A program made the position numbers and the translations under genes. DNA of 64,000 nt, taken from contig OZ025249.1 of assembly GCA_964019135.1 (NCBI GenBank), positions 16,207,088-16,271,087 on the forward strand, in the 5' to 3' direction. The notes under the pieces are model-generated. The model searched no databases. It was not told the DNA's origin and saw only the letters and a list, made by a program, of their open reading frames with translations. Position 1 is the stretch's first letter. The number at the start of each line of letters is the position of its first letter. Below are positions 1 through 64,000 of this stretch, piece by piece. Source of the stretch: Arenicola marina (lineage: Eukaryota; Annelida; Polychaeta; Arenicolidae).

Positions 1-2520
1 GGGTTGAGGAGCGAAGGGGGCGGAGTTAGGGGGAGGGGGGAGGTGTTATTATGTAGGCGTGGTGGTGCGAGGGACAGAGGGTGGGGGATTGAGGTTAACG
101 AGGGCGGGGGTCAATGTGTGCAGGGTGGGAGGAGGGGGTTAGGGGGGGAGGGACGCTTCGGGTTTCTGCGTGTTGGGGAAGGGTGGAGGGTGGCAGGGTG
201 AAGCGTGGGTCGGGCTTGGCGGCGGGCTGGGTGGGTGGGTGGGTGGATAGCTGATTGCGGGGCCCAGGGTCTGTGGAGTGAGTGATCATCCCCCAGGCAT
301 CCCGCTGACACTGACCATTTCTTTCCACGACGCCCACCATGAAGATGCCCAACACGCTAGCCAGCCAGCGAGCATCCCGTCACTCACACCAACAAATCGC
401 TCGCAACCCTAAACTCCAGGAAGTACCGCCTCCCCTCCCCATCCCCATCCCCTCCCCATCCCCATCCCCGTCCCCTCCCAATCCCCATCCCCTCCTTGCG
501 GTGCGATTTCCACCATTTCCACTTCCCTTATCTCTGCACCTGATGGCCCCTTGCCATTGCCACCCCCTGTCTCCCCCTCCCATCCACCCCCCCTCTACAT
601 ACACACACCTCCTGGATTTCCTTGGTCGGCCGGCAAGGATGGCGCGTCGAACGGGTGAGCTATTTGTCCTTTCCTGGTCTTTGCGCGGAAATGAAGGTGG
701 ACGTGTGACATACCCCGCGGGCCGCAGTGGGGGTGGAGGTGTTCCCTCAGGCCACAGCGGGGAGGAGGCGGGGAGGGGGTAGGGAGGTGTGTGTGTGTGG
801 GTGGGGGGGGGGGGGGTCTTGTCGGGAGTTGGGAGTGGGAGGGTGGAAGAGGAGCGGTGAAGGATTAACCTCTGGGTGAAAAGCGGGGGAAGAGAGTTTG
901 GTGGTGGGGGATGCATCCCGGCGAGGAGAAGGACGGATCCGAGGGAAGGTTGCAGGAAGATGGCGCGGGTTGGGGAGATTAGGAGAAGGAGGGGGACAGG
1001 GAGAGGGAGAGGGAGAGGGAGAGATAGGGGGAGGGAGAGGGAAACAGCGTCATTCGGCGCTCGATCCACCACCATTGCCCGGCGGGGATCGACTTTAAAG
1101 CTTTGCGCGAGTTTTAGGACTGAGGACCCCAGGAATCATGTCAAACAGCCCTGCTAGCCCGGTGGGCAGTTTAGCGAGATCACCGCGGCCGGCGAGAGAA
1201 CGTGTTCCTCCATTATTTTCAGGCAATTACAGCGAAGTCCTGCGCAGGCGATCACTAGACGGAATCCTAGGGAGGAAGATCAAAGGGGTGGAGAAGAGGG
1301 CGTGGGAGGGAGGGGGTGGAGACAAGGGTGTGTGTGGATGGGGGGGGGATGAGGGAGGAGGGAGGAGAGAGGGGGAGGGATGTTGGCAGAATATTCCAAA
1401 TTCGATGGCCGGATGTACAATTTTTACCAAGAGGACCCGCCTGCAGCCGTTGCCACGGTGCGACCGGAGGGTCTCGCTGTGCGTCCGTCGTCTGGGTTCC
1501 GCCTGTCTAATTGAAAGAGACCCTCGCGGAGTGTTTCAAACCCAATAATTTCTGTCGTCCAACAACCCGGCCTAACCAAATATAGCTACCCCTACATACC
1601 TGCTTGTTCGTCCACATCGACTCAACTCGACCCAAATCTCATTTTCTGGCAGACAAAGGGCAGATTTCTGCTTCTGGTGGTAGCCGGAAAAGAAAAAAAG
1701 GCCAAAAGAAAAAGTAGTGGGCGCTGTCCCAGCAGTACCGCCAGAACCACAGGGCCATTGCCATCGCATTCTGCCCGGGATCTCCTCCAGCTACCAGCAC
1801 TGTGATGTTACTGTTAAAGATGTTAAATTGATGTAGCCACTCCCCTGCCCCCCAGACACCCGTCTCTCAAGTCCCTACCTCCCGTGCCCCCCCCCCCCCC
1901 TCCGACTCAACTGCGACCCCCTCCCCCGTGTTGGGTCAGACCAGTATTGACAACATAACCCCCCGCACTCACATCCCAATCCCATCCCGTCCTCCCCAAC
2001 CCATCCATCCCAATCCCCAACCCCGCCAACCCACGTCCCTCATCCCCCCCCCCCAAACCCCCAATCTGCCAACCCCCCCCCCATCCAAACACCCAACCCT
2101 CCAACCCCGCGCCAGGACCCCCGCCACCCCCTGCCAGGACCCCCACCACACCCTGCGAGGACCCCCCCCCCACGCCACCTCCTCCCCGTCGACGGCAGTA
2201 CCGCTTGCAGTACCCTATGTCCGGTCCGGTTGGTCCGGGATTACCATACTGCATAGGATCAAGCCATGGAAATCACCCGGTCAGCGTCAACAAAGGGCTT
2301 CATTTACGGGGTGACGAGGGTCGGTGGGTCGGGGCAACACCCGGACAGAAGCCCCTCGCGACTCTGGGCGCACCCTGTGGACAGTTCCTGGTGGTTGTGG
2401 TGGTGGTGGTGACGGTGGTGATGGCGGTGGTGGTGTGGCTGGTGGACCGGGAACGGGGTTGGGGTGGGGGGGGGGGGTGTACGTTTCTGAGTCAGCTGCA
2501 GCCTGACCCGTCAGTCCTGG
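1..2520. other. G/C-rich low-complexity intergenic sequence
   Basis: No gene is recognised. The block alternates G-rich and C-rich strands, with a G14 run at 803-816, a GGGAGA-type purine repeat around 990-1045, C-rich runs around 1887-1900 and 2040-2180, and a GGT/GGTGAT trinucleotide stretch around 2390-2450. Long open frames here, such as 380-1075 on the minus strand, are rich in Pro, Ser, Gly and Arg only because of base composition, and they lack any domain I recognise. Confidence 0.7.
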
Positions 2521-5500
2521 GCAATGATGCCCTGTACAGTAACTAATAACACTATGAATAGGTATAATCACCAGTGGTGACTTTGACTCAGACCTTTCCC
2601 CCCCGTGAACAAGCTGCGGACAACTTGGATGCCTATCACTGGAATACCTTCGATTGCAATGACCCATTTTCCTTCAACAAAGCAAAAAGGTTCACCTCTT
2701 TTCTTGGTCAAACATACTGGACAAGTATTATGAAATGTTTATACGACGGAAAAGTGCCAGTTTGTTTTGTTGTGTTATCAATCCCCATGTTAAATATATA
2801 TATATCTAACCATTCATTAGAACACTCCTGTCCCTGTTCCCCCATACCACGGATTCCTGCTAAGTTTAGCAATGAAACAAGATTGATCAGTTCGAATTCG
2901 CTTCTTCCTTACCCTTTCAACCCCCGCCCCACCAATCCCAACCGCGCCAATCCGGCACCCTTCCTCACTCACTGCCCCTCTCCACCCCCTCTCTCCTCTC
3001 CTCTTCTACAATCTATATCCCACGTCCCCAGCTGGCTCCCTGGCTCCATATCTGCCTGGCTCCATGTCTGCCTGGCTCCATGTCTCTCCCATGTTGCCTC
3101 CCAATTGAATTATTCCCTTCGATGACACGGATACGAAGAGTCACGAGAGTTGCTCTGACATCACGTCACCAGGCGCTGGCCTAGTTCGTCAGGTCACGTG
3201 ACGATTCATCGCCATCCTGATTGACCCACTGACCCCAATCTCACTGCTCGCCCCGCCGTGATAGGCTGGGCGAACCACGTGTCAATGGTCACGTGCCTCA
3301 CCATTGTTCCCTGGACACTGACAACAGTCAAGGTCACCTTGTGCCAAGCACGGGCGGGGAGACAACTAATCAGGCGATGCGGTATTGATCGTGGCGTAGT
3401 ACACGGAAATCAGTAGTTAAACGGGTTCATCGAGACATATGTGACATGTGAGGTGTATGCGTATGTTCTGTGGTCTCGCGCTATCCCCGATATCCCGCTG
3501 TTTCTGTGATATATAATGGCAGTAAACGAGCGTCTTATCGAACAACAGCTAACACAGAGGGCTAGTCAGAGTACCAATTTTGGTACAGTGAATATAGAGA
3601 TATATTATGGGCTATTGCACATTTTGTCTCTTCTCTCCTTGTCGTAAAACGCAAAAACCTCAGCATCCCCTAAAGACTAGCAGACCAGCCGTCACCGGTG
3701 CGGTGCACCAGTAACCCCCCGGCCGTTGGCTGGACAGCACCAGCAGATTAACCGCCAACGGTACAAAACGCATGGACTGGCCCAACCGTACCAGGCGAAG
3801 AGACGACCGAAATGATCTTTTCCATCTGCGAACGAGAAGATTTAATCGTTAATGACACGGAACTAAAAGATCGAAATGGGAAGGTGCTAAATGCCAACAG
3901 CCAAGCCATGTTGCAGTGATTTATGGAGGGGGCATGCATAAACTGGCATGATATTGGTCCAGGGAGCGTGCACGGCATGCGGAGGCTGTTCGGGAAGCGC
4001 CAACAATATCCCCGCTAAGCATGCTTTCAACCGTTGTGGATGGTCACGTATCATATTGCCTCCTTCGTCTTGTGGTTCACAAATCTCGTTACGTTCTTCC
4101 AGCTGTGTAATGTTGACTACATATAGACTTTAGTACTAGCACGTTATGTTGGCTGGGTTGCTGGCCTATGTAAGCGAAAAATGTGAACAGACACTTGAGG
4201 TGCCCACGGGAAGTAGTTCTTAAATCTGGAATCTAATACCACCATACAGTAACGCGAAATCCGATGTACTGTTAAATTCATATCATATCAAAAGACAAGG
4301 TCTTTGGAGTTACTTTCCCCCTACACGTTGGCAACATAATATATGTTATAATATACTACTGTTGTCATTGTTTCCATATCAATAAATACTTTGTCCAGAT
4401 CAATTACTTTCCATCGATGGTTGTGTTCCCGATGATCTGGGGAACGTCAAGCGTTTATAGAGGTTAAATATATTTGTGACATTGTGAACACCGCTTTACG
4501 ATCAATAGTATGATAAAGGTTCTCTACGTATATCTATCTCTTGGGTCTTTTCGGCGCACTCCGCCTGATTACTACACAATGCAGGCCTGTGGTCGTGACT
4601 GGGGTGTCCAATCCCCGGGAGCTATTGATATGGGCTGCCAGTCAGCAACCAGTCACAACGACGAATGACGCAGCGAATGAAACAGAACGGGAAATGTCGC
4701 ACACCAAAAAACAAGTTCCCACTGGCGGCTATAAGAGCGCCCACTGCCGGAGCCCTGTCGTCGGCACTCCGGGCACTCTACATGGCCAATTGGCTCCAAT
4801 GGCCCATTGTTTGTTTGCATTGGGTCTCACAGTGTCTTGTTTTTAAGATGGGTTTTGTTGGCTTTTATAGTCATTTTGTTTTTGTCTTCTGGAGTCGAGC
4901 CGTCTGAGCGCGTAGGCCAGGGAAGTGGTGTGGCGGAGAGCGGTAAGAGGACCATTTGAGTGTGGGGCAGAAGTTGGTAGGATGGGGCAGCCTATACTAT
5001 GGGGGGGGGGGGGGGGTGGAGGTGAGTAGGGCCCGTTCCACATGCATTACCAAAGTCGCGGAAAGACAAGTGCAATGAACAAATGGACCGTGGGCGTGGG
5101 GCCTTATGGCACTGATCCGTTATAACCACCTCAGCCAATGTTTATGATGGCCTGGCTGCTAAGCAGAGCGTTCATTGTCATCCCCGCTCCCGTGTCTCAT
5201 ACATGGTCGACGGGAAGCTTGTGCAACTTTAATGCACCCGATTCAAATCGCAACACTAACCAACCTATCTTCGTCATCGTCTCCAAAGGAAGAAAATAAC
5301 CGAAGAAAAAAGAATAACCGTGGTGTTTTATCTCCGATACCTGGCCTTATCAATAGCCCTATTATGTAGAAATAATGTCTTGCTATATCTCATCGCCAAT
5401 GGTTAATGTTTCATCGGTGTCTATTTTTTGTATCTCAGTGATACATCACTATTCTTGAGGAACTGTGTAGTTCTGTCTATGGTTATGGTTATGATTAAAT

Positions 5501-8500
5501 AATGATGCGGTTGGCGTGTCGCAGAAACCCAATGATGGCATCCACGAGTTCATGGGCAAAGATAGCACCACGTGGCTTGCTCGAAAGTAGTTTTTTTTTT
5601 TTTGCAAAGTGCTCTGCAATAGTGCGTAACCGACGGGGTTCACAAGGGGAACACTTTCCCGGGAAATAAGTTGGGACAGAGTTCCCTTCTTGGCGCAACG
5701 TGCACACTACGAGTGAACTCTACAAGTTCATCATTGGAGGCGCCACATGTCTGAAACAAATACTGAAATATTCATGGCGAAGAGCGCCGATAAAAAGCAT
5801 GGCGCGATAATTGCGGGCTAAGTGGACCCGGCTCCTCTTCCCAGGCGTAGGATTAGTTCGCGGCCAGGTGTTGTTTGTTGATTGATGTATTCATCCGCGG
5901 CGGCTGGCTTGAAACGCGGCACTTCTCGCTTGCTCCGCGCCGAAAGCCTGGCAAAGTGGTTCCAGATGGTTCCATTGATGAAAAGTAATCCTGACTCCTA
6001 AGTTATGATTACAACGTCGATCAAAGCAAATTCGAGGGAATTCATCAACCGGAAATATGATAACATGAGAATATCGTCATTCCCATACCGACCGCTCAAC
6101 CCCGGCGTTACCACATCTTCCCGCCACTCCACCCCTCTGCCACCCCTAACACGTGATGTAGCAACAGCGCCGCCAAGCGGGACGTCGGCGTAGTACTACA
6201 GACATCCCGCTACGGCAGAATGTCGGTAATTGGCTATCCTGTAATGGATTTCCGACGAGTATTAGTGATAAGTCTAGTGCACATGAGTTTGGTGCGCATG
6301 GGAGCTCCTCCTCCCTCGGCTGGTCGGTCAATTAACCGGTACACACGGACGTCTAGAAGTTTCCCATCGACGTGAAGACGAGCATGGTACGTCACTTCCG
6401 TTTTATGAGGCTGTTTATTTTGCCCACTCTATTCCACGACTCCATACCGGTCTGAAATTCCCTCGTGGAGGTAATCATCAACGCGGCTCTTTTTTTTTTG
6501 TCCTTGAAATAACATTTCTGTTTGGCGCCGTGGCGGAAAAACTCATCTGATGGCTATTTGTGTTATTTGCTTATTGAAACACTAGTATCACAAAATAAAT
6601 CATCTTAATTAATAGAACCGACCGGGAAAGAAGGGGGTGGGTGGAGGGGAGGGGGGGGCGTGGATCCTACCTAGCAGAACGGATGGATTCTCTCGTTACT
6701 GATCTGTCTAGCTAAGTGTCATTTGTCTACTTAGTACTACGTCATTATACTGATATCGACCAGCGACAAAGGCCTAGGAAGTGGGGGTACACACATTAAT
6801 TAGGGCAAGGGGGGAGGGGTCATCTGGGACTTCAAACCGTGACCCAAAGTTATAATACTTTTTCTTAAAAACTGGTCTCTGATCCAAACCTTTTTCAAGC
6901 TTAAGTCATGCATTCACCTATGCGATCACCATGGGAACATGGGAACCTGGGAACACACATCGGTGCCAATCTGTACCTTCACCTGACCTCCTGACCGTCT
7001 GTTGAAGGCGTATGGGGGGAACAGTTTGACGAGACCACCGTGACACTGACGGGATTGAGTGGGAGGTGTTATCCCTGACGGGTATCAGAAAGGGACTACC
7101 GGATTACAGGCGACAGGTTGTGTCAGCTAGCGGCCGCTCATTGTCCCCATCTGACACCTCATCAGGCGCTCACACTGCTCCACAGTCACCACTACCATCT
7201 CTAGCTGAGGGGATGCTTCGATCCGTGGTGACGGTTGCAGCTTTCTAGATCAAAAATGGGTGAACAAATATCTTAAAAATGCCATCAGACTTAACAATCT
7301 GTCTGGTCTCAATACTTCTCTGGATGATATTGACTTCCCGTCAAATACCCCGGGAGCAAGTCCTGGGGGGGGGGGGGGCGGGAGGGGGGGGTAATCTCTG
7401 ACATGAACATTGAATATGGGATCACACCCTTTGTTTAAATTTGATTTCAAATGTGTGTGACTCACTGGCGAGTCTGATAGAAAATAATTGGGAACTGCAT
7501 ACCAATTGTTGTGTTTGATGAAGAGTGTTATGTCAAGAATTCCTGATACATGCCCATGTGGTGGGTAGGAGTGATTTAAGCTATTTCAACTGACAAATAA
7601 TTTACCATCCAAATACATTTGCCCTCGATTCTTCTCCGGCGTTAATCATAGATAAGATACAATTTTTCACATGAGTTATCAAAAAAATAAATGGTGGTAA
7701 ATATTCCGCAGGTGCTGATGCAGACTTGCCCTATCGCAGAGCGGTATTTATTTACTCCCCAGTCATCACCCCGTGAAGCACGCCTCCGCATTCCAGGTGA
7801 TGCACGTTTTGTGGTTCTGCAGATGAGGGATGGCGTCTGCTTACCCTTTGTCTTGCTGTTGGTACTTTAACGGTCAAAAGGTTAAAAGCACAACTGGTGT
7901 GTGGGGATAGAAGTAGACGCAAAGGGGGAAAGAGGATAGGCATAGATCAGCGGCAATCAAATAGATTGAATGTAGTCTGGCTATCTCAGTTACCTCCCAC
8001 TGGTTAAAACAACGCGAGTTTTACAGTCTGAGTTACGATGCCGCAGAGCGCGTGTTGCGATTCCTGCGCACCTTGTATCTCCCCGGCCCGTCATTGTCTC
8101 AGTCAGCATCCCGGGGGTAATACTTTGATGGACTGACCACTGTGTGTGTCAGTCGTTAAAGCAGAAGGGTTGCCTACCAGACACCTTCCGTACGGCGCTC
8201 GGCAAAGAAATAAAAAACAAATAGTCGTAATTGCATCAAACGAAAGTTGATATCAAGGAATGAGAAGTTTGTTGCTTCTCGTTTCTTTGAGAGATTTACC
8301 ATCTCTACGGCATTTGAGTCCCTTCTTCTTGATATTTTGTTTTGTTTTATTTATGCAGCTGAGTCGATAGTGAGACACAGTAATGATCGCGGCCTTCTTA
8401 TAGATGTCTATGGCTATATGATGCAAACATCGAAGGAATGAAAGACTTCATTCAATATGTCTGTCATGTTAGATATTAATTAAAGCGTTAAGGGAAACAT

Positions 8501-11500
8501 GTTGCATTCTGTGATAATCGTAATAAATCTCTCTTCTCTCTTATCCTATTATCTCTGGTACTTGAGTCAGTTATACTTTTCTTCCCAGCTCATTTCGTTT
8601 TATCCGTTCTCTATGATAATTAAATATACATCAATTTTTCTCTCTCCTTATATATATATATATTCATGTGTATTCACATCAAGAGAATCAAAGAAGGATT
8701 GGGAGACATACTGCCTTGGATATACAAATACGGGGTCGACCATTTCTCTTGATACACACACACAATGGTACCACGTGCTGACGGACGCGCCGCCTGGTGG
8801 CGTTGCCGAATCGATGCCAGTGTTTACCGAAATCGATCCTCGCTTGGGCTGTCCCAGTGTGAGGACAAGGAGATGAATCGGCTATCAAACAACTCCTCTG
8901 GAATATTAGATTAAACACAGATGGTGTGGGCAGATAAGTAGCTTTATTTGACACATAACAGGCATGTGCATATACCACTGCCGTGGGGTGCATTCATCAA
9001 AGGCTATTTTTCATTCTCCACAAGAGTTTTGTCTCTGTTTGAGTTTTTTGTGGGCGACTGTCCAATTTTGTACTGCAATAATTAAACATTTTTAGTGTTA
9101 TGAAAAAAAACATGGCATACTATGTTTTATCTACGTTAGGTTATTTCCATTACTTTATTGGATTATATCGAGTGCTATCGTATGGGATTTTCGAGTACTT
9201 TTGACCACTGTACGTTTATTCGCCCCCCCCCCTTCACTCCTTTCTTTCTGTCTTTCCCTTTTTAACTCGCTCCCTCTTCATATATATGACTATCTCCCCC
9301 TATTTCTTGGGTAATAAGTCTGCCACACTTAAGAAAAAAGTAATTGGAAGTCTCAAGCCTCGCTTTGAGAATAAATATATCGGCAACAGGAGAATAAACA
9401 CACAACGCCATCTACTGGCCAAACAGCTGTCAGGCAATTCTTGGCCGGTGTGCAGGTCACGTGATGTAGCGTGTCGTGGGAGCCAGATATCAAGGCCATG
9501 GTTGTGGGTGGGAGAGACAGCAAGCCGTCGCGTGGCGCCCCAGTGTAGACTGTCAAGGTCAATGGGAAAGCCACCCCATTCCCCCATGCCACCCCTAGAC
9601 CTCCTCCGTTCCCCGAAGTCTGCGCTGGGATACAAGCTTCCTTACCTTTACTAATTCATGCTGAGTTGTTCTGACATAGTCCCCACGCCTCAGCGCTTCC
9701 TGATGAAACCCACCACCCGTGGGGACTTGTCTGTGTCAATCATTCTGCAGCCCAGCGGCCGAGGAGGAAAGGACACAACTTACGTCTGTCCAAAAGTTTT
9801 TTAAAAGGCGGGAAAAGTAGAATCCGCCAATACGCGTATCTGTTTTACTAGGAGCCTCTGACTCACGTTTACGTATTCCCGTCGGTATATGTATGTCGCT
9901 TAGTTTATCCCACCCTGTTGGTATGAGTAACAATCAATCTATAAGTGTAACTACCAGTTTCCAGTTTCCCTTTGGTTTTTTTATGAACATAGGGTACATA
10001 AGGTAAACTTGCAAATGTCATGTGTTATTTGTACAAATAAAAGAATCTAGCTAACTTCAAACAGTATTCTTTGAGTCATAAAACCAAAAACGGCAGTGCT
10101 CAGTTTATTGGTGCAAAAAGACCTGAAGCTATGGGGTTTGTGACTCGGCAATATTTGGCTGGTGCCTAATATACCTTGATTCTTGACATGAAATCGAGAA
10201 AAACGTTCATGTGGCTATTCATGTACATGTACATGGTTATATACCGTCTGCTCAGATTTACATTTATTTATACGGATATTTCTCGCGAAATCTGCATAGT
10301 AACCTGCAACGTTTGACTTTCAACTGTAACAGAACTGTAACATTTGTTTCAAAGAGTAAACTAGTATAAGAGTAAATAATGTAAAACAAATTATTGTTGA
10401 ATTGACAGATGTTCGTAAGCCGCGTTGGCAGTTTGTACTTAGGGATGCTGAGTAGGCTCCGGGAAATGAATTTCAGCGACAAGAACATAAAATTCTGCCA
10501 TTGATGAAACAAAAGTAAAAATGTTGCAACGTTAGAACCTGACAAATTAAATTTCCGGTTTTTCTCTCGCGAGTACAGCGATGGCGTGTAAGGCGATAGG
10601 CCAATTGAGCCACGAGGACGCTTGGCCTGCCTGCGCGCGCCCGTTACGCCACAAGGTTGTCAGGGATTTGGCGTTGGCACAGAACCTTCCTGGGCTATTA
10701 CGGGGTGTTCCGCCTGAAGGGTGATGTCACGCTTACCCTCAACAAAGGTAACGATGAGCATAATTACCGTCATGTTGATGCTTAGAGCTTAGACAAAATA
10801 ACATCATTTGCAGCCAAAATCATCCAGTACAAACGTTCATGTCGTTGGCCTTACCCGCAAAAGTCAATAACTTATGTCATGGTCCCTGGATAATAATTTA
10901 GAATTTCTCAATGTGTCATTTATTTGTACTATGGTTTATATTTTTTGTTGAATCAACTTCTTTGAACCACGACTTCGAATTTCACTTAAATGACCCTACT
11001 TTGGGTGTCTTATTTTTCAGTGTTCCGGTCGGTGACATTCTTTAGATCCTCTCTTGCGGATAATGTGGATCATTCATCAGATAAATCACATTCCTGAAAT
11101 AATACTTTTTATCCTCTCAATTAAATCTTTTAGCCTTCTGTGGATAATAAATAACTGCTCGGAATATCTTCGAAATGTGAATTATCTTCTGTCAATGCGT
11201 CACCTGCTTCAGATTACCAAGCACCACATCCTCTTGTTACTTTGTATCTCGCCCCCCTTGGCTGTTGTTGTTTCTTTCTCCGCCGTTTTTGCGGCTCCAT
11301 CGTGATATAATCGTAGGATTTCGGTCGACAGAAATGTAATGCAAACGGGCCCCAAAAAACGCGCCAAGTAAGCGAAAGATATTCATACCGCAGTGGTATC
11401 TGTTATCCGATCAATACTTTATTTGAAAATCTTTCCCTGGTGGATCCCTTATATAAACACAATAGGAAGAAAATCAGACTGCGCATCTAATCCAGACGGA

Positions 11501-12518
11501 ATCTTCGCCGGCTTCTGTCCCTCAAGATCCCGACCATCCTTGCCCGAGTTTTGCTTATGCATTGCCCAGCTGCCAGCTCAGCGGGAATTATGGATTCTCA
11601 AACCCTATATCGGATGCACGGGTGTTGACGGGAGAGGGTGGGGGGAGGATATAGAGGATATTATCGAAGGGGGAGGGGGGAGGGGCTAAGGGTGGTGAAT
11701 GCAAGAGGAGATATTGGGGCGGGCGATAGGCGGGTAAAATCAAATGGGACCGCCACGGCTAGGTACGAATACGATATGAGATGAAGGTGGGGGGTGGGGG
11801 GGGGGGAAGGTGCGATAGACGCTGCACATTTTGGGAATGGAGGGCTGCGTGGGAAGTTTGTGGGTGTGGAGCAGGGGAGGGCGCGAGGAGTGGGGGGGGG
11901 GGGGGTGGGAGGAGTGGCCAGGTGGACATTAAAATGAGACGACCAGGGGAATCCGCGGACGGCTACCGGTTTTGTTAATGTAATCTTGCATGTTCGATGG
12001 GCGAACCTGCCGGGGTCCGATGTGATGCGGGAGGAAGCGCCCCGGTCAGTGAAAATACATTTGAACTTGTGTCATTTCGGACCGAAGTCAATGTTACGGG
12101 CGAGCGAAAGGCGAAACGACTTGCCGTAAGAACGAAGTCAAAAGTGGAAAGGGGCGGGCAGGGAGCGGGGCGGGGAGCGGGAGAGATGATGACACTCCCG
12201 GGGGGGGGGGGGCAGTGGGTTTAGAGCTGTTTTTTGTATAAACTTCATTTACGTTGCGAGAAGTACACATGTGAATAATCAACTCAAATTTAGAGCCATG
12301 CTAGGTCCCCCTGACCCTCCGGTTGACCCCTTGGTTCCATGGACCCCCGCCGTGTCTACACCGAGGGACTGCCTAGGGTATATGTCCAGCGCCAGGGTGC
12401 CAATCATCGCCCTGATCCCGGCGAGCTCTGTCCACGGCTCTGTATGTTCCTGTTCATATCACTTTCACACAGGTTTATGTCGCGCGCGCCGCTTAATGCT
12501 TGCTGCGGGTCTGACCAC
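2521..12518. other. Intergenic, no gene recognised
   Basis: About 10 kb of mostly unique sequence of mixed composition. I see G16 at 5001-5016, a G/C tract near 7365-7390, a short TA repeat near 8650, a small 16-bp duplication in a CTGGCTCCATGTC context near 3030-3085, and scattered AATAAA-like hexamers. A weak tRNA-like A box lies on the minus strand near 10595-10610, but its B box is poor. No open frame shows a domain or plausible splice-linked structure. Confidence 0.6.
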
Positions 12519-13130
12519 GTACGGCGCCAGCCCCGCCGTGACCAGGGCTACCCCTGGTACAGCGCCAGCCCCGCCGTGACCAGGACTACCCCTGGTACAG
12601 CGCCAGCCCCGCCGTGACCAGGGCTACCCCTGATACAGCGCCAGCCCCGCCGTGACCAGGGCTACCCCTGGTACAGCGCCAGCCCCGCCGTGACCAGGGC
12701 TACCCCTGGTACAGCGCCAGCCCCGCCGTGACCAGGGCCACCCCTGGTACAGCGCCAGCCCCGCCGTGACCAGGGCCACCCCTGGTACAGCGCCAGCCCC
12801 GCCGTGACCAGGGCTACCCCTGGTACAGCGCCAGCCCCGCCGTGACCAGGGCCACCCCTGGTACAGCGCCAGCCCCGCCGTGACTAGGGCTACCCCTGGT
12901 ACAGCGCCAGCCCCGCCGTGACCAGGGCTAACCCTGGTACAGCGCCAGCCCCGCCGTGACCAGGGCTACCCCTGGTACAGCGCCAGCCCCGCCGTGACCA
13001 GGGCTACCCCTGGTACAGCGCCAGCCCCGCCGTGACCAGGGCCACCCCTGATACAGCGCCAGCCCCGCCGTGACCAGGGCTACCCCTGGTACAGCGCCAG
13101 CCCCGCCGGGACCAGGGACACCCCTGGAGA
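12519..13130. repeat. 38-bp minisatellite with a hairpin in every unit
   Basis: About 16 tandem copies of a 38-bp GC-rich unit containing CAGCGCCAGCCCCGCCGTG. The period is exact: the same phase recurs at 12541 and 12579. Each unit also contains ACCAGGG, a short loop and CCCTGGT, an inverted pair able to form a 7-bp stem, so the array is a row of potential hairpins. Copies differ mostly by single substitutions (GCTACC versus GCCACC; GGTAC versus GATAC). The open frames that cross it exist because the unit lacks stops. Confidence 0.95.
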
Positions 13131-13680
13131 TTGCCACAGCCAGGGCGGGTTGGTCGGCAGGGCGATGGGTGAGCGGAGTGGGGGGGGGGGGGCGGCGAGG
13201 GCAGTCGGGTGGCCATCTTGGATCAGTGTCAGGATCACACCCCCCCAACCCACCGATCCTATTATATATATGGAAAGCGATCTGGATCAAAACATGCACG
13301 AAAAGACCGAAAACGCCAACCGCATAGCGGTTCCATGCCGCATACACAACGAGACCGCTATGGTGTATACATACCCCCCCCCACCCCCCACCCCCCCCCC
13401 CCCCCACACACACACACGCACATACACCCAACAAAGTTTGAACTGATTGAAGTAGGTCAAAGATCCCGTCAATCTAGATTCGCAGAAAAAACGCTAAATA
13501 TGCCCGCGGCTTCTGTAGTCCTGGTGTCTGGATCTCGACGTTGTTATTCGTTTCCTCCGCTTCGCGACGTACGCGTCTTCCTTCCGCTCGCCAGGTAGAC
13601 GTGTCAGTTCTAATGGATTGCGGGATGAAATATTAAGGCCCTAAACGCAAAACCCACTCTCCACATTCAGCTGGTCTGAG
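13131..13680. other. Short intergenic spacer with a C15 tract
   Basis: This lies between two minisatellites. It contains G-rich sequence near 13180-13195, a TATATA stretch near 13264, a C15 tract (13391-13405) followed by a short CA repeat, and otherwise unique sequence. No gene is seen. Confidence 0.6.
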
Positions 13681-13970
13681 TGGTGGGAGGGGCGGGTGGT
13701 GGGAGGGATGGGTGGCGGGAGGGGCGGGTGGTGGGAGGGGCGGGTGACGGGAGGGGCGGGTGACGGGAGGGGCGGGTGGTGGGAGGGGCGGGTGACGGGA
13801 GGGGCGGGTGGTGGGAGGGGCGGGTGACGGGAGGGGCGGGTGACGGGAGGGACGGGTGGTGGGAGGGACGGGTGGCGGGATGGGCGCGGCGTGGGAGGGA
13901 CGGGTGGCGGGATGGGCGCGGCGTGGGAGGGGCGGGGCGTGGGAGGGACGGGTGGTGGGCAGGCGGTGGG
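13681..13970. repeat. 16-bp G-rich minisatellite with G-quadruplex potential
   Basis: About 18 tandem copies of a 16-bp unit of the form GGGAGGGGCGGGTGRY on the plus strand, followed by longer variants with GATGGGCGCGGCGT. The spacing of the central A (13688, 13704, 13720) shows the 16-bp period. Every unit carries three or four runs of three or more G, so any two neighbours satisfy a G-quadruplex consensus on the plus strand. The apparent proline-rich frames on the opposite strand are artefacts. Confidence 0.93.
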
Positions 13971-14249
13971 ATTGGGCAATGGCGTGAATGGGGATGGGTG
14001 GGGGCGGTGCGATCAGCTGTTGGCTGCAGGTCCCGATGGTACAGGGTTCTCACCTTTTACACGTATTGTGGCTGGATGTGGGTGGGGGTTCCGGGAAGGG
14101 GGCAGGACTTACCGAGGGGTGGGGTTAAAGTTGTCGTTGTGATGCCTGACAGGGCCTCGTCCGTTACTTCAAAGAGAAACACCGCTTCGTGCTGTTTTTG
14201 TTTTTTCCCATTCGTATTTCACTGTGTTAGGGCCCCATAGGGGCTTTTT

Positions 14250-14467
14250 CGACACGGCGACACGGCGATTTTTTAAATCGACAACGCGACATTGGGGTTG
14301 TCTTAGAATCGACATGCGACATAAGACTTAGCGACACGCGACATGGAACTTTTCTTAAAATCGACACGCGACATGGACCTTTTCTTAAAATCGACACGCG
14401 ACATGGACCTTTTCTTAAAATGGACACGCGACATGGACCTTTTTCTTAAAATCGACACGCGACATGG
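14250..14467. repeat. 30-bp minisatellite
   Basis: Five to seven copies of a 30-bp unit containing CGACACGCGACATGGACC followed by a T-rich then A-rich stretch. The most regular part is 14334-14467, and degenerate copies extend upstream to about 14250. The period of 30 is seen from CGACACGCG recurring 30 bp apart. The last copy runs into a C-rich tract at about 14470. Confidence 0.9.
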
Positions 14468-14870
14468 CTACCCCCCCCCCCCCTCATGGGCCCTTGTGTT
14501 GTGTGGGTGTGATCCCGTGACCGTGTGCTGGAAGAGGTAACTGTGACACGTGACTTCCACGGACCGGCTGTTACTCAATTGGAATCGATCCTTTTATGTA
14601 TTCCAGGTTGGCTTGTGTGTGTGACTAACAACCAAAGCCCAAAATGTCATTCTTTAATTCTGTTATAAATTATAGCCATTGTCAATGATATATTTGTAAA
14701 TTCGAAACATCCTAAATGTTAAAAGTGTTGACGGTAAAGTGATCCCCTTACCTATCAGTACGAATATTCTAAAACAAATATCGTCTTCACTGGCGTCTTC
14801 ACTTCACATACCCAGTCCCCGGTCAACAGAAACTGCAAAACACTGTGAAAATGGGCGGTCAGCCTATCAG
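14468..14870. other. Intergenic spacer
   Basis: A C-rich tract begins at about 14471. The rest is unique A/T-rich sequence with no gene or repeat that I recognise. Confidence 0.55.
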
Positions 14871-14874
14871 TTAA

Positions 14875-15274
14875 AGTTGCATGTCGAGTTCTTTCCCGCC
14901 AAATCTAAGCCCAGGCGAAATTTATATCAAAATTTGCAGAAAACTCGAATATTTCAGTCCATGAATTCAGAAACCTGATCAACATCGCCGTTTCGGCTGC
15001 GGTGTAGCAAACGTGTCTATCCCGTGACACCACAGCACTCTGTCGCGGCACTGCTACTTATACCAAAGCATAGCGAAGCACACAAACTGATGACGTTTAC
15101 CACTAAAATGAAAACTTGTGATAACTTGATATCACGGGCAAGGCTGAGAGACACTTTTTGGCAGTCTGGCATGGGTGGAATATATACCAAATAAATCTTG
15201 AACGATTCAAGGACTGATTCTTATTTGTATTTTGACCTCTTTAGTTTTGGCGGGAAAGAGCTCGACATGCAACT
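14875..15274. mobile_element. TTAA-flanked MITE, piggyBac-like (family B)
   Basis: A 400-bp non-coding element. Its ends are inverted repeats beginning AGTTGCATGTCGAG on the left (14875) and ending with the complement CTCGACATGCAACT on the right (15274). The match runs about 30 bp through TTTCCCGCC/GGCGGGAAA and continues more weakly inward. Both ends are bordered by TTAA (14871-14874 and 15275-15278), the target duplication of the piggyBac superfamily; Kolobok elements also use TTAA. There is no transposase frame, so it would depend on a partner in trans. The ends differ by few substitutions, suggesting modest age. Confidence 0.8.
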
Positions 15275-16204
15275 TTAAATGACGAATGCAAGAGGAGGTG
15301 GGTGGGTGGGAAAGGGGGCTGATAATGTCAGAATTGCCTGGCAGTTTATAAGTGACATACCCATTCAAAACAGGTAATCACCATCTTCCCACCATTTTTT
15401 CTTAAAGAAACGCCAAACAAATCGAGACAAATTTCCGTCCCGGGGCGGTTTCTCATGCAACCCTGCGATGAACATTTTATGGCCATTTCGTGCATTTTGG
15501 TACGCCAATGGGTTATAAATTTTGCAATTTTGGTACCTGCATTGGTCTACCTAGGGGGGGGGGCAGTTGGTACGCCAATGGGGGAGGGGGGGGGGCCCCA
15601 TAGAGCGGGGTTTGATGTGTACGTTTATATTGATTGGAATTGCATCACCGAACTTCCGTGTGCTGTCCACACACTTCACAAGGAGGCAAAATACTGACAG
15701 GAAGAGGTGCAAGAGAGCGGAACAAAGACCCACTGAAAGGCATTTCCACAGATCCATTATGGCGACGACCATTTCGCGAGCCCAACAACCAACAGCACGG
15801 CAAAAATGAACACGCTGTGGAAAATGCTTGTTTTAGGCGGGCGACTTCGTTTTTACGGATAACTGTTGGGAAAAGGGTAACATTTTCTGCGCATCCACAC
15901 CGCGCATAGAATGTGCGTGCAGTGACCGGTAGGTGGCGTGGCCAATACGTCATGGATTCGCTTTTTTTTCGTTGCTCTTCCATCTTAGCTATTCGTTGTT
16001 TTGCGGGGATTTTGACTGCTAACTGCCATGTCACAGGATAGGAAAGGATACGTCAGCCACGGCTTTTACCAGATTGAGAGGCGCCATGCCAGTGACATGT
16101 TCACTAGGACTTGGAGCCATTATTTACCGCTAACCTTCTGCTAATAATGTCATCGCATATACATACATATGGATAGATATAGCGACCATCAGGTAAAAGG
16201 ACCT

Positions 16205-16285
16205 GGGGGCTAGAGCGCTCGCACTGAGTGCTCTGGTCCACTGAGAGCCTAATGGCACATGGGACGGTGGTGCGAGCCCCGCTGT
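16205..16285 (+). repeat. tRNA-like fragment, possible SINE head
   Basis: A sequence resembling an RNA polymerase III A box (GGGGCTAGAGCGCTCGCAC, about 16205-16225) is followed about 50 bp later by a B-box-like GGTGCGAGCCCC (about 16268-16280). The spacing fits a tRNA-derived SINE better than a functional tRNA. I could not fold a cloverleaf, and no poly(A) tail or target duplication is evident. Confidence 0.35.
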
Positions 16286-18904
16286 GGCCATGTCTGTGTT
16301 GTCACAGGATAAAGATCCCATGTCATTTTTCGCAAAGAATTGGGGCTTCCCCGGAGACATGGCTCCACTCTCCCTCTCTTCTCCCATTGACGCGATATGC
16401 CCCGAATTGGTTAAAGCGTCCTGAATTTTTAACCGACCAGCCGACCGCTCAATCGGCTATATTACTTAGCAAGAATTACTGTGCACTGCGGTCTTGCAGA
16501 AGTGGTTAAAATTTAAGTCGTAGGTTGGAATTCAGCAAATGGATACTACGCCAGCGCGGCGGGAGACGGGAGATGGGAGGTGGGAGGCGGGGTAGTGTAT
16601 ACAGACGAACGCCAGACAACTCCGGTGGCAATTAGATGCATTTCTTGCTTCCCTCTTTATCATTTAGCTAGACCTACTTTGTCACGTGATACGCCTTCTT
16701 GGCGTTGATTGGATGGCTGGTGAAAGGTATCATTAATCATTCATCTAACCTGGCTTCATTAGTGCCGTCCACAACACATTCTTCATCGACTTAACGATTC
16801 CGTCAGGTGGGGCAAGACGGGAGGGATGGCAACCGGACTCCGGACGCTTCTTTCGGTGAGCTGAGGGACGGGTATCTGCTGTGTGGGAGGGGGGGGGGGG
16901 GTGGGGCTGAGCCCCGGTGAAGAGGTCGAAGGGGTCGAAGAGGAGGCGGGGGCGCGGTGGTGGGGTGGGGCGGTTGATGGAGTTGGTGAGTTCGAGTTAA
17001 GTGTCTGGTAATAAGGCAGATCCTTCGCCTCTTTTCGCTCTTCGTTTCAGATCCTCCCGTGAGTTTTTGGGTGGTGGTGGTGGGGGGGGGGTGGCGAGAG
17101 GGGGGGGTGGGGGGGGGCGAGGGGGGAGAGGCCCGGGTGGGGGTAGAGAGAGTTGGTAGGGGTCGAGAGTCGCGAACTTGAGTAATTAGTTGGCTGAAGG
17201 TCGCCGGGTATCTGGACCACGGTCAGTTGGCTCATGACAGACATCCCGACGCCTCGCTTTATGCCGCGGGGTATGCATAAATGGATCTCGTCACGCCACC
17301 TAGCGGCCACGCCGAGGCCCGCCACCTAGCGGCCGGCAGGCAGCGTGTCTGGCTGACGGTCGGCCGGGCCCTCCTGCTGGCGAGGTCAGCGGGTGGAGCG
17401 GTGTTTGCAGACCGCCGGTAATCGATGGACCCACAAGTGCCTCCAGGAGCTGGTGACATGGGTGCCAAGTGTCGTATCTCGGACCAGTCATTAGCTCTAC
17501 AAATATTGGACGCCGTCTGTGTAGCGCAATCGAAAAGCGAAAATGGAAAAAAAGACAAAGAGACGGTGGAGTGACAGAGAAAATAGAGGCGAGAGGATGG
17601 ATGGATGGGGGGGGGTAGGGCTGGAAGTGTGGGTGGGAGTGGGGTCGAAGGACCAACGGGCGGTGCCGGACAGCGAGGACGTGTGCGGTGCTGGCTTGAC
17701 CTTGCGGACCCCAACCCATGCCCCCCTGCCCCCAACTTCCATCACCCCCCCACCACCTCCCATCGTCAGCATCCCATGTTAGCTCCATGGTTGCATGATC
17801 ATATGAGCATCCCGTCTGCACGGCAAAGGGCTACTGTCGCCCACCCCACCGAACCCCGCCATCCACGCCATCCCCGCCCATAACATTTCAGGTATCCCCC
17901 CCACCCCGGCCTCCCCTCCCCCCCTCTTCATCTTCCCCCTATCCGTACACCGTTGACCGGGAAGCTTGCCTTTAGTCGCTGTTGATCTGCCTATATACAC
18001 ACGGCGGCTTCTGTTTCAGGTCTTATTTCAATCAGAACACAAGCCATATTCCCGGTAAGACTGCGTGTGAACACCGCGACGACCCATGCCTTCGATTTGC
18101 CGCGAAATTTGTCATGAAGTATGAATAATCTGGCACATGTCATACATGTAATATGCAGTGCGATGAATCTAAAGGGCGCACCCGACCAAATCCGCCACAC
18201 AGCCATTTTCGTGGAAGCAAAAAGACGATGGCCCACCATAAAACAGACAATAGCTCAAGATAAAAAGCGTTTCTTTGTCATTTCTGCCTCTAGTCAATGT
18301 GTTCCAATGACATACATCAATCTTGCTCAAGCTTGTTCAGGTTCATCTTATGATAACACCCATCTGCCCAGGCTTGTTTCAGCCCGACCAGAATGACGCA
18401 TACATCGACTATTCTGAAGCTTGTTTTGACTCGACTAGAATCAGGGGCGTACATCAAACTTGTTCAACCTTGTACCAGCTCGACAAAAAACGGCTCGACA
18501 TACATAATAAAAGAGGGCCCGACAGTGGCGCAGCCTCTGTTCTATTGTCGTCAAATATTCCACGTACTTGTCCGCGGAGTGAATTTCTGAAATGCACGTT
18601 CTAAGAACCGGAAGTGACCCACTGTTTCGTCATAAGGTCTTAGTGTGCTGCTAATGCAGCTCAATGGGTACCGATATGCTAGGCTGTTTGGGCTAGGGAT
18701 GCCGGGTAGGAATCCTGGCTAGGGTTCCCGGCTAGGGGTTATATGATACACTTTGTCATTGAAATGTTGTACCCATTATCCACTTGAAAAGCCGATATAT
18801 ATTGACAGGTGATGTGAGTAATAATAATAATTATGATAATAATATCTTACACCGAAATTCAATTTAATGTTGATGTTAATGCCATTTTTAATTAGTGCTT
18901 CCTC

Positions 18905-19015
18905 TGCCAAAATGGGATTGGGTGAGACATGCCCAAGATGCAAGTACATGTACCAGGGTTCGAACCCATGACCTGTGTATGAGCTCGGCGTGCTTACAAA
19001 TTGCAGCAAAGAAGG
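18905..19015 (-). repeat. tRNA-derived SINE copy
   Basis: Read on the minus strand, an A-box-like segment (AAGCACGCCGAGCTC) is followed by a near-perfect B box (GGTCATGGGTTCGAACCC) and then a body with GTACATGTACTTGCATC and GGGCATGTCTC. The B box and this body match, with substitutions, the SINE at 55612-55791 and a decayed copy at 49780-49850, so this is a dispersed family rather than a chance box. No intact tRNA fold is visible. The 3' end and target duplication are not resolved. Confidence 0.55.
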
Positions 19016-19324
19016 CTCTCTTCCTTATGACTTGTATTCCCTGTGTAGGCAGCCGACGTCCCTGACTATATACTGAACTAGATATTAGATCGATGAATCA
19101 ACAATTATCAAGTCGGTGTTATCTGATAAGCACGATGCGTCAGGCGGCCCCATGGGGTGGCTCTGATGTTAGAGAGGCGGGGGGGGGGGGGGCAACGTGA
19201 AGAATATCACGTGACTCCATGCCCGGAAGGAGGATCCGCTTGGTGGTGTACCAAAGGCAATGATGTAGCTTCCGGAAGCCCTGGCCGGACGGCCCGTCTA
19301 CCTGTAACTGACCTGACTCATACC

Positions 19325-19515
19325 AGGATCATCCTGGCGGGAGGGGCGGGGAGGGAGGGGTGAGCAGGTAAGGGTGGCGAGGGAAGGGCGGGGAGGGACG
19401 GGGCGGGGCGCAGTTGTGGGGCGGGAGGGGCGGAGAGGGATGGGAGAGGAGAGAGGGGGGAGGAGGGAGGTGCATGGAGAGGGAAGGGCGGGGAGGAAGG
19501 GGAGGAGAGAGACGG
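19325..19515. repeat. Purine/G-rich low-complexity tract
   Basis: About 190 bp of irregular GGGAGGGGCGGGGAGG-like sequence on the plus strand with many runs of three or more G. There is no clean period, unlike the 13.7-kb array. It can form G-quadruplexes, and proline-rich minus-strand frames over it are compositional artefacts. Confidence 0.8.
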
Positions 19516-20269
19516 GTGGAGAAATGCCTCGGTTTTCTCCACACATTTGTCGGATTGCGTAGATTCATTGTCCTGGTGTCTATATAATGAACGTCTTTGT
19601 TTATCGTCTTCTCTTCGAGACGTCTTGCTTTTCCCCACGCAGGTCTGAGCCACCTCGGTTGGTGGGAATGCTGCGATGCCCGGGGCTGAGCGAGTCGAGG
19701 GCATAGCTTACCGACGTTATTTACAAACAGCCTATCGTCGCTGTCTTCTTTGCCTCCTGAAGCTGATCACCAGCACGTTGCATGCTTGAAGGCCTACGCT
19801 ATTTTTTCGGCTTTCGGTCGTCCTTCTTAGATCGGATTGTAATAAATGACGACCCTTAAAAGTTCATTCGTGTATTTCATTTCGCTAAGCCGCACCACGC
19901 TGTCAGACCGCTCGATCTCCACTCTACCCAGTCCAGCCCACGCCAATAGTCCTATCCTAGACAGACCCCCCCTGCCCTTGACTCCATTCCCTATCGTGCC
20001 CTAGCCAACCCTCTATCTCATCGCAGAAAAAAACACGGGATCCTCTACCACAGCAGAACAGATAAGTTCAATGTTGATAAACAGTCCATTATCTGCTGAT
20101 TCGGGAGTTATTTCCTCTGGGAGACTCGAGCAAAACCTGCAGTCTATATTTCCCAGCGGTTAGTTGGGAATTTTAATCTGTTGTAGCGCTGGACTAGCAA
20201 CATGTCTTGGGCGAGGGAGGCAGGGGTGGTTGGGAGGCGGTGGGGGAGTGATATAATCTTGTTTGACCT

Positions 20270-20930
20270 TATATAATAATATACCTCAACGACGTCAAAC
20301 CACACACATCAACGACGTCAAATCAGACACCTCAACGACGTCAAACCACACACCTCAACGATGTCAAACCAGACACCGCAACGATGTCAAACCAGACACC
20401 TCAGCGATGTCAAACCAGACCCCTCAACGATGTCAAACCAGACACCTCAGCGACGTCAAACGAGACACCGCAACGATGTCAAACCACACACCTCAACGAC
20501 GTCAAACCAGACACCTCAACGATGTCAAACCAGACACCTCAACGATGTCAAACTAGACACCGCTACGATGTCAAACCAGACACCTCAGCGATGTCAAACC
20601 AGACACCTCAGCGATATCAAACCAGACACCTCAGCGATGTCAAACCAGACACCTCAACGATGTCAAACCACACACCTCAACGATGTCAAACCAGACACCT
20701 CAACGATGTCCAACCAAACACCTCAGCGATGTCAAACCAGACACCTCAACGATGTCAAACCAAATACCTCGGCGACGTCAAACCAGTCACCTCTGCGATG
20801 TCATACCAAACACCTCTGCGATGTCAAAGCAAACACCTCAGCGACGTCAAACTAGACACCGGAACGACGTCAAACCAAACACCTCAACGCTGTCAAACCA
20901 GACACCTCAACGCTGTCAAACCAGCGACAA
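20270..20930. repeat. 23-bp minisatellite
   Basis: About 28 copies of a 23-bp unit containing CCTCAACGATGTCAAACC, with variants AGCGATG, AACGACG, AACGCTG and CAGACACCGC. Because 23 is not a multiple of three and the unit has no stop in any forward phase, all three plus frames stay open for up to 183 codons. These frames are not genes. The array ends at the left edge of the 4.2-kb transposon, and a CACCTCAAC motif like part of the unit reappears just past the transposon's right edge. Confidence 0.95.
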
Positions 20931-20932
20931 AA

Positions 20933-21448
20933 TAGTCAGGAGGAAATCCCACATAAGGTGGAAATGGAGTAAAGACTTTTTTTGTCGATTTATATAAGTT
21001 GATACAGGCATAAGGCAACATTTTCCGGAGGGTGTGCAAAATTTCGGTCCTTGGCAATTTTTAAAATCCAAGATGGCTGCCGCGACCACCAATTCTCAAT
21101 CAAATGGTCATAACTCGTTAAGTATCTGCGCTAAAGACATAACATATGAGTCTATACCCAATATTTCACATACGAGGAATCTATTGGAATGGTTAATTAT
21201 GTGATTTAACGATATCAGTAGTACGTAAATTCAAAATGGTGGCCAAAATGCCACAAAGTCGGCGTAGATATTCAAATTACGGACATAGGCTTCTCGATAT
21301 CATATGTGTGTTGATTAATTGGACACAAGGTTTACGATACACCCGTTATAACCATACAATGTTGACCACAAATTAATATAGACATCTAAGATAAATGCTA
21401 GAGAATCATATGATGCCGTGTTAGAGGCTGTTCACAGAAAATAGGTAC
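20933..21448 (+). repeat. Left terminal inverted repeat of the Academ-like transposon
   Basis: Matches the right end in inverted orientation with about 85% identity by eye. Shared landmarks include GGAAATGGAGTAAAGAC, CATACGAGGAATCTATTGGA, CACCCGTTATAACCATACAA and GCTGTTCACAGAAAATAGG. This copy is uninterrupted at the point where the right TIR carries the TTAA MITE, so it serves as an internal empty-site control. Confidence 0.9.
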
Positions 21449-22520
21449 CTATTTATACGTAAAAGAAGAAAAATCAATATGCTCGTGCTTGCTTACTTTA
21501 ATGAAACCTCCATTACTTTAGCCGTCTATATTACTGCAACATAACTTCCGCATCCTCGTCTTCGCCTTCCTGAGCTTTCCACTTCACTGAAGTTGCGCCA
21601 CTCTTCCCTGTTTTGATGCGCCACATTTTCAGCCTGAATTCCGTCATCGTAGAACATGATTGTGTCGCCTTCCGATATGCAGCACATATGAACGTCGTGG
21701 CCTGAACTTCAAGAGATTGCATGTCAGCATTGTCATCACCAACTTTCGAGACTGAATAACATCCTTTCTTGCAAACTTTGGGGATAGTTGTCTTGCCTAT
21801 GCCATGCAATAAACCTACAGTGTCGGCCCCGGAGAGTGCATGCACTGCCAGACGATCACCTGCTGTGCCACTGTGCACTTCTGCAGTCGTGCGAATATCT
21901 ACCATTGTTCTATTGCTCACGGGAGATGACATGATCATTGGGGTAACACGCTGGTCTTCGCAGTGGCTGTGGTAGAAGTGGACGAGCAGGACAAAGACGT
22001 CTATATCATGTATAAGTCTGAATCCAGAAGGGCTTCTGCAAGCATGGTGTTCAGTTGGACCTGGTTCTTGGTGCTGCTGAGAATAGCTTGCCTGGCCGGA
22101 GCGACCATATCTGGTGTCAGATTGTGAACGCGACTGAATCCTGACCTATGCATCCTCGCGAGGTTCTTAATGCTGTTGGTATCTGTCAAACACGAGGATG
22201 ACATCTGTGTGCTGTAGCGCTTGCTGGACGAATACTTTACATGCATCCACTTATGCACGGTGTTTATCAGACGGCCAGGTAATGACCCAGAGAAGTGCAC
22301 AGACGTCATAGATCACGATGTCGGGGACTGGGCAGTTGCGGTCCGATATAGTGAATTGGGGTTTCTTCGTCAGCGTCGATTTCCAATTCACCAGCTTCAT
22401 TTGGCCGTCTGGGTTGAACATCGATGGTGGGTATGCCGCTAACTCACAAGCCAACACGTCATCGAGATTGATTTGACGAGAACTTGCTGGTGGGCCATTT
22501 ACACGGGCATAGACTAGCTC

Positions 22521-22801
22521 CTGGGGATCGTTTCACTAAGAGTTACGAGCTCGTAACCCTATCTTCTACATGCTAATTTAACGACGGATCGTAATTTTAC
22601 GAGCGACTGAAATCAGCTTTATACTGCGATTATTGGAGTGCAGCTGTCTTCGTGCACTTTGTTTTCCCCGAATATTATTCAAAATTATGTTCGCCATATA
22701 TTTATGATGAATTCAACAAATTTCATTTCTCTTCGGGCCAGCAATCCAATTTTTAAATTTTACGATCAAAAGTTACGAGATCTTAGTGAAATGATCCCCA
22801 G
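22521..22801. mobile_element. 281-bp MITE inside the transposon gene
   Basis: The ends are inverted repeats of the form GGGGATCRTTTCACTAAGA, starting at about 22521 and ending at about 22801. Subterminal GTTACGAG and CTCGTAAC motifs occur in both orientations. The interior is A/T-rich and non-coding. It interrupts the transposon protein between the residues YDL and ELVYARV, which read as continuous in relatives I recall. The target duplication is unresolved because the terminal CTG/CAG overlaps the flanks, so I leave the superfamily unassigned. Confidence 0.75.
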
Positions 22802-23735
22802 ATCATAGACTTGCTCCTTGCCGACCAACACATGTTTCTTTTTCACATCCATTGTAACTACCAGCTTAGCGAGATGATTGTAGAAAGATCCCGGCCAACC
22901 AGCCTTGAAGTACCTTAGTCCCCGCTCTCCGAGCCTGATGGCATCATCCGCATTGACATCGGGATGATCCAAGTCTCCTATGACAATGGTCATCAGTCCA
23001 CCTTCATGGTGAGAGACATCATCCAATGGGTCAATGCAATCATTCAGTGACTTTAGTAGGCCCCGCCGATCCAGTTTGTCTGCCTCGATTCGACCCTTCG
23101 CTTCTTCTTTATGGTGAGTTTGGACAGTATCCTGGTGATCGTTGCTCATAGCTCGAACATTTTGTGACCGTTCCGCGCTCAGAGAAAAGTTGAGGGCACA
23201 TGCACTTTACCATCTGGTGATAGTCTGTGGTTATGACTACAGCTCCAGCTGGTCCGTGACCAAGTCGCATGCACGTTGTCTCTATGAACATGTCAGTCCA
23301 GGTTGAGTTATAGATGCCAGCGATGTGTCGCGAGATTGTATAATGTAGCTTCTTCATCAGCTTTGGATCAAGGCCTTTCATGCGATGAATGTAGAAGGCA
23401 GCATATCGCGCGTAGTTGTGGCAACCAGCAGATCAGATACGTCAACATGGCTTCCGCAGAGAAGAGATGAAGAACCCAATCCCCCTCATGTCCCGCACGA
23501 TAAAATGTCATCATTATGATCACTCTTGACAAGGTTGTCCGTCAACAACTTCGTAGTTCTGCTGCGGCTCGCTCGAGCGTCAGGCACTTCGATGAGGCGA
23601 GCAAATGAAGTCCTTGCTCTTGTACGACACATCCTGAGGGCACGAAAGTTCTGTGGATATTTTTTCCCACTCAACATTTTATCGGTGCTTCCAAATGTGC
23701 TGACCAGAATCTCTGTTTATATGGCAGCCAGCCAT

Positions 23736-23738
<3 letters not shown>

Positions 23739-23773
<35 letters not shown>

Positions 23774-23988
23774 GAAAATCGTTTATTTCGAATCCAAACA
23801 GTTGTGGGTACATAGCAGCCATACATCTGACATATAAAACATTAGTTCGCAGCAAGTATATATTTAGGTATAATCTGACAATGTTGTCAAGATACTAATT
23901 TACTAAATTGTCGCTAAGTGCTCTTGCATTCTATATAATGTCTCTCTCGATTCTGTACTAAGTATATTCTTATATATTAATGATCGAT
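23739..23988 (-). mobile_element. Retroposed insertion with poly(A) tail and 13-bp target duplication
   Basis: Flanked by the direct repeat AGCCAGCCATTAT at 23726-23738 and 23989-24001. On the minus strand it ends in an A34 tail (23739-23772) preceded about 10 nt earlier by AATAAA (complement at 23782-23787). These are hallmarks of target-primed reverse transcription. The 5' part stays open and ends in a stop near 23905, so it could be the 3' end of a 5'-truncated LINE or a processed host mRNA; I cannot tell which. The tail is uninterrupted and the duplication exact, so it is probably young. Confidence 0.88.
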
Positions 23989-24296
23989 AGCCAGCCATTA
24001 TGATAGCAGTCGCATGAAGCACTGTGCATGCCTCCAAGCACTGTGATGACGGACTTGAAGTACTAGGACTGATGGAACAGTGATTCATGGTCGAATTCGG
24101 ATGATATTTTGGGCAGTAGCAAAGCAAAAATACCCGTTCACGTACAGTTTCACCATTGTTGTCATTCCTCGTCTGACAAAGGTTGAGTATGTATTGTTTA
24201 TACTCTTGTTCACCTGATTTCTCGTAGCTTCGTATTTGGTATACTCGTTTACGAAATTCCTGAGGAATTTTCGGATCATATTTTGTCGCGAGAAGA

Positions 24297-25167
24297 CATA
24301 CCTATTTTCTGTGAACAGCCTCTAACACGGCATCACATCATTCTGTAGCATTTATCTTGGATATTTGTATTAAGTTGTGGTCAACATTGTATGGTTATAA
24401 CGGGTGTATCATAAACCTTGTGTCCAATTCATAAACACACAGATTATATCAAGAGGCCAATGTCCTTAATTTGAATATATACGCCGACTTTGTGGCATTT
24501 TGGCCGTCATATTGGATTTACGTACTACTGGTGTGGTTAAAGCAATATACTGACATGCGCCATCTTAGATTTTTTATATTTTAGAATCAAGACTAAAAGT
24601 ATCTCAAAAATTATGATGCATATGTTTTATATCTCGTTGAGTCTGTAAAACAAACATTTCAACATAGAACTGCGCGGTTTATTTTTATCGCGCGCGGACG
24701 TGATAACGAGCCGCGGTCGATATCACACACAAAATACCGAACGGCGAACAGGCGCGCAGGGATATAAAGCCGGCCACCTGCTCCGGTGCCCAAATTGGTT
24801 CTCTCCGGATAGCCCACAGGCTTTCAGGATTTAAATACAAGACAGATTGTACTTATTTGACATGGAGAAGAGGTTGGTAATACAAAAAAATACGGAATAT
24901 ATTGCTTTAAATCACATAATTAACCAATCCAATAGATTCCTCGTATGTGAAATACTGGGTATAGACCCATATTTTATGTCTCTAGCGCAGATTCTTAACG
25001 AGTTATGATCATTTTATTGAGAATTTGTGGTCGTGGCGGCCATCTTGAATTGAAAAAAATGCCAAGGACCAAAATTTTGCACATCCTCCGGAAAATGTTG
25101 TCAGAGACCTTTGTCTTTACTCCATTTCCACCCCACCGGCTATATATGCCATTATTCCTCCTGACTA
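24297..25167 (-). repeat. Right terminal inverted repeat, interrupted by a MITE
   Basis: Inverted counterpart of 20933-21448. After removing the 370 bp of MITE plus duplicated TTAA, it is about 500 bp. The interruption falls in a TTAA within the segment reading TATGTGATTTAA on the minus strand, where the left TIR continues without a break. Confidence 0.9.
24541..24906. mobile_element. TTAA MITE, piggyBac-like (family A), copy 1
   Basis: A 366-bp element with inverted ends AGCAATATA and TATATTGCT, bordered by TTAA on both sides (24537-24540, 24907-24910). It sits in the right TIR of the 4.2-kb transposon. The other TIR carries the uninterrupted sequence with a single TTAA, proving insertion with TTAA duplication. 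The interior includes a segment with GCGCGGTTTATTTTTATCGC and an ATAAAGCCGGCCACC motif, but no coding frame. A second copy is at 30137-30507, about 90% identical by eye. Confidence 0.92.
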
Positions 25168-27640
25168 AAACACCTCAACTTAGCTTCAAGTCACTCCTCA
25201 TATCACGCCTCGATCCTATATCACGATTCCTGTTCCCTCGTATGTCCTCATAACATCTGGCGAAGGAGGAGCAGTCACGGCCAAACCTGACGAATGTCGG
25301 ACCGTACAACAGAGGAGCATTCTCCCCATAGGCGGCGCCAGTGTGGACGACGAGGCGTATCGCAGCTTAGAGCGACACGCTGGCCGTGCTGAGATAATGT
25401 CATAATGCTCCGATAAAATCTGCCATTGACGACATTGCCGGCCATGGCAGACACCAAGGAGAGAGGGTGTAAAATGCGATTGTCTCATTCAAACTACACC
25501 GCGAGACTGTCATGTGGAGTAAAGCATTTATAGCTTGACACGTGGTCGCATTGTGGCGTACAGTAGCAGGCGAAGCGTTAACGCTATACTCTGTGTAGAG
25601 ACTGGGAGGAAAGTGAGAGCTGGAAGATGGGGTGGGGGTGAGGGGCATGCAGTACTAATGAATAAAGTCCTTGGAATTGGTTTTACACTTCTGTGGGCTT
25701 GATGTGAGCTTGCTTGTCAGTGTGCACATAAGTGTTTTGATTTCTTGCATGACTTGAAACGAAGTACATATAACCCACCGCTTCCGAATACAATGAAATA
25801 AGGTAGGGGGGGGGGAGCAAGGGGGGGGCGGGGGTTGTGTTCCCAGATCACGAAGAATAAATGTCTTTATTCCCAGGTCACGATGCATTAAAAAGGATAA
25901 CTCTCAGTATACATAAGAACGGCGGATGCCTGATATAAATCAGCGAGTTCCTGATCCACGGTGATTAAATATTAAAATTCCCAGTTCACCATTAACAAAA
26001 ATCCTTGATCACGACGGTCGGCTAATATCCTATTCACAGTTCACGAAGAATGATTTGCCTCATTGCCAGTTCACGATGAAATGAAAACCCCATTCCAGAG
26101 GAACGGAAACACCCCTTGCCCCCAACGCCCCCCCCCCCCCCCCAGGTAGTCCTTGTTGTCTTAGCATCATAGCATCATATCCTATGCTATCATAGCATCC
26201 TCCATCAGATTCCTTGTAAGGTGTATCCCAACTCGAAATCTCAACGTTGGTTTAATTAGGCTAAGTCGTAAAGGTGACAGACATAGGACAATATTTTTCA
26301 GTGCCGCCACGAAAATGAACCAGTTCGGTGTCAAGGCAAGAGCGCCTCTTCATCCCCAAATGTGCAGTCTTATTGTGTCCAGGTTCAGGGCTGTGTTTCC
26401 AAGTGAACCATGAGATCAAAGATTCTAGACAAAGATCTTCTCCATAACTTTGCTTTCCCTAAGTAATCACGTGATTGATTCTTAGACCTTACGTGACTGA
26501 TGGTTATTTGGTGCAGCTTCGTTGTTTTTGCGCCATCTTCAGTTCGCAGATTGGTCGTTTCTCTCTACCACAAGGCCACATCTGACCCTACCCTTACCCT
26601 CTTCATGTTACGAGCACTAAACGTCCACCAATATTTAATATCCCGTTAGTTTGCTAGAGCACAAGGAGGAAGTTATGACGCATATTATTCTGATAATGTA
26701 GGCAGGTGCAGTAAGCCCTGTTTTTGTGTGTGCTTTTTTGTTCATTTGTCGAGAGGCACGCTTCTTCAGATTGAATCTCCATGTTACATGTCCTGTTTTC
26801 TGTTCGCTTGGCATATCGGGCATCACTGTGATAAGTTGAGCGACGTCGTTCCCTGTCCGCTTGTCGTTATATTCTGTGACTCACCCCAACTTTTTATCCC
26901 AACTCCGTCTCTTTCACATTTGCTTTGGTTATATTTTTTACTGCCTCAATCTTCTACACGATATCCGTTCTTGGTGATAATTTTTGTTGGCATTAACTTC
27001 TTTGGTTACGGCGTTTGTTTATCTCTCTGTGTTACTCCATAATTCTGTCCCCTCGGTTTGGCCGCCATTTTTCTCTCTGGTACTGTTTCAGCTGTGTCCG
27101 CCCCATAACTCTCAGCCCCTCTTATTCCGTCTCAGTGTCTGTCCGTCCTCCGGAGTGAAGATTACGTCCATGGCACCATTCGCCGGATTGCCATGTGACA
27201 TGTCACGTGTGAAGTACTCCGGGAGACTCAATCCGAGATCTAACTAAGTTCACTAAGTGCGTAACAGTCACCAAAACGGCTTTGTGACGTACTGCGCGAA
27301 ATTGGAAACCTTCTCCACGCGTTCAGACATTACGGTTGTAACGGATAGAACATAAATCATGGTGCACCAGTGTACTATGACACGGGTTCTCGCCGTTACC
27401 ACCAGCCATTATTTCTGTCATTTTGCGTCACACAATATTTTTTCTCAGCATATGAGGCGACTAATGAACAATAATAGCGCTGTAGTCGAACAAGATTCTT
27501 TGTTCCATTATGTAACTTGATTCCCTCTCGATGTTCGGTCTTTAAAAGTCCACTCTGACGCCCCAATCATCTAACATCTGTCCCGGTTGTTACATTGAAT
27601 GAGCAGATGAGTCACCGAGAGCAGGAGCAGGACCTGTATA
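25168..27640. other. Intergenic, no gene recognised
   Basis: Begins with CACCTCAAC, probably the displaced edge of the 23-bp minisatellite. It contains a degenerate 30-bp repeat (25805-26100, listed separately), a C16 tract at 26128-26143 and a small palindromic cluster of ATGCTATCATAGCAT near 26180-26200. Open frames near 25.2-25.6 and 26.7-27.2 kb have no recognisable domain. Confidence 0.55.
25805..26100. repeat. Degenerate ~30-bp repeat with CCCAGNTCACGA core
   Basis: Starts with a G-run, AGCAA, G-run block and then GTTCCCAGATCACGAAGAA. The core CCAG(A/G/T)TCACGA recurs at about 25842, 25872, 26037 and 26067, with weaker versions near 25980 and 26006. The clearest pairs are 30 bp apart. 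The G-run plus GTTCCCAGATCACGAAGAA module recurs on the minus strand at 53305-53360, so it belongs to a dispersed repeat. Confidence 0.6.
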
Positions 27641-27644
27641 AGGA

Positions 27645-28190
27645 CCTACAGATGTACGGCGCCAGTTGTGTATGTGCAGCCATCTAAATAAAGAGGGACA
27701 AATGTACGCAATCCTCTGTGTATAGACGGACAGATGTACGCCGCCATCTGTGTATCGAGGGACAGATTATGCCGCCATCTGTGTATAAGAACAGATGTAC
27801 GCCGACATCTGTGTATAGAGGGACAGATGTACACCGCCATCTGTGTATCGAGGGAGAGATTACGCCGCCATCTGTGTATAAGAACAGATGTACGCCGCCA
27901 TCTGTGTATAGAGGGACAGATGTACACCGCCATCTGTGTATCGAGGGACAGATTACGCCGCCATCTGTTTATAAGAACAGATGTACGCCGCCATCTGTGT
28001 AAAGAGGGACAGATGTACGCCAATCTATGTATAGAGGGACGGATGCACACCGCCATCTGTGTATAGAGGGACAGTTGTGCACCGCCATCTGTGTATAGAG
28101 GGACAGATTACACCGCCATCTGTGTATAGAGGGACAGATGTACACCGCCATCTGTGTATCGAGAGATAGATTACGCAGCCATCGCTGTGA
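27645..28190. repeat. ~31-bp minisatellite with 93-bp higher-order repeat
   Basis: About 17 monomers of 30-33 bp built around CAGATGTACGCCGCCATCTG, itself an inverted pair (CAGATG...CATCTG), joined by linkers GTGTATAGAGGGA, GTGTATCGAGGGA or GTGTATAAGAA. In the middle, three successive monomers form a 93-bp higher-order unit: the AGAACAGATG junction recurs at 27788, 27881 and 27974. Frames through it on either strand (repeats such as HLCIEGQ) are artefacts of the stop-free unit. Confidence 0.93.
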
Positions 28191-30132
28191 GTAGTGACAT
28201 ATACCAGATACCTGACTATATTTCTGACAGGGTAATATATTTTAACATGCGTTTATGTCGCTTGACGTAAAATGGCATATCACGATTTTCAGATTTTAAT
28301 TTGCACCTTGAGAGCTCCATATTGTGGCACCAATGCAAATAGAAATGCAGAAAAATGCATTTAATCACTGGATCAAACTATGGTCCCCCAAAGCCACGGC
28401 TCTCGATATACTCACTGACATGTTTTGCCACAGATAATGTTCACTTCGTCGCCGTGTATATACGTTGCGTATGACGTCATTGAATTATGTGCACCCCTTG
28501 AGTACAGCGGTAAAGGAGGCCTTGGGTTCTCGGCGTGATGACTGGTTCTCCTGGGGTTGTCTATTGGTCTGTGCAGTACGGGATGAACGAGGTGCTGCAT
28601 TTTTTTGTGCACAACCTAATCACTTAGGGAGTGGTAATAAACCTCGACGACTCGTAGCAGGGACAATGGCAGTACATCCACAGGATTAACACAGCTTGTT
28701 GACGACTCATACCAATATCAGTAGATATCATGTTCACCTTGTTTTTTATCGTAATTCCGCATAGGTTTTCCGGAAGAGAAGAGAAGCGATAAAGGGAGAG
28801 AGATGGGGAGAGAGGGGAGGGGAGGGGGGGGGCGGGGTGGGGGGCGGAGAGACACAGACCACAGACAGAGAGAGAGAGTGGGGAACGGCTATGGTTCGAT
28901 ATAACACGGGGGCTCTGTTGCCAGTTACATGATAGGCACTCGTTGACAATGTGGGCAATAAACACAGCGGGGTGGGTGGGGGGGGCATATCACGGGTAGG
29001 GGTGTGGTTATGATGCCGACGGCCGCGGGTGGTGCATGCGCATGGGGAGGGGCGGGGGTTGGGTGTAGCTGGGGGGGGGGGCGGGGCGGCGGGGGCGACC
29101 ATGGCGCGAAGGATCGCAGGCTCCATGCTGTCTTTGTAAAAGGGAAGAAGGCTTCTTCCTGCGCCTGCGTAAATCCCCCTGAGGAATACTTCCGGTTCCG
29201 GCGAGCCAGTGAGATGCGACCGACGCCGCCACACGTTGTGCTGATAACTGATGGGTGGTGGTTATCTCGGGCCGGGCCTCGCGCCGCCCCGTGGGTCATT
29301 ACCACCCCAGATCTACCGGTTACCCTCCCCACCCCCATGCAACCCCCACCCGCCAACCCTCAGACCCACCCCCACCCCACACACCACACCTCACTCCCTC
29401 CCGCCACCCCATACACCGCACCTCACTCCCTTCCGCCACCCCACACACCGCACCTGACTCACTCCCACCCCCTCCGCACCACGCCCCACTCCAGAAAACA
29501 TATTCCATTGTCCATGAAAGGTGGATCTTACACCGGCCCCGCCAACGTTCCTTATTCACTGACACCACACCCCTTTAACTTTTTTTTCTGGGGAAGCGAT
29601 CTCGCGGTCCCTCAACTGCCATCTTTATCGCCTCCCAGACACAAGCGAAAATTGCATTCCACGCTTCTTCTAGATTAATATATATTGATTCACTTTTTGT
29701 GGTGTCAACCAATGACTGGCCTTAAAGATATTATCTGTCTCTCCCCGACCGCCTTCCCTATCATATCACCAGCTATTAATAGCGTATTAAATATGTAACA
29801 TTGGGGGAATTTCACTCCATTCTCTCTGGGAACCACAACCCACGTTGTCATATCTTTAAAGAAGTCCAAAGCAATTTATTTCTTTGCATTATAGCCGTAT
29901 TGTAGGTAGATTTTCGGTTGAAGATTAATTCCCTTCTGGAGAAATATTTGATCTTTCCGGCTGATGAACGTAAACAAGATTAACCCATTAAGGTAAATCA
30001 CCATTGTATATCAGGCCTAATATTCTTAATGAATCGACGTTACCACCTGGGTCAGTTTATACTCCATGCAGCGAGATTAAGGAAAACAATATAATTTAAA
30101 GAAAGAAACCCAAGTTTGCATAAATGATGCAT
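28191..30132. other. Intergenic with G/C-rich low complexity
   Basis: A purine-rich stretch (GAGAGA, then G-runs) lies at 28780-28880, and G-rich stretches at about 28970-29100. C-rich sequence at 29330-29475 includes about three copies of a 32-bp unit containing CACCGCACCTCACTCCC. No gene is recognised; the 224-codon frame at 29004-29678 is a composition artefact. Confidence 0.6.
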
Positions 30133-30136
30133 TTAA

Positions 30137-30507
30137 AGCAATATGCTTACATGCGCCACCTTAGATTTTTTACATTTTATAATCAAGACTAAAAGTATCT
30201 CAAAATTTAGGATGAATATGTTTTTATATCTCTTTGAGTCTGTGAAACAAACATTTCAACATAAAACTGCGCGGTTTATTTATATCGCGCGGACGTGATA
30301 GCGAGCCGCGCTCGACATCACACACAAAATAGCGAACTGCGAACAGGCGCGCAGGAATATAAAGCCGGCCACCAACTTCTGCTTCGTTGACCAAAATGCT
30401 TCTCTCCGGATAGCCCGCAGGCTTTCATGATTTAAATTCAAGACAGAATGTACTTATTTGACATGGAGAAGAGGTTGGTAATACAACAAATTACGGAATA
30501 TATTGCT
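30137..30507. mobile_element. TTAA MITE, piggyBac-like (family A), copy 2
   Basis: A 371-bp relative of the element at 24541-24906 in the same orientation. It has AGCAATATG at the left, ATATATTGCT at the right, and TTAA on both sides (30133-30136, 30508-30511). The interior shares the GCGCGGTTTATTTATATCGC segment, the ATAAAGCCGGCCACC motif and GACATGGAGAAGAGGTTGG. Differences are mostly substitutions plus a few small indels. Confidence 0.92.
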
Positions 30508-30679
30508 TTAACTTGCAATCAATTTACCATTACGGTTCCGGGCAATGGCCCAATGGTGAAATCGTTATCGTGTCACCACCAAAACCAGCGTTTTCTAATT
30601 TAGCGCCAGCGCTACGTTTAGAAACTTCTCCCATCATGCAACCCGCTCATATATTCATTCGATCGACATTTCGATAATG

Positions 30680-30879
30680 NNNNNNNNNNNNNNNNNNNNN
30701 NNNNNNNNNNNNNNNNNNNNNNNNNNNNNNNNNNNNNNNNNNNNNNNNNNNNNNNNNNNNNNNNNNNNNNNNNNNNNNNNNNNNNNNNNNNNNNNNNNNN
30801 NNNNNNNNNNNNNNNNNNNNNNNNNNNNNNNNNNNNNNNNNNNNNNNNNNNNNNNNNNNNNNNNNNNNNNNNNNNNNNN
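30680..30879. other. Assembly gap of 200 N
   Basis: Exactly 200 undetermined bases, typical of a scaffolding placeholder, so the true distance is unknown. It separates MITE copy 2 from an 83-bp tandem repeat. Confidence 1.
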
Positions 30880-30974
30880 GGAAACTAACAGAAGCACTTT
30901 TTATCACCTAATTTATGTAAAGCGATAAAGAAACGGTTCCACGGATCCCCATTTTAGTACAAGAGTAGTGTGTA

Positions 30975-31200
30975 TCTGGCATACATATACCCTCTGGCCC
31001 GCCAAGGTGACCCTGGTTATTATCTGTACACTGCTATTTGGGTGTCCTCCAACATTCTCTGGCATACATACACCTTCTGGCCCGCCAAGATGGCCCTAGT
31101 TATTATCTTACACTGCTATATGTGTTTCTTCCAACATCCTCTGGCGTACATATACCTTCTGGCCCGCCAAGATGACCCTGGTTATTATCTGTACACTGGA
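30975..31200. repeat. 83-bp tandem repeat, 2.7 copies
   Basis: CATACATATAC/CATACATACAC/CGTACATATAC starts at 30980, 31063 and 31145. Each is followed by CTTCTGGCCCGCCAAGATG, then a shared TGACCCTGGTTATTATCTG-like part. The copies differ by a few substitutions. It lies just past the assembly gap, so a longer array may have been collapsed. Confidence 0.88.
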
Positions 31201-31534
31201 TAGTTATGGCATTATTGAGAGTGTGTGGCTGGCCAGTGGCTGGCCATGCTATGGGCTTGGTATGTATTGTTCCGTCCCAATGCAATAAACCTTCAAAGCG
31301 GCTGGTTGGCAGTGATCTCTGGCAGTCTGTCAGTACCCCCGGTAACGACGTTTATGCGTGAGATGGCGTACCACGGCGGTCGCCCATATACACTGTGTCG
31401 GTGTTGTTGCTTGGACTGGGGCCCCGTATGATTCCAACCCTCCCAGCTCTCCACCCCCCTTGCAAATGTTGATTTGTGTACCTTCTCTCCAACAAGTGTT
31501 CTCTTATCCTATGGTCGTCAATGTCCTCACACCA

Positions 31535-31915
31535 CCCCTTCTCTCACCCCGCCCCTCACCCTCACCCTCACCCTCACCCCGCCTCGCCCCCTCACCCCGC
31601 CCCGCCCCGCCCCCTCACCCCGCCTCGCCCCCTCACCCCGCCCCGCCCCCTCACCCCGCCCCGCCCCGCCCCCTCACCCTCACCCTCACCCCGCCCCGCC
31701 CCCTCACCCCGCCCCGCCCCGCCCCCTCACCCTCACCCTCACACCACCCCTTCTCTCACCCCGCCCCTCACCCTCACCCTCACCCTCACCCCGCCTCGCC
31801 CCTCACCCTCACCCTCACCCTCACCCCGCCTCGCCCCCTCACCCCGCCCCGCCCCCTCACCCCGCCCCGCCCCGCCCCCTCACCCTCACCCTCACCCCGC
31901 CCCCTCTCTCACCCT
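31535..31915. repeat. C-rich repeat of CCCTCA and CCCCGCC units
   Basis: A mosaic of CCCTCA hexamers and CCCCGCC/CCTCGCC heptamers with larger duplicated blocks: ACACCACCCCTTCTCTCACC occurs near 31530 and again near 31742. It resembles neither TTAGGG nor TTAGG telomere repeats. The proline-rich frames of up to 222 codons here are artefacts. Confidence 0.9.
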
Positions 31916-34900
31916 CGCCGCCCGGTCCGCCCATCTCCCAGGCAATGTTTTTGCGCCACTGTGAATATCACAGCCATTACATGGCTCGAGGATCAATGCA
32001 TCCGAGGATCAACTTACGCACTTTAACTTAACTCCGCGTCTGGTGGGACTGACTTTTTTTTGTTAACACTGTCTGAATATTTTCATCTTGCAAAGAATGG
32101 AGTTCCGATTGGGTCGTCACTTCGCTCGGCTCACAAGTCAAAGTACAAAATACTATGAACGGTCTTTCCGGAACCATAATCCCCCGACGGTCATAGGTTA
32201 TTCCCTGATTGACGTGTTCAGCCAATTATGGGCTGCCTCTCCTCGGGCCATGCCGCAGGATGGAGGCCCCCGGAAGATATGGGTGGGTGAGAGGGTGGGT
32301 GTGAGGGAGAGATCGGGCGGGGCGGGGCGGGGACATACGATAGGGTCCCATATCCCAAACCCCCAGGTGGTAATAGTCACTATGCTTCATCTGCAGCAAA
32401 TCCTTTCGTCAGGCACATGTAGAGGCACATATAGCAATTCGATTTTGTATTTTGCTGTTTCCTCTTGATTAATGCTAATGGAGTGTGAATTTTTGCAGGC
32501 CTGCGTGACACAAGATATGGCAAGATAGTCGGAGTTGTAATGGCTTTTCTATAGCATTCTGTGACGTCGTTTATAATGCGCCAGTGGTCGATAAGTAGAA
32601 GATTCGGTCTCTGAAAGGGGAAGTAACTGCATTGAAATAAACATATGTGTTTCTACTAATATCAACATTGAAGAAATGCGTCTCACGTACATACCGTTTA
32701 TCATACGACGCATTTTGTATGGCAGGGAAGGTAATTTCTCAAGTTAGTGAGGCGTTGTGACAAATGTAGCATGTTGTCATTGCGAGAAAATGGACGTACG
32801 TTTCTGAACACATAAGAAGCAGACGTTGTCTCATGGTCGAATTCTGCGTAGAAGCCTCCTAGCCCAGGGTGCAATGATTATTAACGGGCATCGACCGGCG
32901 ATTGTCGGCAGTGCTTTGTTTTCGGTACTTAGTCATCCCATGGTCTATGCTTTTTGGCTGAACATCGCGCAGTTGACGATATTCTCAACGTGTTCTTGTT
33001 GACATTATCAACAAGATGAAACGGGAAAATGGTAAATAGTGGAAAAAAGGGGTAAATAAAATAAAAAGGCTGTAGAACACTCGTGGGGCTTAAATAAAAA
33101 TACAGTTCTCAAATCGATGACCGCGCTTAATACCAAGAGCAAACACTTTGGGAACGCACGGCGGTCACGTTCTGCCAACATTGGCCCTATATATGTACTT
33201 GGATGACATTACATCATTTCCACATAGACAATTGCTGGCAGGATGTGTAGCATTTATGTCTTCACGCTCTCCTGGCCACCCCCACTGTCAGGCGGGGGTA
33301 TTTATCTTCTTATGGCCCGGCCCTGGAGAAGTTGATGGGTGTAACGGTGTAGGCGGGTGGGGGAGGGGTGGGGTGAGGGTGAGGGGGCGCTGCGTGTGGG
33401 ATGTGTGTGGGGGTGGAGGAGGGAAGGTGTGGGTGGCAGGTGGGGGGGGGGGGGTAGTCGGACATCTTCATGGGATAGCACATTTGTCACTAATCTATGT
33501 TTCCTCAACTTCGAGACCAAACAAGTAAATAAAGCAGGAGCGGTGCCCATAAAATTAGGCTCACGTGAGATTCTGCTTCTCTCGTTGTCACAACACAATG
33601 TCACGCTCCAAATACCGCTCCAATTTTATGTGATTCCTCGCTTATGGTGTACATGACCTATGAAGGGGAATCAACATCAGCTAGAGGTGTGGGGACTTTG
33701 GTGAATGAAGTAAATTATATTTGGGATCGTTTTTATTTCATAGCCAAGTCAACAGGTATATGTTAATCCAGTATATTAAATCGAATAGTAAACATATTGC
33801 ATAATATATATGTAATTAAGCACATATAACGGGGAATACATGGATACCTGTATCAGCGGACTAGTGAGGTTGGATTGGAGGAGAGAGGGTTAATTGAGTT
33901 TCGAAGAAATGAGCGTCAAGCAGGATACACTAATCCATATCACTCTGGCATTTACTGCTGTTTGACTTTCCAATATATATATATATTTATATATATAGAT
34001 TCATATCGAAATATAATAATGCCACAATATATAAAAACATAATACGATATATGCTTCCGAAATTGTTTGCAAGCAATTGTCATGATATTGAGCTATTGCG
34101 CTGCATGGTGTTCCATTTGTTTTTACATCAAGCAGAACAAAAACACTGACCGGTACCTATCTCCGTTCGCATCTGTTGAGCGCTCAGATGTAACATATCA
34201 ACCCAAGGTACATGAAATATGCAGGCGGTGAGTGGCTTATCCGCCAAAGAGATCAGGGATCAGGCCCATCAAACAATGGGAAGTAATGTGGGAAAAACGT
34301 AAAACAACTTATATTATTAATATTGTACGCTCCGGCCGATTGTCACAATGTTACTCTTTGGTCGATGCTGAAGACTGTAATGTAATGTTATCGGCGTAGC
34401 GCTGCGGACAAGAACAAACATCAAATGTGTTCCGGGGCTTTGAGTATTTGTTTCTCATCTGCGGATCACGCTTGAAGATTGACTCCATTGGTGTCCGTGG
34501 ACTTCGAAAATGTCCGTGGCAACCACGGTCTTTTTGAAGACTACGACCACAACGGCGCGTTTTTCATGGCGACCCAGATGGCAACGACGGCACCACGAAA
34601 AAGACGCTTTGGGAGAGAGCAAAAAAAAATGGCAGCTCCAGAAAGTTACCCAACTTAGAGGCCCCGATCATTACAGTCGGGCCCGGCCATCGCCCACACC
34701 GCGCCGCCGTCGCCAAGAGTGAGTGGACACATTGAGGGCTGCGTGGTTACATCACTGCCGGGGTGAGGGGTGAGAGTGACAAGGGTGGGGGTGGAGTTGA
34801 TATGTTGGAGGGCGTTGAGACGAGGAGAGTGGTTGGGGGGTGGGGGGGGGGGGGCGGGGGGCGGAGGGGGGATGAGCGGGGCGGGTTGCTGTAGATGTGA

Positions 34901-36787
34901 ACGGAAAGGGAAAGAAGAAGACATCTAGTGCCGCCATTTTATTGTTTTATTTTGTTAGAGTCCCTTGCAGTTCTGATGGCGATGGGACGATGGGACGAGA
35001 GGCTAATCCAACTGCTCACTCCCCATCCAACGGGCCGACTGCGCTGCCCTCTCACCCCCACCGCCCCCCCTCCCCGCCTACTCATACGCTGCACGAGCGG
35101 CGTGGGTTCCTTCAATATTACAGCTCGCTCCTCCTACTCCTACTCTCCTTTATTCTCGATCTCCTTCCTTTTCCTCCTGTATTTGCGGGTTCGATGTTGT
35201 GCTCACGCCAACCAGAGAAGCGCTTTTGTGGTCTCTCCTCCTTCCCGCCGTCAAGTTTTTGTGTTTCCTGTGATGTCGCCCTCTGCGTGTCAGCTCCAAC
35301 GTCTGTCACCACCAACTTTTTGTCGTACCCAAACAATACTGACATCGGCCGCCATGTTTCTTGTCTCGCACAATGTCTAATGTTTGATAGATATGTGGCT
35401 GTAGTAGTGGTCATTGTGTGTTTGGCCATTGCAGCTGTTACTGAGCCGCTGTAAAGGGTCATTCTCTTAAGCAGAATTCATCAGGTCATTTATGGGTTAT
35501 AAGATAAAAATGTGATAAAGGTACGAAACATACTCATACCATAAATCTCACTTACTCCCACAATCCGCGGCGGTCTGTAGATCATATTATTGCCTCGTAC
35601 ATAAATTAGGTTAGAGACAAAGGCCGTTTATGATTAATGATTTATCGGTTCCCATTTACATTCGCATTACAAGGTGGAAGTTTAAAATAGCGCACTTGTT
35701 ATTGAAAGATACATTGCGCCGGTAAGGGCTTCGTCACACCCGGAAACTTTCAGTTTCACGTCTGCTTTAGGTCTATTTATAGCCATAGCCGTGCGCCCAA
35801 TTTCAAGCATCAATGTCTAAGTGCATTATCATTAAATAAGTTGCTTGTGCAAATAATTTATTGCGGCATGAGATGATCACGGAACGTGCTGTCTTTGCGT
35901 TAGTACATCGCGCCAATCCGAATTTTTCGACAAGTAACAAATAATAAACACTCTTTTACAGCCTGGTTACCTTGACCGTGTAGTTGGCACCCTTGTTAAT
36001 CCTAGCCTGCCTTAAGGTTAATGCCATCATCGTTAATGTACGATCATGGAATGATTTTCCCGTGCCTCAGTTTTCTCTATTTAAGTTTAGCCGGACAGTA
36101 GTTGTCCGCTATCTCCAAACCCAGTCGCAACCTACTTGCACCAAAGGCTATCGGCTTAGCCTGCAAAGATGCAAAGAACACGTTTGAACTAGGCAATTAT
36201 TAGTGATCCGCCGTCATTTCCAGCCGCTTTATGGCATAAACCCCGTAATGTGCTTGATGGCGAACCACAACCCACACGGAGAAGATATTTATTCTTTATT
36301 GGCTTAGCATGAAATGGCGTTCGCCTGGCATCATCACGTTATTGTCTCAATCCCGTCCAACGAGATTACGGCCGATCTCGGCACACGCTCACGCGGCACG
36401 TACTGACTGTCTCCACGTAGGCGGGGACCAGCATCCACGACACAGCCCGGGAACCGCTGTGTAAAGAAGAAACCCCACGACTTTTTTTATAACTTAGCCA
36501 CCTTCCGCTTGGCGGGGCGGGCCTTGATTCCATCGGCCCGGGTTCCATTTGTCTGTTATACGAGTTTCAACGAGAATAGCGTTTGGGTGGTCTTTAGACA
36601 AGCTCGCTCGAAAAGGAGTCAATATTGCCGTGGGATGAATGCATGGATACGGGGGGCAAGACATGACCTTCAAAAGCCATCCGCGAAAAGCTTAAAATGA
36701 TGTAAAGAAAAAAGTAGCCCAGTATTCCAAAAGTTCATCGTACTTGAAAGCAACGTTGAGAGGCCAAGAAACCATCACCAAAACGTC
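31916..36787. other. Intergenic, no gene recognised
   Basis: Mostly unique sequence. Contains a G13 run at 33442-33454 within a G-rich stretch (33350-33455), TA-rich repeats around 33970-34000, a G-rich block at 34830-34880 and ordinary A/T-rich sequence. The 185-codon frame at 34897-35454 has no recognisable domain. Confidence 0.55.
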
Positions 36788-37130
36788 GTGGAACCATCGC
36801 CATGACAGTACAATTCCATCGCCATGACAGTATAATTAGATCGCCATGACAGTATAATTCCATCGCCATGACAGTACAATTCCATCGCCATGACAGTACA
36901 ATTCCATCGCCATGACAGTACAGTTCCATCGCCATGACAGTAAAATTCCATCGCCATGACAGTACAATTCCATCGCCATCACTGTGACAGTATAATTCCA
37001 TCGCCATCACTGTGACAGTATAATTCCATCGCCATGACAGTACAATTCCATCGCCATGACCGTACAATTCCATCGCCATGACAGTACAATTCCATCGCCA
37101 TGACAATACAATTCCATCGCCATGAGGCAT
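36788..37130. repeat. 22-bp minisatellite
   Basis: About 15 copies of a 22-bp unit with core CCATCGCCATGACAGTAC followed by AATT or a variant. Two copies carry a 6-bp expansion (CATCACTGTGACAG). The minus-strand frame with repeated MALELYCHGDG-type peptides arises because the unit lacks stops. Confidence 0.94.
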
Positions 37131-40100
37131 AAAGAGCGATCGCAAGAGGCCACGAAATAATTGGTAAGAGACCAAGAGACCAAGAAACAAATCACCAAAA
37201 AGTTAAGCAACGCAAACTTCATCTCCAAATGACCCTGACGTAATCGATTATAGGGAGGAAAAAATAAAGGCCAAGGTGAATGGAAAAAAAACTTTCTATA
37301 AAAGACAAGGAAATCACCCAAAACCACAAAGAAAAGGCAAAGAAACCATCGATTAAAGGTAAAGACACTATCGATAAAAAGTCAAGAGACCATCGACAAA
37401 AGGTCAAGAAACCATCGATAAAATGTGACGAAACCAGTGATGAGCTTCCAACTGCAAGACGCCATGGCCAAGAGGCCACGGAATGGCTTAGTATCGATAT
37501 GGGTGTTTTAGTGTCGGCTGCACGAGGCGCAGGTCCTCGAGGTGCTGAAAGCTCGACGTGATGAAAGAGGAATTTGGGCCCAGAATTATCTGATAGAGTA
37601 GGTGGACTTACGCCACACGTAAGACTTCCCGCAATGGATCACGTGGCAAAAAGGAATGGGGTTTTCGGTGCGATATCCCATTTCGGTCCAGATAATGTAC
37701 ATTGGTAAAGGGTACGTCATATCAACTGTTATGGCGAAACAAGAACTAGGTCAGGCCAGTCGTCAGAGACCATATGACAAGAAATACTTTCGGAAACTCC
37801 TCTTGAAATATCAAATTTAGGAATTCCTTTGTATGACGCTGTTTGAGCGTTGTATACATGTACACATGTATTATTATAATAAAGATCAAACCGAACGTTT
37901 TGCTGAACAATGGCTCCCGTTGTTTCAAGAATTTCTTTTTTGAATCGATAGAAATAGAATTCAGAAAAAAAACTCAATGGGGAAACACTTCGCTTTGCTC
38001 TAGTCTTTGACGTCACTCCGAGGAAAGCAAACGGGACATTCTCGTTGCTCTTCACATTTTTGTTTCTTTGAGTTTACTGGTAGTACATGTGCCTGTAACG
38101 GCCACTTCCACGGCACTTACGACTTGGGAGCCGGGAAAATCTCGCCGAACTATTACAAAAACAGGAGCTTGTAAACCATTGTTTAACTGGATTGCTTACC
38201 TGGTATTGACAACGTACACACATATATCATCCCAATACCATTGCAATGCTGGTATGTCCAGCATAAGTGTGTCTTTTAACAATTGTGCTCTGCTCCCATT
38301 GCTCAGTAAGGATTTTTCTACAGCAACTGCTTACCACGTAAAACATATTTAGAAAAGAAGTTTGAAGGATTGTGAAGATATTTTTGGTAAAAAAGAAAAA
38401 AGGTCTTGCAAGAGCTGTTTTAAGCTTATACGTCATCGCATTGAACAGATATTGCTCGTTTTGCTGCAGCGGGAATTGTCCAAACTATACAAGATGTAAG
38501 CCAGACACACCAAATAAGGATCGGTGGGTCCGTGTTTTAGTAGTGCCAGTTGCCACATTGACATATGCACCACTCTGCGGTTACTTTGAACACATTTTTA
38601 CGCCTACAAGAATGCTTAATGCTTTGAAGTAGGTAGATGCATACCTGTAGCGGGTACTACATGGACATGAGTAGCTTATGTATTACTCTTTACATCAATC
38701 ACTTCAACGAAGCCCTTTGTGCCACAATTTGAAAAAAAGTATAAAAAAAAGTACAATCTTGCGCGTGAAGAAGGTGGCCTCCAGTGGCGCCCTCCAGTGG
38801 CTACATGGACCGCTGACCGGGCCCCGGGGTGACCATTAACACCCGCCGTCGGTGTTTGTCAAGGGACTGATCCCTCTGACACTGGGGTACAGCGACCGAG
38901 ACGGAAGCCACGGCTCCACACTAAATCCCGTCTCAAACTCAATTATGCATGAGCGTCGCCCGCAATTCATCAGTGGTCAGGCTGAGACCTGTCGATTGAG
39001 GGCCTCAGGGAGGGGGAGCTTGGGGCTTGGGGCCAGAGTGGGGGGTGAGGGGCGGGAATGATCGGGAGGACGGAGGATGGGGAGGGGCTGTAAGGGCCGG
39101 GGGAGGGGCCGGAGGACGGAGGAGGGGAGGGGCCGGAGGACGCAGGATGGGGGAAGGGCTGGAAGGACGCAGAGGGGACGGAAAGGGGAGGCGGGGTGAA
39201 TGGAGGATGAAGGGGGCGGGTCCCGAGGAGAGTGGGGGTGGGGGATGGCAAACACCCATGGGTGAACGGAGGGGGCGTGAACTTGTCGGGGGTTGGTTTG
39301 GTTGGGGGTCCGGGCCAGGGGCCTCAGGAGACAACCTGGGTAGGGTAAATATGGCACCGGGGGAGGGTGCGGGGAGGGGTTGGACGGTTGGAGGCGTGGA
39401 AACCCGGAGCGAACGTACGGGAGAGGGGGGGGGGGGTGGCATCTGCTGTTGTGCCCGGAGACGCTTAAGGGTAGAAAGGGGTAAGAAGGATTTTGACCAG
39501 CCCAGGGTGGGGTGCAGGACACCCCCTCTCCCCCCCTCCCGCCCCCCACCGCCCGCCCTCCTGTCGATATGATGGCGGTAACAGCTGCGGCCCCTGATCA
39601 TCCATCTATCGGACCTAAGCACCGCCCACCCGCCTACCAAGCCCCCCTCCACCACCACTCGTCTCCTACACCCCTCCCCCCCCACCTCACCCTACCCCTC
39701 TCGACCACCGTTATGAAACCGGTAGTTGATAGAGACCCCGACCCAAACCGGCGACCTCACACCCCGCCACGCCCTCTGCCCTTCCCCACCCCATAAGCCC
39801 ACCCCTACCCCGCCTTACTTCCTCCATTGTGCCGCATGAGCGTCATCTGTGACCACCCGACCTAATCCCCTCATGTTATATTGCTCAACTTTCAATTAAC
39901 ATCCATTGAATCTCAACCCTCTCACCCCCCTCACCCCCTCACCCCCTCACCCCCTCACCCCCTACTTACCCCTCACCCCATCACCCCTTCCCCTCTTCCT
40001 TTGTCCACTGAAGTCCCTCATAATAGTACACTCACCCAGTAGCTAATTTCTTTATCCTGAATCACAAACCATATCTCTGTCATGGAACTACCCCCCCCCC

Positions 40101-41317
40101 CCCCCGGACACTCTCAAACACCTCCAATCATTCTGTCTCGTTCTTTCGCCATCCCTCGGCCAGTTGCCCCCCACCCCGATGGGATGTCATAAATTCATGC
40201 ATGCAGGACTGACTGGACCCCAAAGGACAAGAAGAACCCTGGATTGTTCTCTTTCTACCAGCTTTTCCGGATTATCTCAGCGACCCGTGTGTCTCTCTGC
40301 GGGTGATCCATCACGCCGGCTGTCCTGGATCACAGGAGCAGATCGCCGGACGCACAGTGTATGTTTATCCGGATCAGCCCAGCGGCCGCCGAGGTTGTGT
40401 GCGCTGACGAGGTCATCAAGGGATGGCGCGGTTTGATTGTTTGTCTTTTGCGTACAAAGGTGGCTCAAACCACCAATTTATTCACTCATGTACCTGTCCG
40501 GTGTCGTTGATGCCTGGAGTGGAAAGGCGAGCATGTGATTGTTTGGTTTAAAGCTTTTCAAACAGTTGTTTCCTGGCAAACGATCTCAGGATCCAGATTT
40601 GTTACACATTATGGCCTGATTAACACAGAAATTGTTATGTTCTTATCAGTTCATTATATCTGAAATTCATTTTGCCTGGAACCCGCTCTAACATGGTGTG
40701 ATAAACCGGTGAACTACACAAATAGGCGACATAGGGCACGTTTCTATTATACAAATCTGGTGGGGTGGGGGGGGGGAGGGGAGGGGGAGGGGTTCCGCGG
40801 GGGCCTTCATGCCTGAGAGAGCGGATATGTTTTCTTGTGATGAAAAAGATACCTCTATAGAGAGGATATCTTAAAAATTGCGACCGGGGGTAGGGGGGGG
40901 GGGGGCTCTGAACATGTGCGTTCATAGAGCGGGTTGCCGGGAAAAAAAAGCCCTTCCGAGCGGATTTTGTCGGTATAACGCCCCGACCGAGCGACAATTC
41001 AGCAATTTATTGAGGGTAGTAGTTCGTAGTTCGAACTAAACGGTAAGCTGTCATGCTAAAAAGACCTTTTCTGGACGATATTACCACGGCAATTTCAAGC
41101 AAATGCTACAATCGTTACAATCGTAAAAATGGCGACCTATCACATCAGTCTCATATGCAGATTTGGGCGAAAAATATCTGTTTAGCCAGTCGTAATTAGG
41201 ACTAACCTCTGTAGGTCATATCGCGACAATGGGAAGTCCAGATATAGTGTATGTATATTGGAGTACCCGCTCACTCTCCGCGACGAAAGGATCTTAAGTG
41301 GAGCATGGTTCTCGCAG
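37131..41317. other. Intergenic with G/C-rich stretches, no gene recognised
   Basis: 37140-37450 is purine-rich with loosely repeated AAGAAACCATCGATAAA motifs. 39000-39450 is G-rich. 39500-39800 is C-rich. 39915-39985 is a short CCCCTCAC 8-bp repeat, and a C15 tract lies at 40091-40105. G-rich sequence occurs at 40760-40790 and 40890-40910. Several overlapping frames at 39.0-39.7 kb are compositional. Confidence 0.6.
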
Positions 41318-41425
41318 ATTGGTACAGGTGGGGCTCGAACCGTGCACCGGCCGCGTTGGCTGACATAGCAAAGCACCCTCGACAATAGGTAACGCGCTCC
41401 CAACTGGGCCATCGAGTGTTCCCAC
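41318..41425 (-). repeat. tRNA-like SINE fragment
   Basis: On the minus strand an A box (TGGCCCAGTTGGGAGCG, complement at 41395-41411) precedes a B box (CACGGTTCGAGCCCC, complement at 41331-41345). The A-to-B distance is longer than in a simple tRNA, so a tRNA-derived repeat or an intron-bearing tRNA relic is more likely. A second B-box-like GGTTCGAACCC occurs on the plus strand at about 41568, so two tRNA-like pieces lie head to head. Confidence 0.45.
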
Positions 41426-41699
41426 GCACGGCTGAAGCTGGGGCCGGACTACGGAAGAAAAGAAAATTGCCAATGGTTGAAGGGTTGATTGGATAATCGT
41501 GTGTTGGCGTGGGTAGCGGGCAGGCCGTCTGGGGTGAGGTCTCGTGTCGGCGGTCGGAGGTTCGAACCCAGGGGACACGGAACCTCTCAACCCTTGATGG
41601 TCTCTATTGGTGATATATCACCCGGTGAACCAGGCATTGCGTTATGTATTGTATGGGGCACAACTTTTGGAGGACAAAAAGACCCAATGGATTCTCATT

Positions 41700-42470
41700 T
41701 GTTATGACCGCCTCACTGACACTCACCAGCTGTATGACCGCCTCACCCAGCCACAGCAGCTATATGACCGCCTCAGCCAGTCTCACCAGCTATGTGACCA
41801 GTCTCACCCAGTCTCACCAGCTATATGACCGCCTCACCCAGTATCACCAGCTATGTGACCGCCTCACCCAGTCTCACCAGCTATATGACCGCCTCACCCA
41901 GTCTCACCAGCTATATGGCCGCCTCACCCTGTCTCACCAGCTATATGACCGCCTCACCCAGTCTCACCAGCTATGTGACCGCCTCACCCAGTCTCACCAG
42001 CTGTATGACCGCCTCACCCAGTCTCACCAGCTATATGACCGCCTCACCCAGTCTCACCAGCTATATGACCGCCTCAGCCAGTCTCACCAGCTATATGACC
42101 GCCTCCCCCAGTCTCACCAGCTATATGACCGCCTCACCCAGCCTCACCAGCTATATGACCGCCTCACCCAGTCTCACCAGCTATGTGACCGCCTCACCCA
42201 GTCTCATCAGCTATATGACCGCCTCAAACAGTCTCACCAGCTATATGACCGCCTCACCCAGTCTCACCAGCTATTTGACCGCCTCACCCAGTCTCACCAG
42301 CTATTTGACCGCCTCACCCAGTCTCACCAGATATTTGACCGCCTCATCCAGTCTCACCAGCTATTTGACCGCCTCACCCAGTCTCACCAGCTATTTGACC
42401 GCCTCACCCAGTCTCACCAGCTATTTGACCGCCTCACCCAGTCTCACCAGCTATATGGCCGTCTCACCGG
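41700..42470. repeat. 30-bp minisatellite
   Basis: About 25 copies of a 30-bp unit built from CTATATGACCGCCTC then ACCCAGTCTCACCAG. From about 41820 the period is exactly 30 with substitutions only. Upstream, one copy has an extra base and shifts frame. Two forward frames stay open (a decapeptide LYDRLTQSHQ and a second, MTASPSLTSY), the other is closed, and the frame switches inside the array. This argues for a non-coding minisatellite rather than a repeat protein. Confidence 0.94.
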
Positions 42471-43194
42471 TTTGAATATTTACCGAAACAAATTGATCTT
42501 GTCGTCTGTCGTTTAGGGACATGTCGGTCTAGGAACCTCTCCGCTCTTGGAATACCCCCCCCCACCCGACCCCCGCCATCACATCACAACCACTCTGATC
42601 CATCTACCCCGACGTGACTCTGAGACTCTCCGCAATTGGTCCTATCACCCCCTTCCTGCGTGCCTTTCTCATAATTCCATATCTCAGGCAACCTTCAATC
42701 GCGGCCCCGAAACCCTGCCCCAAAACCCTGCCCTTCCCCACCCCCCTCCCCCCAACCTCCACCCTGCCGCTGCCGACCTCATCCCCCTCCCCCTCCCCCT
42801 TCGCCAATCTCTGGTCTGGCCCTTCCTCGTCACCACCCCTCTCCATCCCCCACCCGCCGTCGCCGACCGTCCGTGCCCTCCAAGCCGCCAACCCCTCGTC
42901 TGGTTCCTTCCGCCTCGGCATCCCCGTCCCCCGTCCATTACCCCCCCCCCCCGCCCCCCTCCGCTGCAGCCACCTGTGGGGACGAGATGAAGGTCCCGTA
43001 TGACCGTCATCCCTGCCACGAATTCTGATTGATATCTCTCTCAATATTTCCGTCGGGTGAAAGAAAAAAAAATTAGGTGTACAGGAGGGGGGAGGGGTGT
43101 TTCCAAGAAAGCCGCTAGGCGTGCGATGTCCAAGAGACTTGAGGGTACTCGGGGGAGTCCACACTTAATGATTATCTACTCCACCCGGTCTCCG
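42471..43194. other. C-rich intergenic sequence
   Basis: C-rich low complexity from about 42555 to 42965 with poly-C near 42940, then a poly-A and G-rich stretch near 43060. Overlapping frames on both strands are Pro- or Gly-rich artefacts. Confidence 0.65.
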
Positions 43195-43380
43195 GCCCCT
43201 CCTGTCAGCCCCGTCCCCACTCCATTCCACCCTCGCGCCCCTCCTTTCAGCCCCGTCCCCACCCCATCCCCCCATCGCGTCCCTCCTCTCAGCCCCGTCC
43301 CCACCCCATTCCACCCTCGCGCCCCTCCTATCAGCCCCGTTCCCACCCCATCCCCCCATCGCGCCCCTCTTCTCAATCCT
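43195..43380. repeat. 42-bp tandem repeat with 84-bp dimer structure
   Basis: CAGCCCCGTC starts at 43206, 43248, 43290 and 43332, giving a 42-bp unit. Alternate copies end in ATTCCACCCTCGCG or ATCCCCCCATCGCG, so the real repeat unit is an 84-bp dimer present about twice. Confidence 0.88.
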
Positions 43381-46300
43381 GGAATGGGCCCACCTTAGAG
43401 GACATCTGAGCTTCCAGCCGCTTTCAGGCACTGGTCATTCAATGTGTCAGAGGTCTAGATTTGTAAACCCCGTACCTTCATTGGCCTTGAACTGTGGCAT
43501 GCACGGTCTTATACGCGAACTTATTAAAGCAATAACGTGTAGGTCATAACAGTTAGATTCCCTGACATACTTTGGGACATCGAATGTGAAAGCGGGGATT
43601 TGCCTTGTGTGGATTGCAACACAACATTTGGTAATCTCTTCTTACTTGACATGTTATAGACCTTAAGAATTGGTTTTTTTTATCTAGATTAGGACTGGGG
43701 AATTCACAGACGTTGCAGACCCCGAACCAATCTGGCGTCTGAAGGGTGAGAGTTGGGGGGGCTGGGTGCATCTGTACCGTGAATAACACTTCATCGCGAC
43801 AGCCGAGACGAGTTTGATTTCCAAGAGCTGCTTTGCCACATTTTAGTCCGTGTACACAAAAGTGGCTTAGACCCCCACCCACACATGACCCTATGAGCCG
43901 TGTCCCATTCTGCCTCTTCGCCCTACCAAATAGGCCACCAGCTGGGGGAGCAATTCCCCAACGATTAATCAAAAAAGTAAAATAAAAAGCTTAAACCCAC
44001 TTAGCAGACAACAGGCATTCTGCAACAAGCATACATAAGAACGCCAACCCTCGTTATCTCGCAATAGCCACGGCACTTAGCGATAAACGACTTCGTTTTT
44101 TCTCCCTCTCCCACCCATCGTCCTGAGGAGTTGGCCAAATGGTCAATAATGACGCCATTTTAGGTGTAGTACGGCTGGGCCACGGTCCCAGCGGCGGTGG
44201 CGGCGGCCACCAGGGGATCGTGATTTGTCTAATTGTTTTTTTCAGCGGATATCCGTGGCTGCTGAATAGGACTAGAACCTGCACGGTATGGCGCCCTCCC
44301 CTCGTGGCTATCGGCCATTAGACCGCCGATAAGGCTCGACTCCGGGAGGGCTAACTGCCATAACCGCCATCCAATTGAATGAGTTACGACGCTGTGCCGA
44401 CCACTTTAGCATACAGATAGCGTCGAAATAACAATCTCCACGCCGGAAGTGCAGGCCCGGAAGTTCAGGCGCCGTATACGCATCGCCGGAGTATCTGGAA
44501 TAATCTCACGCCGTAATAGCGCTCCAAAAAGTCAAGCCAGCCGCAAGGGGTGATAACAGGTGGCGTCCTCTATTGGCGGGAGAGTGTCACGCGGTGGTTG
44601 CCTGAGCCGCGGCGAGACAACAGTGGCGAGAGGCAACTCTTCACAACTTTAGCTCCTGACGTATGTGAGTCTACCAGTGGTGGACCCAGGAAGGGGGAGG
44701 GGGCACAGAGGGGAAATGTTTCTCACCGCATTCGCCGTAAAATAAATGGTGCCCCCCCCTTTCCTAAATTTCTGGATCGGCCCCCCCACGTCCCTCTGTG
44801 TCCTTTGCTACCTCCTCTATTACCACCCACTACCAACTGTAGCTGTATCACACCCCCCCTCTCCCCACCAGGCCATCGGTCTTTAACCCCCGATGATATC
44901 CCACCCCTCCACCCCATCCCTCCTCCCACCCCACCCCACGGCTCTCCCCACCCAGCCGTCTCTCCAGCAGTTAGGTCGTTCGGGCGCGATTTATCCTCCG
45001 TTGATAAGACACTGTGATTTGGAGCCAGCTGCAGATCCAATATTCCACATCCCAGGAGACGGTTACCGCCTAGTAAGCGCGCGCGACTCGTGACAGGTCG
45101 TGCCCCCCGGGCGTCGCGTGGAAACCGAAGCCACACCATTTTGTTTCTTGACGTCATCAGGGGATGGAACCAGTCTATAAGTGTCGCGGGCGCCGTGTCT
45201 TGAGTGGCCATGGGCTGGTGGTGACGGTGGTGACAGTGGTGACGGTGGCCAGGTCTCCACCAGACATGTTTGTGCCAAGGAAACGATACTGTAACAATGA
45301 CAAAGGAAACGACGTAGTAGCTTACATATAACACCATGATACAAAATAATTCTGGTTCGGCATTACAAGATCTGAAAAAAATGAAAAAATGCACGAGAAG
45401 ATGCATGTAGTCCTGAGCGAGTGATTATAGTTATAGCAGATTATAACAATTATAATTAGACTATCATCAGACACCGAACAATTTCATCATGCGTTTAGCA
45501 TTGATATACACTATTTTAATACATAAATTGTATATAAAGACCAAAGAATTCACTGAAATCACACGCATCTGCGGATAAAAAAATACGTTTAGTGACACAT
45601 CTATATTCGATGTAAATTGGTGGTATATGGACCTGATCGTAAATAACAGTCGGTTTCACAGAAGCGACATTTTTAGGTGTACATTATGAATATAGCGAGA
45701 GTTTGCGCTGGTGTCGTTTATTATATTGCGTTAAAGATCAAAGTTTTGCGATGGACGCGGTGTTAACTCGGTGCCAACATCCCTCATCGCCTTCCCAAGC
45801 AAATGGCGTAATTTACAACTCAAAACCAATCACCAGGAACCCCTAACGACAGGTTAACCTCAATGTACAGGGACATCGCACTGGACATCATACCACTATC
45901 ACCAACTCCTCCCTGCCCACACAATTATTCTCTTCCACCCCATCCTCCATCCACCCCTTCCCTTCCACCACCGCCACCCCCCCTCCCCCCCTCCCTCCAC
46001 GCTCCCCCAGCCCTTCATCCTGTAGCCTCAAGGCTGACCACTCCACGTTGAAGGGCGTGTGACCCCGCTTGACCCGTAATAACCCATAATAAACGAGCAG
46101 CTCGCATCACGAGAAATTAATCTTGAGACATGTTAATAAAGGGATAAGTGTGCCAAAGGGAGACCCATCATTCTTCAAGAGACCCTAGTGCAAGGTGCAT
46201 TCCCCCATCGGCTGCCAGGCAACTCCCGATGACTGTTCCACGAGGGGAAGGAAGGGTGAGGTGGGGGGGTGGGGGGGGGGATCCCATCTGGATATTGGAG

Positions 46301-49300
46301 TACCAGCTGTCGCATCTGTTGGCCATTGGCTTCGGAAGATTGATCCCAATCCATGCACACTTGGCGTGTTTTCGGCCCTGCCATATGGACATTTTTATTG
46401 GTAATGCCTATTGCGGGTCCATAATCTAAACTCTCACCCTCCTCTCCAAAAATAACATTACATTGAGAAAGGCGGGGGGTGGCCGCGGGGGTAGCCGCAG
46501 GGGGGGGGGTTGCCGCGGGGGGTGACTGCGGGGGTGGCCGCGGGGGGGGGGGGGGTGGCCGCGGGGGTGGGTGGAGTTGCGTTCCATATAAAAACCATTG
46601 TTCGTATTGGCCATACCAGGAATAAACTGTTTAAACATGGCGAGAGGTATTGCGGGAGCGATTACACAACGAAGGATCATGCCATATCCCTGCCATATGA
46701 TCACACGTACCCCTGAGAGATAAGAAGCGCCAACTAAGACAGCAAGCACCAGACTCACATCTCTAGAACTAAGGTGTATATATATATATAACCCAAAACA
46801 AAGTCCCATCTTAAAAATCATCTATGATGAATAATCGTTTATTTTACAAGAACACAATGAAAACACACACAGTCTCGATGTATTTTGGCATATTATGGCG
46901 AAAGTTAGAAAAAGAGTATATATTTACTCTGACCTTGTCGCTGACATCGCGAGGGGGAGTCACATATCGAAAGATTAAAACAATGTCAAACACCAACACG
47001 AGAACCCAGCATTATGATACTTTATTTACACATCTCATATATTTATTGATCTTTCTTAAATGACAAATCACAACGAACCCTTTCCTCCATGGTGAAGTCG
47101 TATTCCGCGTCTAGTGTGCTATCTATTGTAACACAGAAGGGGATAAAACGCTAGAGGGGATGGGGAGGGTGGGCGGGGCTTAAATACCAGGATCCAAGTC
47201 ATGGATCCACACTCTGTCTGGTATTTAACAGGACAGCGGTCCCTGCACCCCAATTACTGTTGTTGTAGGGTCCTTGTCAGCCGCTCTGATTCTGTCAATG
47301 CTGACTGTTTGCCGTGATAATCTTAATCGGCGGTGGCATTCGATGTGGTAATTAAATTCAATATTTATCATCGTCGGAATCGTATTTCCCATAATGCCCA
47401 CAGTGCGTTTAAAAGTCCTCAGCGGTTATTTTCTCCTTGGCGGAGCCACCGATCCAGACAAACTAATCTCACAGGCAATCAGCCTAAAGCACACAATACC
47501 CAGCATCATAGGGTTAATGGCACAATTTGCCCGCCAGCTCGCAATTGAAATAATTTATTCGTATTCCGCCTTCAATTGTGCCATATATGAACTGTATTGG
47601 TCACCCTCTGTGGTTCTCATTTCCTGTCCAGACGTACTGCGGACTCCAGTCTATAACTGCATATACCTCTCTTAGGCGGATATCCCATTGCCACCACCGT
47701 CTGAAGACCCACAGAAAGGTCATCTTTGCCGCCAAACCCATTCCCCCACACCCCAGCCACCCCTACCCCACCCGTCCATACCTGGGTGGGTGCGACCATA
47801 AGGCAGGCCATAGCCCGTGATCCACTCACCCACTGTCCTTGGTCTTTCGCCTTCCATTAACACTGCGGGGTTCGTGTTTCTGCCACCAGCAAGGACTGGC
47901 GCGGTTCTTGTCTTTATCAAACTCGATTAATGGCTTATCTGGTCCGTCAGCAGTCATACCATACATACTGTCTCTGTCATTGTTGCATCCAGGTCATTAT
48001 TAAGCTATTTCAGTAAAATAGAGAAGATTCAAATCGATTTCTCTGCAGCAGAAAACTTACATATTATCTTTTCTCTTTAAATGTAAAACGTTTACTAATA
48101 AGCTTTGCTAATCGAGCCTTACTATCAGAACTCCTTTATTCCTACATTTTTCTCATTTATACGCATTATTTTTTAATGCAATGCATGCCAATGCAGCTGC
48201 AGCATGGCATCCGTATATCAAAAACAACACCGAGGGACTCGAACCCCCGACCGTGAGCAAGTTTGACATTGTGATATGTATTCCCAACGTCATCATTCAC
48301 TATCCGTTACCACCATTCGTTCATGCCATGTCCGAACTGTCGTAGGAGGCGGATACGAGAGAGGCATTTCAGTTCCTTAACGAGCTGCAATCCTCCAATG
48401 AGGCGGTTACAGTTTAATTAGCGAGATTTGTATTTTAGGGGGAGGCATTTAAGTTACTTTGTGGGTGACTAGTTCGTCACCTCGTTAAATACAAAACGCG
48501 CCCGTGAGGTGGAGCTACCCGGTTTTTTTACGATTTTACGCGCCATTTTACGCGCCATTGGCAGCTAACCCAGTGAGCCATGCACGGCCTCCGGGCAGAT
48601 AGAGACACCCCTATACCGCCCGTCAATGGCCATCTGCAGCCTAACTGCTCTAGTCGAGATTGACGACACCACCTTGGAAGCAATAAAGCACCGTTGCGAT
48701 GCCATTCCAACATGTTTTGCCAATACAGTTGATTGGCTGGTGTGGGTGCGGGTTGGGGGTGGCGCGGGGGTAGAGGACGTGGTGGCTGGCCGGGGTGGGG
48801 AGCCATCGTTGTCAGTATGCTTCGGACAACGGCTGGGCGCCTTCTTGTAAGGGATGAGGGGCAGTGGTGGTGGGGGCTTTAGTCGGGTCGATCGGTGCAA
48901 GTGTCTTTTACTGCCTCGTCTTCATTTAAATCTGTCTCTGAGATTTGCTAGCAAAGTACCTGTTTCAGGAGAATGTATGCATATACTTGCATGTACCTTT
49001 CAAACTGACCGTCCGCAGTTGCATGGTAAGAGTCCAAACATGACGAATGAAAAATACACATATATAGATATACGGTACAATATAACCATCTGTTGCATTA
49101 CTACAGTACGGATGTCTTCTCAGCCTACTGGTGTTCACCCTAACCATTGACGTAAACTAGATTTATGAAGTATGTCATCAGAACAGATTTACCGATCAGG
49201 GGTAGAAGGTGAGGGAGCGGGAGGGGTGGCGGCTGTGCAGGAGAGTGTGCACCTTTGCACGGTCTGAAGTATTATGCCCCCCCCCCACCTTCTCCAATAA

Positions 49301-49430
49301 GCCACACCTCAACTCAACATGTGCGATATTGGCTGCCCTAGATGGAGGCACTTCACATTAATTGTGATTGGGTTAAGCGCATTCGACGCTAGTTTTGTGT
49401 AACCCGTCCTGTTCCTTCTTTCTTTAACAG
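43381..49430. other. Intergenic or 5' intronic sequence with minor repeats
   Basis: tRNA-like boxes occur on the minus strand at 44262-44335 (GGTTCTAGTCC B box) and at 48234-48248 (GGGGGTTCGAGTCCC). 44673-44787 has weak inverted ends around CCAGTGGTGGACCCAGG and CTGGATCGGCC, a possible MITE. 46468-46580 is an irregular GGCCGCGGGGGT repeat with a G14 run. The upstream receptor exons (signal peptide and first beta strands) must lie here or further left; I could not find them. Confidence 0.5.
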
Positions 49431-49475
49431 AACGTCCGGAGCCAGATTCTGACGGCAACCGGACTGCTCATACTG
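49431..49475 (+). CDS. Nicotinic acetylcholine receptor subunit, 45-bp exon (loop D region)
   Basis: Encodes NVRSQILTATGLLIL in phase 0, flanked by a pyrimidine-rich acceptor ending TTTAACAG and the donor GTGAGT. A 45-bp exon at this point is a classic feature of nicotinic receptor genes; vertebrate counterparts read like KNQVLTTNIWLQM. It encodes the strand carrying binding loop D. The loop D tryptophan of alpha-7 (W in NIWLQ) is replaced by Leu here by my alignment. The protein is a subunit of a pentameric plasma-membrane ligand-gated channel. The preceding exon, expected to end in a DVDEK-like motif, was not found. Confidence 0.9.
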
Positions 49476-49926
49476 GTGAGTCACGTGACACTTCTCACAA
49501 TCAACGAATACGCCATAATTCAGAGCGCATTAATTGATAAACGGATAGAGTTTGGCGCCAAGAATTGTAGGGAATTGTGGGTGCGATTTGCACGAAGAAC
49601 CCCGTCAAGTGCAGATCCTGGATTCGCCCGTTTCTATGCCCAGAATAATGCATAAACAAACAAATGGTTATTAACTATTGTATTAACGAAAAAGGCATAA
49701 TACACAGACAACCTTATTATTTAAAATAAAAAGCCATAAATAGTTCAATTTTCACGGATCTTTCTTTGCTGAATTCCCGGGTACCAGTAGGCTTAGTTCA
49801 AGGTCATGGGTTTGTGCCCTGAGACTTGAATCAGGGGCATGTTTTTAGCCAACCCAATTTAGTCGCCACGTGTACAGAAGTGTCATTTAACCCCAACATC
49901 TTCACTTCATTTCCTCTTGGTTTCAG
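49476..49926 (+). other. Intron of the receptor gene with a SINE remnant
   Basis: A 451-bp intron with GTGAGT donor and CTTGGTTTCAG acceptor. Positions 49780-49850 contain GGTCATGGGTTTGTGCCC and GGGGCATGTTTTT, matching the B box and body of the SINE at 18905-19015, so a decayed SINE copy lies here in plus orientation. Confidence 0.8.
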
Positions 49927-50033
49927 GCGTGGAAAGATGAGCGGTTGACGTGGAGACCAGAAGACTACAATCTCAATGAGATAGTAGTGGAGGCCAGCCA
50001 TCTGTGGGTGCCAGAGTTTGCCGTCATCAACGG
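49927..50033 (+). CDS. Nicotinic acetylcholine receptor subunit, exon with loop A
   Basis: 107 bp encoding AWKDERLTWRPEDYNL, then NEIVVEASHLWVPEFAVING, entering in phase 0 and leaving after two bases of the Gly codon. The LWVPE motif corresponds to the WxPD motif before loop A. The conserved loop A tyrosine (alpha-7 LLYNS) is Ile here (AVING). The exon ends CAACGG followed by GTGAGT. Its last 56 bp are the seed of the tandem array that follows, and exon and array are almost identical, so short-read or transcript mapping here would be ambiguous. Joining to 57854 restores Gly-Ala-Glu-Glu in frame. Confidence 0.95.
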
Positions 50034-50901
50034 GTGAGTGAGATTGTAGTGGAGGCCAGCCATCTGTGGGTGCCAGAGTTCGCCGTCATCAACGGGTGAG
50101 TGAGATTGTAGTGGAGGCCAGCCATCTGTGGGTGCCAGAGTTCGCCGTCATCAACGGGTCAGTGAGATTGTAGTGGAGGCCAGCCATCTGTGGGTGCCAG
50201 AGTTCGCCGTCATCAACGGGTGAGTGAGATTGTAGTGGAGGCCAGCCATCTGTGGGTGCCAGAGTTCGCCGTCATCAACGGGTCAGTGAGATTGTAGTGG
50301 AGGCCAGCCATCTGTGGGTGCCAGAGTTTGCCGTCATCAACGGGTGAGTGAGATAGTAGTGAAGGCCAGCCATCTGTGGGTGCCAGAGTTCGCCGTCATC
50401 AACGGGTGAGTGAGATTGTAGTGGAGGCCAGCCATCTGTGGGTGCCAGAGTTCGCCGTCATCAACGGGTCAGTGAGATTGTAGTGGAGGCCAGCCATCTG
50501 TGGGTGCCAGAGTTCGCCGTCATCAACGGGTGAGTGAGATAGTAGTGGAGGCCAGCCATCTGTGGATGCCAGAGTTCGCCGTCATCAACGGGTGAGTGAG
50601 ATTGTAGTGGAGGCCAGCCATCTGAGGGTGCCATAGTTTGCCGTCATTAATGGGTGTGTGAGATTGTAGTGGAGGCCAGCCATCTGTGGGTGCCAGAGTT
50701 CGCCGTCATCAACGGGTCAGTGAGATTGTAGTGTAGGCCAGCCATCTGTGGGTGCCAGAGTTCGCCGTCATCAACGGGTGAGTGAGATTGTAGTGGAGGC
50801 CAGCCATCTGTGGGTGCCAGAGTTCGCCGTCATCAACGGGTGAGTGAGATTGTAGTGGAGGCCAGCCATCTGTGGGTGCCAGAGTTCGCCGTCATCAATG
50901 G
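50034..50901 (+). repeat. 62-bp minisatellite made of exon tail plus splice donor, 14 copies
   Basis: Begins at the first intron base. Each unit is six donor bases (GTGAGT or variant) followed by the 56-bp tail of the preceding exon. Units start at 50034 and every 62 bp to 50840, and a fifteenth donor at 50902 leads into unique intron. There is no indel in 868 bp. Four units (50158, 50282, 50468, 50716) have GTCAGT and one (50654) GTGTGT. A TGAG shared by the exon (AATGAGAT) and the donor (GTGAGTGAG) could have seeded the first duplication. I recall comparable exon-intron-boundary minisatellites, called mirages, from the amphioxus Adh locus. Confidence 0.98.
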
Positions 50902-53900
50902 GTGAGTGAGTCACTACACCACATAACACGCACCGACGGCTGGTATCAATGTACAATTATAGTAACTCCTCCCATGTACTTTCCAGGTCCATATTATCAG
51001 TCATATTTATTACTAACGATAATCTATGATTCTGAGTAACGTTATCACACCACCAAGAGCGTAAGCGAGAGACGCTTTGCCTTTTTTGTGCGACACAATT
51101 CAGAATACCCCCCATGGGCCCATAGTCATCATCCGGACATAGTCTCTGAAGCTCAGGGCGGAACGTAGTACAAATAATCCCAAAGTTATGTTTGCCTAAA
51201 TTGACATATATGTTCGCATGTATCTCACCCGGGTCACACCCTCCCTGGGCCGTTGTCTCTATGGTGTCACAGATATACTTCTTACCACATGTTGTTAATG
51301 GTATAATAGATATATTAAATTTCAAAAATCAAATCCTGCACTCCTAGATATAGGTATTCATGTCAGGTCAATACGGACACCCCCTGATTTCTCAGAATAG
51401 AAAGACCTCTTCATTGGGTTGTACGCGTTACGTATATAGGTAACGTCCACTGAAACCAATCATGAGCTTCGTTAGCGCCGCGTCAGACATCATGAATAAT
51501 AAGTAACCGACGGCTTTAGTCCCCGCGCTAACAATGCGCTGCAATGGGCTGTTAGCCAACGCCCCCTGTCGACAGGAGAGTGTGGCGCCACGGCTTTAGC
51601 TGTGCGCTGGGAGGAGATATGTCACCGGAAATAGCCGGCTGGGGGACGGCGTAGCGGGCCTAACGGCGCACTTACTGTCGTTTAGGACGCCTTGTTAACT
51701 TGCTACGAGTGACAAGCCGCCTGTTAGAAGGACTCGCCAGATAAAGGCGGAGATTTTAAGGATAAGTTGTGTTCCGGAGTGGATAAAACTTTCAGTGCTA
51801 TGTCCGGGAACGCTTTGCCCCTCCTTGCGGTTTACTGATCTACATAGATGTTATATGTGTGTCGATGTTGGGTGTTGGTGTGCGCTAAGTGAGCGGGATG
51901 GTGATAGACCTGGGGAACAGGCGTAGCGATAATAACCAGGGTAATAAGATCTCTGGGGAGATGTGGGTGGGGAGGGGGGGGGGGGTCATAGGTTACTATA
52001 GCGGCACGGGGTGGAGTGGCTCAAATAGGGAGATGAGGTGATACAAATGTAACTTATCACTCGGTTACTGAGGAGTATAGTGGTGAAAGTAGGGCCCAAT
52101 CATAGATGCAACATAAGACGTTAAAACGCTTGGTTGCTGAATTCGCCACTCCTAGTATGCTACATGATCGAAATCATTATCTATCATTGTGCTTTTTTGG
52201 GGGGTTTCGACCAGTTCCGTCAGTCCGTTCCTATCAAGCCTTAGCTGGCACGCAATTTAACGTTTTATTTCGGAGTGCCCTTTTGGGGAACAGACACCCA
52301 CCCACGCATGCATCACTCCCCACCATCAAACCTCAAATTACCTTCTCCGCTAACCTCACCGGAAACCTCTTGTTCCAGCGATTCACTTCTCCGCATTACA
52401 CTCGCCGCCCCTCTAAGCATGGTCTAAATGCCGAAAACATCGCCTTCGAGGACGTGGTCTCCCCCACCTGGGACCTGCCCCCCCCCCCACCACTCCCTCC
52501 CCCCATCGCGCGGAGCCCACCCGTCAACCAATCCATCGCATCTGACGTCCCCTATATGCTTGCCGGGGAACCATTGTTGTTGCCATGGCGACACATTGGA
52601 TGGTGGCGACTCACACAGATGGGTGGGACGGGTACCCCTGGAGCCTCATCCATCCTGAGCTGTCAGAGGCTTTCAGAGGCCATTTGACACCGAGAAACAA
52701 TCGTAATGACCGGTCGTCTATACATCGGTCCGTGTTCTCTCTCTCTCACACACAGCACAAACAAAAAAATCTGTCATTGACGGTTAGGCATTTATCTGGC
52801 GGGCGATTGTGCCGGTTTTTCCCCCCTATCCTTTGTCTGCCATTTGGTTACAATCCTGCATTCAATGAGCCGCTTTCCCCGTAGATCTTGCATTGTCCAG
52901 TAAAGGTCACAATGGTTATCTTCCTTGTAAGTAAAATGCGTTTCACGAGTTTCACGCGCAAAAGCCATTCGGCAGGTTTCGTTCCAACAGCGTACGGACA
53001 CTTCCTGTTGACTGGAATTGCGACCATGTCATAATTTACATCTTGTATATCCCTAAAAGCACATATAGGTACCATTATATCAATATATACATATATCAAT
53101 AGCTGGCGCCGTAGGACGCCCGCCGATTGTTATCGATTTGGAACCATTATTTGAATAAATATCATTTCACGTCACACATACTGGGCCTTAAACAAAATAT
53201 ATTTTGGCTTTCTCGGTTCGGAACAGTGGCTAGTCATGCCCGTGGACACAGACACTCTGGGGCAGGTCTATACATATATATGGAGGGGGGGGTGGGCAAA
53301 GGGTATTTCTGTTCTTCGTGATCTGGGAACCTGACCCCCCTTTGTCCCCCCCCCCCCATATATATACAGAGAGAGAAACAACGGCAGCGGAGAGGGGGAG
53401 ATAGCCAGAGAGAGAGAGAGAGGGCATTCACCCCGACAACCATTACCTTGAAATTCCAGAAGCATAGCATTCCTTGACTTGGTGATAATAATGACGCTGT
53501 AGGGGTGAAGCGAGCAGCTGGGGGCCTGTGGTTGGACAGGTGTCTTCCCGACCCCCCCCCCCCCCCCGCCCCCACCCACCTCACCCGCATCATGTCTTCC
53601 TGAAGCCTCTCCCGCCGTGTATAGAGCTATATTTATACGCCTCCACAACCCCCGCCCTGCAGCCCCCCCTCCTCCCCCCCCCCCCCCCCCGCCCGCTGCG
53701 TCTCCCGGGTTTCTGACCCTTTAGGCCAGGCGGGGCCACGATATTCCATTAGGCACTCTAAGCTTTGTCTGGATTGGGACTCCCTCGAGGTTAAGATGAT
53801 TTCAAAAAGTTAGTATCGGGTGTCATGCCTCGTGACGCACCGCTAATTCAATTGCTGCTGGCTATGCTTTATTCACATTTGGTGGATTTACAGCGGGGTA

Positions 53901-54599
53901 TGAATTTTTGATGTTCATATTTTTTCCCCGCCAAGCAGTTTTGCTTGTCTTTGTTTGATTTTGTTAAACACATGAAATGGAGAATATTTTCAGATTAGGG
54001 GCTAAAATATTCGCTGTTTTCCTGCTTTACAGCACACTGTATTTCTTATTGTATATATCCGAATCAATGTATTGAATTTATTTATACATTAATTTAAGCA
54101 CATTCGAGAGTTGATTATGCATGGATGTGCTTATTATTCATTGGAATAGATGTCTAAGTGGACCATGGCGCCACCTGGGGGTGGCCGACGTGCACTTGTC
54201 AACCTGCCGTAAAACACCATCAAGTAATGGGAACTGAATGTAAGAGTGTGCAGCCTCCGTGTCTGAGGCGACAGCTGAGGTACCCAGCCACCTCGTGCGT
54301 TGTACGTGGCCTGGGGGGCTGGCTACCCCTCTCTAGAGACTGCAGTAGCCGCCACACAGCATTCAGAACACACCATGTGACAACCCAATTTACCGTCATA
54401 CCGAACACCACACGACTGTTTCCGGACCTTGAACTATAGCATCGCCTCCTCATGAATATTCATATTGAGCCCACTTACTGTCCGGACGAGGCAGTAATCC
54501 GCCCAAGAGACGATTACTTAAGTAAAGAAGCAGCGTTGTTTAGAGCTCCAGACGGCATTGGTGGGTGTGTCTTGGCATACATAACCTACGTCTGCAACG
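50902..54599 (+). other. Receptor intron, middle part
   Basis: Mostly unique sequence. A 122-codon minus-strand frame (50957-51325) is unassigned. G-rich tracts occur near 51970-51985, a C-rich stretch at about 52480-52495, CT/CA repeats near 52740, a GA repeat at 53405-53425, and C16-C17 tracts at 53552-53567 and 53674-53690. No further receptor exon is expected, since flanking exons join without missing residues. Confidence 0.65.
53269..53369. repeat. Imperfect inverted repeat (hairpin) with dispersed-repeat loop
   Basis: The left arm (53269-53303) reads TATACATATATATGG, G-run, GGGCAAAGGG. The right arm (53335-53369) is its complement: CCCCCTTTG, C-run, CATATATATA. The loop of about 31 nt is, on the minus strand, GTTCCCAGATCACGAAGAA, the same 19 bases found at 25839-25857. 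Confidence 0.8.
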
Positions 54600-56380
54600 G
54601 CCCGTAGCAAAAAGTTTTTTTGAACTCCATAGAATTTCTATAGATGTATTGAAATGTGATTTTCGATAGAACGTTTGTACATAATTCTATAGGACAGTTA
54701 TTTTCTATAGAACGTAAACAGATATTTCCATAGAAAACATTATTTCCATAGAAGATGTAGGGATACTTCTATAGAGCAATTGGTTGCTATAGAACGTATA
54801 TAGAGATAATATTTCGACAGAGCCATTGTTTTCCTCTCGTAGCCGGTTATGATCAGGTACGTTTGCAGTTTTGTAAAAGTACTCTTTATATGAAAGGATA
54901 CATGAAGGTAATTCTATCTTCCTAGATTTATTACGCAAATCATGGCATTAAATTTATCAGACATCATTACACCCCGTAGGCAAATATCTTAAATATACAG
55001 AATTTCATGAAAAACAATTCTAAATGTTTCTAAACGTTTTCCTATAGAGTTTTTATAGCATTTCCATAGAGTTTTTATAGAATTTCAATAGAGTTTTCAT
55101 AGAATTTCTACGGAGTTTCCATAGTCTCCATCGAGTTTGAATAGTTTCCGTACCGGCCTTACAACTGACGGCGGGCACAACAACGAGCTCTGGATTTAAC
55201 ACACGTAGGCTACGTTCTCTGCGACAAGCGAACGAGTGGTTTGACGAATTCTGGAATATATTGTATAAGAAGATTCCTGCAAGCGATATACGAAAGGATA
55301 CCGACGACACGGCACTATATAAGGTGATATTCGAAGATTTAAAACTTCGCATTTAAGGAACGCTGGAAGCCTTGCCGTTATATTGACTTTCGCACTGGTT
55401 GTCTGCTGTGAAGTGAGAGTAGCGGTGGAGCCAATCCTTTGAACAATAACATTAGCAGCATGAGATGTGAAGGTCTGCCCAACGGCCGTGCCCGTTCAAC
55501 CGAGACGGAGCTGATGTTGGACTCACCCAGGGCGACCTTGAACTCTGTACCATGCACTGCCGCGACGTGCGCTTTCTTTGGAAACTCTATGGAAAATCTA
55601 TAAAATGTTGGTGGTTTAGGCCACTTTTGTGCACATGAAGGCTAAATCGGGCCAAGGACCTTTGGGACGATGAAGGATGAAAGGATGAAACATGCCCCAG
55701 ATTATGTACCCGAGTCCGGATTCGAAGCCAGGACCTGATTTGATTTGATTTGCGGTCGAGTGCGCTAATCACTACAATAGGGAGGCCCCCCGGAAGCTCT
55801 GTGGAAACTCCATGGAAACTCTTTGGAAACTCTATGAAAATTCTATGGAAACTTTATGGAAATTCTATGGAAACTTTATGGAAATTCTATGGAAACTTGA
55901 TGGAAATTCTATGGAATCTTTATGGAAACTCTATGGAAACTCTATGGAAACTCTATGGAAATTCTATAGAAACTCTATGGACATTCTATGGAAATTATGG
56001 AAACGATGGAAACGATGGAAATTCTATGGAAATGCTATGAAAATTCTATGGAAATTCTATGGAAATTCTATGGAAACTATGGAAACTATGGAAACTCTAT
56101 GGAAATTCTATGGAAATCTATGAAAACTGCAAAATCTATGGAAACTCTATGGAAACTATGGAAATTCTATAGAATCTCTATGGAAATTCTATGGAAACTC
56201 TATGGAAATTCTATGGAAACTATGAGAATTCTATGGAAATTCTATGGAAACTATGGAAACTCTATGGAAATTCTATGGAAATTCTATGGAAATGCTATGG
56301 AAACTCTATGGAAAAACGTTTAGAATTTTCAAAGAAAAATCTATAGACCTTTATAAAAAAAATTCTATAATCTCTTTATG
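54600..56380. mobile_element. Foldback-like element with arms of 12-bp repeats
   Basis: The right arm (about 55795-56320) is a tandem array of a 12-bp unit (CTCTATGGAAAC or TTCTATGGAAAT). The left arm (55026-55145) carries the same repeat inverted (TTTCCATAGAGT). The outer ends match as TTCTAAACGTTTT (55027-55039) and its complement (about 56313-56325). A weaker CCATAGAA cluster lies at 54620-54830, so the outer limit is uncertain. Inverted arms of short tandem repeats around unique DNA are the hallmark of foldback elements (Drosophila FB, sea urchin TU). There is no transposase frame. The MEILWKFYGN-type frames across the right arm are artefacts. Confidence 0.65.
55612..55791 (-). repeat. 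tRNA-derived SINE
   Basis: On the minus strand an A box (TAGTGATTAGCGCACTCGA, complement about 55757-55775) is followed by a spacer with ATCAAATCAAATCA and a B box (GGCTTCGAATCCGG, complement about 55716-55730). The body includes GTACATAATCTGGGGCATG, shared with the SINE at 18905-19015. It lies between CTATGG repeats at about 55580-55605 and 55795 onward, so it probably inserted into the foldback element. Confidence 0.65.
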
Positions 56381-57088
56381 ATATTTTCGTACGGGCGTGT
56401 GTGTGACGAACGACTTATCGATCTAATGACCGACGTACGGGACTGCGCCCAGTCGTTCATCCACGCCTTCACCACCTTCTCCTGTACAATAGTAGTAATA
56501 ATGCCCTCCTCCCCCACACACACATGCATATTTCTTTGGAGTAAACTACTATTGTGTATTCCAACACCGAAGATGAGAGACATGCACTTAACGCCTATTA
56601 AGAATAACGTTTTGAATTACTAAATAATATGCCTCCAAAAAAGACTTAAAAATGATATTTCGCAAAAAAAGTTCCATAATATCACGCAAAAAAAGAACAC
56701 GTCAAGGGAAAGTCGGCATCGTGTTCCTGACGAATGTCCAGTTTGTGAGTGACGCGTAGGACCACGTGACACATGAAACCCTGACAGACACTCAAGAGTG
56801 TATCCCAGTTGTCATGGCGACCATCACACAACTATGTCTTTTGTCGTGCGACAAAAACTAAACAAATGCTGAGCTAAGAAGGTGAATTTGTCTGAGTGAA
56901 GTGAACAAACTATTCTCCATCGATCAGTGAAGCACAGTGAAGAGGGAACGAGGAAAGAACGGTGATCTACGTTCCTGGCTTATCGGGGGACAAAGAGGCA
57001 AGAAAACAACGCCTGCAAAAACACGTTCCAGTTTTCCTTCGCCAAGAATAAGAACCCTTACGAGCTACTTAGGGGAACTGATACCTTG

Positions 57089-57228
57089 ATGACGTCACAC
57101 TTTTGGAGACACGCTGACAGCTCACCTAATGGGTCTACTCCGCCCCCGCCGCCTGATCCGCAGTTTTACCTAATGCCCGCCGGTACCTATCAGATCATCA
57201 CGAAGTTACCGCCGCAGTCCGGGTCTCA
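57089..57228 (+). CDS. Candidate alternative first coding exon (unconfirmed)
   Basis: An ATG at 57089 opens 46 codons (MTSHFWRHADSSPNGST, a five-proline run, then DPQFYLMPAGTYQIITKLPP), ending at the donor-like CA|GTGAGT at 57228/57229. The exit phase equals that of exon 49927-50033, so splicing to 57854 would be in frame (CA+G = Gln, then AEEIYGDY). That product would lack a signal peptide and loops D and A. The open frame extends upstream without ATG to about 56967, and an E-box-like CACGTG lies near 56764. The ATG context is weak. It could instead start a separate gene, or be chance. Confidence 0.3.
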
Positions 57229-57853
57229 GTGAGTTAGACCTTTGTCTTGGGCGGCATGATGAATGGAAAGCAAACGCCGAGACTTGATATTGAATCTTTG
57301 CAAATCAGTCAAATATCAAATCAAAAAAATGGTAAAGCAAACCCGACAACAGGCGACCAGAAACCAGGACTTAGCACTTCGCAAGAGGGTAAACCGTTTC
57401 ACAATGTCCAACTGGGTACGATTGATGCATCCCAAAAATAATATAAAAATATAAAACTGTAATGGGATCTGTTTTGCGGTTGTTATACTTACTGTGATGA
57501 ACGTATACTTTCACACCATGGTTTATTCCCGTCGTAGCCTTTGAGTTGTGAGAGTGCTGCTACCTATACCCATGATTAATCCACCTCCATCTTCATTTCA
57601 ATATTGATCAATCACCCACTGTCTACCTCTGGTCGCTGTGTCCCCTTTGAGGTCTGTATTTACATATGTCAACTGACGTAATCATTTTTTGGCAATGCAT
57701 CATATGCCCTCTTACAGCCTCTACGTCTAGTTCCCTACATATGTAGATCCTTACGAGCACCCCCCGCCCCCAAACATTTTTTTCATTAAAATTAAAACAA
57801 AAAATCAATTGACATCTGTCACTGCTAAATGTCGTCTGCTTGATTGTTTGCAG

Positions 57854-58386
57854 GGCGGAGGAGATCTACGGTGACTACCGCGAGTTTCGCGCCATAATCG
57901 CGGCAGACGGCGAAGTCCATTGGGAGCCAGGCGGCGTCTTCAAGACCATGTGTCAGATCGACATCACTTACTTCCCCTTCGACGACCAGAAATGCGCCTT
58001 GCTCTTCGGCGCCTGGTCCTATCACACGACCAAGATGAACCTGACCAACTCCTCCGCCGTCGTCAACCTCGACTCCTACGAGAAGAACGGCGAATGGCAA
58101 ATCGTAACGACCACCGTCATCCGAAACGAATTCTTCTACGAGTGTTGCCCCGGGGATAGGTTTTCCTTCGTGTCGTTCGAGATCCACATTCGGCGCCGGT
58201 ACACGTTCTACGTAATGAACGTGATCCTGCCCAGCATGGTCACGTCCATACTGCTGCTTTCCATATTCTACTGTCCACCGGGACAGAAGGTCCAGATAGG
58301 GGTTGTCGTCCTGCTCTCCTTCAGGATCTTCCTGCTCAACGTCACGGACAGCATCCCGAAGACATCAGACCACATTCCCCTTCTAG
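57854..58386 (+). CDS. Nicotinic acetylcholine receptor subunit, Cys-loop/TM1/TM2 exon
   Basis: 533 bp from acceptor TTTGCAG to donor GTACGT. It encodes AEEIYGDYREF, the 15-residue Cys-loop CQIDITYFPFDDQKC, loop B GAWSY with its Trp, overlapping N-glycosylation sites (NLTNSS), and loop C FFYECCPGD with the vicinal cysteines that define alpha-type subunits. TM1 (NVILPSMVTSILLLSIFY) and TM2 (GVVVLLSFRIFLLNV) follow. Unusual residues by my alignment to alpha-7 are Gln at -1' (normally Glu), Gln at 2', Val at 6', Arg at 12' and Asn at 17', while Lys 0', Leu 9' and an acidic 20' are kept. The second loop C tyrosine is also absent. Confidence 0.97.
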
Positions 58387-60759
58387 GTACGTACAGCTAG
58401 CATTGTTAGATATATAACGCGTAGCTGTTTAGAATTATTGTATAAATATTTTATAGCATGATTAATATCGCGTGATTGAGCGATAATGGGACTGAGGTGT
58501 TCTGTAAATGAAATCCGGGGTGTACGTTGGCGTACAAAGAGCGCGCATACACCTCCAGAAAAAAGACGCTTTGGATACATGGCGTCTTCCGTACGCCATT
58601 ACGTACGCCAGATACTCATTTGGACGTCAAATAATTGGATGTTACAAATAATTCATTCCAAATGGTGTATCCATTAAATTGATGTCCTCTTAATGTTTAT
58701 TTTGTTACAATTAAAAGTTTACTATAGGTGCCAAAACCCTGAGTTTATAATTTTATTTATTTTATCGTTTCTTTCTGAGGTTACCCCCTTTCAAAATCAT
58801 ATATCTGCCCATGTATATAATTGGGCTTGAGATGCCCCCCCCCCCCACCTAAAAAACAATAGCATTATCCACCATGTTTGCCCTACGGGTTACCTTTATC
58901 ATTATAAAAATCAAAATCTATAAAATAGCACATGATTGTCCATAAGTCCATAAGTCAGCCTGTCCATGAAGTCCATAAATCTAACATTATAATAGATTAA
59001 CTAATAAACTGGTAGGTCCTCCCAATACTTGTTTGAAGCATGAATGTTTAGTGAATCTTCTGGCACAATCTGGAATATAATGGTGAATGCAATAGTGGGG
59101 TTGTGATTCATCATTGCTCTAGCTGTATCAAAGTGTCTTTACAATTTTAAATTAACCAGTTGGGCGAGGAAGGTTGTTGTGATGGCCATCCCTGTAAGCC
59201 TTCCCTTTCTGTTTGCTGTCTGATGCTGTGGTGGACGGTGAGATCACGCTCTAAGAACCGTACCGCTGCCACTGGACGAGATCTCGCGGTGGGCGTTATG
59301 ACTGTATTACATGGCCCTTCCCGCCGCCACAGCTCACTTGGTGGCGTGCAGGGCGTCACGCTCACCTCTCGTGCTCCAGGCGCATGTGCTCTCTGTGCGA
59401 GACCACGTCTAGTGAACTGGAATGCACGGCGCCGACTAGATAGGGAATTTGCACGAACGTTCTAGTGACGCCAAAACCAACCTAAATCCAACATGGCGCC
59501 GAGATGCGTCCCGCAATGTCTGGTTGGAAACGTGTCACTATGGAAGACGTCGAGTGCATTTTGGCGAACTGAAGTCAAATTATAATCACATGTACTTATG
59601 TAATGACCTGCACTTCTCGGTTGGCGTTGTTACCTGTTCACCAAAGGGAGACACATCTCAACCCGTCTGTGAAATCTCTCACAATCAGAGCGGCGCAAAG
59701 TGCAGCCTCATATCACTAACGAAAATGCTTGCCCTGAAGCGAACGTGATGTGGTTCGCTAAATTGAGGAACTGGTTATGTCATATTCAGTGAGGAACCAA
59801 TTCAGCCATTGGCAGCAATTAAGTGCGAAAATGTACCGCAAAGTCTACAGTAACACTCGCAGCATATCAAACTGTGTCCACACCACCTGTCACCCAGAAC
59901 GATCATAGTAATACAGGCCACGAGGCGACCTTGCGAACTAATTTTCCTATTCATCGTACAATCACAGATCAGGACAACCGTAAGGAGGACCACATTTTAC
60001 CACGAGAAAATAGTTGTTAACATACGTAAATTCGTAAATTAAAAAAAGGCTCGACGATTGAAAGCATAACCCTACGATCAAAGATGCTGTACTGACTGAC
60101 AAAAGTGAGCTTTGTAGGAATCTGAACTCTTTCGAAGCACTTCCCTGCCAAGTATACATAGTTGGCCTTAGTTCGCCCCATAACCCCCGTGAGCGCATCG
60201 GGTCAGGTCAACCATTCCTATTGTGGCTCACCGCACTTACATAGCTGCATCCCAACCGTCAACAGCTTAGCCTATAAAAGCCACATTTTGTTACTAACAT
60301 AAAAACAAATTTAAGATCCTGGCGTCTTTATCATCTGCTTCCTCTTCGGTGCCTGTTTAATTATCCTTGCCACAGGCTTACCTTCAATTTTGCTTGTCGT
60401 TAAGACCTCAATATACGGACTAGATCTCCTTTTTATAATTCCGATCCGTCGGTTTTGCAGCTACACACCTTCTATGGCGTATTTAAGAGGTAACCTGCCC
60501 CGTCATTGGTCCGGGATGTCTGCGATGTTTGCCTCCAAAAAGTCGTGTGTTGTTCGAATTATACGAAAGAAGCTTTGCTTTGCAGTCCTTGATCTCATAG
60601 TTTAAGATGGGAATTAAGAATTATGATGGTCGTTACGTATAACCTCACGTGTCCTGTCAATGGTGTCGTCGCTCAATCGCAGACGTGTTCATTTCTCTTT
60701 AAAATACCAATGTAGTATCTTACCAAATCTTATATTCTTTATTATTTTCTCTATTTCAG
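58387..60759 (+). other. Intron of the receptor gene
   Basis: A 2.4-kb intron from G|GTACGT to CTATTTCAG|G, phase 1. It contains a short C tract near 58838 and otherwise unique A/T-rich sequence. Frames at 59160-59750 carry a faint resemblance to Tc1-type transposase (RSRSKNRTAATGRDL) that I could not substantiate. No other repeat is recognised. Confidence 0.75.
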
Positions 60760-61364
60760 GTATATATTTGACGTGCACCATGGCTATCACCACGTTATCC
60801 ATGGTCCTCACCGTGCTAGTGTTAAACCTCCACTCCATATCAGATCGCCCGGTACCGCGTTGGCTTCGCATCCTCGTCGTCCACTACCTAGCCAAACTGT
60901 TCTGTCGCTGGGACGACCAAAAGCGCATGCGCGACAACATGCGCGAGAGCAGCATGCGCGAGAACCCAAACGCGCGCGTGCGCAAGAAACACAAGACCCA
61001 ATACACCGTGTCCATGACAACGGAAGAGACTGAGGAGGTTCCGATTATTTCTTTGAACGGCCTCCATTCTTCCGGCATGAGTCAGATGGAGAGCGCCACT
61101 AGTGTACACTTACTGCGCAACCATGGCGCCGGGCCCGCGCCGCACCCATCGAGGAAGCACAGGGACCAATCCCCGTCCTCGTCTTCCGCGCCGCCGTCAG
61201 CCAACAAGGTGGATTACTCCAAGGACTGGCAGATCTTGGCGGAGGTCGTCGACAGATTATTCTTTTGGGCCTTTCTCATCGCTATCATCGCCATATCGCT
61301 GTTGCTTTTTCATCCGTTGACGAAAACGTTCTTCGATAAAGAAATGTCGACGGCGGGCACGTGA
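60760..61364 (+). CDS. Nicotinic acetylcholine receptor subunit, terminal exon (TM3, loop, TM4)
   Basis: 605 bp. It completes a Gly codon, then encodes TM3 (IYLTCTMAITTLSMVLTVLV), the amphipathic start of the cytoplasmic loop (RWLRILVVHYLAKLFCRWDD) and a basic, Met-Arg-rich stretch with three MR(D/E) repeats. A Ser/Pro-rich loop, the MA helix/TM4 (DWQILAEVVDRLFFWAFLIA) and a short tail ending STAGT and TGA at 61362-61364 follow. The roughly 125-residue loop is of ordinary length for the family. It is the last exon: the frame runs unbroken to the stop, and the assembled four exons total 429 residues. Confidence 0.96.
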
Positions 61365-61466
61365 TTCGCGGCAAGCACGATCTTGCATGAGCCCTGTGGA
61401 TCCATTATTAATAATGAACTGAATGTGAATGTATAATTCCACGAACACGCCATTACCATGTTATAT

Positions 61467-61472
61467 AATAAA
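61467..61472 (+). promoter_or_regulatory. Candidate polyadenylation signal, proximal
   Basis: AATAAA lies 103 nt after the receptor stop codon. A second AATAAA occurs at 61935-61940, giving a 3' UTR of about 0.6 kb if used instead. Sequence alone does not choose between them. Confidence 0.45.
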
Positions 61473-61934
61473 GGGGTCGATAATAGGGGTCGATAGCTAA
61501 CTTAGTGATTGAAGGAGGATGTGGAAGACTTCCACCGGCGGAATGCATTGCTTGCTTGAGTGCTGTTAAGCCTTGGTCATCCGCTTCGAATTGCTCTCAG
61601 CATGAACTATCATAGAGAAGAGCGACACTTCAGTTTCTGCATGTTACATTATGGCACCGGTATTTAATTATCTATCTTTGATTATTATAGGCGGAAAATG
61701 AAACTGCTTTGAATTTGTTATATATTTACTTTTGTTAGTCAGTTTAAGTGTTTAACACTGATACGGTGTTTTAGACATTCGAGTGAGGAACCTAGTCAAT
61801 GAATCATGTGTCTTATCTGTGGGGCATTTTTACGAAATCTGTAGGATACAGCACCACATTTATTCTTTGTAATCCGTCTAAGCCGATTAATTCTAGGATG
61901 ATTTATAGCCTATCATTATACAACGAGAAATGCT

Positions 61935-61940
61935 AATAAA
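61935..61940 (+). promoter_or_regulatory. Candidate polyadenylation signal, distal
   Basis: AATAAA followed by A-rich sequence, about 570 nt past the receptor stop. It is an alternative to the signal at 61467; either is plausible. Confidence 0.4.
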
Positions 61941-63080
61941 AAATCTTAAATATATTTTTCACGATTCAGAGTAAGTAATTCACACTCCGGTTAACCATTG
62001 ACTGGATACTGGGGCCGGTGTGTATAACTTGGCATTGTGTATCAACTGCCATCCGTTATTGTTTAATTCTTACACAGTTACATCTAAATAAATACTACTA
62101 AAATACTGATTTCTTTAAATCGAGTTTCCGGATTGTCGTTGGCCATTTTACCGCCAGGGATATAACAGGGTATAACCGATCCACTGAAGTTGTGGATGAG
62201 ATATAGTGCTGGAAACAATTAATTTAGTACTCAACCGAAAGAGAATGATTCGCATTGATCAAAGATATTTTAGTAAAGTATTATTCCCTTCCTGCAAAAT
62301 GTATGAATAAATGAGTAACTCCACAAGATAAGTATTTTAAATATAACTAATAATGCAAAATCTATTATTTATTTGATATGATATCGTGGTACCCGTATAA
62401 ACATACATGTATATTGCTGTCCGATCAAGCAGACCGCGTTATTTAACATAGACACAGGGGTGGGTCATATAGATACTGGCCACAACACCGTCAGAACAAC
62501 TCGAGAGGTAACGGGTAGTATATTCAATGTTAAGCATGGCATAGTACCTACTATGCCAAAAAGGAAAACGTACGTGGAAAACATGTTGTAGGCTACATTG
62601 CAAGACAGCCTCAAAAATTGCTGCAAGCGTAATCCTCGTACTACTTTCACGGCTTCAGTTGGATCGCAGTGGACGAATACTCTCTCAGCAATGAAACCAT
62701 TATAATTCCAACTCGAAAGTTTCTTTCTTAAAAATGCAATGCATTGACATCCTCGTGCATTTCAGCTCTAGTACTACTTACAGTTCGATGTGATTTTTGG
62801 TGGGTCGAACGAAGTGTCTTGCTTTCAGGGGAATTGGTATTAGAAACATATGCATTTGTTTTCTGATACTCCCTCATATTTCGATATTCTGATATAGCAG
62901 TGAAGAGTAGTTCACATCCATTGATATAATAGGTAAGTGACTTAAATTGCATTATAGGCGAGCAGGCCATTACAAGGGTATGCTCACACATACTAAAATA
63001 TGTAGTAAATATATACAACTATTCTCCTACTAAGTCTATAACCCATTATTACCGGTAAAAGTCCACGGGGTGATATATCA
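61941..63080. other. Downstream flank, nothing recognised
   Basis: A/T-rich unique sequence after the receptor gene. I see no open frame with a domain, no tandem repeat and no inverted ends. Confidence 0.55.
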
Positions 63081-63084
63081 GTGT

Positions 63085-63205
63085 CACCTTCTCTCTCTCT
63101 CTCTCTCTCCCTCTCTCTCTCACTCTCTTTGTCTCTCTCTGTCCTTCTCTGTCCCCATCACTCCTTTCTCTCCGTCTCTCAAATTCTCTCTCTCTCAGCT
63201 CTAGG
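63085..63205. repeat. CT-rich microsatellite
   Basis: A TCTCTC tract of about 24 bp at 63090-63115 followed by degenerate CTCT/TCTC sequence to about 63200. Arg/Glu-rich minus-strand frames over it are artefacts. Confidence 0.85.
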
Positions 63206-63829
63206 CCACCGACTGGTGTCACCAAAATCTCAGCAACATTTGGTACTATACCATTAGGTAAAAACACAAACTTATCCCTTGATCCATATATCTGTGAACA
63301 GTCGTCACAATAGTCCTGCTTGAAGCACGGACGATCTTCCATGACGAAGCGGCTACGGAGGCTGACGACAATCTTTATCGAAAGAACACGTTAGTTCTTC
63401 TTTGAAATGGATCTCGAAGTTGTCGTGCCGTAATGATTCCATGAACACGGTCGATAGAAGTCGTTGTCCTTGTTTAATCCATATTCCGCCCGTTAAATAT
63501 CATGGCATTTGTTCCGGAGCCACTCCATGGTCAGTGAAAAGAAGCGAACAGGATCCGCTACTTACTGAGCCAAGTTGGAAAATCCAATTGCAAGCAGAAC
63601 CGAAACGAATGCGCTCAGCATAACTGCAAAAATAAAACCAAATCGTAAGTTTATACATTGATTTTCGAAAGGAAACTACGTATATTGTTGATAGGTATAT
63701 TCTGCGTTGTACGAATACAAATACGAGTACAACTACGGACTATCCACTTAAACTGCGTCATAAACTGACAATTGTTCTTTAATTACACAAATTGTTGAAC
63801 ATTGACCATTGGCCTTTAACAATGCACTT
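63206..63829. other. Unique flank, no gene recognised
   Basis: Contains short frames on both strands with no recognisable domain. A degenerate first copy of the terminal 44-bp repeat (AATTGTTGAACATTGACCAT) lies near 63790. Confidence 0.5.
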
Positions 63830-63833
63830 ATCC

Positions 63834-64000
63834 ACCCACAAACTGTTAACCACTAATGATTGTCCTTTTAATAATACACCCACAAACTGTTAACCACTAA
63901 TGATTGTCCTTTTAATAATACACCCACAAACTGTTAACCACTAATGATTGTCCTTTTAATAATACACCCACAAACTGTTAACCACTAATGATTGTCCTTT
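63834..64000. repeat. 44-bp tandem array running off the window end
   Basis: At least 3.8 nearly identical copies of a 44-bp unit containing ACAAACTGTTAACCACTAAT and GATTGTCCTTTTAATAATAC (AACTGTTAAC recurs at 63841 and 63885). The array is still in progress at 64000, so its length is unknown. Confidence 0.95.

Follow-up and report, generated by a model that had tools for sequence, protein, structure and literature searches.

Receptor gene and tandem array at the locus

The window (the whole stretch of DNA that was analysed, 64,000 nucleotides in length) carries on its plus strand a nicotinic acetylcholine receptor (nAChR) gene in which the end of a ligand-binding-domain exon, together with its splice donor, is repeated in tandem into the following intron (Table 1). 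The gene model is based on homology and on one open frame across four exons, which, once joined, read without interruption up to the stop codon and combine ligand-binding and transmembrane regions, with both receptor domains, PF02931 and PF02932, above their cut-offs. When 20 ORFs of the window were compared with Pfam, the three containing receptor exons passed the curated cut-off and the other 17 fell below it; the ORF holding the array exon matched Neur_chan_LBD with an E value of 6.8e-8. Translation of the first three exons gave an nAChR alpha-3 fusion chain as the best PDB match (E 1.3e-47). Given that this alignment contains no gap across the 50033/57854 junction and that the codon is restored over it (AAC GG/G GCG), the first donor of the array is judged to be the real donor. 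For exons further 5′, encoding the signal peptide and the beginning of the ligand-binding domain, a single crude regular-expression scan of the plus strand from 34000 to 49430 gave three hits, all unlike receptor exons; thus, the gene model is incomplete at its 5′ end. No second copy of the receptor exon regions was found elsewhere in the window (blastn, E 0.01), and no other TRF row overlaps the four receptor exons.

Two features of the protein and one of the intron may be mentioned here. The receptor encoded by 49927-50033 and 57854-58386 possesses the vicinal cysteine pair (YECC) and, in place of a tyrosine of the aligned alpha-3 chain, an isoleucine (AVINGA here versus VLYNNA). We take that tyrosine to belong to loop A of the agonist site, and the agonist site of this receptor may be atypical, given the isoleucine in its place. 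Judging from exon sizes, the array-bearing intron may correspond to one of the first three introns of nAChR genes. In vertebrates, the first three introns are described as common to all members of the nAChR family (PMC6354393).

Table 1. Receptor exons, donor, array and boundary words, with positions counted in the window.
Feature	Position	Strand	Evidence or remark
Receptor exon, 45 bp (NVRSQILTATGLLIL)	49431..49475	+	Acceptor ...TTTAACAG, donor GTGAGT; in frame with later exons
Ligand-binding-domain exon, 107 bp, last 56 bp forming unit 0	49927..50033	+	Matches to Pfam Neur_chan_LBD and the nAChR alpha-3 fusion chain
Tandem array	49977..50910	+	15 units of 62 bp, 14 of them intronic copies of the exon end with its donor
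Exon-side TGAG (microhomology) bounding the duplication	49977..49980	+	Left extension 1, right extension 3
True splice donor GTGAGT (CGG/GTGAGT)	50034..50039	+	Homology; codon restored with 57854
Intron-side TGAG (microhomology) closing the array	50907..50910	+	Same boundary comparison
Third exon of the model, encoding the Cys-loop, the vicinal cysteines and the first part of the transmembrane region	57854..58386	+	Pfam Neur_chan_LBD E 1.4e-26, Neur_chan_memb E 4.1e-8
Final exon of the model, with the rest of the transmembrane region and the stop codon	60760..61364	+	Pfam Neur_chan_memb E 2.8e-15; open frame; acceptor read

The array is reported by TRF with a period of 62, 15.1 copies, 95% matches, 0% indels, and a score of 1735. 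Phased from 49978, it resolves into 15 head-to-tail units without indels, the last ending at 50907; unit 0 is formed by the last 56 bp of the exon and the donor GTGAGT, and units 1-14 are intronic. This layout agrees with an earlier sequence-only reading, which had described the unit as GTGAGT plus the final 56 bp of a nicotinic receptor exon and had counted 14 extra copies without indels, and the Pfam and PDB matches, together with the donor words, support its view that an exon-donor boundary was duplicated in the ligand-binding exon of a receptor. That reading also let the array start at the first base of the intron, which is not strictly so: the phase is a convention, and the periodicity starts inside the exon, at 49977. 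The repeat is lost directly after unit 14, as 48 of the next 62 bases differ. Four of the 15 units are identical to the consensus, seven differ at one position, three at two, and unit 10 at six, giving a mean pairwise identity of 0.963 (0.974 without unit 10). At a lag of 62, 1000 mononucleotide shuffles gave identities of 0.267 on average and 0.328 at most; the array itself has 0.960, and across lags from 62 to 310 its identity stays between 0.959 and 0.968, with no clear multi-unit period. Within the window, the unit has matches at its 15 places only (blastn, E 0.01). The folding of two units as DNA, a possible cause of instability, is unremarkable (z -1.09).

The number of units is that of one haplotype in one assembly, and an assembly artefact could in principle have inflated a single copy or a shorter array, or collapsed a longer one. 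There is one 200-base run of N in the window (30680-30879), showing that it comes from a gapped assembly, and the copy number at amphioxus PGBD5 is reported to differ between two assemblies (PMC3902484). However, that sole N run is 19 kb from the array, several units carry private variants, and both tested flanks of the array are unique within the window, all of which makes an artefact highly improbable.

Copied donors and predicted splicing

The dinucleotide GT is present at the donor position of all 14 copies, most often within GTGAGT (9/14) and otherwise within GTCAGT (4/14; units 2, 4, 7, and 11) or GTGTGT (1/14; unit 10). The statement of the sequence-only reading that each copy has a donor-like site is therefore loose, as it holds for GT but only nine copies have the full GTGAGT. 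In a simple donor count over nine positions, the true donor scores 8, and eight of the 14 copies are identical to it at all nine; copy 14 retains GTGAGT with a different base at -3. Among 3731 GT sites on the plus strand, 21 score at least 8, and nine of these, the true donor and its eight identical copies, are located in the array. All ten plus-strand occurrences of the word GGGTGAGT in the window fall within the array. The 56 bases upstream of each of the nine identical donors differ from the consensus at no more than two positions. Variable columns make up 2/6 of the donor and 8/56 of the rest of the unit (Fisher P 0.25, a comparison of low power), and so the donor columns are not significantly more variable and, at this power, give no evidence of selection against decoy donors.

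In the gene model, splicing from each copied donor is predicted to bring a stop directly after ...PEFAVING (14/14), since the in-frame intron sequence is GGG TGA, and the first donor is the only one of 15 from which the model gives the full-length protein. On the acceptor side, 100 AG sites of the array were compared with the four real acceptors by a simple count of pyrimidines, as opposed to a trained splice model. The upstream pyrimidine share reaches 0.53 at best among the array sites, while the real acceptors have 0.65-0.82. Judged in this way, the copies supply no usable acceptor for intron gain and would serve as alternative donors at most, not as cassette exons. Given the stops that follow the copied donors and the lack of an acceptor equal to those of the gene itself, the array is unlikely to have given rise to a new exon or intron.

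These results bear on two functional readings. In the first, the unit would be spliced as an extra exon and the array would be a nascent exon or an intron being born, as proposed for amphioxus globins. The model has been published for mirages, the exon-intron-boundary repeats of amphioxus (PMC3087553), and human repeats at exon-intron boundaries are said to be a possible cause of novel introns (PMC2812944). In the present array, such an origin is extremely unlikely: besides the poor acceptors, the unit length is no multiple of three, reading into the units leads to a stop, and the intron appears to be older than the array because every unit already carries a donor.

In the second, the copies would form a regulated ladder of donors, so that some transcripts use a copied donor, gain the stop, and are destroyed, with the copy number tuning the output of the receptor. 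The eight copies that equal the true donor, their large share of the best-scoring GT sites, and the immediate stop that each of the 14 would bring are what such a ladder would look like, and the minisatellite CeRep25B is reported to be enriched near alternative splicing regions in Caenorhabditis elegans (PMC4039745). On the other hand, the donor columns bear no sign of constraint, folding of the exon and two units as RNA, by which donors could be masked, is ordinary (z 0.20), and amphioxus mirages are reported not to disturb splicing, although one of the two papers notes their potential as cryptic sites (PMC3087553, PMC3902484). A regulated ladder is thus very unlikely. A related form, in which the near-identical donors act as a copy-number-dependent brake and the length of the array, perhaps varying between individuals or cells, sets the receptor dose, hardly seems probable.

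The true donor and eight of the copied ones are alike at all nine donor positions, and the sequence upstream of each is close to the consensus, so that position must decide much of the choice among them. The array is an unusually clean case with many copies, and offers a ready natural test of how splicing picks among equal donors.

Origin of the array

The two ends of the array share the word TGAG, found once in the exon and once at the far end of the array. At least four bases of microhomology are expected at approximately 1.6% (0.016) of random breakpoints when base frequencies are equal; the word is short, its support for an origin at these sites is modest, and it should be regarded as supportive, not strong, evidence. 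When the flanks of the array are joined, the ancestral junction would read ...ATCAACGG/GTGAGTGAGTCACTACACC, with the second TGAG lying in GTGAGTGAG.

The reading that we favor, with a probability of roughly 0.85, is that the array is a mirage-type minisatellite that was duplicated between TGAG words and is tolerated, with the first donor in use. The first duplication would have involved a 62-bp stretch, from the exon interior to six bases into the intron, bounded by TGAG both in the exon and at the start of the intron, within GTGAGTGAG; slippage or end-joining at TGAG is its likely start. Unequal exchange or slippage would then have expanded the pair to 15 units, with every extra copy inside the intron, and the spliceosome would be expected to take the first donor, the 14 copies leaving with the intron. 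Most likely, the array is functionless, neutral, and tolerated. Because the donor supplies part of the TGAG repeat (GTGAGTGAG), such an origin might explain, in a way open to testing, how boundaries between exon and donor come to be duplicated.

The distribution of variants is in line with an expansion of this kind. An A at column 6 is common to units 0, 6, and 9, a T at column 42 to units 0, 5, and 10, and a C at donor position +3 to units 2, 4, 7, and 11; variants shared between such distant units are as expected from unequal exchange or conversion. Unit 0 differs from the consensus at two positions, and inspection of the frame shows both changes to be synonymous (ATA/ATT, TTT/TTC). Because both substitutions recur in intronic copies, gene conversion may have taken place between the exon and the array.

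Frequency of such arrays and background of the window

The duplication of an exon-intron boundary had been called rare in the sequence-only reading, a view that finds no support here: amphioxus precedents are in print, and the chance of a coincidence is not tiny. The 15 arrays used for the null estimate, which cover 9.2% of the window, were chosen manually among 65 overlapping TRF rows and include the array studied here; the choice excluded weak or short rows, for example 30975-31198 (2.7 copies) and 39065-39178 (4.8 copies), whose inclusion would raise the chance of a coincidence. With the seven splice junctions identified, the chance that at least one randomly placed founding unit spans a junction is 0.049, and it rises to between 0.095 and 0.26 if the window is assumed to hold 14 to 43 junctions. 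One junction-spanning array per window is mildly unusual, and a whole genome at this repeat density should, by extrapolation, hold many of them.

Twelve other arrays were inspected by eye with their flanks, one of them in full. The G+C-rich 38-bp array at 12519-13127 (16 copies, 96% matches, no indels) is comparable in uniformity to the 62-bp array. The unit of the 32-bp array at 27692-28183 contains, by eye, an inverted repeat (ACAGATG ... CATCTGT), and this array may be derived from a mobile element. A 30-bp array at 41703-42468 (TRF, 25.5 copies) has a period that is a multiple of three and lies in a frame, 41629-42513, that is open for 295 codons and has three Pfam matches below the cut-offs; it is possibly a coding repeat, or merely free of stops. 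At 63833-64000, a 44-bp array with 100% matches and 3.8 copies extends to the last base of the window, beyond which it probably continues. In addition, a cluster of ORFs with coding-like composition lies on the minus strand at 21534-24301, none of six ORFs compared with Pfam having a match above the curated cut-off and one having a sub-threshold match to DUF6431 (E 0.074). The window as a whole has a G+C content of 0.484 and a CpG observed/expected ratio of 0.82, with no Rfam match at gathering thresholds and no tRNA gene found by ARAGORN.

Comparison with mirages and other repeat systems

The Rogers model, in which introns are gained via duplication of AG/GT proto-splice sites (as cited in PMC3087553), likewise involves a splice site that is copied by tandem duplication in its neighborhood. 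Unlike in that model, the copies here have no acceptor matching those of the gene itself, and the intron seems to predate the array. Variable internal tandem repeats have been described in human genes within segmental duplications, where novel introns may result from those located at exon-intron boundaries (PMC2812944). The present array resembles them as a minisatellite expansion, which in the human genes lies partly at exon-intron boundaries; while the human repeats, in the account cited, change exons or may create introns, the copies here appear to lie wholly in a pre-existing intron (PMC2812944). Together with the over-representation of CeRep25B near alternative splicing regions of C. elegans (PMC4039745), the human repeats speak, by analogy, for a possible effect of such repeats on splicing.

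The closest parallel, as the sequence-only reading aptly pointed out, is with the mirages of amphioxus, and repeats across exon-intron boundaries have been published for Adh3, globins, PGBD5, and TnC. The name was coined at Adh3, where the unit measures 10-72 bp and somatic instability was noted; the globin genes BflGb6 and BflGb9 have tandem repeats across exon-intron boundaries, with 6 and 3 units of 81-100% identity in two haplotypes of BflGb6, and further mirage loci exist (PMC3087553). In the same account, Adh3 data and globin RT-PCR suggest that regular splicing is undisturbed, the copies are considered able to act as cryptic sites, and mirages are proposed as a source of introns (PMC3087553). 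Amphioxus PGBD5 has 60-bp repeats, the first abutting the 5′ splice site, in 2 or 7 copies depending on the assembly, as well as 108-bp repeats in 3 or 6 copies; the repeats are termed imperfect, TnC is cited as a further case, and splicing is again described as undisturbed (PMC3902484).

The array described here shares the hallmarks of these repeats. Its unit spans an exon-intron boundary set by homology, with 56 exon and 6 donor bases; splice signals are retained in many, but not all, copies; and its scale, 15 units of 62 bp, is that of a minisatellite, the unit size falling within the range given for Adh3 and close to the 60 bp of PGBD5. As in PGBD5, the first copy adjoins the real splice site. 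The host, in contrast to those of the amphioxus mirages, is a receptor gene, and the 14 extra copies compare with at most seven repeats in the descriptions of BflGb6 and PGBD5, their mean identity of 96% with the 81-100% given for BflGb6. A narrow search of the literature on nicotinic receptors in amphioxus, which is no proof of absence, met no report of this receptor locus. By analogy, the array most likely works like a mirage and is one. The phenomenon is already in print from amphioxus, and what is described here is another locus and no new principle; if the host is not a lancelet, it would extend mirages to another animal group.
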